Part shown: one piece after another, positions 1-64,000 of the stretch
Layout of the letters: each line of letters opens with the position of its first letter
Position numbering within the stretch: position 1 is the first letter of the stretch
Source: Campylobacteraceae bacterium
GTDB taxonomy: Bacteria > Campylobacterota > Campylobacteria > Campylobacterales > Sulfurospirillaceae
Length of the DNA stretch: 64,000 bases
Direction of reading: 5' to 3'
NCBI GenBank assembly: GCA_027050775.1
Contig: JALUBH010000011.1
Span: 1 to 64,000 of the forward strand
The notes under the pieces: model-generated
What the model saw: only the letters and a program-made list of their open reading frames with translations
The model's database searches: none
Told to the model about the DNA's origin: nothing
Program-made: the position numbers and the translations under genes

Positions 1-361
1 AAATAGATAATATATAAATATATAATTTGTTAGTAAATGTTACGATAAGTAGCAAGAAGAAAAGTAAGATATTATATGATTATCATACCAAATTATATGA
101 TATATAATCTAGCATAATATATAAGAGATATTTATATATTACCATATAAATATAATTAAAAAAAACAGTAAAAAGCACAAATTGCCTATCATTGCCATAT
201 ATCAACGGTAAATTAATCTAAAATCTAACATATATAAATTTAAGATGTTTTAAGATTTGCTTATTTATTAAATTAAAATTAAAATTTTATAAGCAATAAT
301 GCCATAAGTTCTTCTTTATATTCTTTAGTTCTTTTATCACACAGTTTATAAGAGTATTGGC
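1..361. other. AT-rich stretch without a recognised gene
   Basis: Very AT-rich DNA downstream of the histidine kinase stop. I see no open frame with a ribosome binding site, no tRNA-like fold and no clear terminator. It may hold promoters for a gene to the left of the window. Confidence 0.5.
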
Positions 362-1588
362 TTAGTGAAATATTATAGAAAATATGTTGCAACTGTTTTC
401 ATATCTGTATTTTAACTCAAAATTATGATATTCTAACACTCTTTTTACTATATTTAACCCTAAACCATAGCCTTTTGCATTTCTTGAATTGTCATCTTGA
501 GTGAATGTCTCTAGATAGTAAGTCAGCTCTTTTTTTAGAGGTGAGCCTTGATTTGCTATATCTAATGTATCTTGATTTACAGTTATTTTGACTTTGCCTT
601 TTTCTTTGTATTTTAAAGCATTGTCTATGAGATTTTTTATCGCGATTGAAAGGTAGTTTATGTCTGATTTACAATCAAAAGTCCGAATTATCTCTACTTC
701 TATCTGTTCTTCATCATCTATCATCATCTTAGAAAGAGCTTCAGCCAAAATGGCATCTATACTGTGTCTTTTCATCTCCATTTTTACACTTTGTGAGTTT
801 AGTCTCTCTGCTTCTAAAAGTTCATTTGTAAGAGTGTCTATCTGATTTATAGCTCTTTTGAGTATATCAGTATATTTGTCATCACTCTTCAGCATCTCCA
901 ATGCTAGTTTTGATTTAGCAATGGGAGTTCTTAGTTCGTGACTTATGTCATTTAAAAGCTGGGTTCTCGACTTGATGAGAGTGTCGAGATTTTGTGCCAT
1001 TTGATTAAATCGATTTATCACAATCGCGATTTCATCGCTTCTTTTGCTCTCTTTTAATCTCTTAGAATAATCCCCCTTGCCAAATTTTTCGATTGCCTGC
1101 GAAATCTCTCTTAAAGGTCTTAAAATCCTTATTAAGATGATAAACATAAAAAGGAGTATTAAGATATCTATTGCTATCAAATCGTTGAAAAATTCTTTTT
1201 GTTCCGACTCTTTGATTTGTGATTTATCATAAAAAATAAAAGAATTACCAAGATGCTTCATATATAAAAAATAACCATTTTTATTTTGTAAAACTTTAAT
1301 ATAACCAAACGAATCTCTCTTCTTGTAGAGAATTTTTATATTTTTATCATTCAAATTTATATTTACATTTTTATAGTTTAATTTTTTTGCCATCTGTCTT
1401 ATGCGCAACAAATTATCGTCTATCAAGTAACCGACAAGCTGTTTGGATGCCTGTATATACTTTTGCACCTGGACAAGAGTCATCTTTTCATCAGTGATTT
1501 TACTCGCCTGAGCAGATAAAAAATACATCAAAGCTATACTCAAACAAAAAAGGAGTAAGATTTTTTTGAAGATTGTTAATTTAACCAA
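362..1588 (-). CDS. Two-component sensor histidine kinase (ArsS-like)
   Basis: Membrane sensor kinase of 408 residues that should phosphorylate the response regulator encoded just upstream. Transmembrane helices lie at about 6-27 and 138-156, enclosing a periplasmic domain of about 110 residues. A HAMP linker follows at 157-205. The H-box holds the phospho-accepting His217 in the motif SHELRTP, the N-box Asn is at about 323, and a GYGLGL G-box is near 374-379. The start is TTG and overlaps the regulator gene by 8 bp, so the two are translationally coupled. The layout resembles the ArsRS acid-response pair of Helicobacter and Campylobacter, but the signal cannot be read from the sequence. Confidence 0.9.
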   Translation of the reverse strand: MVKLTIFKKILLLFCLSIALMYFLSAQASKITDEKMTLVQVQKYIQASKQLVGYLIDDNLLRIRQMAKKLNYKNVNINLNDKNIKILYKKRDSFGYIKVLQNKNGYFLYMKHLGNSFIFYDKSQIKESEQKEFFNDLIAIDILILLFMFIILIRILRPLREISQAIEKFGKGDYSKRLKESKRSDEIAIVINRFNQMAQNLDTLIKSRTQLLNDISHELRTPIAKSKLALEMLKSDDKYTDILKRAINQIDTLTNELLEAERLNSQSVKMEMKRHSIDAILAEALSKMMIDDEEQIEVEIIRTFDCKSDINYLSIAIKNLIDNALKYKEKGKVKITVNQDTLDIANQGSPLKKELTYYLETFTQDDNSRNAKGYGLGLNIVKRVLEYHNFELKYRYENSCNIFSIIFH

Positions 1589-2249
1589 TGAATTTATACC
1601 CTATGCCCCAGATAGATTTTATATATTTAGCTGATTTTGGATCATCAAAAATCTTGCTTCTTATATTGCTTATATGCATGTCTATTGCCCTGTCTTTTAT
1701 ATCTCCATATTCACTGCCAAGATATGATGCTATAGCTTCACGCGATAAGATTTTATGTTGGTTGCTCAATAAAAGTAAAAAGATTTTATACTCTATAAAT
1801 GTAAAACTCAAAAGATGTCCATCTTGAGAAATCTCCATCTTCTCCTCATCTATCTCAAACTCACCTACTCTCTTGGTATTTACCTTGGTTGTCACTCTTC
1901 TTAGTATTGCATTTATCTTCATAACAAGTTCTTTTGGCTCATAAGGTTTAGCAAGGTAATCATCTGCGCCATGCTCATAGGCAACAACTTTGTCGCCAAG
2001 ATTTCCTCTCGCGCTTGATATAATGATAGGTATAGGGCTTTTGTCTCTTATCTTTTTACAAACATCAAATCCATCCATTTGAGGTAGCATCAAATCCAAA
2101 ATAACCAAAGAACACTCAGAACAATTGTCAAGATAATTCAAGGCAACAAGCGGTTTCTCAAAGGCTTCCACTTCAAAATCATAGTTTCCAAGATAATCTT
2201 TTAGCAACTCTTGCATATCCAAATCATCTTCTATAAGTACTATTTTCAT
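1581..2249 (-). CDS. OmpR-family response regulator
   Basis: DNA-binding response regulator of 222 residues, first gene of the two-gene operon with the sensor kinase. The receiver domain spans about 1-120, with the acidic pocket at Asp8/Asp9, phospho-acceptor Asp52 in ILDLMLP and the conserved Lys in AKPYEP. A winged-helix OmpR/PhoB output domain follows at about 125-222, ending in the usual WGIGYKF motif. It probably acts on promoters together with the downstream kinase; no target can be named from this window. Confidence 0.93.
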   Translation of the reverse strand: MKIVLIEDDLDMQELLKDYLGNYDFEVEAFEKPLVALNYLDNCSECSLVILDLMLPQMDGFDVCKKIRDKSPIPIIISSARGNLGDKVVAYEHGADDYLAKPYEPKELVMKINAILRRVTTKVNTKRVGEFEIDEEKMEISQDGHLLSFTFIEYKIFLLLLSNQHKILSREAIASYLGSEYGDIKDRAIDMHISNIRSKIFDDPKSAKYIKSIWGIGYKFIG

Positions 2250-2320
2250 TTCATCTCCAGCTTATCCTTATACTTCTCGTGTAAGTCTATTATAAAAAAG
2301 AATAAAAAACAAGGACGGAT

Positions 2321-2366
2321 GTAATACCAAATCAAGCCGTAACTAAAGACTTTAATTTGGTATTAC
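2321..2366. terminator. 12-bp inverted repeat between convergently spaced operons
   Basis: GTAATACCAAAT at 2321-2332 is matched exactly by ATTTGGTATTAC at 2355-2366, with a small inner hairpin TAAAG-A-CTTTA. The right arm overlaps the stop codon of the cytochrome gene. It could end transcription of that gene, but no long T-run follows on the minus strand, so it may instead be a remnant of a small repeat. Confidence 0.45.
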
Positions 2367-3043
2367 CATATTATAAATATATTGTCTTTTGTAAATATCA
2401 AGTAGTATAGAGAAAACACGGAAAAACTAATCCAAACCAAAGTATATACATTTTGAAATATAGTAGTCTTTACATTTATGACTTTTGAGAGATGTTTGTG
2501 TCCGCTGACCATAGAGTCTATAGCATCGCTCTTTTTGATAAATTTATCTATAAGACTTCCTGCTATATGAACCCCAACTATGGCTAAAAATAGGTTTGAA
2601 AAAAATTCGTGCACCCCTTTAAAAATCTGTATTTTTTTCAAATATGGAGAGTATAAAAATGACAAAATTCCATGGTGTGCTTCTACGCCATAGGTTAGAA
2701 GTCCCGTAAGAATAGATAAAAAAGCAACTAAAATCATAGATATTATCGCCCAGCTTGATGCCGGGTTATGACCTGCATACTCTTTGGTTTTGGAAAAAAC
2801 AGATAGTAAATAACCCTTTAAGTCTTGAAGATTAAAATCAAAATCTTTAAATTTTGAGTATTTGGGTCCGACAAAACCCCACCCCGTTCTAAAAAAGAAA
2901 ACAACCCCTAGTGCTAGACCAAATGCTACATGATAACTAAGAAGGCTCTTAAAATCTCCTAGTGTATATGCGACAACAAAAAACAAAACCAGAAGTATAT
3001 GAGAAACTCTGTTTGCAAATGGCCATATATAACTTTTTTTCAT
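2363..3043 (-). CDS. Cytochrome b561-type membrane protein
   Basis: Di-haem b-type cytochrome of the Ni-hydrogenase/formate dehydrogenase cytochrome b fold, 226 residues. Four to five hydrophobic helices are visible (about 12-32, 36-52, 95-120, 148-166 and 197-217). Candidate haem ligands are His15, His38 and the histidines near 142 and 158. Such proteins carry electrons between quinones and a partner oxidoreductase or a soluble c-type cytochrome. No partner is adjacent. The ATG follows a good ribosome binding site (GGAGAAG). Confidence 0.8.
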   Translation of the reverse strand: MKKSYIWPFANRVSHILLVLFFVVAYTLGDFKSLLSYHVAFGLALGVVFFFRTGWGFVGPKYSKFKDFDFNLQDLKGYLLSVFSKTKEYAGHNPASSWAIISMILVAFLSILTGLLTYGVEAHHGILSFLYSPYLKKIQIFKGVHEFFSNLFLAIVGVHIAGSLIDKFIKKSDAIDSMVSGHKHLSKVINVKTTIFQNVYTLVWISFSVFSLYYLIFTKDNIFIIW

Positions 3044-3148
3044 CTCTTCTCCGTTTTTTTATTTTTATAACAAAATTTTAGAGAATATTTGTAAATTACA
3101 TCAATATACTTCTTTACAATTTCTTTACAATTTGAGTTGGATTTTGTG

Positions 3149-3162
3149 CTCTACATGTAGAG
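3149..3162. repeat. CTCTACATGTAGAG palindrome copy (intergenic)
   Basis: Perfect 14-bp palindrome in the gap downstream of the cytochrome b561 promoter. One of at least nine copies of the same CTACATGTAG core in this window. Confidence 0.85.
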
Positions 3163-3172
3163 TTTTGAAAAA

Positions 3173-5743
3173 TCAAAACACTACATGTAGGATTTGTGGA
3201 TTTGAGAAGTTAGGAACATCATCATAAGTAAACACACTATAAAATTTATCTTTATCTAATGAACCAAATCTATCATATGTGTATTCATCTTTTCCACCGT
3301 ATATCTTTACGCCATCAAGAAAGTTTTTTGGCGGATGGAAGGGATTTCTTACGACATATGAGCCTACGAAGTCTTTGTCTTTTGGATTTTTCCAGGTCAA
3401 TTTTATGACTCCGTTTTCAATCGAGTGGGTTAAATTTGTCACTTTTTGTAGTGGGCATTTGCGTTTTTGTATATACTCTATAACCAACCTTGGTCGCTCT
3501 TCCCATCTTACTATTCTGCCTTTTACGCTTGAAAATGATGTTGTGGCATTGATTATAATCTCGAGTTTTTTATTCTCTTTATGAAATTTCTCAAGTAGCA
3601 ATTCGGAGAGGGTATCAAACATAAAGTAGTGTTTCTTTCTCTTTGCTAATTCTCTATCTTGAAGCTCATAACCGATATATTCGGCTCTTTCTCTCTTTTT
3701 TACATCTTCATAACTGGATATTTTTTCATCCACATCCAAAAGTTCAAGATAAAAACTTATACCTTTTGTTGTTTTATATGTTGTATGATTTTCTAGTTCT
3801 ATATAAGCTTTTGTTATAACAGTAGTATTGGAATCAGGCAATACGGAGATATCATACCTTAAATGACCATATATTTTATTGCCTTTTTTGTCAAACCCAC
3901 TCTCTAGATAGCCTTTTTTAAGATTTACGCTAATCTCTTCCGAGAGACAAGGGTCTATCTCCATCTTTACGGTTGGCACTGTGTATTTGACTTCTAAAAT
4001 AGGTCTATAATGCAAACCTCCACCGAAAGTTCCATACCCTATATCATACTGCATGATTTGCGAATCTTCACCATATGGCAGCTCTTTTGGTCCATCAAGT
4101 CTAAAAATTGCTTTGTTCTTTATAAGTTCTTCTTCCAATAAAGCACACTGATAAGATGAAAAATCCCAATAATTCCAAATACCCTGAGTCAAATTTTGTG
4201 ATTTTATAGCATCACCGATAACCTGTATGCAAGTGGCATTTTCTACTTGATCAAAGTCTGCTACATCATTTATCTCTTCACTGTCTAACAAGCACATATT
4301 CCACTCACCAAATCTCTCTATCTTTGCTGCTACTCTATTCATCGGATAGAGATGTAGCCTTGCCTCTTTTATGATGGCATTTTTAGGGATAGAGCTTAGA
4401 TCATAACTTATAACCCCATCGCAGATGCCTTTTGATTTATCTATTCCTACAAACAAAGAGTTATTTCCAAAATGGGAACGATTGGCTTCGCTCATATTTT
4501 CTCCTACATACCCCGTACCGTCTTTGAGCGCAAAAAGCATTTTTGAAAACTCTGATCTTTTGAGTTTGGTTTTCAGTTTTATCACAGGAGCATAAGGGGA
4601 TTTTAACTTGCTCTTTTTATTGACTACTCTTATGGTGTAGTAGTATGTTTTAAAGGAACCCAACTCTATATCTTTAAAATTGTGCTCTTTTGTTATACCC
4701 ACTATATTTTGCTCTTCACAAGATGCTTTATCTTTTATGTTTCTGTATATCTCAAAATATATATCATCTCTAAGCTCATAATCCCAACTCAACTCTACAA
4801 AATCCATGCCAACTTCTTGTAGTGTAAAATTATCCACTCTCTTTGGAGCAAGCGTTGAGTAGTTGATTGTCTCTTCAAATGCTTTAAGAAGTGCTGGGAT
4901 ATTTTCATTTACAGAGCTCGTCATCACTTTCATATAATCTGGTATATTTTTAGTTCCCACTTCTGCAACTGCTGCTATAATACCTTTGGAATAGTAATAC
5001 TCCCTACCGCTTCCACCGATAAGCTTGGCAGGTGGCTTACCTCTGTGTATGCCATAGTGTCTGCCTGTGACTCTATGGATTTGTTCACTCATATTTGCAC
5101 ACAAAACATTGAGATCATTTCCGTCTATTTCGCTCTCGTGTCTAAACTTGTGAGCCGGGAAAAAGACATTTCCTTGCGAATGATAATCTAGTGCTATTGT
5201 GATATTTGGATGTATATCAACAAACTCTTTGATAGCTCTAGTTTCAGGCTCGCTAAATGGTTCCGTTCCTCCGTAAACATTTGAATCCATCTGTGTTCCA
5301 TTTTTCCAGCCGATAGAAAAATTTCTGTTTAAATCAACACCATAAGAGCCATCGGGATTTTTTCTCCTATTTTTTCTCCAAAAAGAGAAGTGTTGTCTCG
5401 AGTATTCAAATCCATCAGGATTTAGGCAAGGCACGATATATAGAGTTGAGCGCCCGAGATACTCTTTTATCTTAGGATTTATATCATAATTATGCAAGAC
5501 ATACTCTATAAATTTTAGAGCAAGTTCGTGCCCTATCCACTCTCTTGCATGTATAGTTCCTGTATATAAAAGTGCTGGTTTTTTATCGGCACTCTCTACA
5601 TGTAAAGAGAGAGTAACGAGTGTTATCTCTCTGTCTTCGTGTGTTTTTCCGATAACTTTGGTTTTGATTATATCGGGGAATTGCTCTTTATAATTTTTGA
5701 GCAACTCCTTCCCTTTGTCGTATGATATATATTGATTTTTCAT
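3173..5743 (-). CDS. M14 metallocarboxypeptidase with Fn3 and DNRLRE-like domains
   Basis: Zinc carboxypeptidase of 856 residues. The M14 catalytic domain covers about 5-295, with zinc ligands His65 and Glu68 (HAREWIG) and His188 (DYHSQG), substrate-binding DLNRNF at 137-142 and a likely general-base Glu261 (AEVGT). A fibronectin type III-like module follows at about 305-395, then DNRLRE-like beta-sandwich modules, then a second Fn3-like segment at the end. There is no signal peptide, although related carboxypeptidases are usually exported, so it may act in the cytoplasm. It is the third gene of an operon with two ATP-grasp ligases, suggesting it trims a peptide bond or tail they make. The tail contains two copies of the CTACATGTAG palindrome motif (one exact, one degenerate). 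Confidence 0.85.
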   Translation of the reverse strand: MKNQYISYDKGKELLKNYKEQFPDIIKTKVIGKTHEDREITLVTLSLHVESADKKPALLYTGTIHAREWIGHELALKFIEYVLHNYDINPKIKEYLGRSTLYIVPCLNPDGFEYSRQHFSFWRKNRRKNPDGSYGVDLNRNFSIGWKNGTQMDSNVYGGTEPFSEPETRAIKEFVDIHPNITIALDYHSQGNVFFPAHKFRHESEIDGNDLNVLCANMSEQIHRVTGRHYGIHRGKPPAKLIGGSGREYYYSKGIIAAVAEVGTKNIPDYMKVMTSSVNENIPALLKAFEETINYSTLAPKRVDNFTLQEVGMDFVELSWDYELRDDIYFEIYRNIKDKASCEEQNIVGITKEHNFKDIELGSFKTYYYTIRVVNKKSKLKSPYAPVIKLKTKLKRSEFSKMLFALKDGTGYVGENMSEANRSHFGNNSLFVGIDKSKGICDGVISYDLSSIPKNAIIKEARLHLYPMNRVAAKIERFGEWNMCLLDSEEINDVADFDQVENATCIQVIGDAIKSQNLTQGIWNYWDFSSYQCALLEEELIKNKAIFRLDGPKELPYGEDSQIMQYDIGYGTFGGGLHYRPILEVKYTVPTVKMEIDPCLSEEISVNLKKGYLESGFDKKGNKIYGHLRYDISVLPDSNTTVITKAYIELENHTTYKTTKGISFYLELLDVDEKISSYEDVKKRERAEYIGYELQDRELAKRKKHYFMFDTLSELLLEKFHKENKKLEIIINATTSFSSVKGRIVRWEERPRLVIEYIQKRKCPLQKVTNLTHSIENGVIKLTWKNPKDKDFVGSYVVRNPFHPPKNFLDGVKIYGGKDEYTYDRFGSLDKDKFYSVFTYDDVPNFSNPQILHVVF
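3181..3190. repeat. CTACATGTAG palindrome copy (3' end of M14 gene)
   Basis: Core-only copy of the recurrent palindrome, lying in the last codons of the carboxypeptidase gene, where it encodes Leu-His-Val. Confidence 0.7.
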
Positions 5744-5754
5744 ATGTCGAGTTA

Positions 5755-7164
5755 CTAACTAACTCTGTCCTCCTTAAATTTTGCCCAAGCTTTTATGATT
5801 TTGTCTATGGTTTTATTCTTGATGCCTTTTATCTCAGAAAACCTCTGTGGCATAAACTCTAGATTTTCAACCAACTCATCTTCACTAAATTTTTGAAATA
5901 TCTGCTCGATTTTTTTGGCTCCAAGTCCATTTACACTATTGAAAAGCTCTTCTAAATCTTTTCTTGTGATTACAACCTCTTCTGAAGCCTCATCTCCACT
6001 TTGTCTAGCATCAAAATTTTCTAGATTTTCAACTTCCATAGATTTTATACTCTTAAATGGAAATTTGTCTTGAAAGTCCCATTTCTCGCTAGGCCACTCT
6101 TCGTATTTTTTTGTTGCGACATCAAATATAGGATATTGTTCATCAAGCTCGTGTATATAGTATGTGCCATTGCCATAAGCTTTTTTCTTACCATCAAAAT
6201 ATGCACCATCATAACTAGGTGTATATTTTCCAAAAGCTATATGTCTCATCGTTCTAAGCATTGAACTGTTTATTTTACCCAACTCTTCCCAATTAAACAT
6301 AGGTAGAAGAGGTTTTTTCATCTTGCCGCCACTCAGGCTCCACATCAAGTATTGGCCTATCCAGTCTCTTATATATGGAAATGCGGCAAACGCAGTAGCA
6401 CACTCTAAAATCCTAACTTTTCCATCTTTTCCATAAGCTATATCACAAGCCCAATACTCTGCATTTGCGGCTTTGCTTACCTTCACTGCCAAATCAAGCA
6501 CACTCTTTGGAACATCTTGATAATCCATGCTCCCACCTTGGCTTGTATTTGTCAACCACTCGCCCTCAGGTGGTCTTCTCCAAAATGCACAAACAGGCTT
6601 ATGTCCGATAAGCATAACTCTGATATCTGCTTCCATAGGAATAAAATCCTGTACATAAATCGGATGGTACTTTTTAACATCAAAAAGCTTGATAGCCTCT
6701 TCTTTATTGTCGACCTTATGCACAAAGTATCCGCCATAGTTTGACGGTCCATAACTTCTCTTTATGATCTTAGGATAGTCGGTACTCTCAAGAAATTCGT
6801 ACCCTTTTTTTCTATCATAAAATATATGTGTTTTAGGAATCGGTAAATTATATTTCCATGCGAATCTAGTTACATTTTCTTTTGATTTATTTGAAAATTG
6901 CGTATCAAGTGATGGTATAAATCTCACATGCGGCAATTCTCTGGATATCTCTCTAAACGCCTCATAAGCAGTTGCAGGAATATTTCCAATCAAAACATCT
7001 ATCTTCTTCCTCTCAACTTCTTTGATAAATCGTTTTTTATCATTTTTCCAGTGATATGTAACTGTCTCTATCTTGTCTGTCCATCCCTGAAAATTTGAGT
7101 GGTCAAAAAACCTCAATACATAATCAAGGTATAAAAACCCCAATTTTGGTAATTTCTGTTTCAT
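5755..7164 (-). CDS. ATP-grasp ligase with C-terminal helix-hairpin-helix
   Basis: RimK/glutathione-synthetase-like ATP-grasp enzyme of 469 residues, expected to join a carboxylate to an amine using ATP. The ATP-grasp core spans about 80-300, with IIKRSYGPSNYGG as the nucleotide-binding loop, VQDFIPMEADIRV as the hinge strand and ACDIAY...ILECATAF as the metal-binding end. The C-terminus (about 390-469) has two helix-hairpin-helix-like segments (GLGAKKIEQI, IKGIKNKTIDKI), unusual for a ligase. The ATG at 7164 is preferred because it follows a strong GGGGACAATAAA leader; a TTG start 12 codons earlier falls inside a repeated hairpin element. It sits between another ATP-grasp gene and the M14 peptidase. 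Confidence 0.85.
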   Translation of the reverse strand: MKQKLPKLGFLYLDYVLRFFDHSNFQGWTDKIETVTYHWKNDKKRFIKEVERKKIDVLIGNIPATAYEAFREISRELPHVRFIPSLDTQFSNKSKENVTRFAWKYNLPIPKTHIFYDRKKGYEFLESTDYPKIIKRSYGPSNYGGYFVHKVDNKEEAIKLFDVKKYHPIYVQDFIPMEADIRVMLIGHKPVCAFWRRPPEGEWLTNTSQGGSMDYQDVPKSVLDLAVKVSKAANAEYWACDIAYGKDGKVRILECATAFAAFPYIRDWIGQYLMWSLSGGKMKKPLLPMFNWEELGKINSSMLRTMRHIAFGKYTPSYDGAYFDGKKKAYGNGTYYIHELDEQYPIFDVATKKYEEWPSEKWDFQDKFPFKSIKSMEVENLENFDARQSGDEASEEVVITRKDLEELFNSVNGLGAKKIEQIFQKFSEDELVENLEFMPQRFSEIKGIKNKTIDKIIKAWAKFKEDRVS

Positions 7165-7231
7165 TTTATTGTCCCCTTTTTTTGGAGCAAAGCTCCACAA
7201 AAATTCCTCGCGACTGAAGCTACGCCTTTGG
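7165..7231 (-). promoter_or_regulatory. Hairpin leader element, copy 1
   Basis: Upstream of the ATP-grasp start the minus strand reads GCGAGGAATTTTTG, a hairpin TGGAGC-TTT-GCTCCA, an A-run, then GGGGACAATAAAATG. The same arrangement, with a different but equally self-complementary hairpin, occurs before the thioesterase gene (twice in tandem plus a third partial copy) and, in weaker form, before fdhA. The sequence changes in the stem keep it paired, which points to a conserved structure rather than a conserved peptide. Confidence 0.65.
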
Positions 7232-7282
7232 CGAGAAATCTACTACTTTTACAGCCTTTACACTACGGCCGTAGCCGAGAGA

Positions 7283-8185
7283 TTACTGTTCTTTCACTTT
7301 TCTGTCTATCAAATTTACTATCTTTTCTATCTTTTTATCATTGAAATTCAGTCCCATTTTTTCTTGGGCCGGTGTTGCAAAAGCCGGTATACCATTGACT
7401 TCTAGAACCACATACTCTTCTTTGTCTCTATCATATATGATATCAACTCCAGCTATATCCAAACCTGTTGCAAGTGCGGCTTTTTTTGCAGTATGTATTA
7501 GCTCGTCATTTGCTTCTCTTAAAAATATAGAACCGCCACTCGTTACATTTGTTTTCCAGCTGTCTTTTGGTGCCTTTCTTCCATAGCAAGAGACAAATTC
7601 CCCATCAACTATATCTACTCTAAAGTCAGTATTGTCATAATTTATAAACTTTTCAACATAAAAAAATCTCAAACCAGCCTGATTTAAAAATGGCATCAAA
7701 ACATCCAGAGTCTCTTCATTCTCTATCTTAGTAAGTCCTACTCCACCCCAACCGTCAACCGGTTTATAAACCATCTTGTGCCAATCATGTATAAAATTTT
7801 TAAGATATCTAGCATCATCCCTGTGACATAATCTAAAACTAGTACAAGGAACTCCACTATTTTTCAGGGCAAATGATGTTTGAAATTTATCTTCTGTCAG
7901 CTCAAATGCACAATAACTGTTGATAGTTGGCATAAGCCTATCTACAACCTTATAAAGATAAACTTGGTATTGTGTCTGCTCTCCGGCATTGTAAGAAAAG
8001 AAAAGCTCAAGATCATTCAAAACCAGATTGTTTATCATAATCTTATCATTTTTAGCGATAGCATATCTGAGGTTTAGACCTGTTTCCACATCAATACTGC
8101 GCTCTTTAAGTTTGGAGACCATTTTTTTCTCAATCTCATCCCCACCGCCGTTTTGATACATCCACATGCCTATCGTATGCTTCAT
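7283..8185 (-). CDS. RimK-like ATP-grasp ligase
   Basis: Second ATP-grasp enzyme, 300 residues, of the RimK / alpha-L-glutamate ligase type. The ATP-binding region includes MVYKPVDGWGGVGL (about 138-151) and FYVEKFINYDNTDFRVDIV. The metal-binding end is AGVDIIYDRDKEEYVVLEVNGIPAF (about 244-268), where the Glu and Asn of LEVNG bind Mg2+. It is the first gene of the operon running into the larger ATP-grasp ligase and the M14 carboxypeptidase. The pair may add residues in sequence to one substrate, which is not identifiable here. The start has a clear AAAGGAT site. Confidence 0.87.
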   Translation of the reverse strand: MKHTIGMWMYQNGGGDEIEKKMVSKLKERSIDVETGLNLRYAIAKNDKIMINNLVLNDLELFFSYNAGEQTQYQVYLYKVVDRLMPTINSYCAFELTEDKFQTSFALKNSGVPCTSFRLCHRDDARYLKNFIHDWHKMVYKPVDGWGGVGLTKIENEETLDVLMPFLNQAGLRFFYVEKFINYDNTDFRVDIVDGEFVSCYGRKAPKDSWKTNVTSGGSIFLREANDELIHTAKKAALATGLDIAGVDIIYDRDKEEYVVLEVNGIPAFATPAQEKMGLNFNDKKIEKIVNLIDRKVKEQ

Positions 8186-8208
8186 GCTTTATCCTTTCGG
8201 TTAGATGC

Positions 8209-8248
8209 ATAATTATACTAAATTTTTAGTAAATTTGAGTATAATTAT
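8209..8248. promoter_or_regulatory. Symmetrical divergent promoter region
   Basis: ATAATTATACT at 8209-8219 and AGTATAATTAT at 8238-8248 form an 11-bp perfect inverted repeat. Each arm contains a TATAAT -10 box: one reads left toward the ATP-grasp operon and one (8240-8245) reads right toward the M20 peptidase. The shared layout suggests both sides are expressed together. Confidence 0.6.
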
Positions 8249-8269
8249 GGAAAAATTAAGGCAAAAACA

Positions 8270-9367
8270 GTGAAAGATTTTAAAGAATTAAAAAAACTTA
8301 TAATGATAAACTCTTACACCAAGAACAAAGAAGGTGTAGATGAAAATGGCGAGATATATAAAGATATTATGACAAAGCTAGGCTTTACACATAGAGTTTT
8401 TGAGAGAGAGACGATAGGAGATCATCTGCTTTTTCAATCAGCAAAAAAAGATGGTAAAAAACTACTTCTTTTAGGACATATGGACACAGTTTTTCCAAAA
8501 GGAACTTTTTGCAATTTCACAGAAGATGAAGAGTGGATATATGGCCCTGGTGTATGTGATATGAAAGGCGGAAATATCGTAGCCATAGAAGCGCTTAGAA
8601 ATATATATAAACAAATTGGCAAAATCAAAAATATAGACTTTATGCTAGTTAGCGATGAAGAGGGTGGAAGTGATGACTCAAAACATGTAACTGCAAATAT
8701 AGCCAAAAACTATGACTACTGCATGGTTTATGAAGCAGCCGGTAAAAATCTTGAAGTTGTAGTTGCAAGAAAAGGTGCAGGAACATTTTATATGGATATA
8801 GAGGGCAAAGCTGCGCACGCAGGAAACAACTATAAACTAGGAATCGATGCAAATCTTGAAGCTTCCTATAAAATCCAGGAGCTCATAAAACTCACAAATC
8901 TAAAAGAAGGCACTACGGTAAATGTAGGCAAGATAGAGGGTGGAGTCGGGGCAAATACGATCTCACCTTGTGCAAAACTAACTTTTGAAATAAGGTATAC
9001 AAATATAAATGAAAGAGACAGAGTGCTCAAAAGCATAGACAAAATCGTCAACACTCAACATGTAAAAGGCACGAGCACATATCTAACAGGTGGCATCCAA
9101 AGAGATGTGATGGAAAAAAATCCTCCGCAGAGTGTATTTTTGAAAAATATAGAAAACTATACGAGAGAAAAACTTCTCACGGAATCAAGAGGTGGAGTGA
9201 GCGATGCAAATATAGTCTCATCAAACGGCACTCCGGCACTTGATGGGTTTGGCCCCTTTGGAGATGGCGACCACACTTCAAGTGAACGAGCATTAAAGAG
9301 TAGCTTTACCCAGAGGATTAACCTCTCGACAAAAATATTTGAGGGACTCTTAAAAGGAAAAATATAG
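8270..9367 (+). CDS. M20 family metallopeptidase (glutamate carboxypeptidase-like)
   Basis: Zinc peptidase of 365 residues in the CPG2 branch of M20. The metal site is visible as LLGHMDTVF (His70, Asp72), GPGVCDMKGG (Asp97), the catalytic pair Glu130/Glu131 in SDEEGGS, and DGDHTSSE near the end. The lid domain (about 170-280) contains the usual AHAGN. These enzymes remove C-terminal glutamate or cleave small peptides in the cytoplasm. It is divergent from the ATP-grasp operon through a shared promoter region, supporting a common pathway. Start is GTG with an upstream AAGG. Confidence 0.88.
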   Translation: MKDFKELKKLIMINSYTKNKEGVDENGEIYKDIMTKLGFTHRVFERETIGDHLLFQSAKKDGKKLLLLGHMDTVFPKGTFCNFTEDEEWIYGPGVCDMKGGNIVAIEALRNIYKQIGKIKNIDFMLVSDEEGGSDDSKHVTANIAKNYDYCMVYEAAGKNLEVVVARKGAGTFYMDIEGKAAHAGNNYKLGIDANLEASYKIQELIKLTNLKEGTTVNVGKIEGGVGANTISPCAKLTFEIRYTNINERDRVLKSIDKIVNTQHVKGTSTYLTGGIQRDVMEKNPPQSVFLKNIENYTREKLLTESRGGVSDANIVSSNGTPALDGFGPFGDGDHTSSERALKSSFTQRINLSTKIFEGLLKGKI

Positions 9368-9434
9368 CTAGTTTTTTCGTCAATTATATTGAAATATATC
9401 CATAATTATTTAATTTTTATTTAATTTACAAATA

Positions 9435-9457
9435 TATAATTCACCAGTAAGGATGGA
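9435..9457 (+). promoter_or_regulatory. Promoter -10 and ribosome binding site of the TlpA-like gene
   Basis: TATAAT at 9435-9440 is followed by an AAGGATGG ribosome binding site a few bases before the ATG at 9460, so transcription starts very near the gene and the leader is short. Confidence 0.55.
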
Positions 9458-9459
9458 TT

Positions 9460-10005
9460 ATGTTTAAAAAAATTGTTATAGTTTTAGTATTAGTTGCATC
9501 AGTAGTTGCCATATATTTTGCGATGCAAAAGCAAGAACCCAAAGAAGTAAAAGTTAAAAAATTTCTAGAGAGTGGTGATCCATATATACCATTTTCTCTC
9601 AAAACTCTCAAAGGCGGTACTATAAATACCAGGAATTTAAAAGGCAAAGTTCTTTTTATCAACTTTTGGGCTACTTGGTGCGCACCTTGCAAAGAAGAGA
9701 TGCCCTCCATGCAGGCACTCTATAATGATCTTAACAAAAAATACCCGGACCAGTTTGAAATGCTCGCTGTAAATATCGACACGCAAGATGTTCCTTTGAG
9801 TGTACAAATGTATGCATTGGATTTAAAGTTAAAATTTCCAATACTTCTTGACACAAACGGCACAATCAAAACCAAATACAATACAACCGGAGTTCCCGAA
9901 ACATATATCGTAGATAAAAAAGGCAAAATCTTCAAAACATACATAGGTGCAGTTGACTGGAATAAACAAAAGTATCACAAACTCATCGAGAGCCTCTTCA
10001 AATAG
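9460..10005 (+). CDS. TlpA/ResA-like membrane-anchored thioredoxin
   Basis: Thiol-disulfide oxidoreductase of 181 residues facing the periplasm. One membrane anchor at about 4-22 is followed by a thioredoxin fold with the redox pair WCAPC (Cys74, Cys77) and the cis-proline in GVPETY. TlpA/ResA proteins reduce apocytochrome c cysteines or maintain periplasmic thiols. It faces convergently a dihaem cytochrome c peroxidase, the kind of c-type cytochrome that needs such reduction before haem attachment. Single-gene unit with its own promoter. Confidence 0.9.
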   Translation: MFKKIVIVLVLVASVVAIYFAMQKQEPKEVKVKKFLESGDPYIPFSLKTLKGGTINTRNLKGKVLFINFWATWCAPCKEEMPSMQALYNDLNKKYPDQFEMLAVNIDTQDVPLSVQMYALDLKLKFPILLDTNGTIKTKYNTTGVPETYIVDKKGKIFKTYIGAVDWNKQKYHKLIESLFK

Positions 10006-10009
10006 GCTC

Positions 10010-11005
10010 TTAACCGTTTATACCATAGTCAACAAGTTTTCCATCTAAGGTCTTTAAGAAATCATATATGAGATTGATTTGCTCTTTATTTAGCTTATCG
10101 TTTGTTTCATATTTACTCTCTATTTTTATGACTTCTTTTAAGCTTTTAACCATTCCATTGTGATAATACGGTGCCGTTTTTGTGATATTTCTAAGAAGAG
10201 GGACGCGAAAAAGATATTTATCATCTTTTCCTTTGAAATTCCCGATATTTTTAAATGGAAATATTTTTCCATACTTCGGAAACCTTTGCATATCCTCTGC
10301 GCCCAATGCTACGCCATAGTGACACTTCACACAACCTTTGCGTATAAAAAGCTTCAAACCCTCTTTTGCATTTTTAGAGATTGCTGTATCATTGCCGTCC
10401 ATAAAATCATCATATTTTCCTCTTGTGAGCAGGGTCCTTTCATAAGCTCCTATGGCTTTTTTGACATCGCTAAAGGTGATATTGCCATCAAAAACCTCTT
10501 TGAAACTCTCTTGGTACATAGGATTTTTACTGAGTCTTTTAACCAACTCTTTTGGAGTTAAGTTCATCTCAAAATGAGCTTGAATTGGTCCACCTGCCTG
10601 CTCTTCAAGACTCTTTGCCCTACCATCCCAAAAAAGAAACTTTGCATTTGCAGCATCTAACACAGTTGGAGAGTTTAAGTGTTTTGGATTTTTTCTTTTT
10701 TTAAAGCCTATGGCAGTAGGCAGATTGTCATCTCCACCCTCACCCACTTTGTGACAAGAGGCACAAGTGATAGATTCATCTCTTGAGAGAAGTGGCTCAA
10801 AAAAGAGTGTCCTTCCTAGATTTATCTTTTTTGCAGTCATATGATTTTTTGGGTTATCAAATAATTTTAGCAGTTGATTATAACTTTTAGGGGTAGATTT
10901 CAAGTCGTTTTTTTTTGCCAAAGACCTTAATTCACTACTGCTCATACCTCCACCATATAATAAAAAAAGTGAAGATATAAGTATAAAAGAGATAAAAATC
11001 TTCAT
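10010..11005 (-). CDS. Dihaem cytochrome c peroxidase
   Basis: Periplasmic peroxidase of the MauG/CcpA family, 331 residues, reducing hydrogen peroxide with electrons from c-type cytochromes. After a signal peptide (about 1-20) come two haem-attachment sites: CASCH (81-85) and CVKCH (225-229). The bridging region includes FWDGRAKSLEEQA, and the C-terminal part carries the NGMVKSLKEVI segment typical of the family. It is coupled to the upstream GDPD gene by an ATGA overlap, an unexpected operon partner. Confidence 0.9.
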   Translation of the reverse strand: MKIFISFILISSLFLLYGGGMSSSELRSLAKKNDLKSTPKSYNQLLKLFDNPKNHMTAKKINLGRTLFFEPLLSRDESITCASCHKVGEGGDDNLPTAIGFKKRKNPKHLNSPTVLDAANAKFLFWDGRAKSLEEQAGGPIQAHFEMNLTPKELVKRLSKNPMYQESFKEVFDGNITFSDVKKAIGAYERTLLTRGKYDDFMDGNDTAISKNAKEGLKLFIRKGCVKCHYGVALGAEDMQRFPKYGKIFPFKNIGNFKGKDDKYLFRVPLLRNITKTAPYYHNGMVKSLKEVIKIESKYETNDKLNKEQINLIYDFLKTLDGKLVDYGING

Positions 11006-11814
11006 TCTAGTACATCGGTAAAAACTGCCTTTGCCCCTTCTTCAAAAAGTTTAACTCTATCTTTTTTGTCATTTACTGTGAATATATTCACAAATATTCC
11101 GGCGTTGCTGAGATTTTTTATCAAATCTGAATCCGCTATTTTCAAAGATGGATTGTAACTTCTCACTCTTAACCTCTTCAAGTGTTTTATTAAATCTTTT
11201 GAATGATTTTTTTCTTCTAATGCCGCTGTATCAATATTCGGATTGATTTTAAAAGCTTGTCTTAGATACTTATGGTGAAAAGATGACAGCAAAACCAGAT
11301 TTACCATAACATGTTTTTCGATAAGGTCTATTATAGTTTTTACAGCCGTTTTGTCATAAGCTGTTCTAGAGAGATCTTTTATCTCTATGTTTACAGGAAA
11401 ATTATGTTTTTTTAAAACCTTTAAAATTTGATCTAGTGTCAATATTCTTTGGGTTTTTAGAGATTTTAGTTCTTCAATCTTAACAGTTCCATTTTCTATC
11501 GTTTTAAATGGATCATCTCTTAAAAACCAAGAACCAAAATCCAACTTTAGAAGCTGTTTGTATGTATAATCCCTAACTCTATAAGGTTTTTTAAACTCTT
11601 CAAACTCTTTTACATTACTGGTTCGTTCCAGCGTATCATCATGTATGATAACAGGTACTCCATCTTTAGTAAATGTAACATCTAGCTCTATAAAATCACT
11701 CTTTTTCATAGCTTCCTTGAAAGCCGACATAGTGTTTTCAGCTCTAATTGACCTAGCTCCCCTATGTGCGACTATAAGCTTTTGATTTTTATCAAAATTT
11801 TCCCAAAATCCCAT
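11002..11814 (-). CDS. Glycerophosphodiester phosphodiesterase
   Basis: GDPD-family enzyme of 270 residues that hydrolyses glycerophosphodiesters to glycerol-3-phosphate and an alcohol. Catalytic motifs are visible: AHRGARSIRAENT (His17 and the Glu of AEN), IELDV, and HDDTLERT. No signal peptide is present, so it should act in the cytoplasm as UgpQ does. The ATG at 11814 is preferred over a TTG four codons upstream because GGAG lies just before it. The neighbouring glycerol-3-phosphate dehydrogenases and ABC importer suggest one uptake and breakdown pathway. Confidence 0.9.
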   Translation of the reverse strand: MGFWENFDKNQKLIVAHRGARSIRAENTMSAFKEAMKKSDFIELDVTFTKDGVPVIIHDDTLERTSNVKEFEEFKKPYRVRDYTYKQLLKLDFGSWFLRDDPFKTIENGTVKIEELKSLKTQRILTLDQILKVLKKHNFPVNIEIKDLSRTAYDKTAVKTIIDLIEKHVMVNLVLLSSFHHKYLRQAFKINPNIDTAALEEKNHSKDLIKHLKRLRVRSYNPSLKIADSDLIKNLSNAGIFVNIFTVNDKKDRVKLFEEGAKAVFTDVLE

Positions 11815-11873
11815 TTGCTTCTCCAAAATAATTTTAAAAATATACCATATATAAACTTTAGTTTTATTTGGTC

Positions 11874-11902
11874 TTGAAGATTAATTTTTACGGTGCTATA
11901 AT
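11874..11902 (+). promoter_or_regulatory. Sigma70-type promoter of the GlpA/GlpB-like operon
   Basis: TTGAAG at 11874-11879 and TATAAT at 11897-11902 are separated by exactly 17 bp, followed by AAGGAG and a TTG start at 11956. Confidence 0.7.
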
Positions 11903-11955
11903 GTTTGTTTAAATAGCTGATTTCACACGCTGTATCAGTCAAAAAAGGAGCTCTC

Positions 11956-13365
11956 TTGGAATATATAAATTTAAACAATCTGTTTCCCTTGCGTTCATCA
12001 AACTTTGCGAAAGACGAAGTGTTTGATGTGGCCGTAATCGGAGCAGGAGTGGTGGGCACTGCTATCTTCAAAGAGTTTTGCGAACAGGGCGCAAAGACAG
12101 TCCTTGTTGAAAAAGCAAATGATATACTTGATGGTGCGAGCAAAGGCAATAGTGCCATACTTCATACAGGTTTTGATGCTCCACCGGATACTTTGGAGCA
12201 TGAATGTATCCAAAGAGGATACGAAGAGTATATGAAGATAAAAGATGACTACAATCTTCCTTTTTTAAATACAAAAGCCCTAGTGGTTGCATGGAATGAT
12301 GAACAACTAGGCAAACTAAATGCCATACTAAAAAAAGGCTTGGGAAACGGGGTAAAAGAGCTAGATTTATTAACTCATGAACAGATTATAAAAAGAGAAC
12401 CAAATCTTTCACTTGATGCAAAAGGAGCTATTTTAGTTCACGGAGAGTCTCTGATAGACCCGTGGAGTGCTCCACTGGCATATGTAAAAAAAGGCATAAA
12501 CTGTGGCGGCAAAACTGCATTTTCACATGAAGTTCAAGATGGTAGTTTCAATGGCAAATACTGGGAGCTAAAAACATCACAAAAATCGATAAATGCAAAA
12601 GTCGTAATCAATGCAGCAGGACTCTACGGTGATATAGTCGATAAGATAAAAGGCACACAAGACTTTAAAATAATCCCGAGAAAAGGTCAGTTTGTCATAT
12701 TTGATGAGACAGCTTACAATCTCATAAACTCTATCATTCTGCCAGTACCTACAAAAAGGACAAAGGGTGTTGTCATCACAAAAACTGCTTTTGGTAATAT
12801 CTTAGTAGGTCCGACAGCAGAAGATCAAGAGAGCAGAACAGACTCTCAAACTGTAAAAGAGACTCTTGAAGATTTGAAAAACAAAGCATTTCATATGCTC
12901 CCTTCTTTGAAAAATCACAAAGTAACAGCAACTTTTGCAGGACTAAGACCGGCTAGTGATGAGACATTTTACAGAGTGTCCATAAATAATGATAAAAATT
13001 GGATAACAGCTGGGGGTATAAGATCCACCGGACTTACCTCCTCTTTGGGGCTTGCTAAACATATATTTGAACTTCATGATACAAGATATGAAAAAAATCC
13101 AAAAGCAGATGAAAAGGTAACCGTACCAAACATAAGTGAATTTGCACCAAGAGATAATCAAAAAGAGGGATATGGAAAGATAGTCTGCCATTGCGAGTGT
13201 GTAACCGAGCGAGAAATAAAAAATGCTTGTCATGGCGAACTTGGAGCAGGAAATGTTGGCGGACTAAAAAGAAGAACAAGAGCTATGATGGGCAGATGTC
13301 AAGGTTTCAACTGTGAAGCAGCGGTTACTCAAATCTGCAAAAATGAGGTAGAAAATCATGAATAA
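11956..13365 (+). CDS. GlpA-like FAD oxidoreductase with BFD-like [2Fe-2S] domain
   Basis: Flavoprotein of 469 residues similar to the catalytic subunit of anaerobic-type glycerol-3-phosphate dehydrogenase. The Rossmann motif VIGAGVVGTAI is at about 27-37, and the DAO-type domain runs to about 375. A C-terminal BFD-like domain holds CHCEC and GRCQGFNC (about 418-455), enough cysteines for an iron-sulfur cluster. Start is TTG behind AAGGAG. It overlaps the next flavoprotein gene by 8 bp; such two-gene sets next to glycerol genes are known from Firmicutes and Thermotogae. Likely oxidises glycerol-3-phosphate to dihydroxyacetone phosphate, but a related 2-hydroxyacid substrate is possible. Confidence 0.82.
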   Translation: MEYINLNNLFPLRSSNFAKDEVFDVAVIGAGVVGTAIFKEFCEQGAKTVLVEKANDILDGASKGNSAILHTGFDAPPDTLEHECIQRGYEEYMKIKDDYNLPFLNTKALVVAWNDEQLGKLNAILKKGLGNGVKELDLLTHEQIIKREPNLSLDAKGAILVHGESLIDPWSAPLAYVKKGINCGGKTAFSHEVQDGSFNGKYWELKTSQKSINAKVVINAAGLYGDIVDKIKGTQDFKIIPRKGQFVIFDETAYNLINSIILPVPTKRTKGVVITKTAFGNILVGPTAEDQESRTDSQTVKETLEDLKNKAFHMLPSLKNHKVTATFAGLRPASDETFYRVSINNDKNWITAGGIRSTGLTSSLGLAKHIFELHDTRYEKNPKADEKVTVPNISEFAPRDNQKEGYGKIVCHCECVTEREIKNACHGELGAGNVGGLKRRTRAMMGRCQGFNCEAAVTQICKNEVENHE

Positions 13366-14572
13366 TATACAAATAGCCATCATTGGTGCAGGACCGGCAG
13401 GACTAAGTGCGGCGTTAGAGCTTAAAAAGTTAGGATATGACGATTTGGTTGTGTTTGAGAGAGAAGATGAAGCAGGCGGAACTCCGAGACATTGTGGACA
13501 TTTGGGATTTGGTATGTTTGAATTCAAAAGAGTCTTATCTGGCCCCAACTATGCAAAAAAACTAGCTAAATTGGCAATAGATAGTGGAATAAATATAAAA
13601 TTAAAATCCACTCTAACCAAGATAGAAAATGGAGTGTTGACTTTTAGTACACCAGATGGCGTAAAACAATATACTCCAACTTGTACACTTTTAACCCTTG
13701 GTGCTAGAGAGACTCCAAGACCGGACAGGCTTGTTTCAGGCACTAGAAGTCCTGATATCATCACTACAGGGACTTTGCAAAGATTTGCTTATCTGCAAAA
13801 AATCAAACCATTTGACAGAGCTGTTATAGTTGGAAGTGAAATAGTCAGCTTTTCAGCCATCATGAGTGCAAAACATGCCGGTATAAAAATCGAAGCAATC
13901 ATAGAAGAAAAAGATGAAATAGACACTTTTTGTATCATTAAATACTTGGTTAAGTATCTATTGAAAATTCCTGTGCTTACAAATACAAAACTCAAAAACA
14001 TAAATGGCAAAGACAAAAAAGTCACTAGTGTAACTGTATCGTCTAATGAAGGCGAAAAAGAAATACCATGTGATGGCGTTATATTTACCGGTCAATTTAT
14101 ACCAGAGAGCTCAATCATGCAAAAATCTTTTGATGATTTTAACCTCAGCAACAATTCGCTCTACATCTCACAAAATTTTCAAGCCAAAAATGACAGTTTC
14201 TTTGTCGCAGGAAATGCCCTAAGAGGTGCTTTGGCAGCTTTTAAATGCTATTTTGAAGGTAAAAAAGTAGCAAAAAGCATTCATGATTTTATAAGATTTA
14301 AGCATGAGCCAGAACTCATCAAAATCGAGGTTGATGAAAATATATCTTGGTATTATCCAAGTATGATAGATTTAAAATCACCAACAAAACAACATTTAAC
14401 CGCACTTAGACTGAAAAAAAGAGAAAAAGGAGCGATAAAAGTTCTGCTAAACGGCAGGATGGTTTACAAGAAAAACATACATGCATTTCCGTTTATGAGC
14501 ACAAATATACCATGGAAAGATATAGAATTAAAACCAAAAGATGTGATTAAGCTGGAGTTTGTGAGAGATTAA
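13358..14572 (+). CDS. FAD-dependent oxidoreductase, GlpB/HcnB-like subunit
   Basis: Flavoprotein of 404 residues with a pyridine-nucleotide-disulfide-type fold: FAD motif IIGAGPAGLSAALEL at 7-21, a second dinucleotide fold near AVIVGSEIVSF, and FFVAGNALRG near 285 closing the FAD site. It probably pairs with the preceding GlpA-like protein and passes electrons onward. The last 85 residues are an extra domain of unclear role, possibly the equivalent of the small third subunit found beside such pairs elsewhere. Translation is coupled to the upstream gene. Confidence 0.78.
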   Translation: MNNIQIAIIGAGPAGLSAALELKKLGYDDLVVFEREDEAGGTPRHCGHLGFGMFEFKRVLSGPNYAKKLAKLAIDSGINIKLKSTLTKIENGVLTFSTPDGVKQYTPTCTLLTLGARETPRPDRLVSGTRSPDIITTGTLQRFAYLQKIKPFDRAVIVGSEIVSFSAIMSAKHAGIKIEAIIEEKDEIDTFCIIKYLVKYLLKIPVLTNTKLKNINGKDKKVTSVTVSSNEGEKEIPCDGVIFTGQFIPESSIMQKSFDDFNLSNNSLYISQNFQAKNDSFFVAGNALRGALAAFKCYFEGKKVAKSIHDFIRFKHEPELIKIEVDENISWYYPSMIDLKSPTKQHLTALRLKKREKGAIKVLLNGRMVYKKNIHAFPFMSTNIPWKDIELKPKDVIKLEFVRD

Positions 14573-14783
14573 CACTTTTTAGTAAAAAGGTTTTTTCTTT
14601 TCTAAAATTTTGAATAGCTTGGGTGACAACATCTCGTCTCAGAGGCTCGCCGTCGCATTCCATTGCAGCGTAGTAAATAGCGCCGCGAGCCCCTTTTAAA
14701 GATGCTTGTTATGTGCTATTTTTTTGACTACCAAAATTCTTGCCTCACCAACTGGATGAACAAAATGATTTGCATACTTCTTT
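14573..14783. other. Intergenic gap with a GC-rich imperfect inverted repeat
   Basis: Between convergent genes. At about 14641-14693 GGCTCGCCGTCGC faces GCGCCGCGAGCC, much richer in G+C than its surroundings. The inner GCGTAGTAAATAGC resembles GCGTAGCAAATAG in the hairpin leader repeats near 22.18 kb. It may end transcription or be a decayed copy of that repeat. No gene is seen. Confidence 0.45.
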
Positions 14784-15074
14784 TTATTCTTCTTTTAAAT
14801 TAACAAATTCATCACTCGTCATACTTGGTATAAATTCTTCTATTTTATATTTTGCTAAATTGTTAATTTTGAATGGATCTTGATTTAAGACTCCTTCTAA
14901 TTTTTTTATACTATCCAATTTTGAAAATATAATTCCACCCGTTCTTGGAATTTTCCTCCCCGATGCGATAAAATTGCCTTTTTTATATTGACTTTTTAAA
15001 TATTCTACATGTAGAGGTAATAATTCATCTACCTTTTTTAAATCAACTATATATGTTAGTGATACTATAAACAT
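14784..15074 (-). CDS. YciI-like protein
   Basis: Small protein of 96 residues with the ferredoxin-like YCII fold: an N-terminal strand (FIVSLTYI), a conserved His in LPLHVEYLK, SGRKIPRTGGIIF, and a DPF motif near 66-68. Members of the family bind small ligands or act as minor hydrolase or dehydrochlorinase domains, and no substrate can be given. It stands alone between the glycerol-3-phosphate genes and the phosphodiesterase. The conserved His lies within a copy of the CTACATGTAG palindrome. Confidence 0.8.
   Translation of the reverse strand: MFIVSLTYIVDLKKVDELLPLHVEYLKSQYKKGNFIASGRKIPRTGGIIFSKLDSIKKLEGVLNQDPFKINNLAKYKIEEFIPSMTSDEFVNLKEE
15004..15015. repeat. TCTACATGTAGA palindrome copy (in YciI gene)
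   Basis: 12-bp copy of the recurrent palindrome, read in frame as Leu-His-Val-Glu. Confidence 0.75.
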
Positions 15075-15087
15075 CTTTACCCTTTTA

Positions 15088-15116
15088 ATATCTGACCTTA
15101 CGCACTAAACAGATAT
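15088..15116. repeat. Short inverted repeat enclosing TGACCTTACGCACT
   Basis: ATATCTG and CAGATAT (7-bp arms) frame the 14-mer TGACCTTACGCACT. The same 14-mer, or a version one or two bases off, recurs at 24.13, 24.24, 49.66 and 51.28 kb, always between genes. Confidence 0.55.
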
Positions 15117-15133
15117 CTCAGTGGTATAAGTAA

Positions 15134-15925
15134 TCAGCACTCTCCTAGATATATCCTGTCTTCATTCATAAATTCGTGATGGTGTACTCTTGTGTCGCCA
15201 TCTTTGTTGATATTTATAATTGCGTAAGTTGGGTTTTCTTCATTTGTGAGATACTCCTCTTTGCAATCAGTCCTAAGTGCAACCTGAAAAGCGGTGCTTC
15301 TCGTAGAGTGCAAAGGGATACCATTTTTGCAAGAGTGCATTATGCGATGGATATGTCCAAAAGATATGTGTTTGATATTGTTGTATTTTTTTAACAAATC
15401 CCAAAAAGTATCTTGTGTTTTGAAATTTCCCATATTGTCCATCTCATAAAGTCCGCAAGATACAGGATGATGATGCATAAAGATATATACAGACTCTTTT
15501 TTGTGGGTTTTGAGTTGATTTTCAAGCCATATTAGTCTCTCTTCACACAGTTTCCCATAGGGATTATTTTCTACAGCACTATCGAGAAAAAGAAAAACTT
15601 TATCTTCTATTTTTATGGGATATTGTATAAAATTATTGCCGGCATAGTGTGGAAAAAATTGTCTGAAATTGTCTCTTGTATCGTGGTTTCCCAAGATGAA
15701 ATATACAGGAAGGATGCTGTTTTTTACAATTTCTTGTAATTTCTTATACGAACTTTTTGAGCCATCATTGCTCAAGTCTCCGGTTATGGCTATAAATTTT
15801 GCATCTTTATGCCACTTATCTATACTATTAAATGCTTTTTTTAGTCTAAATTCAGGGTCTATTCCATATAAAGAGTGATACTCATCCCCTATGAGATGAG
15901 TATCACTGATATGTATAAACTTCAA
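15134..15925 (-). CDS. GpdQ-like metallophosphoesterase
   Basis: Binuclear metallophosphoesterase of 263 residues in the cyclic-AMP phosphodiesterase / GpdQ group. Metal ligands lie in HISDTHL, TGDLSNDG, GNHDTR, MHHHPVSCG and FGHIHR, in the standard order. The HHPV-x-G-x-YEMD segment resembles GpdQ, which cleaves glycerophosphodiesters. No signal peptide. It lies 13 bp downstream of the ABC permease gene on the same strand and is probably in the same operon, which favours a glycerophosphodiester or similar imported substrate over cyclic nucleotides. Confidence 0.82.
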   Translation of the reverse strand: MKFIHISDTHLIGDEYHSLYGIDPEFRLKKAFNSIDKWHKDAKFIAITGDLSNDGSKSSYKKLQEIVKNSILPVYFILGNHDTRDNFRQFFPHYAGNNFIQYPIKIEDKVFLFLDSAVENNPYGKLCEERLIWLENQLKTHKKESVYIFMHHHPVSCGLYEMDNMGNFKTQDTFWDLLKKYNNIKHISFGHIHRIMHSCKNGIPLHSTRSTAFQVALRTDCKEEYLTNEENPTYAIININKDGDTRVHHHEFMNEDRIYLGEC

Positions 15926-15938
15926 TCCAAACTGCCTT

Positions 15939-16793
15939 TTATTTTTTAGTTCTATTGAAAAATAGGGAGATTAATGCCGCAATAGTTATAAATGCAACTA
16001 TCAAAAATGATACTGCGTTTAATACAGGAGTTGAACTAAACTTAATCCTAGAGTACAAATCAACCGGCAATGTAGGACTAGATCCTATCAAAAATATGGT
16101 CGTGTTGAAGTTTGAAAAACTGATCAAAAATGCTACAACAAAAGCCCCTATGATAGCAGGCCTTAAAAATGGAATAGTCACATACCATATAGATTGCAAT
16201 CTTGTGGCTTTTAGACTAAGAGCTGCTTCTTCAAGAGTTCTGTCAAACTTTTTGAGCCTAGCACCGACCAAAAGCATCACATAAGTAGCACCAAATGAAA
16301 ACTGACCTAAAACAACAAGCCAAAAACTAGGAGTCAAAAATCCAACTTCCAGCCCAAAATGTTTTTCTAGATAGGTACCGGCAAGTGTAGACGTAAGAAG
16401 GATGGATATACCCAAAATTACGCCTGGAATTACAAGAGGAGCCAAAGCCAAAAAGTATAACAAACCCTTAAGCCTAAACTTTTCCTCTTCAAAAAGAAGT
16501 GCTGCAGCGATACCTACTATAGTAGAAAGGGTTGCAACATAAAATGCTGTCTTAATACTTGTAAAGATACTTTGCATCAAATCGGAATCTGCAAAAAGCC
16601 CTGTTCTTTGGTCAGTATTTGCAAAAAACCAATCGAGCGTAAAACCACTCCACGGAAGTGCAATATCACTTGAATCATTAAAAGCAAGTACTGCGATAAC
16701 CAATAGAGGCATCACCAAAAAAATAAAAAAGCAAGTGATATAAACCCTATAAGTATATTTGTATAACGGTGAGTTTGGTAATGTTCTAATCAT
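15939..16793 (-). CDS. ABC transporter permease, PotC type
   Basis: Inner-membrane permease of 284 residues with six predicted helices and the binding-protein-dependent transport signature EEAALSLKATRLQSIWYVTIPFLRPAI. Its gene starts 4 bp inside the end of the PotB-type gene. The set is built like spermidine/putrescine importers, but it lies among glycerophosphodiester and glycerol-3-phosphate genes, so the cargo is uncertain. Confidence 0.88.
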   Translation of the reverse strand: MIRTLPNSPLYKYTYRVYITCFFIFLVMPLLVIAVLAFNDSSDIALPWSGFTLDWFFANTDQRTGLFADSDLMQSIFTSIKTAFYVATLSTIVGIAAALLFEEEKFRLKGLLYFLALAPLVIPGVILGISILLTSTLAGTYLEKHFGLEVGFLTPSFWLVVLGQFSFGATYVMLLVGARLKKFDRTLEEAALSLKATRLQSIWYVTIPFLRPAIIGAFVVAFLISFSNFNTTIFLIGSSPTLPVDLYSRIKFSSTPVLNAVSFLIVAFITIAALISLFFNRTKK

Positions 16794-17656
16794 GATCCAA
16801 CCCTTTCAAGCTTTTGTCCGCTTAATTTTAATGCAATCCATATAATACTAGATGATATCATTAACAACAAGAAACCAAATGCGGCTCCCTGACCCCAGTC
16901 AAGCGTAGATAAAAATTCATTGTATATCTGCTCTGTAAACCAAAGAGAGCTTTTTCCACCTAAGATATCAGGTGCAACATAATCTCCAATTACAAGCATA
17001 AATACTATAATTCCACCTGATGTGATGCCCGGCATAGAGTAAGGAATGATGATTTTCGTAAAAATCGTCCATTTTGAAGCACCTAAGTCACTAGCCGCTT
17101 CTATCAAAGAGTCATCTAGACTCTCAAGAGTTGACATAATAGGAACAACCATAAAGAGCATGGAGACATAGAGCAAACCTATAGTCATACTGAAGTTTGT
17201 ATAGAGCATTTCTATGGGCTTATCAATCAGACCAATATATATGAGAAATTCATTTATAACGCCGTGATCACCTAAAATAATCATCCAACCATATACTGTT
17301 ACAAGCTCTCCTACCCATAAAGGTATAAGAAGAAGAAGAGCCAAAAAACTGGCATATTTCTTAGATATAACTTTTGTTAGATAAAACGCCACAGGAAATG
17401 TAACTATAAATGCTAATACCGTGATACCTATAGCATAAGCAGCAGTATTTACAAATGTAAGCCAATATATTTTATTTTTGAAAAATGTTTCATAGTGTTC
17501 AAGAGTAAAAAAACTTGCGCCTGAGTCAGTCTCTCCTTGAAAAGAGCTTATAAGCAAATATATATGCGGCAAAACAATCAACACAATAAGCCAAAGCAAA
17601 ACCGGTAATATCAACAGATAAAATGTTATATTAAAACCTTTTTTATTTTCCATCAT
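16790..17656 (-). CDS. ABC transporter permease, PotB type
   Basis: Inner-membrane permease of 288 residues, six helices, with the cytoplasmic EAASDLGASKWTIFTKIIIPYSMPGI loop that docks on the ATPase. Paired with the PotC-type permease by a 4-bp overlap and preceded by the ATPase gene 7 bp away. An AAGGG site lies upstream of the ATG at 17656; a second ATG directly follows and could also be used. Confidence 0.88.
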   Translation of the reverse strand: MMENKKGFNITFYLLILPVLLWLIVLIVLPHIYLLISSFQGETDSGASFFTLEHYETFFKNKIYWLTFVNTAAYAIGITVLAFIVTFPVAFYLTKVISKKYASFLALLLLIPLWVGELVTVYGWMIILGDHGVINEFLIYIGLIDKPIEMLYTNFSMTIGLLYVSMLFMVVPIMSTLESLDDSLIEAASDLGASKWTIFTKIIIPYSMPGITSGGIIVFMLVIGDYVAPDILGGKSSLWFTEQIYNEFLSTLDWGQGAAFGFLLLMISSSIIWIALKLSGQKLERVGS

Positions 17657-17663
17657 AACACCC

Positions 17664-18716
17664 TTAATAGCACTTTAGATTATCATAATTTATACCGACT
17701 TCGACTGTGTCACCCTCTTTTAAATTTTCAAATTTTGCATTTTGTGGAAGCGATATCAAGATTACAGCTCCACTCGTTGACTCTATAGCGGAAACTTTTG
17801 TGTTTGAGCCATCAAATAAAACCGTCTTTATCTTGACATTAAACCTGTTTATACCGGTCAAATCCTCTGTTGGAGCCAATATAAATGCCTCCGGACGGAC
17901 ATATAAGACTTCAGGATTAAAGTCCAAGCCCTGTTTTTCAAGTCTCCAGCCGTTTTTAGTAGTGATAAAATCACCATCCCTGTCTTTTAACTCAAGCCTG
18001 TTACTTTCACCGACAAATCCTGCCACAAAAGCGGTTTTTGGATTTTTGTATAGATTTCTAGGGGTATCTATTTGCTCAAAACGACCCTTATTCATAACAG
18101 CTACTTTATCACTCATCACGAGTGCTTCAGACTGATCATGCGTGATATATATAAATGTAGTTCCAAGCTCTTTTTGAAGAAGCTTCAATTCAATCTTCAT
18201 GTGCTCTCTAAGTTTTCTGTCCAGCGCTCCCAAAGGTTCATCTAGAAGTAAAATGGATGGCTTCATCACCAAAGACCTAGCTATTGCAACCCTTTGTCTC
18301 TGTCCTCCTGAGAGTTCAGTCACTTTTTTCTTCTCGAAGCCTTGCAAACTTACACGAGCCAACATATCTGCAACTCTGTCATCTACCTCAGCTTTTTTCA
18401 ATTTTTGTCTTTTAAGTCCAAATGCTACATTCTCTCTGACATTCATCATAGGGAAAAGTGCCAAACTCTGAAAAACTATATTTACGGGTCTGTGTTCAGG
18501 CGGAATTCCGTTCATCGACTCGCCTCTAATAAATATCTCTCCATGGCTCTCTTTGATAAAACCGGAAATCATTCTCAAAAGAGTAGTCTTGCCACAACCT
18601 GAAGGTCCAAGAATTGAGAAAAATCCCCCTTCATCGACATCAAAGCTTACTTTTTTCACAGCCGTAAAATCTTTAAACTTTTTAGTTAGATTTTTTATCT
18701 CAAGTATTTTACTCAT
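17664..18716 (-). CDS. ABC transporter ATP-binding protein, PotA type
   Basis: ATPase of 350 residues that drives the adjacent permeases. Walker A GPSGCGKTT is at about 37-45, the Q-loop is in VFQSLALFP, the signature is LSGGQRQRV, Walker B is LLLDEPLGALD, and the switch His is in ITHDQSEAL. A C-terminal TOBE domain follows after about 250. The length and layout match PotA/FbpC/UgpC-like ATPases, which does not settle the substrate. Confidence 0.92.
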   Translation of the reverse strand: MSKILEIKNLTKKFKDFTAVKKVSFDVDEGGFFSILGPSGCGKTTLLRMISGFIKESHGEIFIRGESMNGIPPEHRPVNIVFQSLALFPMMNVRENVAFGLKRQKLKKAEVDDRVADMLARVSLQGFEKKKVTELSGGQRQRVAIARSLVMKPSILLLDEPLGALDRKLREHMKIELKLLQKELGTTFIYITHDQSEALVMSDKVAVMNKGRFEQIDTPRNLYKNPKTAFVAGFVGESNRLELKDRDGDFITTKNGWRLEKQGLDFNPEVLYVRPEAFILAPTEDLTGINRFNVKIKTVLFDGSNTKVSAIESTSGAVILISLPQNAKFENLKEGDTVEVGINYDNLKCY

Positions 18717-18766
18717 ATTTTACCCCCGTATATAATAAAAAATTCAAAAAAATTCTTTATTATATA

Positions 18767-18793
18767 CACTAGAAGACCAGAAGCCCTCTAGTG
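18767..18793 (-). terminator. Attenuator-like hairpin between binding-protein and ATPase genes
   Basis: CACTAGA and TCTAGTG form a 7-bp stem with a 13-nt loop just after the binding-protein stop codon. No immediate T-run follows, so it probably lowers, rather than stops, transcription into the ATPase and permease genes. That is common after periplasmic binding-protein genes. Confidence 0.45.
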
Positions 18794-18824
18794 CATAGTA
18801 AAGCAATAAAGTTTTACTTATAAA

Positions 18825-19889
18825 TTATTCTGCAGCTTTTATCCTATCTAGTGCTTTTGCCTCGATACTAGCAAATCCTGAAGGAAGAGCATCATACCAC
18901 TTTATATTATCTATATCCGCTTTTGAATATGATCTTTTAAAGTTAGCTTTAATTTTCTTATCAAGATATTTTGGTGCATCTTTAGAGACAGTCATATAAC
19001 TACTTTTATTTGTAACATATGCTGCATTTTTAGGCTGTAAAATAAAGTTTATCCACTTATAAGCAGCTTCAATATTTTTAGATTTTGCAGGAATTGCAAA
19101 AGTATCTATCCAGCCAAGTGCTCCACTTTTTGGGCAAACAAAATCGATATTTGGATTTTTGTCATGGACTTGCCAACCTATAGCATCCCAACCGGACTCA
19201 ACCCAAACATCACCACTGTCAACAAGACCTTTTTGTGTGTCTCCGCTTGTCCAATAAGTTTTTACATATTTTTTAGAAGCAATTAATTTTTTTGCAACTT
19301 TATCTATAAGTTTTTTATAAGCAGCTTTATTGCCATATAGTGCAAAAGGATTATACCCCATGCCAAAAGCTGCACCTATAAGAATAGGTCTTTTCAGTCT
19401 ATAAGAGATGTGACCTGCGTATTTAGGATTCCAAAGATCAGACCAATCATTTGCTCCCGGAGCCATTTTCTTATTGATGATTAACCCTGTAGTTCCGTAG
19501 ATATATGGAACAGAATAGACCTTGCCATCAACTCCACTAATTTTTTTAGCAGCAGCAACCATTGATTTGGTTATCTGACTTGTATTTATTTTGCTGTAAT
19601 CAATCGGATGGTAAATATGGAACCTTTTTTGCACAAATCTAATTCTATCTACACTTGGTTGCGCCAAATCAAATCCACCACCTCTTGTAGCTCTAAGTTT
19701 TGCGATCATCTCTTCGTTGTTGCTGTAAGTGACCTTAACTGTTATACCGGTCTCTTTTTTAAACTTTTTAACGAGTGCTTTTGGAGCATACCCCTTCCAA
19801 GTTATCAGTCTAAGTACTCCGTTACCCGCATATAGACTTCCTGCCAATAATGTTGCAATAGCAACAGATGATATAGCCAATTTTTTCAT
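18825..19889 (-). CDS. ABC transporter substrate-binding protein, PotD type
   Basis: Periplasmic solute-binding protein of 354 residues with a signal peptide ending near AGSLYA (about 1-21). The mature part has the PotD fold: LRLITWKGYAP at the start, YSNNEEMIAKLRA, VPYIYGTTGLIIN, a ligand-site segment WVESGWDAIGW and GWIDTFAIPAKSKN. First gene of the transporter operon, with an AGGAGAA site and a TATAAT box about 40 bp upstream. Ligand unknown: polyamines are typical of the family, whereas the gene context suggests a glycerophosphodiester or related head group. Confidence 0.87.
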   Translation of the reverse strand: MKKLAISSVAIATLLAGSLYAGNGVLRLITWKGYAPKALVKKFKKETGITVKVTYSNNEEMIAKLRATRGGGFDLAQPSVDRIRFVQKRFHIYHPIDYSKINTSQITKSMVAAAKKISGVDGKVYSVPYIYGTTGLIINKKMAPGANDWSDLWNPKYAGHISYRLKRPILIGAAFGMGYNPFALYGNKAAYKKLIDKVAKKLIASKKYVKTYWTSGDTQKGLVDSGDVWVESGWDAIGWQVHDKNPNIDFVCPKSGALGWIDTFAIPAKSKNIEAAYKWINFILQPKNAAYVTNKSSYMTVSKDAPKYLDKKIKANFKRSYSKADIDNIKWYDALPSGFASIEAKALDRIKAAE

Positions 19890-19973
19890 ACTTTCTCCTA
19901 GTAAAATTTTTGAGCTCTTGCTCTAAGTAGAAATTATATAACAATAAAATAACAATATAGTTACAAAATTGTT

Positions 19974-21554
19974 TTATATACCCTCATCTAGAAGTATGGA
20001 TGCTTCGTTGATTTTAAAATCATACACCTCATCACTCCAACCAAATGACTCTTTCAGAACAGATGCTACTGTTTGTAGAGATTCTCTTGTAGCGCCCAAA
20101 TCTATGAGTCCCAAATTTACACGGCGAACCAAAAAGTCGAGTGGACTTTTGACAAACTCATACTCAATCGCATAGTATATCTCAGCTTTTAAGATAGGAT
20201 ATTTTTTATGAATTTTCTCGTCCCCATATCTCTTGATAAAATCCGCAACAACTATAGCATTTGAACCATAAGCTCCCAACAAGTGTTCACTTACATCAAT
20301 CTCTAGGTTCAATTTATCTAATTTTTCTTTAAATTCCACTATATTTTCTCTATTTCCGAACAATTTGTAATGTTTTGTGGAACAAGTGTGTAGATTTTTC
20401 CTCCTGCTAAGCCCACAAATTGCATCTACTACATCTTCTGCCATCTTTCTATACGAGGTCCATTTTCCTCCTGCTATGCTCACCAAGTTGGATTTTGATT
20501 TTTCTATATGGTGCTCTCTTACAAGCTCTTTTGTATCGTCTGTATGTTTCAAAGCAACTAAAGGTCGCAATCCACACCAAGACGAGAGTATATCACTTTT
20601 TTCAATATCAACACTAAAATACTTTCTCATGTGCCTCAAAAGATACTCTATATCTTCTTCATCTACTTTTGGATGATCTTGCGCCTTAGACTCTTCATCT
20701 GTTGTGCCGACCAAACACTTATCCATCCAAGGAAGCATAAAAAGAACTCTTCCGTCTTCGGTTTTTGGAATCATCAAGCCTTCAGCGTTTGGTAGAAACT
20801 TTTTATCTAAGACTATATGAATACCGGAACTTGCTTCAACTATATCTTGCGCATTTTTATCATCCAGTCGTCTGATGGCATCACAAAATACTCCTGTTGC
20901 ATTTACAACAAAGTCCGTGTGCGCACTATATGTTTTACCACTTATCCTATCTTTTATTTTGACGGTTGAAATCTTTTCATCTTTATATTCAAAATCCACA
21001 ACTTCACTGTAATTTCGCACAACACAACCCTTTTCTTGCGCACTTTGAAGTAGAGCTATCGCTGTCCTAGCATCATTAAAGGCGCCGTCAAAATACCTCA
21101 CACCGCCCTTTAGACCATCTTTCTTGACAGAAGGAAAAATTCTCATAATTTCATCTTTTCCAACAATCTGACTTCTTCCGAGCCTTCTCTTGCCCGAAAT
21201 CAAATCATAAAGAACAAGCCCGACATATATGTAAGGGATTTCATACCATTTATAAAGCGGTGTAACCAAAGTGATAGGATGTGCTAGAAAAGGTGCATTT
21301 TTTAAAAGCCTGTATCTCTCTTTGAGACCTTCTCTTACTAAATCAAATTGACTCTTATCCAGTTTTTTAACCGCGGCTTCAAGGTATCTGACACCACCAT
21401 GCACAAGTTTTGTACTTTTGCTACTTGTGCCCTCGGCAAAATCATTTTTCTCCACAAGCAGACATTTAAAACCTCTAAGAGTCGCGTCCAATGCAGCTCC
21501 AGCCCCTGTGGCACCGCCACCAATGATAATTAAATCAAATTTTTCATTATTCAT
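19974..21554 (-). CDS. glpD: Glycerol-3-phosphate dehydrogenase (GlpD)
   Basis: Membrane-associated FAD enzyme of 526 residues that oxidises glycerol-3-phosphate to dihydroxyacetone phosphate and passes electrons to quinone. FAD motif IIIGGGATGAGAALDA is near 9-24, followed by the family signatures TSSKSTKLVHGGVRYLE and, in the catalytic cap, AGGKWTSYRKMAEDV. The C-terminal helical domain (about 390-526) is present. It is translationally coupled to a thioesterase gene by an 8-bp overlap. It is the second system in the window able to oxidise glycerol-3-phosphate. Confidence 0.92.
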   Translation of the reverse strand: MNNEKFDLIIIGGGATGAGAALDATLRGFKCLLVEKNDFAEGTSSKSTKLVHGGVRYLEAAVKKLDKSQFDLVREGLKERYRLLKNAPFLAHPITLVTPLYKWYEIPYIYVGLVLYDLISGKRRLGRSQIVGKDEIMRIFPSVKKDGLKGGVRYFDGAFNDARTAIALLQSAQEKGCVVRNYSEVVDFEYKDEKISTVKIKDRISGKTYSAHTDFVVNATGVFCDAIRRLDDKNAQDIVEASSGIHIVLDKKFLPNAEGLMIPKTEDGRVLFMLPWMDKCLVGTTDEESKAQDHPKVDEEDIEYLLRHMRKYFSVDIEKSDILSSWCGLRPLVALKHTDDTKELVREHHIEKSKSNLVSIAGGKWTSYRKMAEDVVDAICGLSRRKNLHTCSTKHYKLFGNRENIVEFKEKLDKLNLEIDVSEHLLGAYGSNAIVVADFIKRYGDEKIHKKYPILKAEIYYAIEYEFVKSPLDFLVRRVNLGLIDLGATRESLQTVASVLKESFGWSDEVYDFKINEASILLDEGI

Positions 21555-21966
21555 TATTTTTTATTCCTAGTGCATTTAGATAATTTATACTACAATCTAT
21601 CGCTCTTTTTTTACCATCACTTCCTACTGAAACATATGTGATATCTGCACTTGTTACATGCACACATCTTCTTGCTCCTTCATAAAGTCTCTCTGCATTT
21701 ACTTCTACAGAAACTTTCATGGAGGTAACTCCGACTCTTATAATTTTTGCATAAAAACTAACCACATCTCCAACATATATAGGCTCACGAAACTCCAAAG
21801 AGTTTACCTTTACAGTCACTACACTTTGTATAGGCAAATCCCTAGTAGCCAAAGCTCCTGCAATATCTATATTTGACATTATCCAACCGCCAAAAATATT
21901 TCCGGCAGGATTTGTATCTTTTGGCATAGCCACTATTTTTATGCGTGGTTCTCCCATATCTTTCAT
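21547..21966 (-). CDS. YciA-like acyl-CoA thioesterase
   Basis: Hotdog-fold hydrolase of 139 residues of the acyl-CoA thioesterase family. PAGNIFGGWIMSNIDIAGALA (about 18-38) is the central helix region, with the expected acidic residue. The SVTVKVNSLEFREPIYVGDVVSF strand pair also matches the family. It should release free acids from CoA in the cytoplasm. The gene follows two tandem hairpin leader repeats, each carrying its own start codon that ends in ATGA overlap with the next, and it overlaps glpD. Confidence 0.87.
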   Translation of the reverse strand: MKDMGEPRIKIVAMPKDTNPAGNIFGGWIMSNIDIAGALATRDLPIQSVVTVKVNSLEFREPIYVGDVVSFYAKIIRVGVTSMKVSVEVNAERLYEGARRCVHVTSADITYVSVGSDGKKRAIDCSINYLNALGIKNNE

Positions 21967-22049
21967 TTTAATGTCCCCTTTTTACGGAAGTGAATTCCGC
22001 AAAAATTCCTCGCGACTAAAGCACGAGCTGACGCTCTGTATAATTTCAT
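21963..22049 (-). CDS. Putative 28-codon leader ORF (repeat copy A)
   Basis: ATG at 22049 behind GGGGACAATAAA opens a 28-codon frame whose TGA overlaps the thioesterase ATG as ATGA. The encoded peptide begins MKLYRASARA and ends KKGT-L-K. It may serve only to couple translation, or may be a by-product of the 83-bp duplication. Confidence 0.35.
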   Translation of the reverse strand: MKLYRASARALVARNFCGIHFRKKGTLK

Positions 22050-22132
22050 TTTATTGTCCCCTTTTTACGGAAGTGAATTCCGCAAAAATTCCTCGCGACT
22101 AAAGCACGAGCTGACGCTCTGTATAATTTCAT
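21964..22132. repeat. Two tandem 83-bp repeats
   Basis: Two almost identical 83-bp units (21964-22046 and 22047-22129) lie head to tail, with the start of a third, diverged unit beyond 22130. Each unit holds, on the minus strand, a start codon, GCGAGGAATTTTTG, a CGGAA...TTCCG hairpin and a GGGGACA ribosome binding site. There are no spacers, so it is not a CRISPR array. Confidence 0.85.
22046..22132 (-). CDS. Putative 28-codon leader ORF (repeat copy B)
   Basis: Same frame as copy A, one repeat upstream: ATG at 22132, TGA overlapping the next ATG (22049). Three start codons in a row are thus linked by ATGA overlaps up to the thioesterase gene. No function is known. Confidence 0.3.
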   Translation of the reverse strand: MKLYRASARALVARNFCGIHFRKKGTIK

Positions 22133-22202
22133 TTTATTGTCCCCTTTTTTGCGGGCAAAGCCCATAAAAAATTCCTCGCACTATTTGCTACGCTTTTGGC
22201 AT
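22133..22202 (-). promoter_or_regulatory. Diverged hairpin leader element
   Basis: Minus strand: GCGTAGCAAATAGTGCGAGG, then ATTTTTTATG, hairpin GGGC-TTT-GCCC, AAAAAAGGGGACAATAAAATG. It is the upstream, non-identical member of the tandem set and closely resembles the leader at 7165-7231, showing the family existed before the 83-bp duplication. Confidence 0.6.
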
Positions 22203-22207
22203 TATTG

Positions 22208-22456
22208 TCATTTTACTACATCTAGTAACTTGAAATAAACCATAAAGAATTCACAAAAAATCCTCCAACATAATTCACATACTAAAAAGGCTATAAGCAT
22301 ATAAAATTTTAGTTTTGGGCTATCTATTTTAATATTTTGTCTTCTAGCAAAATATAGTACAATAAATGGCATTATAATTGCCCCAAATAAGTATATAAAT
22401 ACTATCACATAAGGAGTTATTAAAAAATCAAATTTAAAAAAACTTATCACATTCAC
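22208..22456 (-). CDS. DUF4282-like small membrane protein
   Basis: Protein of 82 residues with two hydrophobic helices (about 11-34 and 50-72) and the pattern FFKFDFLITP ... RIFCEFFMVYFKLLDV seen in DUF4282 proteins. Function unknown. The GTG start has only a weak site (GAAAAGAG), and the gene ends in the hairpin-leader repeat, so it could be co-transcribed with the thioesterase and glpD. Confidence 0.6.
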   Translation of the reverse strand: MNVISFFKFDFLITPYVIVFIYLFGAIIMPFIVLYFARRQNIKIDSPKLKFYMLIAFLVCELCWRIFCEFFMVYFKLLDVVK

Positions 22457-22494
22457 TCTTTTCGAGAGAATTCTTCTCGCTAAATCCTCACATC

Positions 22495-22542
22495 TATATC
22501 TTTAAGAACACAACCATTATCTCCAACGGATGGCATATCTAG
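22495..22542 (+). pseudogene. Fragment resembling the start of the downstream secreted protein
   Basis: The frame reads YIFKNTTIISNGWHI then stop. The secreted protein just downstream has YNFENVRIATIPNGWHIS. The shared DNA word GGATGGCATATCT supports a broken duplicate, but the match is only about 15 codons. Confidence 0.35.
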
Positions 22543-22609
22543 TTTTCATATGGTTATAATATCATAATAACTTGAAAAACAAAACAAAAAAATATTATTA
22601 GAACGCTAT

Positions 22610-22632
22610 TTGATATTAGGGTATAATATCAA
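22610..22632 (+). promoter_or_regulatory. Promoter with operator-like inverted repeat
   Basis: TATAAT at 22622-22627 lies within the perfect inverted repeat TTGATATTA (22610-22618) / TAATATCAA (22624-22632). A repressor bound there would block the promoter of the secreted protein at 22652. Confidence 0.5.
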
Positions 22633-22651
22633 CCAAAAAAGGAATTTATAA

Positions 22652-23305
22652 ATGTTTTTGTTAAAACGGATGGTTATATTTGTCTTTTTATTTGCTATTT
22701 TAGGTTATGCTAAGGATACATTTCTGTATAATTTCGAAAATGTTAGAATAGCAACTATTCCCAATGGATGGCATATCTCTGCAACTCATCCTAAAAAGCC
22801 ATTAGCAGTGTGGGAAGTGATTAAAGCCAAAGATGCTCCTTCAGGAGAAAAAGTCCTTGCGCTCACTCGCCCAAACACTTTATTTTTTAATGGTGGCATC
22901 TTTAATCTTTGCTATACCAAAAAAGTTAATTTCAAAGATGGAGAAATCTCGGTTAAATTTAAAGCAAATAGTGGTGATACAGACCAAGGCGGAGGTATTA
23001 TGTGGCGAGTGCAAGATAACAATAATTATTATGTTGCCCGTTTCAATCCATTGGAAAATAACTTCTGCTTCTATATTGTAAAAAATTCTCATCGACACGA
23101 ACTTACATATGCCGATATTAAGCTTTCCAAAGGGTGGCATAAAATGCGTATTGTTCAACATGGTAACAACTTCAAAGGCTATCTTGATGGTAAAAAATTT
23201 CTCAGCTATAGCGATACACAACTTAGTAAAAACGGTGGTATCGGTCTTTGGACCAAGTCAGATGCAGCAACTAGTTTTGATGATTTTACTGTTAAAGTAC
23301 AATAG
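22652..23305 (+). CDS. Secreted concanavalin-like (LamG/DUF1080-type) protein
   Basis: Exported protein of 217 residues: signal peptide about 1-20 (cut near GYA), then a jelly-roll beta-sandwich. The segments SVKFKANSGDTDQGGGIMWRVQDNNNYYVARFNP, GWHKMRIVQHGNNFKGYLDGKKF and GGIGLWTKSDAATSFDDFTV resemble 3-keto-disaccharide hydrolase-like / LamG domains that bind or process sugars. No catalytic residues can be named. Ribosome binding site AAGGAA. Single gene with its own promoter and a possible broken copy upstream. Confidence 0.72.
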   Translation: MFLLKRMVIFVFLFAILGYAKDTFLYNFENVRIATIPNGWHISATHPKKPLAVWEVIKAKDAPSGEKVLALTRPNTLFFNGGIFNLCYTKKVNFKDGEISVKFKANSGDTDQGGGIMWRVQDNNNYYVARFNPLENNFCFYIVKNSHRHELTYADIKLSKGWHKMRIVQHGNNFKGYLDGKKFLSYSDTQLSKNGGIGLWTKSDAATSFDDFTVKVQ

Positions 23306-23372
23306 CAAGAGAAAAGAATTCAAAGTTTTGCTTTTAACTCTTTTCTCAAAAATCCTACTTTTTGTATCTGTT

Positions 23373-24101
23373 TCAAAAAGTAATATTTGGCAAATTTTTT
23401 CTATTTAAGCCTATTTGCATCTCATATACCCATTTTTGCAACTCAAACATGTCGCTGTATATACGAAATAGTCTATCCAACAACTCTTGAGTAAAAAATA
23501 TGTCATCAATACTAAAAACTTTATACGCATACATAGCTCCAAATCGCGATAAGTAAGAGTACTTATCATCTTTATCAAAACCTTTTGGAACCCTTTTGTA
23601 TTTGGGTTCAGGTAGCAAGTAACCCAAATCTTTTAACTTTTCTAGCTCTACATGTAGAGCCTCTTTATTTCTTTCATCTTTAATGTACTCTCTATAGACT
23701 TTCAATAAAGGGGGTTTAAAATTTCTTATGCCCGCTGCTACAAAATACTCTTTTTCATCATAGTGTATATAGAAACTGCTGCTTTGCATCCTGTGGGAAT
23801 TACCTTGCCAAAAAAGCAATCCGATCTTGCTTTTCATGGTAGTCTTATCTTTACTAAATCTAGTATCTCGATATATCCTAAAGAGTGAACCTCCAACTTT
23901 TGGTAAAGCATTTATGGTCGGCACTAATATCTGAAGAGTCTCTCCCATATCTTTTATGAAAGCTTTATTTGGCTCAAGTATAGCTCTCTCCCAAATATAT
24001 CTATGATTAAGAAACCACTCTTTTGAATTATTGTTTTTTAACTCTTTCAAAAATTCCACACCCTCTTTTGTAAAACCGTTAAACTCCATAATTTCACCCA
24101 T
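23373..24101 (-). CDS. DUF2461 (TIGR02453) family protein
   Basis: Cytoplasmic protein of 242 residues recognisable by FNGFTKEGVEFLKELKNNNSKEWF at the start, RIYRDTRFSKDKTTMKSKIG and FYIHYDEKEYFVAAGI, the hallmarks of DUF2461. The function is unknown. A second ATG four codons in could be the real start. It carries a full 16-bp palindrome copy that encodes Ala-Leu-His-Val-Glu in a variable helix. Confidence 0.82.
   Translation of the reverse strand: MGEIMEFNGFTKEGVEFLKELKNNNSKEWFLNHRYIWERAILEPNKAFIKDMGETLQILVPTINALPKVGGSLFRIYRDTRFSKDKTTMKSKIGLLFWQGNSHRMQSSSFYIHYDEKEYFVAAGIRNFKPPLLKVYREYIKDERNKEALHVELEKLKDLGYLLPEPKYKRVPKGFDKDDKYSYLSRFGAMYAYKVFSIDDIFFTQELLDRLFRIYSDMFELQKWVYEMQIGLNRKNLPNITF
23645..23660. 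repeat. GCTCTACATGTAGAGC palindrome copy (in DUF2461 gene)
   Basis: Perfect 16-bp palindrome inside the coding region, read as Ala-Leu-His-Val-Glu. Confidence 0.9.
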
Positions 24102-24125
24102 AATTTAAATTTTATCCCATTAGAA

Positions 24126-24257
24126 TTATAATTTAACCTTACGCACTTTTTCTCGAAAAGTCCTACTTTTCGCAAGCTTTAGGGGGTTGTAGGGACTTTA
24201 GTCCCTGCCACTATAACGAGCTTTGCTCATTATAGTGCATAAGGTCAGTTATAATTT
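24126..24257. mobile_element. MITE-like element with terminal inverted repeats
   Basis: ACCTTACGCACT (24136-24147) and AGTGCATAAGGT (24234-24245) are inverted repeats matching at 11 of 12 positions. They enclose about 86 bp containing two strong hairpins (GGGAC-TTTA-GTCCC and ACTATAA-C-GAGC-TTT-GCTC-A-TTATAGT). TTATAATTT occurs directly outside on both sides (24126-24134 and 24249-24257), like a 9-bp target duplication, though the AT-richness lowers its weight. No coding capacity. It sits in front of a decayed biotin carboxylase gene. Confidence 0.6.
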
Positions 24258-24339
24258 TGACAGATATTTCCTTTATAACTCTTTTATTTATTTTTCAGTT
24301 CTACAATTTGGTACTAAAAATAAAAAGTCGGGAGCACAA

Positions 24340-25152
24340 ATGCGTAAGAAAATCTCAAAGATATTGATCGCAAATAGAGGTGAAATTGCATTAAGAATCA
24401 TAAGAGCCTGTAAAGAACTCGATATAAAATCCGTAGCAATTTTTTCAGAAGTTGATGTGAGTGGAGTCTGGGTAGTAAAAACAGATGAGTGCTATCCAAT
24501 TATGGGTAATCCTGTTGAGGCGTATTTAGATCAAGAAAGAATAATATTTTTAGCAAAAAAAGCAAATTGTGATGCTATCCATCCTGGATATGGCTTTTTA
24601 TCAGAGTCCAAGTTGAGCACACCATCACTGAGGTGATGACTAGAGTCGATATCGTCCAAAGAATGATAGAGATAGCAGGAGGAGATAAAGTTTCGTGGCT
24701 ATGCGATAGAGTTTAGAATCAATGCAGAAGACTCTCAAAATAATTTTATGCCCTCAACCGGTACAGTCGGTCGATATCTAACACCTGGTGGTCCGGGTGT
24801 AAGGCTAGATAGCTGCTTATACTCAGGCTACAAGCTTCCGACATGTTATGACTCTATGCTTGGAAAACTAATCGTATCAGGACTTGACTGGAAAGGAACG
24901 GTAAGAAAGGCTAGCAGAGCTCTTGATGAGTATTTTATAGAGGGAATCAAAACAAATATACCACTATGCAGAGAGATTGTCAAAGACAGTGATTTTAAAA
25001 ACGGGCAGTTTAACACAAGTTACTTAGATACTAAAATGGATAAATTTAACTTAAAAGCTTCCTCATCCATGAGCAACGAAGATGAAAAGTTGAAAAATAT
25101 ATCCAATTTAATCAAAAAGATAAAAGAGAACAGAGACAATCAAATCAAATAA
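24340..25152 (+). pseudogene. Biotin carboxylase (AccC/PycA-like) pseudogene
   Basis: The N-terminal 89 codons (ATG at 24340 behind GGGAG) match the biotin carboxylase start: KILIANRGEIALRIIRA through HPGYGFLSE. The frame then jumps to QVEHTITEVMTRVDIVQRMIEIAGG, read two frames over from 24609, so about 190 codons of the ATP-grasp core are missing. A second small deletion and frameshift near 24690-24697 leads back to RGYAIEFRINAED and the normal C-terminus with GVRLDSCLYSGY and YDSMLGKLIV. With the ATP-binding centre lost, it cannot carboxylate biotin. The last 35 residues are a charged extension. Confidence 0.88.
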
Positions 25153-25158
25153 CTACGA

Positions 25159-25578
25159 TTAAGACTGCTTGTCTAAACATTTGGGACACACACCAATCAG
25201 CGAGATGTTACTAGTTTCGATCTTATAATGCATCTCTTTTGTGGCTTCATCAATAAGATGTTTCGTGTTTACAATTTTATCTTCAATTTTATTGCAAATT
25301 TTACATACCAAGTGTACATGTGGAATTTTATTGATTTCATAATTTGTCGGCATGTCAGGTATCTTTACCTCTGAAATTATATCTATCGCGATTAATTCTT
25401 TTAAGTTTCGGTATATCGTGGCTTTGGATAGAGTAGGATACTTATCTAAAAGCAGCTCATACAAATACTCAATGTCAACATGTCCCAAACTATCCATAGT
25501 TTCCAAGATAGCCAATCTTTGATGAGTAGCTTTTAAATTTTTAGTTTTAAGTATTTCTTTAAAGTCTACCATATCCAC
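25159..25578 (-). CDS. Fur/PerR-family transcriptional regulator
   Basis: Metal-dependent repressor of 139 residues. The winged helix (about 1-80) includes KATHQRLAILE and TLSKATIYRNLKEL. The dimer domain has the histidine-rich HVHLVC and the structural zinc cysteines CKIC and CPKC. The spacing and absence of an extended His-rich site resemble PerR more than Fur, so peroxide sensing is likely but not proven. Single gene, convergent with the biotin carboxylase pseudogene. Confidence 0.85.
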   Translation of the reverse strand: MDMVDFKEILKTKNLKATHQRLAILETMDSLGHVDIEYLYELLLDKYPTLSKATIYRNLKELIAIDIISEVKIPDMPTNYEINKIPHVHLVCKICNKIEDKIVNTKHLIDEATKEMHYKIETSNISLIGVCPKCLDKQS

Positions 25579-25793
25579 TTGTTTTATCCTAATAAATTTT
25601 TTCTATTGTAACAAAAAAATTCTTAAAGTATAAATTAAAATTTATAATTATATGGTCATTAATCAAAACATAAGAAAAAAGAATATATGTAATCAGCATT
25701 AACTGTTCTGAAAATAGAGTAGTTAATACAACAATAGATAATGATGGATATAGAAAATACAATGAGCTTTAAATCTCGCATATAAAAACTGAG
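25579..25793. other. Intergenic stretch without a recognised gene
   Basis: About 215 bp upstream of the Fur-family gene and downstream of selD. A short frame near 25690-25770 (containing NCSENRVVNTTIDNDGY) has no start or ribosome binding site and may be a gene relic. I recognise nothing else. Confidence 0.4.
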
Positions 25794-25817
25794 CAGAAGA
25801 GGCAGAAACCTCTTTTG
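25794..25817 (-). terminator. Terminator of the selenium operon
   Basis: Directly after the selD stop, CAAAAGAGG and CCTCTTCTG (minus strand) pair over nine positions with one mismatch around a 6-nt loop. A TTTTT run comes about 8 nt later. Confidence 0.6.
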
Positions 25818-25823
25818 CTTAAA

Positions 25824-26852
25824 TCACACTACTAAAGTTTTCTCCCCTCGCTCGCAAATTTCTGCTACTATGGAACTATACTCATATCCCGCATTCTTTA
25901 GATTCTTTAAAAGTTTTGGTGCATCTTTGGGTGCTACTGCTATCAAAAGTCCTCCTGAGGTTTGAGCATCGTATAAGATTATGTCATCATCTAACTCTTT
26001 TGTGTATTTGACTTTTTGTTTTAGGTAGCTAAGATTGTTGTATGTACCTGCTGGGATTATCCCCATGTCTGCCATCTCTGTCGCCTCTTTGAGATATGGG
26101 ATACTAGCAAAATCAAAGGCTATACTAACCCTGTCGCTTGCCATCTCGGCACTATGTCCCATCAAGCCAAATCCTGTCACATCCGTACAGGCACTCACAT
26201 CATACTCTTTCATAATTTTTGAAGCTTCATAGTTGAGTTGAGAGAGGATATAAGCTACACTTTGCACACTTTTTGCCTCAAGCATATCGGCTTTGATAGC
26301 GGTTGTAAGTATGCCCATACCAAGAGGTTTTGTCAAAATCAAAAGATCCCCGATTTTCGGAGTGTCATTTCGATATATCCCCTCAGGATGCACAAAACCA
26401 CTTACACTAAGCCCGTAAAGCATCTCGGGAGTCTCTATAGTGTGACCGCCTACTACTACGCCTCCACACTCTCTTATCTTACTTTGTCCACCCTCTAATA
26501 TCTCTTGTAATACAGTTTTAGGGTGGTTGCAACCATCAAAACCGACTATATTCATGGCTGTCGCAACTTCTGCACCCATAGCAAATATATCACTAAGCGA
26601 GTTCGCAGCTGCGATTTGTCCATACATGTAGGGGTCATCAACAACGGGAGTGATTATATCTACAGTTTGTACGAGTGCTTTGTCACTATCTATCTGATAA
26701 ACTGCGGCATCATCACTGCTGTCCATACCGACCAAAACCTTGCTACTGCTACAATCAAGTCCACTAAGTGCGATGTCTAGCTCACCCGGAGCCAACTTAG
26801 CGGCTCAACCGGCAGCTTTTACAAATTTGGTCAGTTTCGCGTTATTATTCAT
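25824..26852 (-). CDS. selD: Selenophosphate synthase SelD, itself a selenoprotein (Sec16)
   Basis: Makes selenophosphate from selenide and ATP for tRNA-Sec charging. The frame opens at ATG 26852 (MNNNAKLTKFVKAAG), meets UGA at 26807-26805, and continues AAKLAPGELDIALSGL without a break to a normal SelD of 342 residues. The family has Cys or Sec at this catalytic position, followed by the Lys seen here at 19. Later landmarks are DDAAVYQ, VVGGHTIE, TDVTGFGLMGH and QTSGGLLIA. A SECIS-like hairpin follows the UGA, so it is read as selenocysteine. Last gene of the HgdB-HgdC-YedF-SelD operon. Calling the gene from the later TTG (26795) would lose the active site. Confidence 0.95.
26777..26807 (-). 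promoter_or_regulatory. SECIS-like hairpin of selD
   Basis: After the UGA the mRNA reads GCCGCTAAGTTGGCTC-CGGGT-GAGCTAG: a 7-bp stem with two wobble pairs and a CGGGT loop. The loop lies 16 nt after the UGA, near the 18 nt seen in fdhA here and in E. coli fdhF. The G-rich apical loop is what SelB recognises. Confidence 0.7.
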
Positions 26853-26871
26853 CTTTCTCAAGTTTTGTCCT

Positions 26872-27459
26872 TTATAGTGTAACCGCATCGGTATTTAAAA
26901 GCATATCTACCGAGTCATAAGCATTGCCAATCTCACCTACTTTTAACTCTTCAGCTGGGATATTGTAAAAGTTTAAACATAGACCGCAACTATATATGCT
27001 AACACCTCTTTTTTCCAGCTCTTTGAGACTCTCAATTAAATCTAAATTCTCATCTTTAGTGGTTAAAAATACACCCTCATTTACAAATACAAGATTTGTT
27101 GGAAGTGCCTTAAACTCTAGCATAGTCTTCAAAAAACTCTTCATCAAAGTAGTTCCTAGCTCGCCATTTCCTATCTTATCAGTTTTTACGAAAACAGTTT
27201 TGTTTAGAAATTTTTCCTCTTGTTTTGATGCTACTACGCACTCATAGCCTTTTATGATTGTAATAAGTGTTTTGCCATCTTCCAACTCTTGGGCTCTACT
27301 TTCATAGCCCTGCTTTGAGGCAAATCTTTTTACATTTTCCACAGATGAAACAGAGTTTACCAAAACCTCAAGCAAAGAGTCATCTTCTAACTCTTCTAGT
27401 GCCTTTTTTGTCTCCAAAACTGGTTGAGGACAAGCCAAATCACAACAATCAATCTTCAT
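26872..27459 (-). CDS. yedF: YedF: TusA-like / DsrE-like selenium-metabolism protein
   Basis: Protein of 195 residues. The N-terminal TusA domain (about 1-75) has the sulfur-carrier motif CDLACPQPVLETKKAL. The C-terminal DsrE-like domain (about 100-195) ends with the redox-type motif YSCGLCLNFYNIP. This domain pair marks proteins that co-occur with SelD and may hand selenium to it. The ATG at 27459 is chosen because it lies behind AAAGGATATA; an earlier frame start overlaps the activator gene. Direct neighbour of selD, 19 bp apart. Confidence 0.88.
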   Translation of the reverse strand: MKIDCCDLACPQPVLETKKALEELEDDSLLEVLVNSVSSVENVKRFASKQGYESRAQELEDGKTLITIIKGYECVVASKQEEKFLNKTVFVKTDKIGNGELGTTLMKSFLKTMLEFKALPTNLVFVNEGVFLTTKDENLDLIESLKELEKRGVSIYSCGLCLNFYNIPAEELKVGEIGNAYDSVDMLLNTDAVTL

Positions 27460-27472
27460 AATATTATATCCT

Positions 27473-28234
27473 TTAAATTTCTTGACATATTTCATAACCG
27501 GCAAGTGCGGCACCAATCGAGCCCATCAACTGAGGTTTATCTGAAACCAATATCTTTTTTTCTAATTTTTTAGATAGCAAATGTTTTAAAAACGGATTTA
27601 ATGCTCCACCGCCACTAAAAAAAACATACTTACTCTTTGCAATAAATCTCCTCGCCATAGATGACAACCTAGAAGCGATTGAGCTGTGTATGCCATAGCA
27701 TATATTTGCCGCACTCTCTTTTTTTGCCATCAAAGATATAACTTCTGATTCGGCAAATACGGCACACATACTTGAGATTTCAAGTTCTTTATCTGCTTGA
27801 AATCCAAGGTTGGAAAATTTTTCCATATCGAGCCCCATCCTGTTTGCTGCGATTTCTAAAAACTTTCCAGTTCCCGCAGCACATTTGTCATTCATCCTAA
27901 AATCGATAAATCCACCTGTACCGTCTAATTTTATCACCTTGCTGTCTTGCCCACCAAGATCTATCACCAAATCTGTTTCCGTATTGTAAAAATATGCACC
28001 TTTTGCATGGGCTTTTATCTCACTTATAACGGGACAAGAAAATTTTTCTTCCACCATGTGTCTCCCATATCCTGTGGCCACTAGCATTTCTACTTTTTTA
28101 TCTTTTAAATACTCTGCTACTATTTCATCTTGATTCATAATAGTCGGGACAACAGTCGTATCTATGATATTTTTATCTTTATCTATGCCTGTAATCTTTG
28201 TATATGTCGAACCTATATCAACTCCCCAAAACAT
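27473..28234 (-). CDS. HgdC/BadF-type ATPase activator (YjiL-like)
   Basis: ASKHA-fold ATPase of 253 residues that uses ATP to push low-potential electrons into its partner. ATP site: GVDIGSTYTK at 4-13 and DLGGQDSK at 92-99. Cys118 (DKCAAGTGKF) and Cys157 (SMCAVFAESE) are the ligands of the 4Fe-4S cluster that bridges the homodimer. The gene starts directly after the stop of the HgdB-like gene. Here it serves a double-cubane-type partner next to selenium genes instead of a CoA-ester dehydratase with two different subunits. Confidence 0.9.
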   Translation of the reverse strand: MFWGVDIGSTYTKITGIDKDKNIIDTTVVPTIMNQDEIVAEYLKDKKVEMLVATGYGRHMVEEKFSCPVISEIKAHAKGAYFYNTETDLVIDLGGQDSKVIKLDGTGGFIDFRMNDKCAAGTGKFLEIAANRMGLDMEKFSNLGFQADKELEISSMCAVFAESEVISLMAKKESAANICYGIHSSIASRLSSMARRFIAKSKYVFFSGGGALNPFLKHLLSKKLEKKILVSDKPQLMGSIGAALAGYEICQEI

Positions 28235-29557
28235 CTATCTTATACCTTTGAATTTTTTTGCTTTTTTCTTAAATGCTAAACTTTCCAAAAATGCCTCTAC
28301 TCTGGTTTTAATCTGCCCTATATCTTCAGCAGAATAATCAGACTCTATGACAAGACAAGGTATCCCCTCTTTCTCTAAGGCTTGGGTTACAAGATGTGCT
28401 TCAACATTGTATGTATGGCAAAACGAGAGAGTATAATATATCACTCCATCAGCTTGTCTATCTTTATACATTTTTAAAATCTTATCAATTCTTGGAGTAT
28501 TTGGAGTAAAACAGGCACAATCCACTTTACTATATCTTTGCATCAATCTTTCGATAAAGGTTTCTTCATCTTCCACATTCTCCAAGTCAACATTATCTTT
28601 ATAGTACCTATGTCCTATGCAAGACTCTTCATTGATGATAGCTCCACCCGTGCTCTCAACAGCAGTATGAAGCTTCCAGTTTGGTGGCGCAAATGGAGTA
28701 CCCAAAACCATGAGCCTTGGAGTATCTTTTTCAAAAACACTTATCTTGTTTTTTACTCTCTCATCTAACTCATCACAAAGCTGATTGACTTTTTGAGTGT
28801 ATCGCACAGGGTCATCTAAAAATCCCATCTGAGTTATAAATAGTCCATCTTTTCCGCTTATCGGTATAACATCTGGATTCATTCCTCGAAGAGCATCAAG
28901 TCTTTGGAGGGCATCTCTTTTTTCATTGATGATTTTAGTGCCGTTTTTCATCTCTTCAAGAGTCAATTTTTTACCTATAACTTCTTCAATATGCTCTTTA
29001 AACTCTCTTATCTCTTCGCTCCACATTTTAAGATCTTTTTCTCTTTTCATGTGAGGAATATTCATCACATGTACAGGATGATGTTTATTTAGTATCTCCC
29101 AAGTCTTTTTCTTTGCTTCACATGTAGTCTCACCATAGATAAAATCAGAAGACTGTGTGTATGCACAAGTTCTTTGAAGTTTAAACCCATGGGCTGATTT
29201 TATAAGAGGGCAAATATTTCTAGGGAGTTCGCTCTCAGCATCAGGTATCGTAGCAGGGCTTCCTCCACAAAGACCATAGCAAGCCCCACCGGCTCCAACT
29301 ATAATCTCTTCTGGCACAAATATACAAAATGTTCCAACAGCCGGTTTCTTTTGACTTCTTAGTCTGTTTATTTCAGCTATTCTTTCACCCTGAATTTCGC
29401 TCATAAACCAATCAAAATACTCCATCCCTTTTGGTCTGTTTGGCTGAGATAAAAACTGCTTTTTATACGATTCTAATCCCGCAGACATCATTTTTGCATG
29501 TTTTTCAACATCTACACCGATACTATATAGTAAATCTTTATGTTCTTCTATACCCAC
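28235..29557 (-). CDS. HgdB-like double-cubane cluster protein (YjiM-like)
   Basis: Protein of 440 residues related to 2-hydroxyacyl-CoA dehydratase subunits. Conserved cysteines are at 78 (TFCIFVPEE), 93 and 97 (CYGLC), 116, 131 and 146, with more in CACFTPNTPR and SFCHTYNVEA. Single-subunit relatives with an activator carry a double-cubane [8Fe-9S] cluster and reduce small molecules at very low potential; their natural substrates are mostly unknown. GTG start behind AAGGG. It heads the operon activator-YedF-SelD, suggesting a role in selenium or sulfur reduction, though an ordinary dehydratase cannot be excluded. Confidence 0.82.
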   Translation of the reverse strand: MGIEEHKDLLYSIGVDVEKHAKMMSAGLESYKKQFLSQPNRPKGMEYFDWFMSEIQGERIAEINRLRSQKKPAVGTFCIFVPEEIIVGAGGACYGLCGGSPATIPDAESELPRNICPLIKSAHGFKLQRTCAYTQSSDFIYGETTCEAKKKTWEILNKHHPVHVMNIPHMKREKDLKMWSEEIREFKEHIEEVIGKKLTLEEMKNGTKIINEKRDALQRLDALRGMNPDVIPISGKDGLFITQMGFLDDPVRYTQKVNQLCDELDERVKNKISVFEKDTPRLMVLGTPFAPPNWKLHTAVESTGGAIINEESCIGHRYYKDNVDLENVEDEETFIERLMQRYSKVDCACFTPNTPRIDKILKMYKDRQADGVIYYTLSFCHTYNVEAHLVTQALEKEGIPCLVIESDYSAEDIGQIKTRVEAFLESLAFKKKAKKFKGIR

Positions 29558-29716
29558 AATAAGCCCTTTTTTATAGAAATTTATGCTGAATATATAAATT
29601 TATGAATAGAATTAAGTAGAAATATGAAAAGCGCAATGCTTAATTCTTGTATGTCTAAAACCTTAGACCTGACAGCATTTTCTGTATTATATAACCTAAG
29701 CTATAAATCTTAACTT

Positions 29717-29740
29717 AAAAAGACCGCCATATGACGGTCT
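29717..29740 (-). terminator. Rho-independent terminator
   Basis: On the minus strand AGACCG-TCATATGG-CGGTCT is followed directly by TTTT, 19 bp after the stop of the small exported repeat protein. It ends the large secreted-protein operon. Confidence 0.8.
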
Positions 29741-29758
29741 CATTGAGGTATTAGTTTG

Positions 29759-30097
29759 TTAATGTGCACCCAAAACAACACCACCGTTATTTCCAACAAC
29801 AACATTATCATTTCCCATTTCAGATTTTGCTTTAATAAGAGAATTGTCTATAGTTACTTTGCCACCAACAGCAACTATGCCACCATTGTTTCCTATAACT
29901 TTATTGTTGCTTCCCATCTTGGATTCTGCTATTAAATCAGAATTTGAAACTTCTACGGTAGCCTTATTTGCTATGGCTACCTCTTTATCTGCTTCTATCT
30001 TTGCCTTTAGAACCCCCGCTGCTGCACCCACTAAATCTTCTGCCGACAGAGATGTAAGTAAACCCATGATTGACAACGCTAATATTACTTTTTTCAC
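29759..30097 (-). CDS. Small exported protein with two NNGG repeats
   Basis: Protein of 112 residues: signal peptide about 1-19 (cut after SLSA), an Ala-rich helical stretch to about 48, then two imperfect repeats of about 30 residues. They are aligned as SDLIAESKMGSNNKVIGNNGG and SLIKAKSEMGNDNVVVGNNGG. The spaced Asn/Gly/Val pattern looks like stacked beta turns, as in beta-solenoids or amyloid subunits such as curlins, although the sequence is not curlin. It sits at the end of the CsgG-like locus, where a secreted subunit would be expected. Not recognised as a known family; GTG start behind AAAGGAA. Confidence 0.7.
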   Translation of the reverse strand: MKKVILALSIMGLLTSLSAEDLVGAAAGVLKAKIEADKEVAIANKATVEVSNSDLIAESKMGSNNKVIGNNGGIVAVGGKVTIDNSLIKAKSEMGNDNVVVGNNGGVVLGAH

Positions 30098-30137
30098 ACT
30101 ATTCCTTTTCTTAATTTTATTATATTATATAGATAGA

Positions 30138-30164
30138 TCCTATATAGGACAACTAACGTTAGTT
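30138..30164. promoter_or_regulatory. Two adjacent perfect palindromes
   Basis: TCCTATATAGGA (30138-30149) and AACTAACGTTAGTT (30151-30164) lie 1 bp apart between the CsgG-like lipoprotein gene and the small repeat protein gene. They could be operators for separate control of the small protein. Confidence 0.4.
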
Positions 30165-30190
30165 TTTAGAAACACACCTCCTCAATGAAA

Positions 30191-30946
30191 TTATATTTTT
30201 CTATTTCTGTGCCTAATAATCTGCTTGATAAGATTATACATACTCTCTTGCAATAATTTTCTAACAGATAACCCAGCCCCATCTTTTATGGTCTTATATC
30301 CGCTCATACCAATACCTGCGTTATTGATCGATACACCAAAATTATATCCCCTTGATGTTACTCTCATATCTATTTTTCCTGATGTTTTATATTCAATAAT
30401 TCCATTTTGTCTCAAATAGAAGTCAACTCCAAGCATTGAGAGTTTATCTTTATCTTTTGTGTCCGTATTTGAATTTGTTGCAGTTTTACCACCACCAAAA
30501 TCAAGACCTAGATTAAAACCAGATGATTGAACCATAATATTTTTATCATACATAGTAATTGCACCATCTAAGATATAGATATCCCCAGAAGTTTTTGCTG
30601 ATGTTATCATCTTTACAGCCACACTTGTGTTGTCAACTACTTTTACTTTTGGCCCAAAATCTACCAATATGCTAGTTAACAATCTTCTCATTGTTGGTGG
30701 TAATTCACCAGCACCTGCACCAGACATATTTCTTGAGCCATCTTTATCAATATATATATAAATTGGTCGCACATTCAAATCTTCTAGCATTTTCCCAAAT
30801 CTTTGTATTTTATCTAACTGATGTGTCTGTATAGTTGTAATCTTTTGCTCAGGGTGTTGCGATTCTACATCTGGCACAGGGGCAGGAGAACAACCTGCAA
30901 TCATTAATGCAAACAAACTGCCCAATACGCTAATCTTTTTAATCAT
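30191..30946 (-). CDS. CsgG/LpoB-like outer-membrane lipoprotein
   Basis: Lipoprotein of 251 residues with lipobox ALMIAGC (Cys19). The body has PIYIYIDKDG, VKVVDNTSVA, DIYILDGAITMYDK and, near the end, the CsgG-type helix YKTIKDGAGLSVRKLLQESMYNLIKQI. In the CsgG family, which includes LpoB and HfaB, this fold forms outer-membrane secretion pores or activator proteins. It is a clear paralogue of the protein encoded at 31554-32714. ATG 30946 is chosen because AAGGAA lies 5 bp upstream. Confidence 0.72.
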   Translation of the reverse strand: MIKKISVLGSLFALMIAGCSPAPVPDVESQHPEQKITTIQTHQLDKIQRFGKMLEDLNVRPIYIYIDKDGSRNMSGAGAGELPPTMRRLLTSILVDFGPKVKVVDNTSVAVKMITSAKTSGDIYILDGAITMYDKNIMVQSSGFNLGLDFGGGKTATNSNTDTKDKDKLSMLGVDFYLRQNGIIEYKTSGKIDMRVTSRGYNFGVSINNAGIGMSGYKTIKDGAGLSVRKLLQESMYNLIKQIIRHRNRKI

Positions 30947-30963
30947 TTTTTTCCTTTTAATCA

Positions 30964-31557
30964 TTAATTTAGAGGATCATCCTTGTCCCTTTTTAAAAAA
31001 TCAACCGCTATATTTAGTCCTTTTTCGGACAAATAATCTTGCTGACCAATTTTACTATTTTGCACATTTGAGTGCACATCGTATTTTGTATTATCTATGT
31101 TATTAGAAGTATTTACAATACCCGTATTTACATTTTGCTCAGAAAAGCCGTTTCTGATTTTACTATTTTTTACTATAGTAAATATTTGAATATCTATATC
31201 TGCATTTTCTTTAACTATCGCGCCTAAGTTTATCTTATAATCTTTGTTTGAAGTATTTGATGCATTTGTTCTATAAAAATTAGTATGTACATTTTGAACA
31301 ATTTTGTAGATTACATATTTTTTGCAACTATTTTGGTTATTTCTTATAGTCGTATTCAGTCTATCTTTATATCTCCTCCACTCTCTATTTCCATTAATAT
31401 TAACATAGATATAGCATATTCGACGTGTTTTGCGAGATTTATACACATGTTTAGCCTTAGTTTTAATTCTAGATTGCTGATAACTATAATTTACTAAATC
31501 TTCAGCATGCAAAGAAGAAAGAATGAAAACAAATATTAGCAAAAAACTTTTTATCAT
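30964..31557 (-). CDS. Exported protein with Asn-rich NSKI repeats
   Basis: Protein of 197 residues: signal peptide about 1-18, a basic segment with CYIYVNINGNREW, then an Asn-rich part. That part contains IVKNSKIRNGF and NVQNSKIGQQ about 40 residues apart, with NTGIVNTSNNIDNT between. The strand-turn pattern resembles a short beta-solenoid and recalls the small repeat protein at 29759. I do not recognise the family. It overlaps its upstream neighbour by 4 bp and so belongs to the operon. It could be a second secreted subunit or an accessory factor. Confidence 0.6.
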   Translation of the reverse strand: MIKSFLLIFVFILSSLHAEDLVNYSYQQSRIKTKAKHVYKSRKTRRICYIYVNINGNREWRRYKDRLNTTIRNNQNSCKKYVIYKIVQNVHTNFYRTNASNTSNKDYKINLGAIVKENADIDIQIFTIVKNSKIRNGFSEQNVNTGIVNTSNNIDNTKYDVHSNVQNSKIGQQDYLSEKGLNIAVDFLKRDKDDPLN

Positions 31558-32714
31558 CTCTGTATTACCTTACTGATTTCTATTCTATTTTTTATAAAAT
31601 CACAGTAATCTTTGCTTTTGGTACATCTTTCATGTACATATTTATTTTTGATTATCAAAGCATCTCTTGGAATATTTAGTCTAAAAATCTCCCTCCTGAC
31701 ATCCCTAGCATTTTGTTGTGCATCTGATAAAGTCATATTCTTTCCAATTATGGTTTTAAGAACTATCTTTATATCTTCACCTTTTTTTATTGCCTTATCA
31801 TATAAAGATTTCAGACATTTTAATTTATTGTGCTCACTTTCATAACTCATACCATACTCTTTAAATTTGATATCTTCTAATGGTTGCACATAAAAAACTA
31901 TACGATTCATATCGCTACAAAAATCATAATTGCTTAAAATTCTTGGTGCTTTAGCCATTTTTTTCATCTGTATCTCGGGCATAACTTGATAAGATTGTAT
32001 TGAAATTGCTTTTGCAATTAAATCTATTAGGCTACCCTCTATAATCTTTCTTACAGATAAACCTAATCCGTCTTTGATATTTTTATAACTGCTAATACCA
32101 AGACTTAAGCCGTACAAATTTAAACCAAAACTATACCCCTCATTTGTTTCTCTAATCATAATGCTGCTTGTTGTTTTGTATCGAATAATCCCATTTTGCT
32201 TTAGATATAAATCAGCAATCATTTGAGATGTCTTTTTCTTATCTTTAAATCTATCTCTATTGGTTTTCGAACTCCCTGCTGAACCTATTCTCAAATTTAA
32301 ACTAGCAGACGAACTTTCAGAAAAAATTCCTTTATCAAAAGCTGTAATTGCACCATCAAGTAAAAACACTCTCTTTGAAATATTTTGGTTTAATATTAGT
32401 TTATTTATCTGTTCTGCTGATGTAACAACTTTAACTTTGTCTCCAAAATCAGATAGTAAGCTATATGTCATCTTCTTTATATCTGGGATATCAGAGGAAG
32501 GAACTTCTGATTTCAAATTGCTATCAATGAAAATGTAAATTGGTTTTATATTTTCATTTTGCATCATCCTTTTAAACTCTTCTATTTTATAGTGATTGGC
32601 AGTTATATTTTTAGACAAAAATTGTTTTTTTTGCTTTACTTCCGGCTTTGGAGCAACACCGTTACAACCTAAAATCAAAAAACTAAGTACTAAAAGTAAT
32701 ATTTTTATTATCAT
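31554..32714 (-). CDS. CsgG/LpoB-like lipoprotein with extra C-terminal domain
   Basis: Lipoprotein of 386 residues with lipobox LSFLILGC (Cys near 17). Residues about 40-245 match the 251-residue paralogue segment by segment: PIYIFIDSN, VKVVTSAEQ, LLDGAITAFDKG, LYLKQNGIIRYKT and KDGLGLSVRKIIEGSLIDLIAKA. An additional domain of about 130 residues holds VFYVQPLEDIKFKEYG and MTLSDAQQNARDVRREI, which resembles the helix of OmpA-like peptidoglycan-binding domains but is not certain. One protein may form the pore and the other modify or anchor it. Confidence 0.7.
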   Translation of the reverse strand: MIIKILLLVLSFLILGCNGVAPKPEVKQKKQFLSKNITANHYKIEEFKRMMQNENIKPIYIFIDSNLKSEVPSSDIPDIKKMTYSLLSDFGDKVKVVTSAEQINKLILNQNISKRVFLLDGAITAFDKGIFSESSSASLNLRIGSAGSSKTNRDRFKDKKKTSQMIADLYLKQNGIIRYKTTSSIMIRETNEGYSFGLNLYGLSLGISSYKNIKDGLGLSVRKIIEGSLIDLIAKAISIQSYQVMPEIQMKKMAKAPRILSNYDFCSDMNRIVFYVQPLEDIKFKEYGMSYESEHNKLKCLKSLYDKAIKKGEDIKIVLKTIIGKNMTLSDAQQNARDVRREIFRLNIPRDALIIKNKYVHERCTKSKDYCDFIKNRIEISKVIQR

Positions 32715-32716
32715 GC

Positions 32717-33247
32717 CTACATCTCATCTATTGGATTTTGGTTAAAATGTTTTATGAATTTATTTAGATCATCATTCTTTTTATCTGTTCTGTCTTGTTC
32801 ATAAAAATTTATTATATTTAAACTTTTTAAAGCACCATATTTATAAGCATACCATTTGACAAAATATCCAAAGTTATCTCTTGAATCTTTTAATCCATTT
32901 CTCATTAGTAGGTTAACCATATCAGCAAACTTATTTTTTACAGCTACATACAAAACTGTTCTACCTTGCCTATTTACATGATTTATATCAAATCCATAAG
33001 CAATTAAAAAATCAACAATATCTTTGTCATCTGATCTTACAGCATTAAAAAGCAAAGTCTCATCATTTTGATTTTCATAATTAAAATTGCAAACTGATCT
33101 TATGGATTTCTTAAACATTGTAAAATTATCTGCTCTTATAAGCTTAATAAGTTCAGAAGTGGGCACACACTTGCTTTGTGTTTTATTATAAATATCTTCA
33201 CCGTACAAAGAACTTATAAGCAATACCGATAGCAATAGCCTACTCAT
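32717..33247 (-). CDS. Exported ankyrin-repeat protein
   Basis: Protein of 176 residues with a signal peptide (about 1-16, cut before EDIY) and at least two ankyrin repeats: NDETLLFNAVRSDDKDIVDFLIAYGFDINH and QGRTVLYVAVKNKFADMVNLLMRNG. Ankyrin repeats bind other proteins. A periplasmic one inside this operon probably scaffolds assembly of the CsgG-like complex. Neighbours are 2 bp downstream and an 8-bp overlap upstream. Confidence 0.78.
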   Translation of the reverse strand: MSRLLLSVLLISSLYGEDIYNKTQSKCVPTSELIKLIRADNFTMFKKSIRSVCNFNYENQNDETLLFNAVRSDDKDIVDFLIAYGFDINHVNRQGRTVLYVAVKNKFADMVNLLMRNGLKDSRDNFGYFVKWYAYKYGALKSLNIINFYEQDRTDKKNDDLNKFIKHFNQNPIDEM

Positions 33248-33638
33248 CCGCCCCTCTGATATAGAATTTGAATGAATCTATCTTTGGCGTTACTGCTAAA
33301 TCCTTGAGTATTATCGAGTCTTTTGCATCTATATAGGTATCTCTCCATTTTGATTTATCTTTAGCTATTTCAAAACCACTCCCATCATACCAAACAAACT
33401 TATATTCTAAATAGTGCCTGTTCGTATCTTTGTTCTTCACTGTAACTCTAGCATCAAGCAAGTTATATACAAATCTCGAATCAGAACCTACTATTTTTAT
33501 ATTATAAGACAATGGAATATCATTAATGATAATTGTGTCACTATCGCTTTGAAATGTATTGCTAGCTGTGTTATCGCCGGCTTGTAGTGTATTCAAGCCA
33601 AATGCAAATAGCAAAATAAGTAGTATTTTCTGGATCAT
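33240..33638 (-). CDS. YcfL-like (DUF1425) periplasmic protein
   Basis: Protein of 132 residues: signal peptide about 1-21 (cut near LQAG), then a beta-sandwich with DARVTVKNKDTNRHYLEYKFVWYDGSGFEI and DSIILKDLAVTPKIDSFKFYIRG, the pattern of DUF1425 (YcfL). In E. coli ycfL lies beside lpoB, and in other bacteria DUF1425 genes cluster with CsgG/LpoB-like genes, matching this setting. ATG 33638 is chosen since the preceding gene ends at 33641. Confidence 0.75.
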   Translation of the reverse strand: MIQKILLILLFAFGLNTLQAGDNTASNTFQSDSDTIIINDIPLSYNIKIVGSDSRFVYNLLDARVTVKNKDTNRHYLEYKFVWYDGSGFEIAKDKSKWRDTYIDAKDSIILKDLAVTPKIDSFKFYIRGADE

Positions 33639-33640
33639 CT

Positions 33641-34078
33641 CTATTTTACCTTTTGCATGCAACTATTTTCACATCCTATATTTAACAAAACATCTTTTGC
33701 TTTGTAATTCGGAGCATCTAGCACTACTCTTTTAGCATCACCGGGATACAATCTTATTTTTCTAGCTTGTGGATAAGTTGATATTTGGACTCCTCTATCA
33801 TCTGACCATTTTGGATCTATGATGAGGTTATATATGTCATCAGAATTGTTGTTTATAATACACTGCAACTCTCTTCTGCTTTTTCCATAAGATATTCTAG
33901 CATCTGTAATCTCAATATTGTTTCTCACTTTACTGTTACTTATAAAGACGCTTATCCCCTTTGGATAACTAGACTCGTAAACTTTGGAAACTCTACTTAC
34001 CCTAGGAGAGTTATTGGCACATGCACTAAACATAATTCCTACCGCCACTACTATAATCAAACTTAAACTTTTTTTCAT
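33641..34078 (-). CDS. YcfL-like (DUF1425) lipoprotein
   Basis: Lipoprotein of 145 residues with lipobox GIMFSAC (Cys20). Its body has the DUF1425 pattern: ITDARISYGKSRRELQCIINNNSDDIYNLIIDPKWSDDRGVQI and a Pro-Gly turn before KRVVLDAPN. It is the lipidated sister of the next gene product. The C-terminus is rich in Cys (GCENSCMQK). It overlaps the extended frame of its neighbour, and a short gap separates it from the 405-residue protein gene. Confidence 0.75.
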   Translation of the reverse strand: MKKSLSLIIVVAVGIMFSACANNSPRVSRVSKVYESSYPKGISVFISNSKVRNNIEITDARISYGKSRRELQCIINNNSDDIYNLIIDPKWSDDRGVQISTYPQARKIRLYPGDAKRVVLDAPNYKAKDVLLNIGCENSCMQKVK

Positions 34079-34090
34079 ATTCTCTTCTCC

Positions 34091-35308
34091 TTATTGAAAT
34101 CGAACAACTATTATATTGTTGCCCTTGTCTTTTACCTGAATTTTAAATCCAACAGCATCAGCCATATCATAGAGATCGAAAGCTAAATCATCTGTATCTA
34201 TCTCACTGTTTGTTCCAAAATTATAAACCTGTTCAAAATCTTTACTCTCAGCTGAATTTCTCCTCGGTCTTGCACCTAATTTTTTTATGACATCTTTGAC
34301 TATTTTTATCTTATTTCTATTTTTAGAATCATAAGTAACACCACTAATAATCACAGTATAGAAGTATTTATATTTTTTTACTTTTGATATTTTTTTGACT
34401 CTTGTTTTCTTTCTAATGCTTTTTAAAATATTATTTGTAATCTCTCTACTAGCTATACCCGCAGCTTTTCTATAGAGCTTAAATTTTAACTGCTCTTTAG
34501 TTGCTCCAAAACTCTCTATATCTTCAGAACGAATAGCATTATCAACTCTACCTGTTTGGGTATTTAGCATATTCATTCTATATATCAAAGAACCGTTAAG
34601 ATTGCCATAACTATCTTTACCTGTAATATGAAATTTAAGATTTGTTAATTTAAAGAGATAGTTTACGCTTTTATTATTTTTACACTCCTGCAATTTTTGC
34701 TTTATCGCCACTAAAGCACTTCTGTAAGCGGAACCTTTGGCTTTGTATTTTCTGTATTCTCTCTGTATAAAGGCACATTTATTTCCTCTAGTACCTACTT
34801 GCGTACCTTTCTTTACGATTCTCAAGGAATTGCCATTGTCATTTATACTTCCTTGAAGGTTTGTTATAAAATCACGACTTAAGTCATTGTTTACATCATC
34901 TATAAGCACTATGTCTAAATTTTCAACACCATTTCTGCCCATAGTTGTGCTGCTATTTGATTTTTCAGCAACGATAGCTTTTATCTGCTCAAGATTTAAG
35001 TTTGCCAAAACCAAACATTCATAACCGTCTTCACCTAAATTGTTACATCTTGCTCTAGGATTTCTAAAATATGTTTTTTGAAATTCTATAAAATCTTTAT
35101 TCATATCTTCCTTAAAAGACTCTTTCACATTACCGACATAGCTACTTGCACCCATAACCTTATCTAGCGCTTGTTGGAAAATAACCCAATACGCATCTTG
35201 TATAGCCTCTTGCCTTGTAGGAGCTTGTTCTACCGCCTTCATTCTCACCATATTAGCACTCAGCACCATAGACAACATAAATAATACTGCCACTATTTTT
35301 TTCACCAT
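34091..35308 (-). CDS. Exported protein with LPP20/FlgT-like N-terminus
   Basis: Protein of 405 residues: signal peptide about 1-17, then EQAPTRQEAIQDAYWVIFQQALDKVMGASSYVG, the TRxxAIxDAxxxAxxQxxG motif shared with LPP20 and FlgT N-terminal domains and with the 690-residue protein of this locus. A middle domain (about 125-270) has IVLIDDVNNDLSRDFI and YLFKLTNLKFHITGKDSYGNLNGSLIYRMNML, as in CsgG-like proteins. A basic C-terminal domain follows (KKTRVKKISKVKKYKYFYTVIISG). Function unknown; likely periplasmic. Confidence 0.65.
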   Translation of the reverse strand: MVKKIVAVLFMLSMVLSANMVRMKAVEQAPTRQEAIQDAYWVIFQQALDKVMGASSYVGNVKESFKEDMNKDFIEFQKTYFRNPRARCNNLGEDGYECLVLANLNLEQIKAIVAEKSNSSTTMGRNGVENLDIVLIDDVNNDLSRDFITNLQGSINDNGNSLRIVKKGTQVGTRGNKCAFIQREYRKYKAKGSAYRSALVAIKQKLQECKNNKSVNYLFKLTNLKFHITGKDSYGNLNGSLIYRMNMLNTQTGRVDNAIRSEDIESFGATKEQLKFKLYRKAAGIASREITNNILKSIRKKTRVKKISKVKKYKYFYTVIISGVTYDSKNRNKIKIVKDVIKKLGARPRRNSAESKDFEQVYNFGTNSEIDTDDLAFDLYDMADAVGFKIQVKDKGNNIIVVRFQ

Positions 35309-35312
35309 TTAT

Positions 35313-36656
35313 CTACTCCTTGCAAAATCCTTGATAGTCAAAATCAAGTCTATCTTTTCTCTGTTTTACTATATTTAAAATTATATCTCTTAATTTAGGT
35401 ACCATTTCTTCTATGGATTTTCTAAGTGTTTTTGTTATTTTATTTTTTTGAACATAACTCAATTTATTGACTATATTGTATCCAAAACTTGCCTGACCTA
35501 CTGCCATCTTTTTCTTTTTAATGATGTCTGACGGCAAACTCATACCATCTATCTTTTTTTTACCCTCTATAGATAAAACAACTCTTGATGCTATGCTTGA
35601 TTTTATATATCTTCCGCTATTCACATCCTCTTTTTTTACAAGTTTATCATATAGTTCGCTCACAATAGCTTCTATAAAATAGCCATTTACAAAGATAGTA
35701 GAACCACCATTTTTAACGGATGAACAGGTTTTTTTTAATTTTCTGATTAAAACTTCAGAGTCATTATCCGCATTTGTGTTAATGAATACGCTATTTATTC
35801 GCCTCAGATAATCTTTCCAATTTTTAAATATTCTTTTATTTAGCGTATCCGGATATAAGAGAACTACATCGTCTAGCCTTTTGTCTGCTCTAATATCTTT
35901 TATAAGAGCCTCTTGCAGGATTGATAAAATCTGCTCTTTTGCACGATTTTTATCTCCAAAGACTTTTAAGGCTAAGTTTTTTGCATTTTTACCAATTACT
36001 ATTTTACTTATAGAAAAATATATATCATCACTTGTAAAACTTTTGACTTTTTTTGAGTGCCTGTCTGCTATGATTGCATCTATAAGATCGCCCAAAGCTT
36101 TCTTATAAAAATTCCTATATCCTTCTTGTAATTTTTTCTCTCTATTATCTGTTGGCTGTATACCTAAAAGACCTGTGGTTGTGATGCCATTTGTATATCT
36201 TACTTCAAAATTACTATGCAGATCTGCACGATTTGACTCTTCTCCAATCTGAACAAATGTTAAATTAAGCGTGATATAAACAAGCTCCTGACCACTTGCC
36301 AAAGTTGTAGAGTTTTCAAATGTATTAATGTTAAAAAAACCTATTTTTTTATCAACATCATTAGATTGTAGTACAATTTTTTTATAATTTTTATCAAATC
36401 TATTTTTTAAGATTATATTAAACTTATTAGCACCTATCCTATCCTTATAATCATTTTTTAAGAGTTTTTCCGTAAATTTACTTAAACCCCAACCATCATC
36501 TTTAGAAGATAACAGGTTAGGGGCAACTAAGTTTTTTTCTAGGTTAGGAGATTTTTCATTATATGTGCCTATGAAAAGAGTTGGCATATTGCCTGCCAAA
36601 AGAGTACCGCCTAATAAAAAAAATAGATACAGCACTAGCTTTTGGAATTTTTTCAT
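35313..36656 (-). CDS. Exported protein of unknown family
   Basis: Protein of 447 residues with a signal peptide (about 1-21, cut after LLAG). The predicted structure is mixed alpha/beta, with Asn/Asp-rich loops and long Lys-rich helices in the second half (SIEEMVPKLRDIILNIVKQRKDRLDF). The segment ELVYITLNLTFVQIGEESNRADLHSNFEVRYTNGITT looks like a beta domain. I do not recognise a family. The 4-bp gap to the next gene makes it part of the operon. Confidence 0.6.
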   Translation of the reverse strand: MKKFQKLVLYLFFLLGGTLLAGNMPTLFIGTYNEKSPNLEKNLVAPNLLSSKDDGWGLSKFTEKLLKNDYKDRIGANKFNIILKNRFDKNYKKIVLQSNDVDKKIGFFNINTFENSTTLASGQELVYITLNLTFVQIGEESNRADLHSNFEVRYTNGITTTGLLGIQPTDNREKKLQEGYRNFYKKALGDLIDAIIADRHSKKVKSFTSDDIYFSISKIVIGKNAKNLALKVFGDKNRAKEQILSILQEALIKDIRADKRLDDVVLLYPDTLNKRIFKNWKDYLRRINSVFINTNADNDSEVLIRKLKKTCSSVKNGGSTIFVNGYFIEAIVSELYDKLVKKEDVNSGRYIKSSIASRVVLSIEGKKKIDGMSLPSDIIKKKKMAVGQASFGYNIVNKLSYVQKNKITKTLRKSIEEMVPKLRDIILNIVKQRKDRLDFDYQGFCKE

Positions 36657-36668
36657 ATTATGTTAAGC

Positions 36669-37514
36669 TTACGAATCTAGTCCATTAAGTTCAGCTTCTG
36701 CTTCGGATGCAATCTTTTTATCTGTTTTTATAGCTTTGTTAGCAGCTCTTTTAGCTATATTTTTATCAACTTTTCCGTTGTAAAGTGGACTTGTCGCCAA
36801 TGATGTCAGTGTAGGCAAAACGGAGATTGTTGTTTTTAATTGAGAAGCGACCGTAACCAAATCTTTAACATGCTGTAACCCCCAAACTATATCATCCTTT
36901 GCAAACTCTAAAATCTCTTTATCCCAGCCTAAAACCATATAGCCCATGATAGGAGTTGCTATAGCCAGCTTACCCATTGCTGCACTATATTTTGCTCTAT
37001 CTTTAACTTTAGCTTTGCCTATCAACTTTAATAATTTAGTATTATCCTCCACTACGCTATCTCTATATTCTGCCTCTTTGAGAGATTTCTTTTTATGAGC
37101 AATCTCTTCTTGAAGCGTTTGAATCTCTTTTGTTTGAGATACTGATGCCAAGATATCTTCATTTGCATTTGCTATATTTTTTTCAAAACCACCCGTAATT
37201 GTTTTGAGATATTTGAGTCTATTGTCCGCCTCACAAGTATTTGTTAGCGGTGTTGGAATTTGTATATTTTTAGCACCGGCAACACTCTTCAGAGCCGATT
37301 CTATAGCGAGGGATAAAACTTTTTTAGTAACCATTTGGGTTAAGCTTGTGCTACCGCCTGACATTCTTGGAATACAGCGCTTATTTACCTTGGCAGAACC
37401 ATTACTAGCAGTAGAGCTTGTGCTAGCTCCTGTTACAGCACCCACAATGCTACTAAAACCAAAAGCACTTAACATTACCACACTTGACGCACTTAATACT
37501 ATTTTTTTTATCAT
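36669..37514 (-). CDS. Exported Ser/Thr- and Ala-rich protein with coiled coil
   Basis: Protein of 281 residues: signal peptide about 1-22, a low-complexity Ser/Thr/Gly stretch (TGASTSSTASNGSAK), four cysteines (KRCIP, NTCEAD and others), a coiled-coil segment (TKEIQTLQEEIAHKKKSLKEAEYRD) and a hydrophobic ATPIMGYMVLGW. First gene of the leftward operon; ATG 37514 is preferred over the longer frame because AAGGG lies directly before it. Family unknown. Confidence 0.62.
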   Translation of the reverse strand: MIKKIVLSASSVVMLSAFGFSSIVGAVTGASTSSTASNGSAKVNKRCIPRMSGGSTSLTQMVTKKVLSLAIESALKSVAGAKNIQIPTPLTNTCEADNRLKYLKTITGGFEKNIANANEDILASVSQTKEIQTLQEEIAHKKKSLKEAEYRDSVVEDNTKLLKLIGKAKVKDRAKYSAAMGKLAIATPIMGYMVLGWDKEILEFAKDDIVWGLQHVKDLVTVASQLKTTISVLPTLTSLATSPLYNGKVDKNIAKRAANKAIKTDKKIASEAEAELNGLDS

Positions 37515-37589
37515 TTTTTCCCTTACAGATAATTTTAATTTATAAAATGATACAATTTTTAAACTTAAATTTTTCACAAAGGACAATAG
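37515..37589. promoter_or_regulatory. Divergent promoter gap of the secreted-protein locus
   Basis: 75 bp between the leftward nine-gene operon and the rightward two-gene operon, very AT-rich, with TATAAA/TACAAT-type -10 candidates. Both sides start with a signal-peptide protein, so the locus is probably switched on as one. Confidence 0.5.
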
Positions 37590-38957
37590 ATGAAGAAAAG
37601 ATTAATTTTTTCCATACTAGCTGCAACTTTATTACAAACAGTTATTTTTGCAAAAAGTATTGAAATTAAACAAAAAGATGTAACAGAAATAAATAAATAT
37701 GCACAGAGTGCTTCACCTATTGATATCGACGACCAGATAGAAAATCAAATTCAAAAATATGCACAAAAACATGATTTTGAATTTGGGGTTGATACAAAAA
37801 GGGGTAAATATTTTATATATGACATAGAATCTGTTGCTCTTAAACCAACAGATCCTGATTTTGTCAAAAGTTTATCTGTAGCTTACGAAAAAGCTTTCTT
37901 TAACGCACAAGAAGAATTTGTCATGGATATATTTGGCAGAACAGTCAATGCAAAAAAGATAAGTCTATTTGCAAATAACTCAACCGACGCAAAAGAGTTT
38001 GCATCAGATAAAATTGACAATCGAGGAGTGATGGCTAAAATAGGAAGAATTTTCGACAAAACCCTCTCTCTAACCGAAAAATCACTAGACAATGCCCTTG
38101 TCAAGCTAGGAGTCAACCCATCCAACATAGAAAAATTAAGCAGAAAAGAGAAAAATACATTATTCAAAAATAAATTTATAGCACAAACTATGAAAGAAGC
38201 TTTTGGAAGTGTGGCTGGATTCATTCCAATTAAAACTTTTGTGGGAAAAGATACACGAGGTCAATATGCAGTTGGCGTTATCGCGATGAGAAGCGATAAA
38301 ACGTCACAAGTTGCAAAAGATATATCAAGGCAAAGATACACAAATATACAGGGGCGAGGCAGAAGTATAAAAGATATGGTGCCTAGTGACAAAAAAGAGT
38401 TATTAAACGAATTTGGATTAAGATTAGTCTTTGACGCAACAGGAAAACCGGCACTCATCTCATATGCCCAATGGGGATTTAATGCCAAGGGGTTAGGCTC
38501 TTATATGAAAAATCAAGCTAAAAAGAATGCAAAATCTATGGCTCAAGATATGGCTGACTCTTTTATATCAGATTTCGTAAATGGCAATCTACAAGTATCA
38601 TCTCAGAGTGAACACGGGGAGATAATCAAAAGAGTCCTTGAGAGGGAGGGCGGAGCAGATGGAATGGTTACAGATAGAACAATTAAAACCATATTGGACA
38701 AAATCAATAAAAATGCAAAACTAAAATCATCCATGGAATTAGCAGGGATAAGTACAGTAAGAAAATGGTCAACAACAAATAAATTTGGACTGTATGTTGC
38801 AGGCGTTGTAAGAAAATGGACATTTAGCGGATTAAATGAAGCCAAGTCTGTACAAGAAGGCAGAAGAATAACCACAGGAGAAAAACGCGAGAAGAAGAGA
38901 AGCTACTCAAACAGCATAAATGGAAGTGCAGAATACAATACTGTAAACGATTTCTAA
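37590..38957 (+). CDS. Exported DUF6844/LPP20-like protein
   Basis: Protein of 455 residues with a signal peptide (about 1-21). SLSVAYEKAFFNAQEEFVMDIFGRTV (about 92-117) and the later YAVGVIAMRSDKTSQVAKDI and FGLYVAGVVRKWTF resemble the repeated LPP20-like folds of DUF6844 proteins, which occur near CsgG-like genes. The C-terminus is basic and Ser/Asn-rich (KREKKRSYSNSINGS). It starts behind AAAGGACAATAG, and the 690-residue gene follows after 17 bp. Role unknown. Confidence 0.62.
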   Translation: MKKRLIFSILAATLLQTVIFAKSIEIKQKDVTEINKYAQSASPIDIDDQIENQIQKYAQKHDFEFGVDTKRGKYFIYDIESVALKPTDPDFVKSLSVAYEKAFFNAQEEFVMDIFGRTVNAKKISLFANNSTDAKEFASDKIDNRGVMAKIGRIFDKTLSLTEKSLDNALVKLGVNPSNIEKLSRKEKNTLFKNKFIAQTMKEAFGSVAGFIPIKTFVGKDTRGQYAVGVIAMRSDKTSQVAKDISRQRYTNIQGRGRSIKDMVPSDKKELLNEFGLRLVFDATGKPALISYAQWGFNAKGLGSYMKNQAKKNAKSMAQDMADSFISDFVNGNLQVSSQSEHGEIIKRVLEREGGADGMVTDRTIKTILDKINKNAKLKSSMELAGISTVRKWSTTNKFGLYVAGVVRKWTFSGLNEAKSVQEGRRITTGEKREKKRSYSNSINGSAEYNTVNDF

Positions 38958-38974
38958 TTAAAAAGGGCAAATAG

Positions 38975-41047
38975 ATGTTTTTAAAATTATTTTTAACAGT
39001 TATATCCATCTCAGTTATTCTATTCTCCAGTGAAGGCACAAGAATCGAAAAAACAACACAAGTTAATGGATATGGAATGACGAGAAGTGCCGCTATAGAA
39101 GATGCCTTAATAGAAGCAGTAAAGCAAAAAAATGGAGCTTATATAGCATCTGTAAAGCAGAGTTTTAGTGCATACTCCCAAAATTCTATCTCTCTAAACG
39201 GTACAAATGTCAATATTACAAAAGCCAATGACGCTATGGTGCAACAGATAAGAGTGGCAACAAAGGGATATATAGACAGTTATGATATAGACGATATCAC
39301 AAAGCGCAATGATGGCTACAAAGCCACCATCGATATTCATACGATAGAGTATAAAACACCGGGATATAGTGCCAACAATAGGCGAAAAATCGTAATTGTA
39401 CCTACATACACAGAAAATATAGTTTTTCGAGTTTTAAATCATCTAAAAAGCATGAAAGATGTTAGTTATAATCTCACTCAATATCTTATAGATTCTATCA
39501 CACAAACAAGAAAATTTTCAGTTCTTGATAGAGCTAACAAAAAAGCATACACGGATGAAGCAAGAGTAATCCTCTCTCCCGATGCAGACAAAGATGAGAT
39601 TTTAAAACTCGGCAAGGTTCTAGGAACTGACTACTTAGTAGTGTCAACAATCAAAGAATTTAAAATCATCAATAAAAAAACAATGATTCGCTCAATCGGA
39701 CAAGAGGTTAGTAAGCTTAAAGTTTATGCTGTTGTTCACTACCAAATATTAACCATGGCGACTAGACAAATCAAGTGGTCAAATACACTAAATTTTGAAT
39801 TTACACCAAAAGGCAAAAATGAACAACAAATTTTTTATAATGCTCTTAAAAAGATAAGCGCTGCTTTAACAACAGATATCATAAGCAACATTTATCCATT
39901 AAGAATCTCAAAAGTTTCATTAAATGGAGATGCTATCATAATGCAATCTACAAAGCTTGGAACAATCTACAATGTATATGCTCTCGGTGACAAGCTTTAT
40001 GACCCTTACACCAAGGAATTTCTAGGTTATGATGAAGTAAAAACAGGCAAAATCAAGATAGTAAGATCCCTTGCAAAAGTCTCTTACGGAAAAGTCATAG
40101 AGGGCGAGATACAACCAAATAGCATATGTAGAAAAGTTAAGAATATAGCTGAAAAAGACATAAAAGTACGTAAGAGAGAAGAGACCAGGATAGGCAACTA
40201 CGACAAAAGTTCATCTCTAAATAACAAAAAAAGTATCGTCATAAAATCCTTGAGTATTAGTAGCAAAATAGACAAATACAAATACAAATACATAAAAGAC
40301 GCCAACATAGAACTAAAAATCAAAGATCTTGTCAACAAATCAAAAGAGTATAGGGTTCTAACAAGAGATAAAGAGCAAGCACAAGCTATGATGGATGAAA
40401 ATGCCTTTGCAAAAAGTGATATCTCTGATAGCATGGATAAAAGCTCTATGACTTTTGCAAATACTGACTATCAACTACTACCAAAAGTAACAAAATTTAA
40501 AATCTACACAAGTTCAGTCAAGATTCCAGATATTGATGCTTATGATAATCGTGACTATATTAAAATGGAACTTAATGTGGTGGTCATCAACAGAAAAGGT
40601 GAAGTAATTTTTGAATCTACAAAATCTGGTACATACTCAAAAAGTTGGGGCAGCTCCAAGAAACTAAGAAGAAAAAGACCGTCTTATCGAAATGTAAGTA
40701 AATTAGCAAATAAAATAGTCGTAAAAGTTTTATATGACTTGCTAAATAAAAAAGCTCAACTTATGAACAACAAATTCATAACTGTTGTAGAAGTAGATAA
40801 AAGATCAATCTACCTCGACATGGGAAACAATAAAAATATCCATGAGGGCGATCTATTTCCTGTTTATAGAGAGCCTAAAATTAAAATTATAAAAAGAACA
40901 GGAAAGACAAGACTTAGCTATGGAGATAGGATTGCTACCGTTAGAATAAGTGGAGTCTATGAAGATGGAGCAGAGGCAGTGGTCGTAAGGGGTAAGATTT
41001 CCAACATAAAAGAAGGTGATGTACTAAGAGTAAAAAAGGCTAGATAA
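38975..41047 (+). CDS. FlgT/CsgG-like multidomain exported protein
   Basis: Protein of 690 residues with a signal peptide (about 1-18). Order of parts: a FlgT N-terminal/LPP20-like domain (GYGMTRSAAIEDALIEAVKQKNGA, about 30-110); a CsgG-like domain (KFSVLDRANKKAY ... LGKVLGTDYLVVSTIKEF, about 125-300); an SH3-like segment (about 305-375); a second alpha/beta domain; and a C-terminal SH3-like domain (IYLDMGNNKNIHEGDLFPVYRE ... ISNIKEGDVLRV) as in FlgT. FlgT builds the H-ring around the Vibrio motor, so this protein may form or brace a ring with the CsgG-like lipoproteins. Confidence 0.7.
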   Translation: MFLKLFLTVISISVILFSSEGTRIEKTTQVNGYGMTRSAAIEDALIEAVKQKNGAYIASVKQSFSAYSQNSISLNGTNVNITKANDAMVQQIRVATKGYIDSYDIDDITKRNDGYKATIDIHTIEYKTPGYSANNRRKIVIVPTYTENIVFRVLNHLKSMKDVSYNLTQYLIDSITQTRKFSVLDRANKKAYTDEARVILSPDADKDEILKLGKVLGTDYLVVSTIKEFKIINKKTMIRSIGQEVSKLKVYAVVHYQILTMATRQIKWSNTLNFEFTPKGKNEQQIFYNALKKISAALTTDIISNIYPLRISKVSLNGDAIIMQSTKLGTIYNVYALGDKLYDPYTKEFLGYDEVKTGKIKIVRSLAKVSYGKVIEGEIQPNSICRKVKNIAEKDIKVRKREETRIGNYDKSSSLNNKKSIVIKSLSISSKIDKYKYKYIKDANIELKIKDLVNKSKEYRVLTRDKEQAQAMMDENAFAKSDISDSMDKSSMTFANTDYQLLPKVTKFKIYTSSVKIPDIDAYDNRDYIKMELNVVVINRKGEVIFESTKSGTYSKSWGSSKKLRRKRPSYRNVSKLANKIVVKVLYDLLNKKAQLMNNKFITVVEVDKRSIYLDMGNNKNIHEGDLFPVYREPKIKIIKRTGKTRLSYGDRIATVRISGVYEDGAEAVVVRGKISNIKEGDVLRVKKAR

Positions 41048-41075
41048 TACCATCTAGCCCTATATATTATTTTAC

Positions 41076-44000
41076 CTAAAAATCCTTTGCGTAGAGTATG
41101 CTTACGCCCTCGCCGCTCTCTTTTACATCTACATCTATTCTTATAGATTTGCTTAGGCTGTATTGGACTATAATACTCGAAATTGTATCGTTTTTATATA
41201 TCACTCTTATCTTGTCATTTAAACTCGCACCCACTTCATAGCCAAATCTTTTGTCTTTACTACTTAGGATATTTAGAGTATCTATATTTATATGAGTAGT
41301 GTCTTGAAACATCTTTTTAAGTCCTGCTCCATATAGAAGCGTCCCCAAGGATATGGAGGTTTGAGAACCTTTCGAGCTTCCAAAAGCGCTGTTTGCGGGT
41401 TTTCCAAAGAGTATGTAGGACATGATATCGTTTTGACTCATAGTCGGATTTGATGCCAAGATCATCAGTGGAGACGAGAGAGTATTTGCTATATATACTT
41501 TGATCTTTACATTATCTTGTGCTTTGTACAGAAGATTTATATTTAGATATGGATTTATAGGGTTTGCACCTCTTAGGTAGATTTCACTTTTTGCTATCTC
41601 AAACTTTTTGCCGCCTCTTACTATCTCTCCATTTTTTATAGTAAGCATACCTAGATACTCTAGCGACCCTCCCTCTTCTTGAAAAATAGTAAAATCCGGT
41701 ATAAATCTCAATTTCAAGTCTTTTATTTCATAATTTATCGGGTTTTTAGATTCTATTTGTATATTTATATTTCGTTTGAGAGATCTGTTTTCATGGACAT
41801 TTTGGATGATGATTATATCCTCATCTGAGACATTATATCCCTTTTTAGGCTCTACTTTCACGACTCCTTTGAGCAATGTTATTTTGCCCTCTATATTTTG
41901 CTTCCCATCTGGGCTCAGACTCGCTGTTATATCGGCATTTGCTGTTACATTTCCTTCTTTACCCTCATATCTAAAATTTTTGCCCACAAGATGCAATACG
42001 CCCTCTTTTTTCAATGGATCCACAACTCCTTTAAGTAGGAGATTATCAAATATCCAAAACTCTTTAAACTCTATCTTGCCACTCTTGGTTAGGCTTATTT
42101 TCGAGGCTCTGTTTGAGTAGATATGGTGGTTTAAGATATAAAAACTATAACCGCTTATCAAGGCTTGTGTATTTTTAAAAGTAGACTCTACCCATAAATT
42201 TTTGCCTTCATATCTGTTTTGGTTATCAAGCACCACTTTATACCAAGGCATCTCAATCTTGCTTTTAAAGAGTATATCTTTTGTGATATCTAGCTTGGAT
42301 TTCAGATTTACTTTTGCATCTATATAGAAGTTTTTGTTAAACCCGCCAACCCCGACATCAAGCAAAAATTTTCTCAAAGAGGCAAGTTTTGCATTTATAT
42401 CTAGTGAGATTCCGCTTTTTTTATCGATTTTTCCGTTCAAGTTAAAATATCCCGTCGCTAGATTTCCCCATCCTCCCAACACATCTTTTTTTCTAAAGAG
42501 CGTGACATTTAACATCTTGGCATCTATGTTTAACACTCTGCTATCTTTATCACTATATATAGTAATCTTTGCAGGTGAAATCTTATCCACTCTATAATCT
42601 CGCCATAGTTTATACTCTTGATTTGGGTAAAATACCGTCTCAAAAAGTCTGCTTTTAAGATTTATATTATATTTTGATTTGAATCTTCCTGCCACACTTT
42701 GCGCAAAAAACTCTCCACTTAATTTTAAAGGAGAAATGTGCAAGACGGCATCCGTGTGCATATCTATCTTATCTTTTTTAAATATATCGGGAAAATTATC
42801 TAAAAAACCTAGAGTCGCCCCTTTTGCCGCGCCATATATACGAAAGCTCTTGTAGTCTCCTTTTATATCAAACTTATACAATCCTGCCTCTACATGTAGA
42901 GCTATTTTTTTGCTGTCTCCTTTTAGTGTTGTGTTTATATCGTTAAACGGAAGTTTTATCTTGGAGTGCAATATCTTTGAGGTTAGAGTTGAAGTAAAGT
43001 TACCTTTTGTTGTTAAAGCTCCTTTTTGGTTTACTTTAAACAGATATGTATCTTTTTTGATTTTGTATGTTGAACTAAAATCTATATTATCGGAATTAAA
43101 GAGGTATTTTAGTGTTAGGTTTATATCTTTTGCTTCAAACTCTTTTATATCTAGCTTGGATATATCTGTGTTTAGATTTATACCTTTTTTATCTGCTTTT
43201 AGTTTAGCCTTAAAGGGATAAGGATAGCTTTTTAAACGACTTAGATACTGTTTTTTAGGATATAGTTTTGCAAGTCCGGATAGTCTATTTTTATATAAAG
43301 AACCATCTAATTTTAGTTTTCCATATTTTGGTGATGCGATAGAGAGATTTAGGTTTTTTATGTTTACGTTGTCTTTGTAATTTATCTTTGAAGCAGTTGT
43401 GTTTATAAGAAACCGTTTGTTATTTTGCACTATATCCGCACTTAAATTTAAAGTCCCTTTGTTAAAATTGTAGCTGGTTTTATATATATTGTTCTGGTTT
43501 TTAAGTGAAATATTGCCATCAACTAAAAGTGGTGATAACTTTATCAAAGAGTCCATATCTATGTCTGATTTACCCTTTAAACCTAGAGTCGCCCCTTTTG
43601 CCGCGCCATATATACGAAAGCTCTTGTAGTCTCCTTTTATATCAAACTTATATAATCCTGCCTCTACATGTAGAGCTATTTTTTTGCTGTCTCCTTTTAG
43701 TGTTGTGTTTATATCGTTAAACGGTAGTTTTATCTTGGAGTGCAATATCTTTGAGGTTAGAGTTGAAGTAAAGTTACCTTTTGTTGTTAGAGCTCCTTTT
43801 TGTGTCATTTGAAATAAAAAGGCATCTTTTTTGATTTTGTATGTTGAACTAAAATCTATATTATCAGAATTAAAGAGGTATTTTAGTGTTAGATTTATAT
43901 CTTTTGCTTCAAACTCTTTTATATCTAGCTTGGATATATCTGTGTTTAGATTTATGCCTTTTTTATCTGCTTTTAGTTTAGCCTTAAAGGGATAAGGGTA

Positions 44001-44591
44001 ACTTTTCAAATGAGTTAAATACTTTTTATCAGGGTATAGTTTTGCAAATCCTAATAGAGTGTTTTCATGAAAAGAGCCGTCTAGTTTTAGTTTTCCATAT
44101 TTTGGTGATGCGATAGAGAGGTTTAAGTTTTTTATGTTTATAGTATTTTTGTAATTGATATTTGAAGCGGTTGTGTTTATGAGAAACTCTTCATCTTTTA
44201 GTTGTAATTTTAGTCTATACAACTCTAGTTTGGATATGGAAAATGGCATAAGTGCACTTTTCCCATTTAATGAAAAGTTTCTAGGTCTTACTTTAGCACC
44301 CTCAATAATTACTTCAGATATCTTAGGTCTCTTGAGCAAAAGCAACGGCAAGGTGTATGAAACGCTCAACTCTTTTGCCTTAAAAACATCTTTATATCTG
44401 ACATTTTCCAAGATTATTTTACTAAAAAGCGAACCTTTTATATGACTATACTCTACGCCCTCACTCTTTATGTATCTTTGTCCGATATACTCCAAAAGCT
44501 GTGGGCGAGAGAGAATTATCATCAAAAGAGCTGTGATTACCAATACAAAAAACAGTATAAAACTGATAATTTGATAACTTCTTTTAATCAA
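41076..44591 (-). CDS. tamB: TamB-like translocation and assembly module protein
   Basis: Inner-membrane-anchored AsmA-like bridge protein of 1171 residues. N-terminal anchor at about 7-30, a long beta-groove region, and the C-terminal DUF490 domain (about 980-1171) with GGSLEYLGMLTIKNGEIV, DIMSYILFGKP and GYEVGASLNDKIRVIYKND. TamB works with TamA in outer-membrane protein assembly and lipid transport. The gene begins at a TTG overlapping the tamA stop by 4 bp. It holds a large internal duplication of about 200 residues with nearly identical DNA, which adds length to the groove. Confidence 0.88.
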   Translation of the reverse strand: MIKRSYQIISFILFFVLVITALLMIILSRPQLLEYIGQRYIKSEGVEYSHIKGSLFSKIILENVRYKDVFKAKELSVSYTLPLLLLKRPKISEVIIEGAKVRPRNFSLNGKSALMPFSISKLELYRLKLQLKDEEFLINTTASNINYKNTINIKNLNLSIASPKYGKLKLDGSFHENTLLGFAKLYPDKKYLTHLKSYPYPFKAKLKADKKGINLNTDISKLDIKEFEAKDINLTLKYLFNSDNIDFSSTYKIKKDAFLFQMTQKGALTTKGNFTSTLTSKILHSKIKLPFNDINTTLKGDSKKIALHVEAGLYKFDIKGDYKSFRIYGAAKGATLGLKGKSDIDMDSLIKLSPLLVDGNISLKNQNNIYKTSYNFNKGTLNLSADIVQNNKRFLINTTASKINYKDNVNIKNLNLSIASPKYGKLKLDGSLYKNRLSGLAKLYPKKQYLSRLKSYPYPFKAKLKADKKGINLNTDISKLDIKEFEAKDINLTLKYLFNSDNIDFSSTYKIKKDTYLFKVNQKGALTTKGNFTSTLTSKILHSKIKLPFNDINTTLKGDSKKIALHVEAGLYKFDIKGDYKSFRIYGAAKGATLGFLDNFPDIFKKDKIDMHTDAVLHISPLKLSGEFFAQSVAGRFKSKYNINLKSRLFETVFYPNQEYKLWRDYRVDKISPAKITIYSDKDSRVLNIDAKMLNVTLFRKKDVLGGWGNLATGYFNLNGKIDKKSGISLDINAKLASLRKFLLDVGVGGFNKNFYIDAKVNLKSKLDITKDILFKSKIEMPWYKVVLDNQNRYEGKNLWVESTFKNTQALISGYSFYILNHHIYSNRASKISLTKSGKIEFKEFWIFDNLLLKGVVDPLKKEGVLHLVGKNFRYEGKEGNVTANADITASLSPDGKQNIEGKITLLKGVVKVEPKKGYNVSDEDIIIIQNVHENRSLKRNINIQIESKNPINYEIKDLKLRFIPDFTIFQEEGGSLEYLGMLTIKNGEIVRGGKKFEIAKSEIYLRGANPINPYLNINLLYKAQDNVKIKVYIANTLSSPLMILASNPTMSQNDIMSYILFGKPANSAFGSSKGSQTSISLGTLLYGAGLKKMFQDTTHINIDTLNILSSKDKRFGYEVGASLNDKIRVIYKNDTISSIIVQYSLSKSIRIDVDVKESGEGVSILYAKDF
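42808..43413 (-). repeat. TamB internal repeat, downstream copy
   Basis: About 606 bp matching 43582-44187 at a constant offset of 774 bp, with only scattered base changes, in the same reading frame (segment from INTTASKINYKDN to AAKGATLG). The 168 bp between the copies are unrelated to them. Confidence 0.88.
42888..42901. repeat. CTCTACATGTAGAG palindrome copy (tamB, copy 2)
   Basis: 14-bp palindrome inside the internal duplication, encoding Leu-His-Val-Glu. Confidence 0.85.
43582..44187 (-). repeat. TamB internal repeat, upstream copy
   Basis: Partner of the copy at 42808-43413. Both contain the KGDSKKIALHVEAGLYKFDIKG segment; differences are few and mostly conservative. Confidence 0.88.
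43662..43675. repeat. CTCTACATGTAGAG palindrome copy (tamB, copy 1)
   Basis: Same palindrome exactly 774 bp away, duplicated together with its host segment. Confidence 0.85.
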
Positions 44592-46282
44592 AATAGCTCT
44601 CCGATTCTAAAGTGAAAAGCATACTGCTGTGCCGGATGTGAAGCATCAAACCCAAAATCAAGCGCTATAGGACCGACTGGTGTCTTGTATCTTAGTCCGA
44701 ACCCAAGAGAGTTATAATTCTTTGCAAAATCTGGTGTATCTCCCTGCCCTATGTATGTATTGTCACTAAACAAAACTCCTCTAAAATCGCCATATATTGG
44801 AAATCTCCACTCCGCCGTCATCTCTAAAATTGAGTTCAGACCTATAGGATCACCGTTGATATTTTGTGGACCTAGTTTTCTATAAGAGTATGCACGATTA
44901 CTATTCATACCGCCTGCATAAAAACGATAAGAGGCAGGAACCTCGCCATCTACAGTATGCAATGAGCCAAAATTTGCCCTCAATGCTATGATATAAGGTA
45001 GCACAGGGATGATGTAGGCTCCCTCTATATTGTATTTATAGTATGTTGCATCAGATAAAATACTCTTTAGCGAGCCCATCACTCCCGCTCTTATAAAATA
45101 CCCCTTTGTCGGCTCTAATACATCATCTCTCGTATCATAAATAGCACTAATTTTTGGAGACAAAAGAAAGAAATTTCCTTCTTGGTAGAGTTGTAAATCG
45201 CTACTATCATAGACCTTTGAAAAATCAAAGATAAGGCTACTTTGAAGTATGGTTTTGGTACTTCTATGCTTCAAAAAAAGCGTCTCCAAAATCTTTTGTT
45301 CATTAAAACCCAAAAACTTCTCATCAGAGTACTCAAGTCCCGTTCCAAATGACTTTCCATCCGACAATGGCATATCAAAGTTTACGGAGGCTGACTGTTT
45401 GAGCTGCGTATATTTTGTATTGAAGCCAAGAGTTTTAAGATTGCCCAAAAAGTTTCTGTTTTTAATCCCTAGAGATATTTCTAGCCATTTATCGCTATTT
45501 ATCCCCGCTCCAACTTGAAATCTAAGGGGTTTATCTGTTTGATTTACACTAACTTTGACATCTATGTTATCGCTGTTTTGCACATCTGTTTTTATGATCG
45601 CATTTGCTATACCTTCGTGTGCATAAAAGTTTTTGTAAGTATTGCTGATTTTATCTAGCGAATAGAGGTCATTTTTTTTAAAATACAAAAGTGATTTTAT
45701 GATTTTTTTATCTATATTTTTAGGAGATTTGATTTTGATTGTACCGAATCTGCAAAGCCTATTTTTTCTTATATCATAAGCTAAATATGCCTTATCTTTT
45801 TTTATATCTATCCAAGCTTTTGCATCTAAGTTTACTTTACAATATCCCTTTCTTTCATAAAATCGCTTTATCTCTTTTTTGCTCTTTTCAAACCCTTGGG
45901 AAGAAAAAATAGTGCCTTTTTCAAATGGAATATATGGTTTAAGGTCATATTTTGATATGACGGATATACTTTGTACGAGTATTGGTTTGCCCTCTTTGAT
46001 ATTTATCTCTATGCCTTGTTTATCTGTTTTATCTGTTATAACCGAGTGGTAGAAGCCTTTTGATTTGTAAAAATTTTTGAGTCTATCTTTTGCCAAAGGC
46101 AGGGTTTTTTCCTCTAATTTCGGCTTTTTTTTCCAAAATTCATAAAAATACGGTTTATACAAGTCTAAAGCACCATATAATTGTGCGCTGTCAATATATC
46201 TGTTGCCGAAAAAATGAATCGGCACCATTTTAGCATATAAAAAAAGAGTAGATATAAAAAACAGGATTATTTTTCTATTCAT
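44588..46282 (-). CDS. tamA: TamA-like outer-membrane Omp85 protein
   Basis: Omp85-family protein of 564 residues: signal peptide about 1-18 (cut after LYA), three POTRA-like domains (about 20-260, e.g. FFGNRYIDSAQLYGAL and KSKGFYHSVI) and a C-terminal 16-strand barrel. The barrel has the RFYAGGMNSNRAYSYRKLGP motif near 450 and a terminal VGPIALDFGFDAS ... FHFRIGELF strand pair. It inserts outer-membrane proteins together with TamB. ATG 46282 is used because GAGG precedes it; the earlier in-frame start lacks a site. Divergent from the DUF2062 gene. Confidence 0.87.
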   Translation of the reverse strand: MNRKIILFFISTLFLYAKMVPIHFFGNRYIDSAQLYGALDLYKPYFYEFWKKKPKLEEKTLPLAKDRLKNFYKSKGFYHSVITDKTDKQGIEINIKEGKPILVQSISVISKYDLKPYIPFEKGTIFSSQGFEKSKKEIKRFYERKGYCKVNLDAKAWIDIKKDKAYLAYDIRKNRLCRFGTIKIKSPKNIDKKIIKSLLYFKKNDLYSLDKISNTYKNFYAHEGIANAIIKTDVQNSDNIDVKVSVNQTDKPLRFQVGAGINSDKWLEISLGIKNRNFLGNLKTLGFNTKYTQLKQSASVNFDMPLSDGKSFGTGLEYSDEKFLGFNEQKILETLFLKHRSTKTILQSSLIFDFSKVYDSSDLQLYQEGNFFLLSPKISAIYDTRDDVLEPTKGYFIRAGVMGSLKSILSDATYYKYNIEGAYIIPVLPYIIALRANFGSLHTVDGEVPASYRFYAGGMNSNRAYSYRKLGPQNINGDPIGLNSILEMTAEWRFPIYGDFRGVLFSDNTYIGQGDTPDFAKNYNSLGFGLRYKTPVGPIALDFGFDASHPAQQYAFHFRIGELF

Positions 46283-46362
46283 ATGCCTCACCATCTATTT
46301 TTTAAATATTATATCATTTAAACTCTCACTTTATTGTGATAAATTTGCTATACTTTCACACC

Positions 46363-46863
46363 ATGATTAGAAAAATGTTTAAGAAAAGCAAGAAAAAGAG
46401 CAAATTAGATAAATTTATAAAAAAATACCATATCCCAAGAGAGTATCTCTCAGTCAATAGAAAGGCGATAACAAGGGGTTTGTTGATTGGTATATTTTGG
46501 GGATTTATACCTATGCCTTTTCAAATGCTTGCAGTCCTCGCGATGACGCCGTTTGCAAAATTTAATGTACCTATCGCTATCAGCATGGTTTGGCTCAGCA
46601 ATCCTATAACCATGCCTTTCATGTACTATATAGAGTACCTGACCGGCGCTTTTATACTTGGAAAACCTCATCTTGTCGTAGAGCTGAACTTAGCTTGGTT
46701 TGATGCAAATTTGGCAAATATCTTCATACCACTCTACACGGGCACTCTTTTTTATGCTATCACTGTCTCTATAGCTGTATTTTACGGTGTAAACTGGCTT
46801 TGGATTCACTCAGTCAAAAAAGAGCAAAGACATGCAAAAAGAAAAAGAAATGCCAAAAAATAA
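46363..46863 (+). CDS. DUF2062 membrane protein
   Basis: Protein of 166 residues with a basic N-terminus and two to three membrane helices. RGLLIGIFWGFIPMPFQMLAVLAM and SMVWLSNPITMPFMYY(I)EY are the DUF2062 signature. Function unknown. A TATACT box ends only about 9 bp before the ATG at 46363, so the message may be leaderless; a GTG start nine codons upstream would overlap the promoter and is less likely. Confidence 0.78.
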   Translation: MIRKMFKKSKKKSKLDKFIKKYHIPREYLSVNRKAITRGLLIGIFWGFIPMPFQMLAVLAMTPFAKFNVPIAISMVWLSNPITMPFMYYIEYLTGAFILGKPHLVVELNLAWFDANLANIFIPLYTGTLFYAITVSIAVFYGVNWLWIHSVKKEQRHAKRKRNAKK

Positions 46864-46884
46864 CCGCCTACAATATTCATAAAT

Positions 46885-47631
46885 CTATCTTAATCTATTG
46901 TTTACATATCTTACGGCCAAAAACAGACAAACAGATACCAATATCATACTAGCTGCTACCGGAGCTGAGTATTTTAAGCCATAATTGTTAAATCTGTCAT
47001 ATATCAGTACCGGCGCAACCATCGGGTGGTAAGCTATGATGACAACTGCTCCAAACTCTCCCAAGCCTCTACTCCACATCATCAAGGCTCCATTGATGAT
47101 ATCATTTCTTGCATTTGGCAGTGCTATGGAGAAAAAAGCGCTCATCCTGCTCGCTCCTAGCGTTCTTGCTACATATTCATACTTTACATCTACTTTTTTA
47201 AAACCCTCTTTTGCACCATTTATCAAAAATGGAGCGGATAGAAACATCATCGCGCTCACTATACCCGTAACCGTATCTATAAAATCAAAATATCCATTGC
47301 TAAATGCTATCAACAGTGCTATTCCTGCTGCTGTGTGAGGAACCATCACGGGAATATCGAGCACAGATTCTAGGATGGATTTACCCCAAAAATCATATCT
47401 TGCTATCAAATAAGCTAGAGGAATTCCCGTGACACACACAAACACTACTGCATAAAATGCACTTCTTAGTGTCAAAAATATACTATCATAAACCTCTTTC
47501 TCCTGAATTGTTGTAAATATATTTACAATACCTACACTCACAAAAAGTTTTATCAGAGGTATAGTCAAAAACAGCACTAAAATCGAAGCCAAGAACATAA
47601 AAATCAACACAAAAAACTTATCTGTTTTCAT
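46885..47631 (-). CDS. wtpB: Tungstate/molybdate ABC transporter permease
   Basis: Inner-membrane permease of 248 residues with five to six helices and the loop EYVARTLGASRMSAFFSIALPNARNDII that contacts the ATPase, as in ModB/WtpB. Its start overlaps the end of the ATPase gene by 4 bp. It should import the oxyanion used by the formate dehydrogenase encoded a few kb away. The name follows the WtpA-type binding protein of the operon. Confidence 0.85.
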   Translation of the reverse strand: MKTDKFFVLIFMFLASILVLFLTIPLIKLFVSVGIVNIFTTIQEKEVYDSIFLTLRSAFYAVVFVCVTGIPLAYLIARYDFWGKSILESVLDIPVMVPHTAAGIALLIAFSNGYFDFIDTVTGIVSAMMFLSAPFLINGAKEGFKKVDVKYEYVARTLGASRMSAFFSIALPNARNDIINGALMMWSRGLGEFGAVVIIAYHPMVAPVLIYDRFNNYGLKYSAPVAASMILVSVCLFLAVRYVNNRLR

Positions 47632-48605
47632 ATAAAAGCCACATCCTTTTTATCTATATACATATTTGTTTTCATCCCTTCTTTTAGCCTCTTTTTATCA
47701 AATGCACTATGGTGCACTTTGCAGAAAAAAGTCTCATCTCCAACTTTAGCAAACACCTTATAATGCTCACTCATACCCAAAATATTTTCTATCACACAAG
47801 GAAAAGAGTAAAAGCCTTCTCCTTGCTTATCTCCAAAGCCTATCTTGTTTGGATCAACGCTAAAATATCTACCTTTTTGGTCAAAACCCAAAAGTGTAGC
47901 CGGAAAGATATTTTTAAAACCCAAAAATTTTGCTACTTCTATATTTTTTGGTTTGTTTAGAACTTCATAAGCATCTCCTGTTTGCAAGATTTTACCATCA
48001 AGCAAAACAGCAACCCTGTCTGCTAAAAACGATGCTTCTCTGAAGTTGTGTGTTACATGTATGATAGTCATACTGTATCTTTTTACTATATCTTTGAGTG
48101 ATTTCATAATAGAGTTTCTAAATGTCGGATCAACTGCACTAAGTGGCTCATCCAAGAGTAAAAGTTTTGGTCTTGAGTATATGGCTCTAGCTATGGCAAC
48201 CCTCTGTTTCTCACCTCCGCTTAGATACCTTATGTCTCTTTTTAGGATATTTTCTATTCTTAAAAAACTGACTATATCCTCAAAAAGATTCTCTTTGTCT
48301 GCGATTTTTTTGTATTTAGAGCTGTATTTTATATTTTCTTTTACATTCATATTTGGAAATAGAACAAAATCTTGGTACACAAAACCAAAGTTTCTCTTTT
48401 CCGGTGGCATATCGCTCACATCTACATCATCACAATATATCTTGCCCTCTATATTTTGCAATCCCGCAAGTGCCTCGAGAAGCATAGTCTTTCCGCTTCC
48501 TGTTTGCCCGAGAATCACAAAATATGAGTGTTTTTTGACTTTGAAAGAGAGTTTATGCAAAACAAAACTCCCCCTTTTCAAAAACAGATTTTCAACCTTT
48601 AACAT
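47628..48605 (-). CDS. wtpC: Tungstate/molybdate ABC transporter ATP-binding protein
   Basis: ATPase of 325 residues: Walker A GQTGSGKT (about 34-41), signature LSGGEKQRV, Walker B LLLLDEPLSAVD and HVTHNFREA. A C-terminal region after about 245 could be the Mop/TOBE-like oxyanion-sensing domain that shuts off transport when metal is plentiful. Middle gene of the three-gene uptake operon, 19 bp after the binding-protein gene. Confidence 0.88.
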   Translation of the reverse strand: MLKVENLFLKRGSFVLHKLSFKVKKHSYFVILGQTGSGKTMLLEALAGLQNIEGKIYCDDVDVSDMPPEKRNFGFVYQDFVLFPNMNVKENIKYSSKYKKIADKENLFEDIVSFLRIENILKRDIRYLSGGEKQRVAIARAIYSRPKLLLLDEPLSAVDPTFRNSIMKSLKDIVKRYSMTIIHVTHNFREASFLADRVAVLLDGKILQTGDAYEVLNKPKNIEVAKFLGFKNIFPATLLGFDQKGRYFSVDPNKIGFGDKQGEGFYSFPCVIENILGMSEHYKVFAKVGDETFFCKVHHSAFDKKRLKEGMKTNMYIDKKDVAFI

Positions 48606-48624
48606 CTCTCCCCTTAACCAATTT

Positions 48625-49584
48625 TCATTTCAATATACTATCATCACCCGTGATGACCGGAGGATTTATGACACCTTGCCCATTCTCCTTCATGATGGCT
48701 TGACCCGCCGGGCTTAAGACAAAATTTACAAATTTAACTGCGCCATCTCTATCTCTTGGCAGATTTTTTTCTCTGTTTTGCACAACAGTGATTCCATAAA
48801 CCATAGGCGAGCCTCTTTTGATTATCCAAGTACCGGGTTTTTTACCTGTGATTTCAAACGAAACCTGTTTGTAAAACTTACTGTATTTTTTACTCTTAAG
48901 GCTCACTTGCGGAGGCAAAACGATATATTTTAACCCGTGCTGCTTTGCCACCGACTTATAAATATACAGATAATCATAAGCACCCGCTTCCAAAAGCCCT
49001 AGCAAATCAGTCTCTTTTGGTCTAACTATCACTTTATGCCTGTTCTCTTCCCCATTTTCATAGCTTTTGCCATAACCTAGAAGTTTATCATAAAATCCAG
49101 ATTTTTTATAGTAAATCTCCGCTAATTTTGTCACTAATATACTTCTATAACCGCAAGGATCAATATTTGGATTTGAGTGCCCTATCTTGACGCCTTTTCT
49201 CAAAAATATCTCCGGCCAGTTTTTTGCATTTATCTCGTTTGCATATTTTGATTTTGAAGTATAGGCTATAACCATCTCGTTTGTCACGAAGTGCGCATCA
49301 AACTTTGCATATTTTGGTATCAAAAGATTATCTATAACCTTATATGCCGCACTTGCCATCACATCTGCTCTCCTTCCTAGGTCTGTTATCTTTCTAGCAC
49401 ATGCTCTGCTTCCTGCTGCTTCTCTTAGCACATCAAATTGAGGGTACTTCGCCTCAAAAGCCTTTTCCATCTGGGCAAATGGCACAGAAAGACTACCCGC
49501 ATGAAACACGATAATCTTCTGCTTTGCAAATCCAAAAGTTGTAATCAAACCCAATGCTAACACTGCATTGCCATATCTTTTCAC
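48625..49584 (-). CDS. wtpA: WtpA-type tungstate/molybdate-binding protein
   Basis: Periplasmic oxyanion-binding protein of 319 residues: signal peptide about 1-20 (ALGLITTFGFA), then FHAGSLSVPFAQMEKAFE, AAGSRACARKITDLGRRADVMASA, FVTNEMVIAY and HSNPNIDPCGYRS, all close to the WtpA pattern, which binds tungstate and molybdate very tightly. GTG 49584 is preferred over TTG 49587 because AAGGAG is at a better distance. An inverted repeat directly upstream matches one before fdhD. High-affinity uptake fits the Mo/W-dependent formate dehydrogenase. Confidence 0.88.
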   Translation of the reverse strand: MKRYGNAVLALGLITTFGFAKQKIIVFHAGSLSVPFAQMEKAFEAKYPQFDVLREAAGSRACARKITDLGRRADVMASAAYKVIDNLLIPKYAKFDAHFVTNEMVIAYTSKSKYANEINAKNWPEIFLRKGVKIGHSNPNIDPCGYRSILVTKLAEIYYKKSGFYDKLLGYGKSYENGEENRHKVIVRPKETDLLGLLEAGAYDYLYIYKSVAKQHGLKYIVLPPQVSLKSKKYSKFYKQVSFEITGKKPGTWIIKRGSPMVYGITVVQNREKNLPRDRDGAVKFVNFVLSPAGQAIMKENGQGVINPPVITGDDSILK

Positions 49585-49601
49585 CAATTTTCTCCTTATA
49601 A

Positions 49602-49620
49602 ATATGCTATTTTAGCATAT
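49602..49620. promoter_or_regulatory. Operator-like repeat before wtpA
   Basis: ATATGCTA-TTT-TAGCATAT, 8-bp arms, ends a few bases before the wtpA ribosome binding site. Its core ATATGCTATTTT-N-GCATAT is repeated in the larger palindrome before fdhD. The encoded ModE-like regulator is the natural candidate to bind both. Confidence 0.6.
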
Positions 49621-49631
49621 CACTCTTTAAA

Positions 49632-49647
49632 GCTCTACATGTAGAGC
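49632..49647. repeat. GCTCTACATGTAGAGC palindrome copy (intergenic)
   Basis: Perfect 16-bp palindrome between wtpA and the ModE-like gene. Confidence 0.9.
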
Positions 49648-49660
49648 ACACTTTATAGCC

Positions 49661-49674
49661 TGACCTTACGCACT
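49661..49674. repeat. TGACCTTACGCACT repeat copy
   Basis: Exact copy of the 14-mer at 15093-15106, related to the ends of the MITE-like element at 24.1 kb. An inverted near-copy lies at 51282-51295 on the other side of fdhD-modE. Confidence 0.6.
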
Positions 49675-49691
49675 GCAAAAAGCTCATAAGA

Positions 49692-50429
49692 TTAGTTCTT
49701 AAAATCTCTCTCATTTCTTGGTTTTAAAAATAACTCTTTAAATCTCTTGTTTGCAAACTCTTCTATCTCTCTTTGGAGTTGTTTGTATTTGCTTATATAT
49801 TCGCTTGCCAAGGGTGTCAATGTCGTGCCACTATCCGTTCCTCCGCCTTTTTGTGTTATAACTAAAGTATCATCAAGGTTTTTTTGCAAAAGCTTTATAT
49901 GAGACCATGCTTTTTTATAATTCATGCCAAGATTTTGAGCAGCTTTTGCTATGGAGCCCACTCTTTGTATCTCTAGGAGAACTTCTGTTTTCCCTTTTCC
50001 AAAAAGTAGCTCTTTTTTCTCATTTTCCATCCATGTTTTTGTTTTTACATAGAGTCTTGTTCTTTTTTTCTCTTTAAAACATCCCAATTCGCAAAAGTTC
50101 ACATCTATGTTTTTAACTTCAAGAGTTCCTCTTAAAACCTTAAGTCCGATTCCTGAAGCAACACTTCTTGCGTTTGTGCATGTAACTTTATTTTCATCAT
50201 TTACAAACTCTTTTAGTCTGTCGTAAGCCTCTTTTGAGAACTCGCCTTTTTCTAGTTTTCCAAACTGCCCGAGCCCACATTCACTGATACGAATGCCCAT
50301 ATCTTTTGTCTTTTGTCCGACTTCACCAATCGGCGTCTTTGTCTTTGCGGATATCTTGTAAGCTTGTGCACAGGTTAGTTTGCCCTCTTCATTCAAAGAC
50401 TCTTTTATAATCTCATCTACACTAGACAT
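49692..50429 (-). CDS. ModE-like regulator with duplicated Cys-containing N-terminal domain
   Basis: Protein of 245 residues. The first about 120 contain two copies of a module of about 55 residues (GKLTCAQAYKISAKTKTPIGEVGQ...ISECGLGQFG and NKVTCTNARSVASGIGLKVLRG...VNFCELGCF), each with a Cys in LTC/VTC and a Cys near the end. The last about 115 are a ModE-type winged helix: GSIAKAAQNLGMNYKKAWSHIKLL and TQKGGGTDSGTTLTPLASEYI. The oxyanion-binding domain of E. coli ModE is absent. It overlaps fdhD by 8 bp. Likely a Mo/W-linked repressor of uptake and fdh genes. Confidence 0.82.
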   Translation of the reverse strand: MSSVDEIIKESLNEEGKLTCAQAYKISAKTKTPIGEVGQKTKDMGIRISECGLGQFGKLEKGEFSKEAYDRLKEFVNDENKVTCTNARSVASGIGLKVLRGTLEVKNIDVNFCELGCFKEKKRTRLYVKTKTWMENEKKELLFGKGKTEVLLEIQRVGSIAKAAQNLGMNYKKAWSHIKLLQKNLDDTLVITQKGGGTDSGTTLTPLASEYISKYKQLQREIEEFANKRFKELFLKPRNERDFKN

Positions 50430-51204
50430 TTATTCTCCTTGGATGTCTGTAAATGTTCATCTTCTCACCTCTGACAAATCCTACAAGGGTGAGTCCGAAC
50501 TTTTCTGCTATCATCAAACCTAAGCAAGTTGATGCCGTCCTTGAAGCAAGGATTGGTATCTGATGCATCACTGCTTTTGCAACCATTTCAGAACTGAGTC
50601 GACCGCTGACCATCAAAAATGCTTTTCTTACATCAAAACCAGCTATTAGTGCTTTGCCGACAGCTTTGTCTATGGTGTTATGTTGAGCTATATCTTCACC
50701 TATAAAGTAGTTTTGCTCATCAAAATAAATCTTTGCAGTATGCACACATCCTGTCTCTTCATACAGTGGACACTGTGTATAAAACTTGCCCATTTGTTCA
50801 AACAGCAAAGATGCATCTATACAAAAATCACTCTTTATCACTTTTGCCTCTATCATCTCCGGGTCTATATTTGCAGTCATGCTCTTTCCACAACCACTTA
50901 TAACAACACCTTCGGCATTTAGTTTTTTGATATTTTCTTCGTTTGCAATAGCTTCTATGTCAACTCTCATACCATCGTTTAGAAGTTTGATTTTTTTGAC
51001 ATCTTTTATATTTGAGATGATATTTTCACTCATCAAATATCCAACCACAAGCGCCTCTTGATCAATCGGAGTAGCCATAACTGCACCAACTCTTTCGTTG
51101 TTTACAAATATTTCAAGCTTTATCTCTCGCACAAGTGTATCTGTAACTGTGAACTTTTTACCATTTTTGATTTTTGTAACTTCTGTTTGATATATTGGCT
51201 CCAT
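50422..51204 (-). CDS. fdhD: FdhD, formate dehydrogenase sulfurtransferase
   Basis: FdhD, 260 residues, transfers sulfur to the molybdopterin cofactor to activate formate dehydrogenase. Visible are VGYLMSENII, the segment VVISGCGKSMTAN with one Cys in place of the usual CxxC loop, CVHTAKIYFDEQNYFIGEDIAQHNTIDKAVG and ASRTASTCLGLMIAEKFGLTLVGFVRG. The ATG at 51204 sits behind AAGGAAAG. The 17 codons ahead of it in the open frame fall in an operator-like palindrome and are not coding. Co-transcribed with the ModE-like gene. Confidence 0.92.
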   Translation of the reverse strand: MEPIYQTEVTKIKNGKKFTVTDTLVREIKLEIFVNNERVGAVMATPIDQEALVVGYLMSENIISNIKDVKKIKLLNDGMRVDIEAIANEENIKKLNAEGVVISGCGKSMTANIDPEMIEAKVIKSDFCIDASLLFEQMGKFYTQCPLYEETGCVHTAKIYFDEQNYFIGEDIAQHNTIDKAVGKALIAGFDVRKAFLMVSGRLSSEMVAKAVMHQIPILASRTASTCLGLMIAEKFGLTLVGFVRGEKMNIYRHPRRINV

Positions 51205-51219
51205 TTTGCTTTCCTTGTT

Positions 51220-51256
51220 TATGTATAAATATGCTATTTTTGCATATTTATACATA
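51220..51256. promoter_or_regulatory. Large operator-like palindrome before fdhD
   Basis: TATGTATAAATATGC (51220-51234) and GCATATTTATACATA (51242-51256) are perfect 15-bp arms around TATTTTT. The inner part shares ATATGCTATTTT-N-GCATAT with the repeat in front of wtpA. Confidence 0.65.
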
Positions 51257-51281
51257 AAGATTGATTAACCAACCCTACATA

Positions 51282-51295
51282 AGTGCGTAAGCTCA
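51282..51295. repeat. Inverted near-copy of TGACCTTACGCACT
   Basis: AGTGCGTAAGCTCA differs by one base from the reverse complement of the 14-mer. With the copy at 49661 it frames fdhD-modE. Confidence 0.5.
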
Positions 51296-51300
51296 GTAAT

Positions 51301-51330
51301 TAATTTAGGGGTAAAATTACCCCTAAATTA
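51301..51330. terminator. Terminator of the fdh operon
   Basis: TAATTTAGGGGTAA and TTACCCCTAAATTA are perfect 14-bp arms directly after the fdhC stop codon. The U/A-rich outer stem and GGGG/CCCC core fit a transcription terminator. Confidence 0.75.
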
Positions 51331-51332
51331 TC

Positions 51333-52256
51333 TTAAATTTTACCCTCTTTTTTGAGCTTTTTATAAAATGAACTATGCATGTATTTGACTTCATCTTCAC
51401 TTTTATTGCCGCTTATCATACTATCAAGCGAGCCTTTAATAGCAAAGAGAGACATATATAGATGAGTGATGAAAAGTGCAGCAACAGCCATACCTAAAAA
51501 GTTATGTGTTATCGCAGCTATTCTTATCAAATCAATCTGATCAAGACCAAATCTATCTAAAATAGCTAGATGAAAATCTTGAAAATACATCATCGCTCCT
51601 GTTCCAATCATCACAATTCCGCCTAGCATCGCTACCCAGAACCACATCTTTTGACCGGCATTAAATTGACCTGCTGGCACTACAACTTTCTTTTTTGTCA
51701 AGTAGCCCCCTAGCATCAAAAACCATTTTATATCATCAAGCGTAGGCAACATTGGAATAAACCACATCAAAAACATAGGAATAAAAGAGACTATAAAAAG
51801 TACTGTCCCTATGCTATGTATATATCTAGCAGTCAATACCAAATCACCACCACCAAGTTCTTTTCCAAAAATCATCATAAAACCAGTAGGTATCACAAGT
51901 ACAAATGCTAAAGCTGCCGTCCAGTGAACTACTCTTTTAAAAACCGAGTAAACGAAGACACCTTTGCCGCTGTGTGAAAACTTTTTTGGTCCGATGATGA
52001 GATAATGCAACAAAAATACCACCAAAACACCAACAGTTATGCCAAAAAATAATGCCCTAAACCAATGTACTTGGAGGTAAACAAAAAGTTCACCCCAAGT
52101 CTGATAATGCAAAATATTATGGAGAAGTTCGGGAGAGATCAAACGACTCCCCGTAAAATGAACTTCTTTGGCGTGCTCAACCAATGGTACTTTACCTATG
52201 AATTCTCTGGCATTCAGTAAAACTGCACCAAGAAGAAATATAAATAATTTTTTCAT
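51333..52256 (-). CDS. fdhC: Formate dehydrogenase cytochrome b subunit
   Basis: Membrane subunit of 307 residues that takes electrons from the FdhAB dimer and passes them to quinone. N-terminal hydrophobic segment (about 1-17), then four helices (about 60-85, 110-135, 150-175, 240-265) with haem-binding His in FKRVVHWTAAL, RYIHSIGT and AITHNFLGM, typical of the gamma subunit. ATG 52256 follows AAGGAT, 10 bp after fdhB. Last gene of the operon. Confidence 0.9.
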   Translation of the reverse strand: MKKLFIFLLGAVLLNAREFIGKVPLVEHAKEVHFTGSRLISPELLHNILHYQTWGELFVYLQVHWFRALFFGITVGVLVVFLLHYLIIGPKKFSHSGKGVFVYSVFKRVVHWTAALAFVLVIPTGFMMIFGKELGGGDLVLTARYIHSIGTVLFIVSFIPMFLMWFIPMLPTLDDIKWFLMLGGYLTKKKVVVPAGQFNAGQKMWFWVAMLGGIVMIGTGAMMYFQDFHLAILDRFGLDQIDLIRIAAITHNFLGMAVAALFITHLYMSLFAIKGSLDSMISGNKSEDEVKYMHSSFYKKLKKEGKI

Positions 52257-52266
52257 AGGTAATCCT

Positions 52267-52860
52267 TTAACCTTTGTAAGCTGTACTCCAGCCATATGGT
52301 ACACCAATTACACCTTTGCCTCTTTGCATAACTCTTTTTCTGTATATATCAGAAACTTCGGCTTCATCGCCTACTATAAGAGCATTTGTTGAACAAATCG
52401 CAGCACACATAGGAACTTTACCTTCGGCAATTCTATTTTGTCCATAAAGTTCTCTCTCTTTAGCAGAGTTTGTAGGCTCAGGACCACCTGCGCACATTGT
52501 ACATTTATCCATAACACCTCTTGTACCAAACGCTCCGTCTTTTGGAAATTGAGGAGCACCAAATGGACAGGCATATAGACAGTATCCGCAACCTATACAT
52601 GTGGTTTTGTCATGTAAAACTATACCATCGGCTCTGATATAAAAACAGTCAACTGGACAAACTTGCTCACAAGGTGCATCTGTACAGTGCATACAAGCAA
52701 CAGACACAGAATACTCTTGTCCTTCCATGCCTTCATTTACCGTTACAACTTTTCTTCTGCTGATGCCTACTGGAAGCTCGTTAGCTTCTTCACAGGCAAC
52801 TGCACAACCTAAACATTCTATACATCTTCCTTCATCACAATAAAATTTCATTCTAGCCAT
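52267..52860 (-). CDS. fdhB: Formate dehydrogenase iron-sulfur subunit
   Basis: Electron-transfer subunit of 197 residues with four 4Fe-4S cluster motifs: CIECLGCAVACEE, CMHCTDAPCEQVCPVDC, CIGCGYCLYACPFGAPQFP and CTMCAG with later Cys in CAAICS. It links the catalytic FdhA to the cytochrome b subunit on the periplasmic side. It has no Tat signal of its own, so it is probably exported in complex with FdhA. It lies 10 bp downstream of fdhA. Confidence 0.93.
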   Translation of the reverse strand: MARMKFYCDEGRCIECLGCAVACEEANELPVGISRRKVVTVNEGMEGQEYSVSVACMHCTDAPCEQVCPVDCFYIRADGIVLHDKTTCIGCGYCLYACPFGAPQFPKDGAFGTRGVMDKCTMCAGGPEPTNSAKERELYGQNRIAEGKVPMCAAICSTNALIVGDEAEVSDIYRKRVMQRGKGVIGVPYGWSTAYKG

Positions 52861-52870
52861 CTCGCACCCC

Positions 52871-55711
52871 CTACGCTTTTTCTATGCGGCACAAGCCGGC
52901 TTTTGTTTCAGGAATTTGAGTAATGATGTCATATCCGTAGTTTGTTACGGTATTGGCTGCTTCACCTATACTGTACGGTTTTGTTCCCTCAGGATAATTT
53001 TCACTCAAATCAACCCCTTGCATTATTCCTGCCCAGTGATAAGGCAAGAATATTCTATCTTCACTTACGGAGTATGTAAATCTGGCTCTTATTTTTATTT
53101 TGGTGCCCTCAGGTGAATGTACCCACATCATATCGCCATCTTTTATGCCATGATTCATAGCAAGATTTGGATTGATATCACAGAACATTTCAGGGTTATG
53201 CTTATTAAGATATTTTGAACTTCTCTCAATCAAACCAGCACCACTGTGAGTCACAAGTCTTCCTGTTACAAGATTTAGAGGAAACTCTTTTGACCAATCT
53301 TTTTTCTGAACTGATTCATATCTTGTGTCAACTCTATACTGATTCTTTTTATCTTTATATGTCGGATACTCTTTTGTAAGATCGTACCTAGGAGTATGCA
53401 AAGGCTCTCTGTGCATAGGAATTTGATCAGGAAATGTCCATACCTTGGCTCTTGCTTTTGCATTACCATAAGGTGCAACTCCAGCTTTTAGTGCAAGTTC
53501 TGCGATTTCATCACTGATGTCAACTTTCCAGTTTTTACCCATAGCCGCTTTTTGAGCAGGAGTCAGCTTGATACCTAAGACTTTTTCTATATTGTCTTTA
53601 TGAAGCTCAGGATAACCACCGTCAACTTTTGCACCTTTGATAGTTGCTCCGTGACCTGCTAACTGATTAACTCCGTCATGAACTAGACCAAATCTATTCC
53701 TAAATCCCATACCACCTTGAGCTACACTCAAATTTGTATCATAAAGGATTGGGCTACCACTATGTTTTGTCGTCCAACAAGGCCATGGAAGTCCATAATA
53801 CTCACCCTTCATAGGTCCCATACCGGCAATTGTAACTTCATTAAACATATGCCAATTTTCTTGATGCTTTTTAAGTCTATCGTAAGTCCAACCAGTTAAT
53901 CCGATTGTTTTTATAATTCTTGCGATTTCATTTATGGCATCTTTTGGCCATACAAATTTATCACCGGATTTTACGAGTTTACCCTCTTTTTTGTTTGCTC
54001 TTAACTCCATACCTGCTACGAATTGATCATAAAAACCAAACTTTTTAGCAAATGCAAACATAATATCTTGGTCGGTTTTACTCTCATACATCGGATCCAC
54101 AACTTTACTTCTAAGTTGTGCACTTCTGTTTGTTGCAGTAACTGTTCCCTCTCCCTCAAATTGAGTGGCAGTAGGAAGGATATAAACGCCATCTTTTTTA
54201 TTTGTTAAGATTGCTGCTTCATTTGCAAATGGCTCTGCTACAACTATCAAGTCTAGTTTATTGAGAGCTTGTTGTACGCTTGCCTGTCTTGCGATTGAAG
54301 TGATACCGTTTCCTTGTACCCAGAGAGCTTTTATAGGAGAACTTGTATGGATTGGATCCTCTTTTATAACACCTTCATACCAGCGAGCCAAGGTAAAGCC
54401 TTTGGTATTCATCCATTTTTTGGCTTTAAATCTACCTTTTAGCCAATCATAATCCACACCCCACTGCTTAGCAAAGTATTTCCATGAACCATCACTTAAT
54501 CCATAATATCCCGGAAGAGTATGAGACAGACAACACATATCAGTAGCACCTTGAACATTGTCATGACCTCTTAGGATGTTACATCCGCCACCTGCTTGTC
54601 CCATATTTCCCAATGCTAATTGAAGTATTGGAGCCATTCTAGTGTTTGATGAGCCTATACTGTGTTGAGTTAAGCCCATAGCCCAGATGAGAGTTCCCGG
54701 TTTTCTAGTTGCGAATGCTCTTGTGATTTGATAAAGTATATCTTCAGATACACCTGTGACATCTGCCACTTTTTCTGGAGTCCATTTTTTAGCCTCTTTT
54801 ATGACATCATCCATGCCATAAACTCTGTTTTTAATAAAATCTTTATTTTCCCAACCATTTTTAAAGATGATATGAAGCATACCATACATAAATGGTATAT
54901 CAGTTCCCGGTCTTATATGAGCATACAAATCAGCTTTTGCAGCTGTCTTTGTATATCTAGGATCTACTACTATTAGTTGAGCATTGTTATGCTCTTTTGC
55001 TTTTAAAAAGTTTTTGAAACCAACAGGATGGTTTACCGCAGGATTTGCTCCGAATATGATAATAGACTTAGCATTTTGGATATCTCCAAGATGATTTGTC
55101 ATAGCGCCATAACCCCATGTATTCGCCACACCGGCGACTGTTGCACTATGTCAAATTCGAGCTTGGTGATCTATATTGTTAGTTCCCCACATTGCGGCAA
55201 ATTTTCTGAAGTAGTAAGATTGCTCTGTACTCATCTTTGCCGAACCTAAAAACATCGCTACATCTGCACCGTTGTTTTTTCTTAGAGACAACATCTTGTC
55301 ACCGATTTCACTAATGGCTTGATCCCAACTGATTCTTTGCCATTTTCCATCTACTTTTTTAAGTGGATGTTTTACTCTTTTTGCACTTTTAACTGTATCT
55401 ATACTATCGATACCTTTTGAACAGTGACTTCCGTGACTGATAGGATGGTCTTGTGCCACCTCTTGTCTAACCCAGACACCATTTTGCACTTCGGCTATGA
55501 TACCACAGCCAACCGAACATGTTGTACATACGGTTTTAACTAACTTTGAACCAGGATATGGATTTTTTATCTCCTCTTGTGTAGCCTTTCTGACGGCACT
55601 ACCGCCGGCTATTAGAGTTGTTCCGATAGCTGCACCGCCTAGTGTTGCTATCTTTAGAAAAGATCTTCTTCCTGCTTGCAAAGATAGTTTTTCTAACTTA
55701 TCTTTACTCAT
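52871..55711 (-). CDS. fdhA: Formate dehydrogenase catalytic subunit, selenoprotein (Sec187)
   Basis: Mo/W-bisPGD formate dehydrogenase of 946 residues, exported by Tat (GRRSFLK, 14-20). A 4Fe-4S cluster is bound by Cys62, Cys65, Cys69 and Cys97. An in-frame UGA at 55153-55151 is codon 187 in the sequence ARI-U-HSATVAG, the position of the metal-binding Sec/Cys in the family. The frame continues without shift through NPAVNHPVGF, WVQGNGITS, RLVTHSGAG and LPYHWAG to the end. A SECIS-like hairpin follows the UGA. It oxidises formate in the periplasm; electrons pass to FdhB and FdhC. Splitting it at the UGA would give two false genes. Confidence 0.96.
55123..55153 (-). promoter_or_regulatory. SECIS-like hairpin of fdhA
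   Basis: After UGA the mRNA reads CATAGTGCAACAG, then TCGCC-GGTGT-GGCGA, a perfect 5-bp stem with loop GGUGU. The loop starts 18 nt after the UGA, the same distance as the GGUCU loop in E. coli fdhF. Confidence 0.82.
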
Positions 55712-55720
55712 TTTATAGTC

Positions 55721-55770
55721 TCCTTTTTCGGAAATAAATTCCGTAAAATTTTTTGCGATTAGCTATCGCT
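55721..55770 (-). promoter_or_regulatory. Hairpin leader element before fdhA
   Basis: Minus strand: GCAAAAAATTTTA, hairpin CGGAA-TTTA-TTCCG, AAAAAGGAGACTATAAAATG. A weaker member of the leader family seen before the ATP-grasp and thioesterase genes, again ending in the start codon. Confidence 0.5.
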
Positions 55771-55774
55771 CCAC

Positions 55775-55975
55775 CTAAGATGCCACGCTATAATACTCTC
55801 GCCAATAAGATGTCTTCTTATAAAGAATCTCTTTTTTTGGAGAGTGTCCTACGACAACACCGTTTGATCCACTTTCTGGTTTAAACTTCTCGCTAGCTTG
55901 AAGTGCACTGCTTGCTACTACAGCACTTCCACCAACAAGGGCTTTTTTCAAAAAGTCTCTTCTTGAGTCTTGCAT
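55775..55975 (-). CDS. Small twin-arginine formate dehydrogenase-associated protein
   Basis: Protein of 66 residues with a Tat signal (SRRDFLKKALVGGSAVVASSALQA) and a mature tail of about 40 residues ending in WREYYSVAS. Such small Tat proteins regularly precede fdhA in Campylobacterota and related bacteria. The role is unknown, perhaps an accessory subunit or assembly helper. ATG behind AAAGGAG. Confidence 0.85.
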   Translation of the reverse strand: MQDSRRDFLKKALVGGSAVVASSALQASEKFKPESGSNGVVVGHSPKKEILYKKTSYWREYYSVAS

Positions 55976-56051
55976 CTTTACTCCTTTGTTTTGATTTATC
56001 TCGACTAAAGAGATGTGAGAAAAATCTTAAAAAACTCTCTCATATCTCTTT

Positions 56052-56816
56052 TTACACCTCATCTTCTACATCACCTCCGACTTCTATGATGCACTCTTGT
56101 ATCTCTTCGGATTTTTTTCTTTTGTTTTCAAGCCTTCTTTTTGCTTCTGCATCAGATATGTTTACAACTTCATCTTTTTTGGAAATTTTCTCTCTCTTCT
56201 TGGGTTTTTTAACATCCAAAAATAGTCTCTCAAAAGATATAAATGATTTTAGAAATATGGCAACTTCTTGATAGAAAACTGCATTTTCATGTGTATATAT
56301 TTTTTCTATAAATTCATCAACAAAGTTATTTAATACATTTTTGAAAATCTCTTTTTCCAAAGAAGCTGCTTTTTCATCTCCATTTAATTCATCCGCTATA
56401 AGGTAGTGCATAAGTGTAAATATAAAGCCTATGTCATCTTCTAAATCTGTAAACTTTTCGCTATCTCTTCTATAGTTTGACTGCAACACATAATTTACCA
56501 TCAAGAGTCTTTTTCTCCCATCATCTCTCTCTTCTTCATAAAAGGAGGCTGTTGTAGGCACAGGATTACTGCTTAAATCATAAAATATAGAGTCATATTC
56601 ACTCTGGATAGACTTCAAACCTTTTGAAGAGATAATTTGAGACATATTTATAAGAGTTTTATCAACTTCGTCATCTATAGGATTTTTCAGAAAAAAATCT
56701 ATCTTTTCCTCAACTCCCTTATATCTCTCCTCTTCCAAAACAAATGCAAAAAGGGAGCTAAAAAGCCCATAAAACAAAACTCTAGCTCTGTTGATATTTT
56801 CATTATCTATATTCAT
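56052..56816 (-). CDS. TorD-family chaperone
   Basis: All-helical cytoplasmic protein of 254 residues, probably a maturation chaperone that guards the FdhA Tat signal until the cofactor is in. Recognisable features are RARVLFYGLFSSLFAF at the start and EYDSIFYDLSSNPVPTTASFYEEER (about 85-109), the TorD/DmsD-type loop. The last 45 residues are a charged extension. ATG 56816 overlaps the upstream stop as TAATG, so it is coupled to the ferredoxin gene. Confidence 0.82.
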   Translation of the reverse strand: MNIDNENINRARVLFYGLFSSLFAFVLEEERYKGVEEKIDFFLKNPIDDEVDKTLINMSQIISSKGLKSIQSEYDSIFYDLSSNPVPTTASFYEEERDDGRKRLLMVNYVLQSNYRRDSEKFTDLEDDIGFIFTLMHYLIADELNGDEKAASLEKEIFKNVLNNFVDEFIEKIYTHENAVFYQEVAIFLKSFISFERLFLDVKKPKKREKISKKDEVVNISDAEAKRRLENKRKKSEEIQECIIEVGGDVEDEV

Positions 56817-58483
56817 TATTTTCTTCCTTCTAATTGAGCTTTTAACATCACTTTTGGCTTGCAAGATTCACAACAATAAAGTGTCCTTATCCTAGCTTTA
56901 TCATCTCCAAAAATCGGTTCCATCTTTTGCGCTATCATCATAATTGCTTTTTTGGGAGCAAACTCTACCCCACATTCAACACACTTGAAAAGCTCGTCTT
57001 TTGCCATAATATTTTGTTTAAAATAATCAGGCTTCAAACTTAACTCGTCATCAATCACACTTAGACAATCTTTCTCGGGGCATGTCGGTTCACAATACCC
57101 GCAATTCGTACAAATAGACGGATTAAATCTCAAGGTATTATCTTCAGGATGCACCGTAAGAGCTCTGACATTGCAAGCACCTACACAACTCATGCAAAGT
57201 GTACAAGTCTCTTGATTTATGGTGATATTTCCATAGTGAATATGCTCACCTGTCTTTACTACGCCCAAATCATCTTCACCGACCAAATGAGCAAGTCTGG
57301 CCGAAAATATCTCTCGTTTTCTTAAATCACTCTCGTTTATGCCGTACTGAGCCTCAACAAAAGTCTCTGTCTTTGCAAGTGCCAACCTCAGCTCATCCTC
57401 ATCTTTGGCTATAAAAATTGCCTGTTTATTATATTTTCTTCTAAAAATCTCATTTATCAAAGCTATGGCATCACCTGAACCTTTTGAGATAAAATCACTA
57501 TAAAAGATGACAGATTTTCCACTTGTTTGCAAAAGTGAGATATAGTGTGCTTCATGCAAGAACTTCTCACCCTCGACAGCTAAAGGCAATACACCTTTTG
57601 GAAGCTCTACATGTAGAGCCTCTAAATCCATCTTACGAGGAACTATCAACGCTACTTTATCTCTATAAAACTCTTTTATCTCGCTAAATGCGGTGCGTGG
57701 CATCTGAGTATAATCAAGCGCACCTGAGGGACAGACACTGATGCACCCGCCACATCCGTGACAATCTATCTGCGAAAATTCCAAATGTTTTTTCTCATCA
57801 TCTTTTAAAATTGCTACCGTTGGACAAACTTCTGCACATTTACCACAAATCTCTTCTCTTCTTTCGTGATATTGGCAAATGTTCGAATCATAAACTGTAA
57901 AATTTTTGTATCTGTATCCACCCAAATTCTCTTCTGTTCTTTCAAATACTTCATCGAATCCCAACTCAAGCGGATCAAAAACTCCACTTTGTTTCATAGC
58001 GAATAAAGGTGCATCTTCCCAAATGATTTGTGCGCAGGTTATCTCATATACTTCATCATTTTTCTTCACAGATACACTTAACTTGCCGATATGTCCATTG
58101 ACATCCACCACCATTGAGGGATTGAGCATAATGGAGGTAAACTTGTCATTTTGCAAAATCTTTTTGTACTTATCACTTTTATCGTCATTTGTTACTATTA
58201 GTAACTTATCATTCACCTCTTCTTCAAAATCCATATCTTTTGCCAGGTCAAAATTTAAGGACCTTATATCATATAATGATTTTATATTCTTAATTTTATC
58301 TGCCATATCATCAGAGCTGTTTTGCACATAGAAGTTTATCTCAGGAGCATATATCTGGGTATCACAAAATTTACTATTTGCTACTATATAGTCCGTGTCG
58401 TCAGCTTCATCCAAAATATTTATACTCTCATCTAAAGGATATTCTAATTTTGTATCAGTTAAAAAGAGATATTCAGGTTTCAT
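56816..58483 (-). CDS. Polyferredoxin of the formate dehydrogenase operon
   Basis: Cytoplasmic iron-sulfur protein of 555 residues, first gene of the fdh operon. Cluster motifs: CGKCAEVCP (about 215), CHGCGGCISVCPSG (about 240), CTLCMSCVGACN (about 430), CTNCGYCEPTCPEKDC (about 460) and a final CVECG ... CCESC pair. The middle part (about 265-400) has no clusters. It resembles proteins beside Campylobacter fdh genes. It may carry electrons between the cytoplasm and the complex or assist maturation; the exact role is unknown. It carries a palindrome copy. Confidence 0.85.
   Translation of the reverse strand: MKPEYLFLTDTKLEYPLDESINILDEADDTDYIVANSKFCDTQIYAPEINFYVQNSSDDMADKIKNIKSLYDIRSLNFDLAKDMDFEEEVNDKLLIVTNDDKSDKYKKILQNDKFTSIMLNPSMVVDVNGHIGKLSVSVKKNDEVYEITCAQIIWEDAPLFAMKQSGVFDPLELGFDEVFERTEENLGGYRYKNFTVYDSNICQYHERREEICGKCAEVCPTVAILKDDEKKHLEFSQIDCHGCGGCISVCPSGALDYTQMPRTAFSEIKEFYRDKVALIVPRKMDLEALHVELPKGVLPLAVEGEKFLHEAHYISLLQTSGKSVIFYSDFISKGSGDAIALINEIFRRKYNKQAIFIAKDEDELRLALAKTETFVEAQYGINESDLRKREIFSARLAHLVGEDDLGVVKTGEHIHYGNITINQETCTLCMSCVGACNVRALTVHPEDNTLRFNPSICTNCGYCEPTCPEKDCLSVIDDELSLKPDYFKQNIMAKDELFKCVECGVEFAPKKAIMMIAQKMEPIFGDDKARIRTLYCCESCKPKVMLKAQLEGRK
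57604..57619. repeat. GCTCTACATGTAGAGC palindrome copy (polyferredoxin gene)
   Basis: Perfect 16-bp palindrome in the cluster-free middle part of the gene, read as Ala-Leu-His-Val-Glu. Confidence 0.9.
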
Positions 58484-58626
58484 ATTATTCTATATCCTTT
58501 TGGTTAATTTATATTTACCGTATGGTAGTAAAAATCATATTAATTTGCACTTAATAAGATATATTTACTCTTAATTCATAGGTATATATCATATTTTTTG
58601 CTATAATTGTGGATAAGGAGATTAAA
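58484..58626. promoter_or_regulatory. Divergent promoter region between fdh and sensor-selAB operons
   Basis: A TATAAT box at 58602-58607 serves the rightward operon, so translation must begin at TTG 58627 (AAGGAG before it) and not at GTG 58609. Near 58515 TTTACCGTATGGTAGTAAA contains TACC-GTAT-GGTA, a possible operator for the leftward fdh operon. The response regulator encoded downstream is a candidate binder. Confidence 0.55.
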
Positions 58627-59775
58627 TTGGTAAAGAAAAGTTATATATTTATATTTATTTTGATAATCATTACTGCCGTATCTCTCTTTTTTATCCATCA
58701 AACTCCTGACATAAAAGAGATTAGACTTGGCGCTTCTTTGCCACTTAGCGGGATAAACCAGAATCTTGGCTCAGAAATAGTCATCGGCTCAAGTAGCTAT
58801 TTTAACTATATAAATTCAAAGGGCGGAATTGATGGTAAAAAGATAGATTTTATACATTATGATGACAAGTATGAACCCGAAATCACACAAACAAATATAA
58901 ATAAGCTGATAAAAAAAGATAGGGTATTTGCACTATTTGATTTTGTTGGAACGCCTACAGTAAAAAAAGTTTTGCCGATTATAGAAGAGAGTAAAATCCC
59001 TTTCATAGCCCCATATACAGGAGCTAGCTTTTTAAGAAACCCAAATATAGAAAACATAGTCAATCTCAGAAGTTCATACAAAGAGGAGATAGATGCGCTT
59101 GTTGGATATCTCGTGAAAAGTAGAAACTTAAGCAAATTTTCTATCTTTTATCAAAATGATGACTATGGACAAGAAGGCTATATCGCCCTTCTAAGCGCTT
59201 TAAAAAAACAAGGATTAAGCCTACAGAGCGAAGGAACATACAAAAGGAATACTCTGTTTATAAAACAGGCGATTTACGATATAAAATCCAACAAACCTCA
59301 AGCCATTATCCTAGTAGGCGCATATAAACCCACCGCTAGATTTATAAAAAAAGCCAGGCAAAGCAGTTTAAAAAATGCCATATTTTGCCCTATCTCTTTT
59401 GTAAATGCCGATGCTCTTATGAACGAACTCAAAAATAAGAGTAAAAATATAATCTTTTCACAGGTTGTCCCCTCATATAATGACAACACAAAAATCACAA
59501 AAGAGTATAGAAAGATACTAAACATATACTACCCAAGGCACAAGCCGACACTGGCATCTTTTGAGGCATTTTTAGCTGCCAAAGTAGTAGTGAAAGCTTT
59601 AAAAAATCTAAATGGAGACATAAACAGAAAGGATTTTTTGTACAGCATAAAGCATTTAAGCGAAAATACACTTGGCTCCATAAAAATTCACTATAAAAAT
59701 TCACAACTCTTAAACAGGGTATATATATCACAATTTGTAGATGGAAAATTCAAAGTGTTAGCCATAAGACCATGA
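58627..59775 (+). CDS. Periplasmic ligand-binding protein (Peripla_BP_6 type)
   Basis: Extracytoplasmic binding protein of 382 residues related to Leu/Ile/Val-type receptors. One N-terminal hydrophobic segment (about 4-22) without a clear cleavage site, then RLGASLPLSGINQNLGSEI, RVFALFDFVGTPTVKKVLPII and SIFYQNDDYGQEGYIALLSALKKQG, which form the two-lobed fold. No ABC permease or ATPase is nearby; a histidine kinase gene overlaps it by 4 bp. It therefore probably senses a ligand for the kinase instead of importing it. Ligand unknown; formate is implied only by context. Confidence 0.82.
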   Translation: MVKKSYIFIFILIIITAVSLFFIHQTPDIKEIRLGASLPLSGINQNLGSEIVIGSSSYFNYINSKGGIDGKKIDFIHYDDKYEPEITQTNINKLIKKDRVFALFDFVGTPTVKKVLPIIEESKIPFIAPYTGASFLRNPNIENIVNLRSSYKEEIDALVGYLVKSRNLSKFSIFYQNDDYGQEGYIALLSALKKQGLSLQSEGTYKRNTLFIKQAIYDIKSNKPQAIILVGAYKPTARFIKKARQSSLKNAIFCPISFVNADALMNELKNKSKNIIFSQVVPSYNDNTKITKEYRKILNIYYPRHKPTLASFEAFLAAKVVVKALKNLNGDINRKDFLYSIKHLSENTLGSIKIHYKNSQLLNRVYISQFVDGKFKVLAIRP

Positions 59776-61388
59776 AAAGGTTTTTTCAGTATGCAAATAA
59801 AAAATTAGAAAATGTAAAGTTTGCAAGTAAAACAAAATTTTTAATTTTTACAATACTTGGGGGCACAATACTGATTGGCTTTTTGATGTTCATCTCTATA
59901 TTTGCATTAAAGTATGATTTTGAAGTGCTCTTTGAAAATCTTACAAAACCTCAAGTAAAACTTGAAGAGATAAAAGACATATATCAAGTAAATATAAAAG
60001 AGACTTTAAGTGCGATAAAAGAGAAACAGATAAGTAAAGCCGAGGGCGTAGAGGTACTAAGTTTGGCCGAGCAGATAATAAAAAAACAGTGGAAAGAGTA
60101 CAAAAAAGAGACAGGTCAACAAATAGGAGGGTTACCGGAATTTGCAAATAACTGGTTAAATTTCTTTCTATTAAGCAGCGACAAACTAAAACAGAGTGAA
60201 TTTGAAGAGAGAATCATACAAAATATAGAAAAAAAGATAAAAAGCATAAACAAAAAAATCACTAAACTGATTTTTATACTAAATGAAAAAAATACAATAA
60301 ACACAAAACAGATAATCAACAACACCATCTTAGAAACAAACTCTTTAAACATATATCTTTCTACTCTCATCACAAATAACCTAAAAAGAGCCATCTCAAA
60401 AAAAGAGGCAAATGACAGACTTTTTAGCACAAGTACACTTATGTTGGTTTTCCTTATAACCCTATCTTTCATATTTATGATTCTTATCTCCATCATCATA
60501 ATCAACAATTTTCAAGAACTTCACTACTCGTTAGAGGAGAATGTGGCAAGAAAAACAAAAGAGCTAAGGGCATTAAATATATCACTTGAGAGCAGGGTTA
60601 AAAAAGAGGTGGAAAACAGCAGAAAGAAGGACAATATCATGTTCCAGCAAGCCAGACTTGCCAGTATGGGAGAAGTTTTGCACAATATCGCTCATCAGTG
60701 GAGACAGCCATTGGGAGCTTTAATGATGATAATACAGGGGTTTGGAAGCAAGTTTGAAAGAGGAAAATTAGATGAAAAATTTATCCGAAGCAGTATAGAT
60801 GATGCCCTAAGACTCGGGAAAAATATGTCAGATACACTTGATGATTTTAGAAATTTTTTTATACCAAATCGAGCTAAACAGATATTTGAAGTCAAAAAAG
60901 CGATAAACAAATCCATAGAACTGACAAAATACCAACTTGAAAAAGAGGACATATCATTAGAGTTTAATTCAAATATAACAGCCAAAATTTATGGATTTAA
61001 AAACGAACTTATACATGTTGTCCTGAACCTAATCAACAACTCAAAAGACATACTTTCATCAAGAGAGAACCTAGATAAAAAGAGAATTTTAATAATCACC
61101 AAGCAGACAAAACGAAAGATAATCATAAATATCATAGATAACGGCGGAGGCATAAAAGATGATATAATAACAAAGATATTTGATCCGTACTTTACCACTA
61201 AACACAAGAGCATGGGAACGGGAATTGGTCTATATATGTCAAAACAATTGGTTGAAAGACACATGAACGGAAAGATTTACTGCAAGAGCATAAAGCATAA
61301 ATTTGGTACAGAAAAACTCTTTGATTCTGCTATATTTAGTGTCGAATTGCCACTAGAGGAGAAAAATTATGAACAAAAGAAATCTTGA
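59772..61388 (+). CDS. Membrane histidine kinase
   Basis: Sensor kinase of 538 residues. Helices at about 22-46 and 222-246 enclose a helical periplasmic domain of about 175 residues that could contact the binding protein. A coiled coil (about 250-290) leads to the H-box MGEVLHNIAHQWRQPLG with His308. The ATPase part has NLINNSKDIL, DNGGGIKDD, FDPYFTTKHKSMGTGIGLYMSK. The HQWRQPL type of box is common in Campylobacterota kinases. Tightly coupled to genes on both sides. Confidence 0.9.
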   Translation: MKRFFQYANKKLENVKFASKTKFLIFTILGGTILIGFLMFISIFALKYDFEVLFENLTKPQVKLEEIKDIYQVNIKETLSAIKEKQISKAEGVEVLSLAEQIIKKQWKEYKKETGQQIGGLPEFANNWLNFFLLSSDKLKQSEFEERIIQNIEKKIKSINKKITKLIFILNEKNTINTKQIINNTILETNSLNIYLSTLITNNLKRAISKKEANDRLFSTSTLMLVFLITLSFIFMILISIIIINNFQELHYSLEENVARKTKELRALNISLESRVKKEVENSRKKDNIMFQQARLASMGEVLHNIAHQWRQPLGALMMIIQGFGSKFERGKLDEKFIRSSIDDALRLGKNMSDTLDDFRNFFIPNRAKQIFEVKKAINKSIELTKYQLEKEDISLEFNSNITAKIYGFKNELIHVVLNLINNSKDILSSRENLDKKRILIITKQTKRKIIINIIDNGGGIKDDIITKIFDPYFTTKHKSMGTGIGLYMSKQLVERHMNGKIYCKSIKHKFGTEKLFDSAIFSVELPLEEKNYEQKKS

Positions 61389-62052
61389 TATACTAGGGGA
61401 CTTCAATATACTTTATATTGAAGATGAACCTCAACTTTTAAAGCATACGACTATGGTTTTAGAAGATTTTGTACAGAACATATTTGCCGTACCCACTTGT
61501 AAAGATGCTCTTGAAATCATCAAAAAAAACAGAATTGATATAATCATCACAGACATAAATCTTAAGCACGAAAATGGCATAGAGTTTCTAAAAGAGTTAA
61601 AATATGAGCATGAATATAATATTCCAGCCATAGTAGCAACAGCCTACACAGACACAGAATACCTCATAGATGCGATAAAACTCAAAGTCGAAGACTATAT
61701 AGTAAAACCTATAAATCTAAAAGACTTGCTCAATTCCATGCATGATATACTTCTACCAATCGCGCAGAAAAAGGAGATAAAAAAATCATACAATATGATA
61801 AGAACAATCTCTGCAGTCACAGATGGAAAACAGGTAGAGATGGTTAAATTTATACTCAAAAACCTAGATGCCGAATCCATGTTTAACTACTCTTATGGAG
61901 ATATAATGGCACAAGTAGATGTGAGTAAGCCTACCGTTATAAAATTTTTCAGGCAACTCTTGCAAAAAGGAATATTGACAAAAATACAAAATAAAAAATA
62001 CCTTTTTAATGAAAATAATCTTCCAAGCCCTAGTGAGGAAATAGATGAATAA
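61369..62052 (+). CDS. Response regulator with C-terminal helix-turn-helix
   Basis: Regulator of 227 residues: receiver domain about 1-125 with acidic pocket EDE (18-20), phospho-acceptor Asp62 in IIITDINL, the conserved Ala-Thr-Ala and Lys in VKPIN. The C-terminal domain (about 145-220) has DIMAQVDVSKPTVIKFFRQLLQKGIL, a winged-helix-like recognition region, so it should bind DNA. Its start lies 20 bp inside the kinase gene and its end overlaps selA by 8 bp. Likely regulator of the divergent fdh operon and its own. Confidence 0.88.
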   Translation: MNKRNLDILGDFNILYIEDEPQLLKHTTMVLEDFVQNIFAVPTCKDALEIIKKNRIDIIITDINLKHENGIEFLKELKYEHEYNIPAIVATAYTDTEYLIDAIKLKVEDYIVKPINLKDLLNSMHDILLPIAQKKEIKKSYNMIRTISAVTDGKQVEMVKFILKNLDAESMFNYSYGDIMAQVDVSKPTVIKFFRQLLQKGILTKIQNKKYLFNENNLPSPSEEIDE

Positions 62053-63379
62053 ACTAAGAGAGATACCCAAAATTGATAAAATCATAAAAAACGATATATT
62101 TAAAAATCTAAATATAAAACTGCTCACGCAAATAACCAAACAACAAATAGAAAAATTAAGAGAGGATATACTCCAAAACAGAGTACAAAAAGTCGATAAC
62201 TTAAAGCTTTTAAAAGAGATAGAAGAGGCTTATAAAGAGATATTCAAACCCTCTTTGAAGCCGTTAATTAATGCAACCGGTGTTATACTTCACACAAATA
62301 TGGGCAGAAGTCTCATAAGCAAAGAGTTGCTAAAAAGAGCTCAGCCTCTTATCTGCAATTACTCAAACCTAGAGTACAATCTCAAAGATGGCTGCCGTGG
62401 TGAAAGGTACGAACATGTAAGCTCACATCTAAAAAATCTACTAGGTGTAGAAGATATTTTAGTGGTAAATAACAATGCAAGTGCGGTATTTTTAGTGCTA
62501 AATACCTTTGCAAAAGATGCAGAAGTTATCGTCTCAAGAGGTGAACTAGTAGAGATCGGAGGGAGTTTTCGCATACCCGAAGTCATGAGCCAAAGCGGAG
62601 CAATTTTAAAAGAAGTAGGAGCTACAAACAAAACAAAACTTAGCGATTACAAGGCAAGTATCAACGAAAATTCTGCTATGCTTATGAAAGTACACCAATC
62701 AAACTTTAGCATAGAAGGCTTTAGCGAAAGTACACCTTATAAAAATATTAAAGAGCTTTCAAGGCAAGAAAACTTGATCGATTATTATGATTTGGGGAGC
62801 GGTTATATCCCTATTTTACCGTATAATCTTAGCAAGAAAGAGGCATCTCTTATAGATATCTTAAAATTAAATCCATCTCTCATAAGCTTTAGCGGAGACA
62901 AGCTTTTCGGTTCTGTCCAAGCAGGAATCATCGCAGGTAAAAAAGAGCTTATAGAAAAACTAAAGCACAATCAACTTCTAAGAATGTTAAGAGTTGACAA
63001 GATAACACTCTCTCTTTTAGAAGAGACCATAAAAGCCTATCTGAAAGAGGAGTATGAACTCATACCAACCCTGCAGATGCTTTTTACTACAACCGACGAG
63101 TTAGAGAAAAGAGCTCTACATGTAGAAGCACAAATCGGCAAAGAGTATTGTGAAGTACAACAAAGCAAAACGGTGATGGGCGGAGGAACTCTGCCAAACA
63201 GAGAGTTTCCTAGCATTGCACTACATATCAAAGGCAAGGCGCAACAACTAGAAAGAGAATTTAGAGCAAAACTAACAATAGGCAGAATAGAAAATGACAG
63301 ATTTTTGCTTGATTTTAGAACAATTATGCAAAAAGATGAAGAGTTGCTTATACAAATTATAAAAGAAGTGCTCTTATGA
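62045..63379 (+). CDS. selA: Selenocysteine synthase SelA
   Basis: L-seryl-tRNA(Sec) selenium transferase of 444 residues, a PLP enzyme that converts seryl-tRNA(Sec) to selenocysteinyl-tRNA(Sec) with selenophosphate. Landmarks: NATGVILHTNMGRS (about 78), NNNASAVFLVLNTFAKDAEVIVSRGELVEIGGSFR, EVGATNKTK, YDLGSGY and SFSGDKLFGSVQAGII, where the Lys holds PLP. Full length. It overlaps the response regulator by 8 bp and SelB by 4 bp. A palindrome copy encodes ALHVEA near residue 360. Confidence 0.96.
   Translation: MNKLREIPKIDKIIKNDIFKNLNIKLLTQITKQQIEKLREDILQNRVQKVDNLKLLKEIEEAYKEIFKPSLKPLINATGVILHTNMGRSLISKELLKRAQPLICNYSNLEYNLKDGCRGERYEHVSSHLKNLLGVEDILVVNNNASAVFLVLNTFAKDAEVIVSRGELVEIGGSFRIPEVMSQSGAILKEVGATNKTKLSDYKASINENSAMLMKVHQSNFSIEGFSESTPYKNIKELSRQENLIDYYDLGSGYIPILPYNLSKKEASLIDILKLNPSLISFSGDKLFGSVQAGIIAGKKELIEKLKHNQLLRMLRVDKITLSLLEETIKAYLKEEYELIPTLQMLFTTTDELEKRALHVEAQIGKEYCEVQQSKTVMGGGTLPNREFPSIALHIKGKAQQLEREFRAKLTIGRIENDRFLLDFRTIMQKDEELLIQIIKEVLL
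63115..63126. repeat. TCTACATGTAGA palindrome copy (in selA)
   Basis: 12-bp copy (GC before, AA after) read as Leu-His-Val-Glu in a variable helix of SelA. Confidence 0.8.
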
Positions 63380-64000
63380 GACATATCATAGTCGGAACTG
63401 CAGGTCATATCGATCACGGCAAAACTGCTCTTATAGAGGCGCTCAGTGGTTTCAAAGGGGATACTCTAAGCGAGGAAAAGAGAAGAGGTATCACTATAGA
63501 TTTGAGTTTTTCTAATCTGCAAAATAGAGATACAAATGTAGCTTTTATAGATGTGCCCGGGCATGAAAAACTACTCAAAAATATGATTGCAGGGGCTTTT
63601 GGTTTTGATGCTTGTATGGTCGTAGTTGATGCAAACGAAGGGTTAATGCCTCAGAGTATCGAGCATTTGGAAATCTTAAATCTTCTTAAAGTTGGCAATA
63701 TTATAATAGCTTTGACAAAATGTGATCTAGCCGATGAATTGAGACAAAAAACAGCAGAAAAAGAGATAAGAGAGTACCTGAAAACTCTACCAAATTTAAA
63801 AATATATGATTTTATACCAGTAAGCATCTATGATTCAAATTCCATAGAAAAACTAAAAAATTCACTCTTTAGCCTACCTTTAAAAAAGAAAAAAAGTAGT
63901 GGTCTCTTCAGATACTATGTGGATAGGTCGTTTTCACTAGCAGGTGTTGGACAGGTCGTAACAGGCACAGTGCTTGATGGAGAGATAAAAACAACACAAA
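63376..64000 (+). CDS. selB: Selenocysteine-specific elongation factor SelB (partial)
   Basis: The gene runs off the window; 208 residues are visible. GTPase motifs: GTAGHIDHGKTAL (G1), GITIDL (switch I), DVPGHEKLLKNM (switch II) and TKCDLAD (base specificity), then the start of domain II (FRYYVDRSFSLAGVGQVVTGTVL). SelB brings Sec-tRNA to UGA codons marked by SECIS hairpins, here those of fdhA and selD. ATGA overlap with selA. Confidence 0.95.
   Translation, partial: MRHIIVGTAGHIDHGKTALIEALSGFKGDTLSEEKRRGITIDLSFSNLQNRDTNVAFIDVPGHEKLLKNMIAGAFGFDACMVVVDANEGLMPQSIEHLEILNLLKVGNIIIALTKCDLADELRQKTAEKEIREYLKTLPNLKIYDFIPVSIYDSNSIEKLKNSLFSLPLKKKKSSGLFRYYVDRSFSLAGVGQVVTGTVLDGEIKTTQ

Follow-up and report, generated by a model that had tools for sequence, protein, structure and literature searches.

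Does a cluster of genes for exported proteins in a Campylobacteraceae bacterium encode another system of the kind with which bacteria make sticky fibres on their surface, such as curli and the holdfast-anchor systems, and do all of its genes belong to one machine? The cluster lies in a window of 64,000 nucleotides, the whole stretch of DNA analysed here (assembly GCA_027050775.1, contig JALUBH010000011.1, positions 1 to 64,000). The original prediction had proposed a single distinct ring or secretion apparatus around CsgG/LpoB-like proteins.

Gene content and layout

When the coordinates were re-checked, twelve genes for exported proteins were counted rather than the eleven consecutive genes reported earlier. 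They form two divergent operons: the minus-strand operon (29759-37514) has ten genes and the plus-strand one (37590-41047) has two (Table 1). The 75-bp gap previously noted between the operons was obtained with x281 starting at the ATG at 37514, a start that is backed by the 280-aa x281 of a congener. Within the minus operon neighbouring genes overlap by 4-8 bp or stand 2-17 bp apart, the exception being the 93 bp before p112. Promoter-like matches were no commoner over the region than in shuffled sequences, and only the position of the element in this gap is suggestive. As had been claimed for all products, hydrophobic N-termini or lipoboxes, judged by eye, were seen in 12 of 12. The Pfam scan recovered the two DUF1425 (YcfL-like) proteins, the ankyrin protein, the DUF6844-like protein and the FlgT-like protein that had been named, and the small repeat protein noted at the terminator end is p112, which has a terminator behind it. 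The NCBIfam scan of the cluster returned no named family, Rfam and tRNA scans found nothing, and PADLOC gave ankyrin matches and one weak CsgG386 match, nothing else.

Table 1. Features of the cluster, with positions in the window.
Feature	Position	Strand	Basis
Intrinsic terminator after p112: 9-bp stem, 4-nt loop, T-run	29720..29741	-	
p112, exported, 112 aa, two 33-residue repeats, GTG start, AAGGA upstream	29759..30097	-	Self-similarity, homologues by CsgG
Promoter-like TTGTCC-17-TATAAT in the 93-bp gap	30124..30152	-	10/12 match
CsgG251, CsgG-type lipoprotein, lipobox IAGC, predicted pore subunit	30191..30946	-	Fold match, hhalign
x197, exported, CsgG block, N-rich C-terminal half	30964..31557	-	Homologues beside CsgG
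CsgG386, second CsgG-type lipoprotein, lipobox LGC, ~140-aa C-terminal extension	31554..32714	-	Paralogy, orthologues
Exported ankyrin protein, CsgG block	32717..33247	-	Ank_2 3e-12, syntenic homologues
DUF1425b (YcfL-like), first gene of CsgG block	33240..33635	-	PF07233 1.3e-18
DUF1425a lipoprotein, last module A gene on minus strand	33641..34078	-	PF07233 2.5e-7
x405, exported, module A, weak FlgT_N-like start	34091..35308	-	L097 orthologue, hhalign
x447, exported, module A, without known family	35313..36656	-	L097 orthologue
x281, exported, module A, without known family	36669..37514	-	L097 orthologue
DUF6844 protein, module A	37590..38957	+	PF20891 1.5e-24
FlgT-like protein, 690 aa, CsgG/FlgT_M-like and FlgT_C domains, module A	38975..41047	+	FlgT_C (PF16538) 3.1e-8, CsgG 6.8e-6

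Two separable modules

The cluster is made of two modules and is not a single apparatus. Module A comprises the DUF6844 and FlgT-like genes on one side and x281-x447-x405-DUF1425a on the other, and module B, the CsgG block, is DUF1425b-ankyrin-CsgG386-x197-CsgG251-p112. In the congener G404, locus L097 holds a complete module A without the CsgG block, and the CsgG block is present elsewhere, in other families, without x281, x447 and x405; therefore the two sets do not all travel together. The single machine of the original prediction was rejected because L097 ends at DUF1425a. As for the predicted co-conservation of the whole cluster, the two gene sets proved separable, while the CsgG block repeatedly adjoins DUF1425, LpoB or FlgT-type genes.

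The DUF6844/FlgT pair of module A is part of an envelope locus of the Cj0089-Cj0093 type that is widespread in Campylobacterales. In most Campylobacterales loci examined the DUF6844 gene adjoins a FlgT-like gene, and in module A it is likewise followed by one. The neighbourhood of DUF1425, DUF6844 and FlgT-like genes is shared with the Cj0089-Cj0090-Cj0091 lipoprotein operon of Campylobacter and the genes downstream of it (HP0018/HP1457 in Helicobacter); Cj0091 is an outer-membrane protein required for adherence (PMC3100323). However, the TPR and LpoB genes of that locus are absent here, and x281-x447-x405 occupy the divergent operon instead. The 690-aa protein has a 693-aa orthologue in L097, and relatives of ~400 aa were found in 47 of 200 genomes. 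It shares FlgT_C and the CsgG/FlgT_M-like domain with Vibrio FlgT of the flagellar H ring, but the solved FlgT chain has 356 residues (3w1e) and the gene here is part of an envelope rather than a flagellar operon. L097 also encodes orthologues of x405 (72% identity), x447 (69% identity), x281 and DUF1425a, the last closing the cluster there. Among 249 genomes of the phylum x447 was found in one, namely that of the window. x405 aligned with the N-terminus of the L033 FlgT over 46 columns (hhalign, prob 35%); comparison gave no relation of x405 to a 449-aa protein of L102, or of x447 to FlgT.

CsgG-type lipoproteins and their repeat-protein neighbours

CsgG251 and CsgG386 are paralogues with 39% identity. 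Neither reached the Pfam CsgG cut-off (E 0.13 for CsgG251, no match for CsgG386), and the CsgG profile run by sequence against PDB chains gave no CsgG or other meaningful match. The top PDB matches of the AF2 model of CsgG251 (mean pLDDT 64) were all CsgG, with Foldseek E-values from 1e-4 (4uv2) to 2e-3; VIA likewise placed CsgG first (Z 11.6 with 6l7a, down to 9.3), followed by DUF330 (9.0) and FlgT (8.5). The hhalign alignment of CsgG251 with E. coli CsgG spans 215 columns (E 2e-4, prob 45%), is collinear along the whole chain and includes both hairpin regions. Averaged over the family, beta-moments have maxima at residues 140-154 and 188-208, as would be expected of membrane hairpins, and these amphipathic stretches are modelled at pLDDT below 50. 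The predicted fold, the collinear alignment and the paralogy thus uphold the earlier call of two CsgG-like lipoproteins, and the first two point to a counterpart of the outer-membrane exporter of curli. An LpoB identity was not supported: PF13036 matched neither lipoprotein, nor anything else in the window genome, whereas LpoB proteins of neighbours in other loci match it at 6e-41 to 2e-15. Orthologues of CsgG386 occur in L068 (2e-119), L061 (1e-70) and L069 (4e-74), and a search of plasmids found none.

The same three loci keep the five-gene CsgG block in rearranged order, with syntenic homologues of the ankyrin protein. The nearest relatives of DUF1425b are the DUF1425 proteins encoded next to CsgG in L061, L033, L068 and L069; DUF1425b is absent from L097. 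A presumed outer-membrane protein of ~355 aa common to L068, L061 and L069 had no match in the window genome in a search run without a positive control.

In p112, self-similarity at an offset of 33 residues scored 85 against a best of 46 in 300 shuffles. Homologues of p112 adjoin CsgG in L068, L069, L061, L064 and L033, and of 397 genomes 4 contain the family, each with an adjacent CsgG. p112 is most likely the partner of the CsgG-type lipoproteins and a candidate for their secreted substrate. Its weak model (pLDDT 61) had FapC amyloid as best PDB match, which was not significant (E 2.9), its profile gave no meaningful match to PDB chains, and it showed neither sequence similarity to E. coli CsgB nor a profile relation to x197. 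x197 has homologues beside CsgG in L068, L069 and L061 (phmmer 2e-43 to 6e-21), aligns more loosely with a protein of L033 and shows no significant internal repeat; it may be a second secreted subunit or an adaptor.

The pairing extends beyond p112. Over distant loci, an exported protein with 29-37-residue repeats stands beside the CsgG clade in 9 of 12 Campylobacterales loci and on one Azospirillum plasmid, and very strong repeats were seen in L102 (36 aa, z 70), L101 (34 aa, z 72), L098 (33 and 35 aa), L033 (32 aa, z 27) and L068 (33 aa, z 27). L062, L063 and L100 showed no repeat neighbour, L063 sitting at a contig end. Exported proteins with a 28-38-residue periodicity were encoded by 17 of 85 ORFs within 2.5 kb of CsgG and by 5 of 582 elsewhere (Fisher p 2e-12, which overstates independence because the loci were picked as CsgG-positive and a few are related). 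After four ankyrin proteins and one TPR/Sel1-like protein were dropped, 12 of the 17 were left, and one of the five counted as elsewhere is actually inside a CsgG cluster.

Relation to curli and holdfast anchors

The CsgG block appears to be an undescribed system related to curli and the holdfast anchors, joined to an older envelope gene set. Like curli (CsgG/CsgA/CsgB/CsgE/CsgF), it encodes a CsgG-type outer-membrane lipoprotein beside exported tandem-repeat proteins. It differs in having two CsgG paralogues and repeats that are 29-37 residues long and lack the Q-x-G-x-x-N motif, and the constriction-loop stretch of E. coli CsgG (YPASNF) falls in an hhalign gap. As originally predicted, no recognised curlin partner was present: the curlin repeat PF07012 was found in 0 of 8 CsgG-positive genomes (E. 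coli control positive) and the Q.G..N motif of the X6QXGX2NX10 curli repeats in 0 of 13 repeat proteins. When the window genes were scanned with Pfam none matched CsgE, and CsgF had no match in the window genome (E. coli control positive); over the CsgG-positive genomes none passed the CsgF cut-off, with one match below it (E 0.009, G392 only). A 2012 survey of curli listed no epsilonproteobacterial system (PMC3521004).

We consider it probable that the genes at 29759-33635 constitute an export-and-assembly module of the curli/Hfa kind, which has a subunit family of its own and is often coupled with lipoproteins of the LpoB/DUF1425 type. CsgG251 and CsgG386, singly or jointly, would assemble an outer-membrane pore, and p112, perhaps also x197, would be exported by Sec and then pass unfolded through it. 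The 33-residue repeats could fold and stack at the surface, giving a fibre or anchor of beta-solenoid or amyloid-like form. Adjoining DUF1425, LpoB and FlgT-type proteins might form a periplasmic ring or peptidoglycan-linked support of the pore, a part that would fall to module A in the window and to TPR-DUF1425-LpoB in other loci.

The Caulobacter holdfast anchor HfaABD, with its CsgG-like HfaB and small surface proteins, is similar in gene architecture, and a stricter version of this likeness would have p112 and x197 hold a polysaccharide adhesin after their secretion to the outer face, with no free fibre. HfaA is CsgA-like and HfaB is required for surface placement of HfaA and HfaD (PMC6707917); a CsgG-type lipoprotein with small exported subunits, and no CsgF or curlin found, is indeed nearer to HfaABD than to csgBAC-csgDEFG. 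However, the cluster contains no holdfast genes and no genes for polysaccharide synthesis or export, and we regard this version as unlikely. Equally improbable is a peptidoglycan-linked envelope machinery without secretion, in which LpoB-like regulators or structural rings would be accompanied by the repeat protein as a periplasmic scaffold. DUF1425 and LpoB families are constant neighbours, a DUF1425-LpoB fusion protein exists, the Cj0091/HP1457 homologue resembles LpoB, and for HP0018 there are candidate partners among peptidoglycan hydrolases (PMC11394524). Against it, the fold of both lipoproteins matches CsgG and the LpoB model detects neither, and in L064, L098 and L101 repeat proteins pair with the CsgG clade with no LpoB/DUF1425 neighbour seen. 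A role as a flagellar accessory, in which the FlgT-like and CsgG-like proteins would supply an extra ring for the motor, seems very improbable: the 690-aa protein does carry FlgT_C and flagellar FlgI is present in the window genome, but FlgI was matched in only five of the eight CsgG-positive genomes (unmatched in G303, G415 and G392), and no flagellar genes were among the conserved neighbours examined.

If the export-and-assembly reading is true, these bacteria make surface fibres or anchors with CsgG-type systems of their own, whose subunits form a new family; such systems were overlooked because Pfam and NCBIfam hardly recognise exporter or subunit. The DUF1425/LpoB/DUF6844/FlgT-like envelope locus, which is poorly understood and includes the adherence lipoprotein Cj0091 of Campylobacter, would then also be linked to an export apparatus. 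Our literature search found no paper treating both CsgG and Campylobacterota. More tentatively, with the chances somewhat below even, such loci may represent a third family of CsgG-type surface-fibre systems apart from curli and Hfa, with a diverged exporter largely missed by curated libraries, non-curlin subunits built of solenoid repeats of 29-37 residues and, in this lineage, a two-paralogue pore braced by DUF1425/LpoB/FlgT-type proteins. This family would reach beyond Campylobacterota to Azospirillum. One Azospirillum locus had no repeat neighbour; in the other, in A. lipoferum, ~1.7 kb separate a related CsgG-DUF4384 protein from a secreted protein of 97 aa whose repeat unit spans 37 residues (z 17.5).

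Cluster layout and two modules

In the window genome (2.19 Mb; order Campylobacterales, judging from its matching loci), the two divergent operons and their shared 75-bp gap were found as originally predicted; however, twelve genes were counted (ten minus, two plus), not eleven. Pfam agrees with the proposed membership of two DUF1425 proteins, one ankyrin protein, one DUF6844 protein and a FlgT-type protein, the last being a 690-aa product with both FlgT_C and CsgG domains. Export signals were assigned by eye. Genes of the minus-strand operon overlap by 4-8 bp or are 2-17 bp apart; the one wider gap, of 93 bp, precedes p112, the gene for a 112-aa exported repeat protein. A promoter-like site lies inside this gap and a terminator behind p112, but the site is suggestive by position only, because such matches across the region were no commoner than in shuffles.

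The cluster had been taken for one distinct apparatus, but it consists of two modules. Module A (DUF6844 and the FlgT-like protein, with x281-x447-x405-DUF1425a, the x proteins being named by length) was present in a congener, G404 (FlgT693-DUF6844 and x281-x447-x405-DUF1425a; DUF6844 71% identical), where the block ends at DUF1425a and no CsgG was found in the assembly. The DUF6844 and FlgT-like genes adjoin each other across the Campylobacterales neighbourhoods compared, usually with a TPR lipoprotein (HP0018/Cj0089-like), DUF1425 and LpoB, and the 690-aa query matched 47/200 phylum genomes. In Campylobacter jejuni, cj0089-cj0091 form a single operon, and adherence requires one of its products, the outer-membrane protein Cj0091 (PMC3100323); the Helicobacter counterparts are HP0018 and HP1457 (PMC11394524). 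The window shares DUF1425, DUF6844 and the FlgT-like protein with this type of locus, whereas LpoB was not found in the window genome. G404 keeps module A without CsgG, and x447 was found in none of 249 phylum genomes besides the window's. Module A of the window is accordingly a locally restricted form of this common locus, one that lacks LpoB.

DUF1425b-ankyrin-CsgG386-x197-CsgG251-p112 is a separate unit, whose genes recur, reordered, in a Campylobacteraceae MAG (L068), a Sulfurimonas MAG (L069) and genome G249 (L061/L070), each time adjoining DUF1425 and two LpoB lipoproteins, with a TPR protein additionally at L068 and L061. Upstream of DUF1425-LpoB-DUF6844-FlgT at L033 are genes for a repeat protein (260 aa), an x197-like protein (199 aa) and a single CsgG. 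The DUF1425-LpoB fusion in G249 gives physical support for a YcfL-LpoB partnership. L068, L061 and L069 are the CsgG loci most similar to the window's; the ~355-aa protein common to them was not found in the window genome by a search run without positive control.

Coordinates of the operons and of neighbouring or related features
Location	Strand	Feature
Window 29759-37514	-	Ten-gene operon
Window 37590-41047	+	Two-gene operon
Window 25824-29557		Beside the cluster, in a row: SelD-like protein, TusA-DsrE fusion, BadF-type ATPase, HgdD-type protein; possibly a selenium-related set
Window 41076-44591		1171-aa TamB-like protein with long, near-identical internal repeat, then TamA
L061:18175-19041 (G249)		288-aa protein, DUF1425 domain (1.5e-20) fused to LpoB domain (6.8e-33)
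L068:1065-2126; L061:6417-7493; L069:8129-9238		~355-aa exported protein, no Pfam family
L033:4055-5248; L099:9524-10543		NMT1-like periplasmic protein after the CsgG gene, two distant loci (4e-15)
L102:2908-11056 (G405)		Single gene run: two 36-residue-repeat proteins, CsgG457, LPP20-like protein, DUF2807 protein

CsgG proteins and their repeat-protein neighbours

The CsgG-like fold expected of the 251-residue lipoprotein was supported by an AlphaFold2 model (12 sequences, pLDDT 64, pTM 0.63, hairpin stretches <50). Among PDB structures, CsgG ranked first for this model both in Foldseek (4uv2, E 1e-4) and in VIA-align, where 6l7a superposed with Z 11.6 (150 residues, 4.4 A) and further CsgG entries reached down to Z 9.3, ahead of DUF330 at 9.0 and FlgT at 8.5. 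In hhalign, its family and E. coli CsgG could be aligned across 215 columns (E 2e-4, prob 45%), with the E. coli residues YPASNF, which form the CsgG constriction, lying opposite a gap. By family-averaged hydropathy, residues 140-154 and 188-208 are amphipathic beta stretches. CsgG386 is 39% identical to CsgG251. A three-sequence CsgG profile matched 8/397 phylum genomes, several weakly; G415, G420 and G405 came from a further search among 60 relatives.

In p112, a repeat of 33 residues occurs twice (score 85 vs shuffle best 46, n=300), and its homologues adjoin CsgG at L068 (two), L061, L069, L064 and L033; the family matched 4/397 genomes, all four with an adjacent CsgG. Stronger repeats were found at L102 (two proteins, 36 residues, z 70-79; the cleanest examined), L101 (34 residues, z 72) and L098 (33 and 35 residues, z 28 and 14). 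Periodicity of 28-38 residues occurred in 17/85 ORFs within 2.5 kb of CsgG, four of them ankyrin and one TPR/Sel1-like, vs 5/582 elsewhere (Fisher p 2e-12, optimistic because loci were picked for CsgG and some are related). Of 12 Campylobacterales loci carrying this CsgG, nine also encode a repeat protein nearby, though at L099 the repeat is weak; none was seen at L062, L063 or L100.

Possible function and relation to curli

Beside the gene content, modularity, predicted fold and recurrent pairing returned by the tools, we infer secretion, pore formation and assembly. Most likely, by analogy with curli and Hfa, CsgG251 and CsgG386 would form an outer-membrane pore exporting p112, perhaps also x197, which would fold and stack at the cell surface; DUF1425/LpoB/FlgT-type proteins may brace the pore or couple it to peptidoglycan. 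Less probable alternatives are anchoring of the Hfa type and an envelope function without secretion. A flagellar role of the CsgG block is disfavoured because 3/8 CsgG-positive genomes had no FlgI match. Curli have the Q.G..N motif, Curlin_rpt and CsgF; in contrast, the motif occurred in 0/13 repeat proteins, Curlin_rpt in 0/8 CsgG-positive genomes, and CsgF gave one sub-cut-off match in these eight (E. coli controls positive for both), in line with the earlier remark that no CsgA/B or CsgF homologues could be seen. The weak p112 model matched nothing significantly in the PDB; its top rank, the amyloid FapC, had E 2.9, which is no evidence of likeness.

The taxa given in a 2012 survey of curli systems are Alpha-, Beta-, Gamma- and Deltaproteobacteria, Bacteroidetes, Firmicutes and Thermodesulfobacteria; Epsilonproteobacteria are absent from it (PMC3521004). 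In the open-access papers searched, we found no mention of DUF6844, of CsgG with Campylobacterota or of CsgG with DUF4384. In a tblastn search of plasmids, the L101 CsgG retrieved two Azospirillum proteins (L112, L113) in which a CsgG-like domain is fused to DUF4384, followed by an OmpA-family gene. No repeat protein was seen at the A. ramasamyi locus; the fusion of A. lipoferum 4B has one at a distance of ~1.7 kb, a secreted protein of 97 aa whose repeats span 37 residues (z 17.5). The CsgG/DUF4384 association may also exist at L062, as neighbouring genes.
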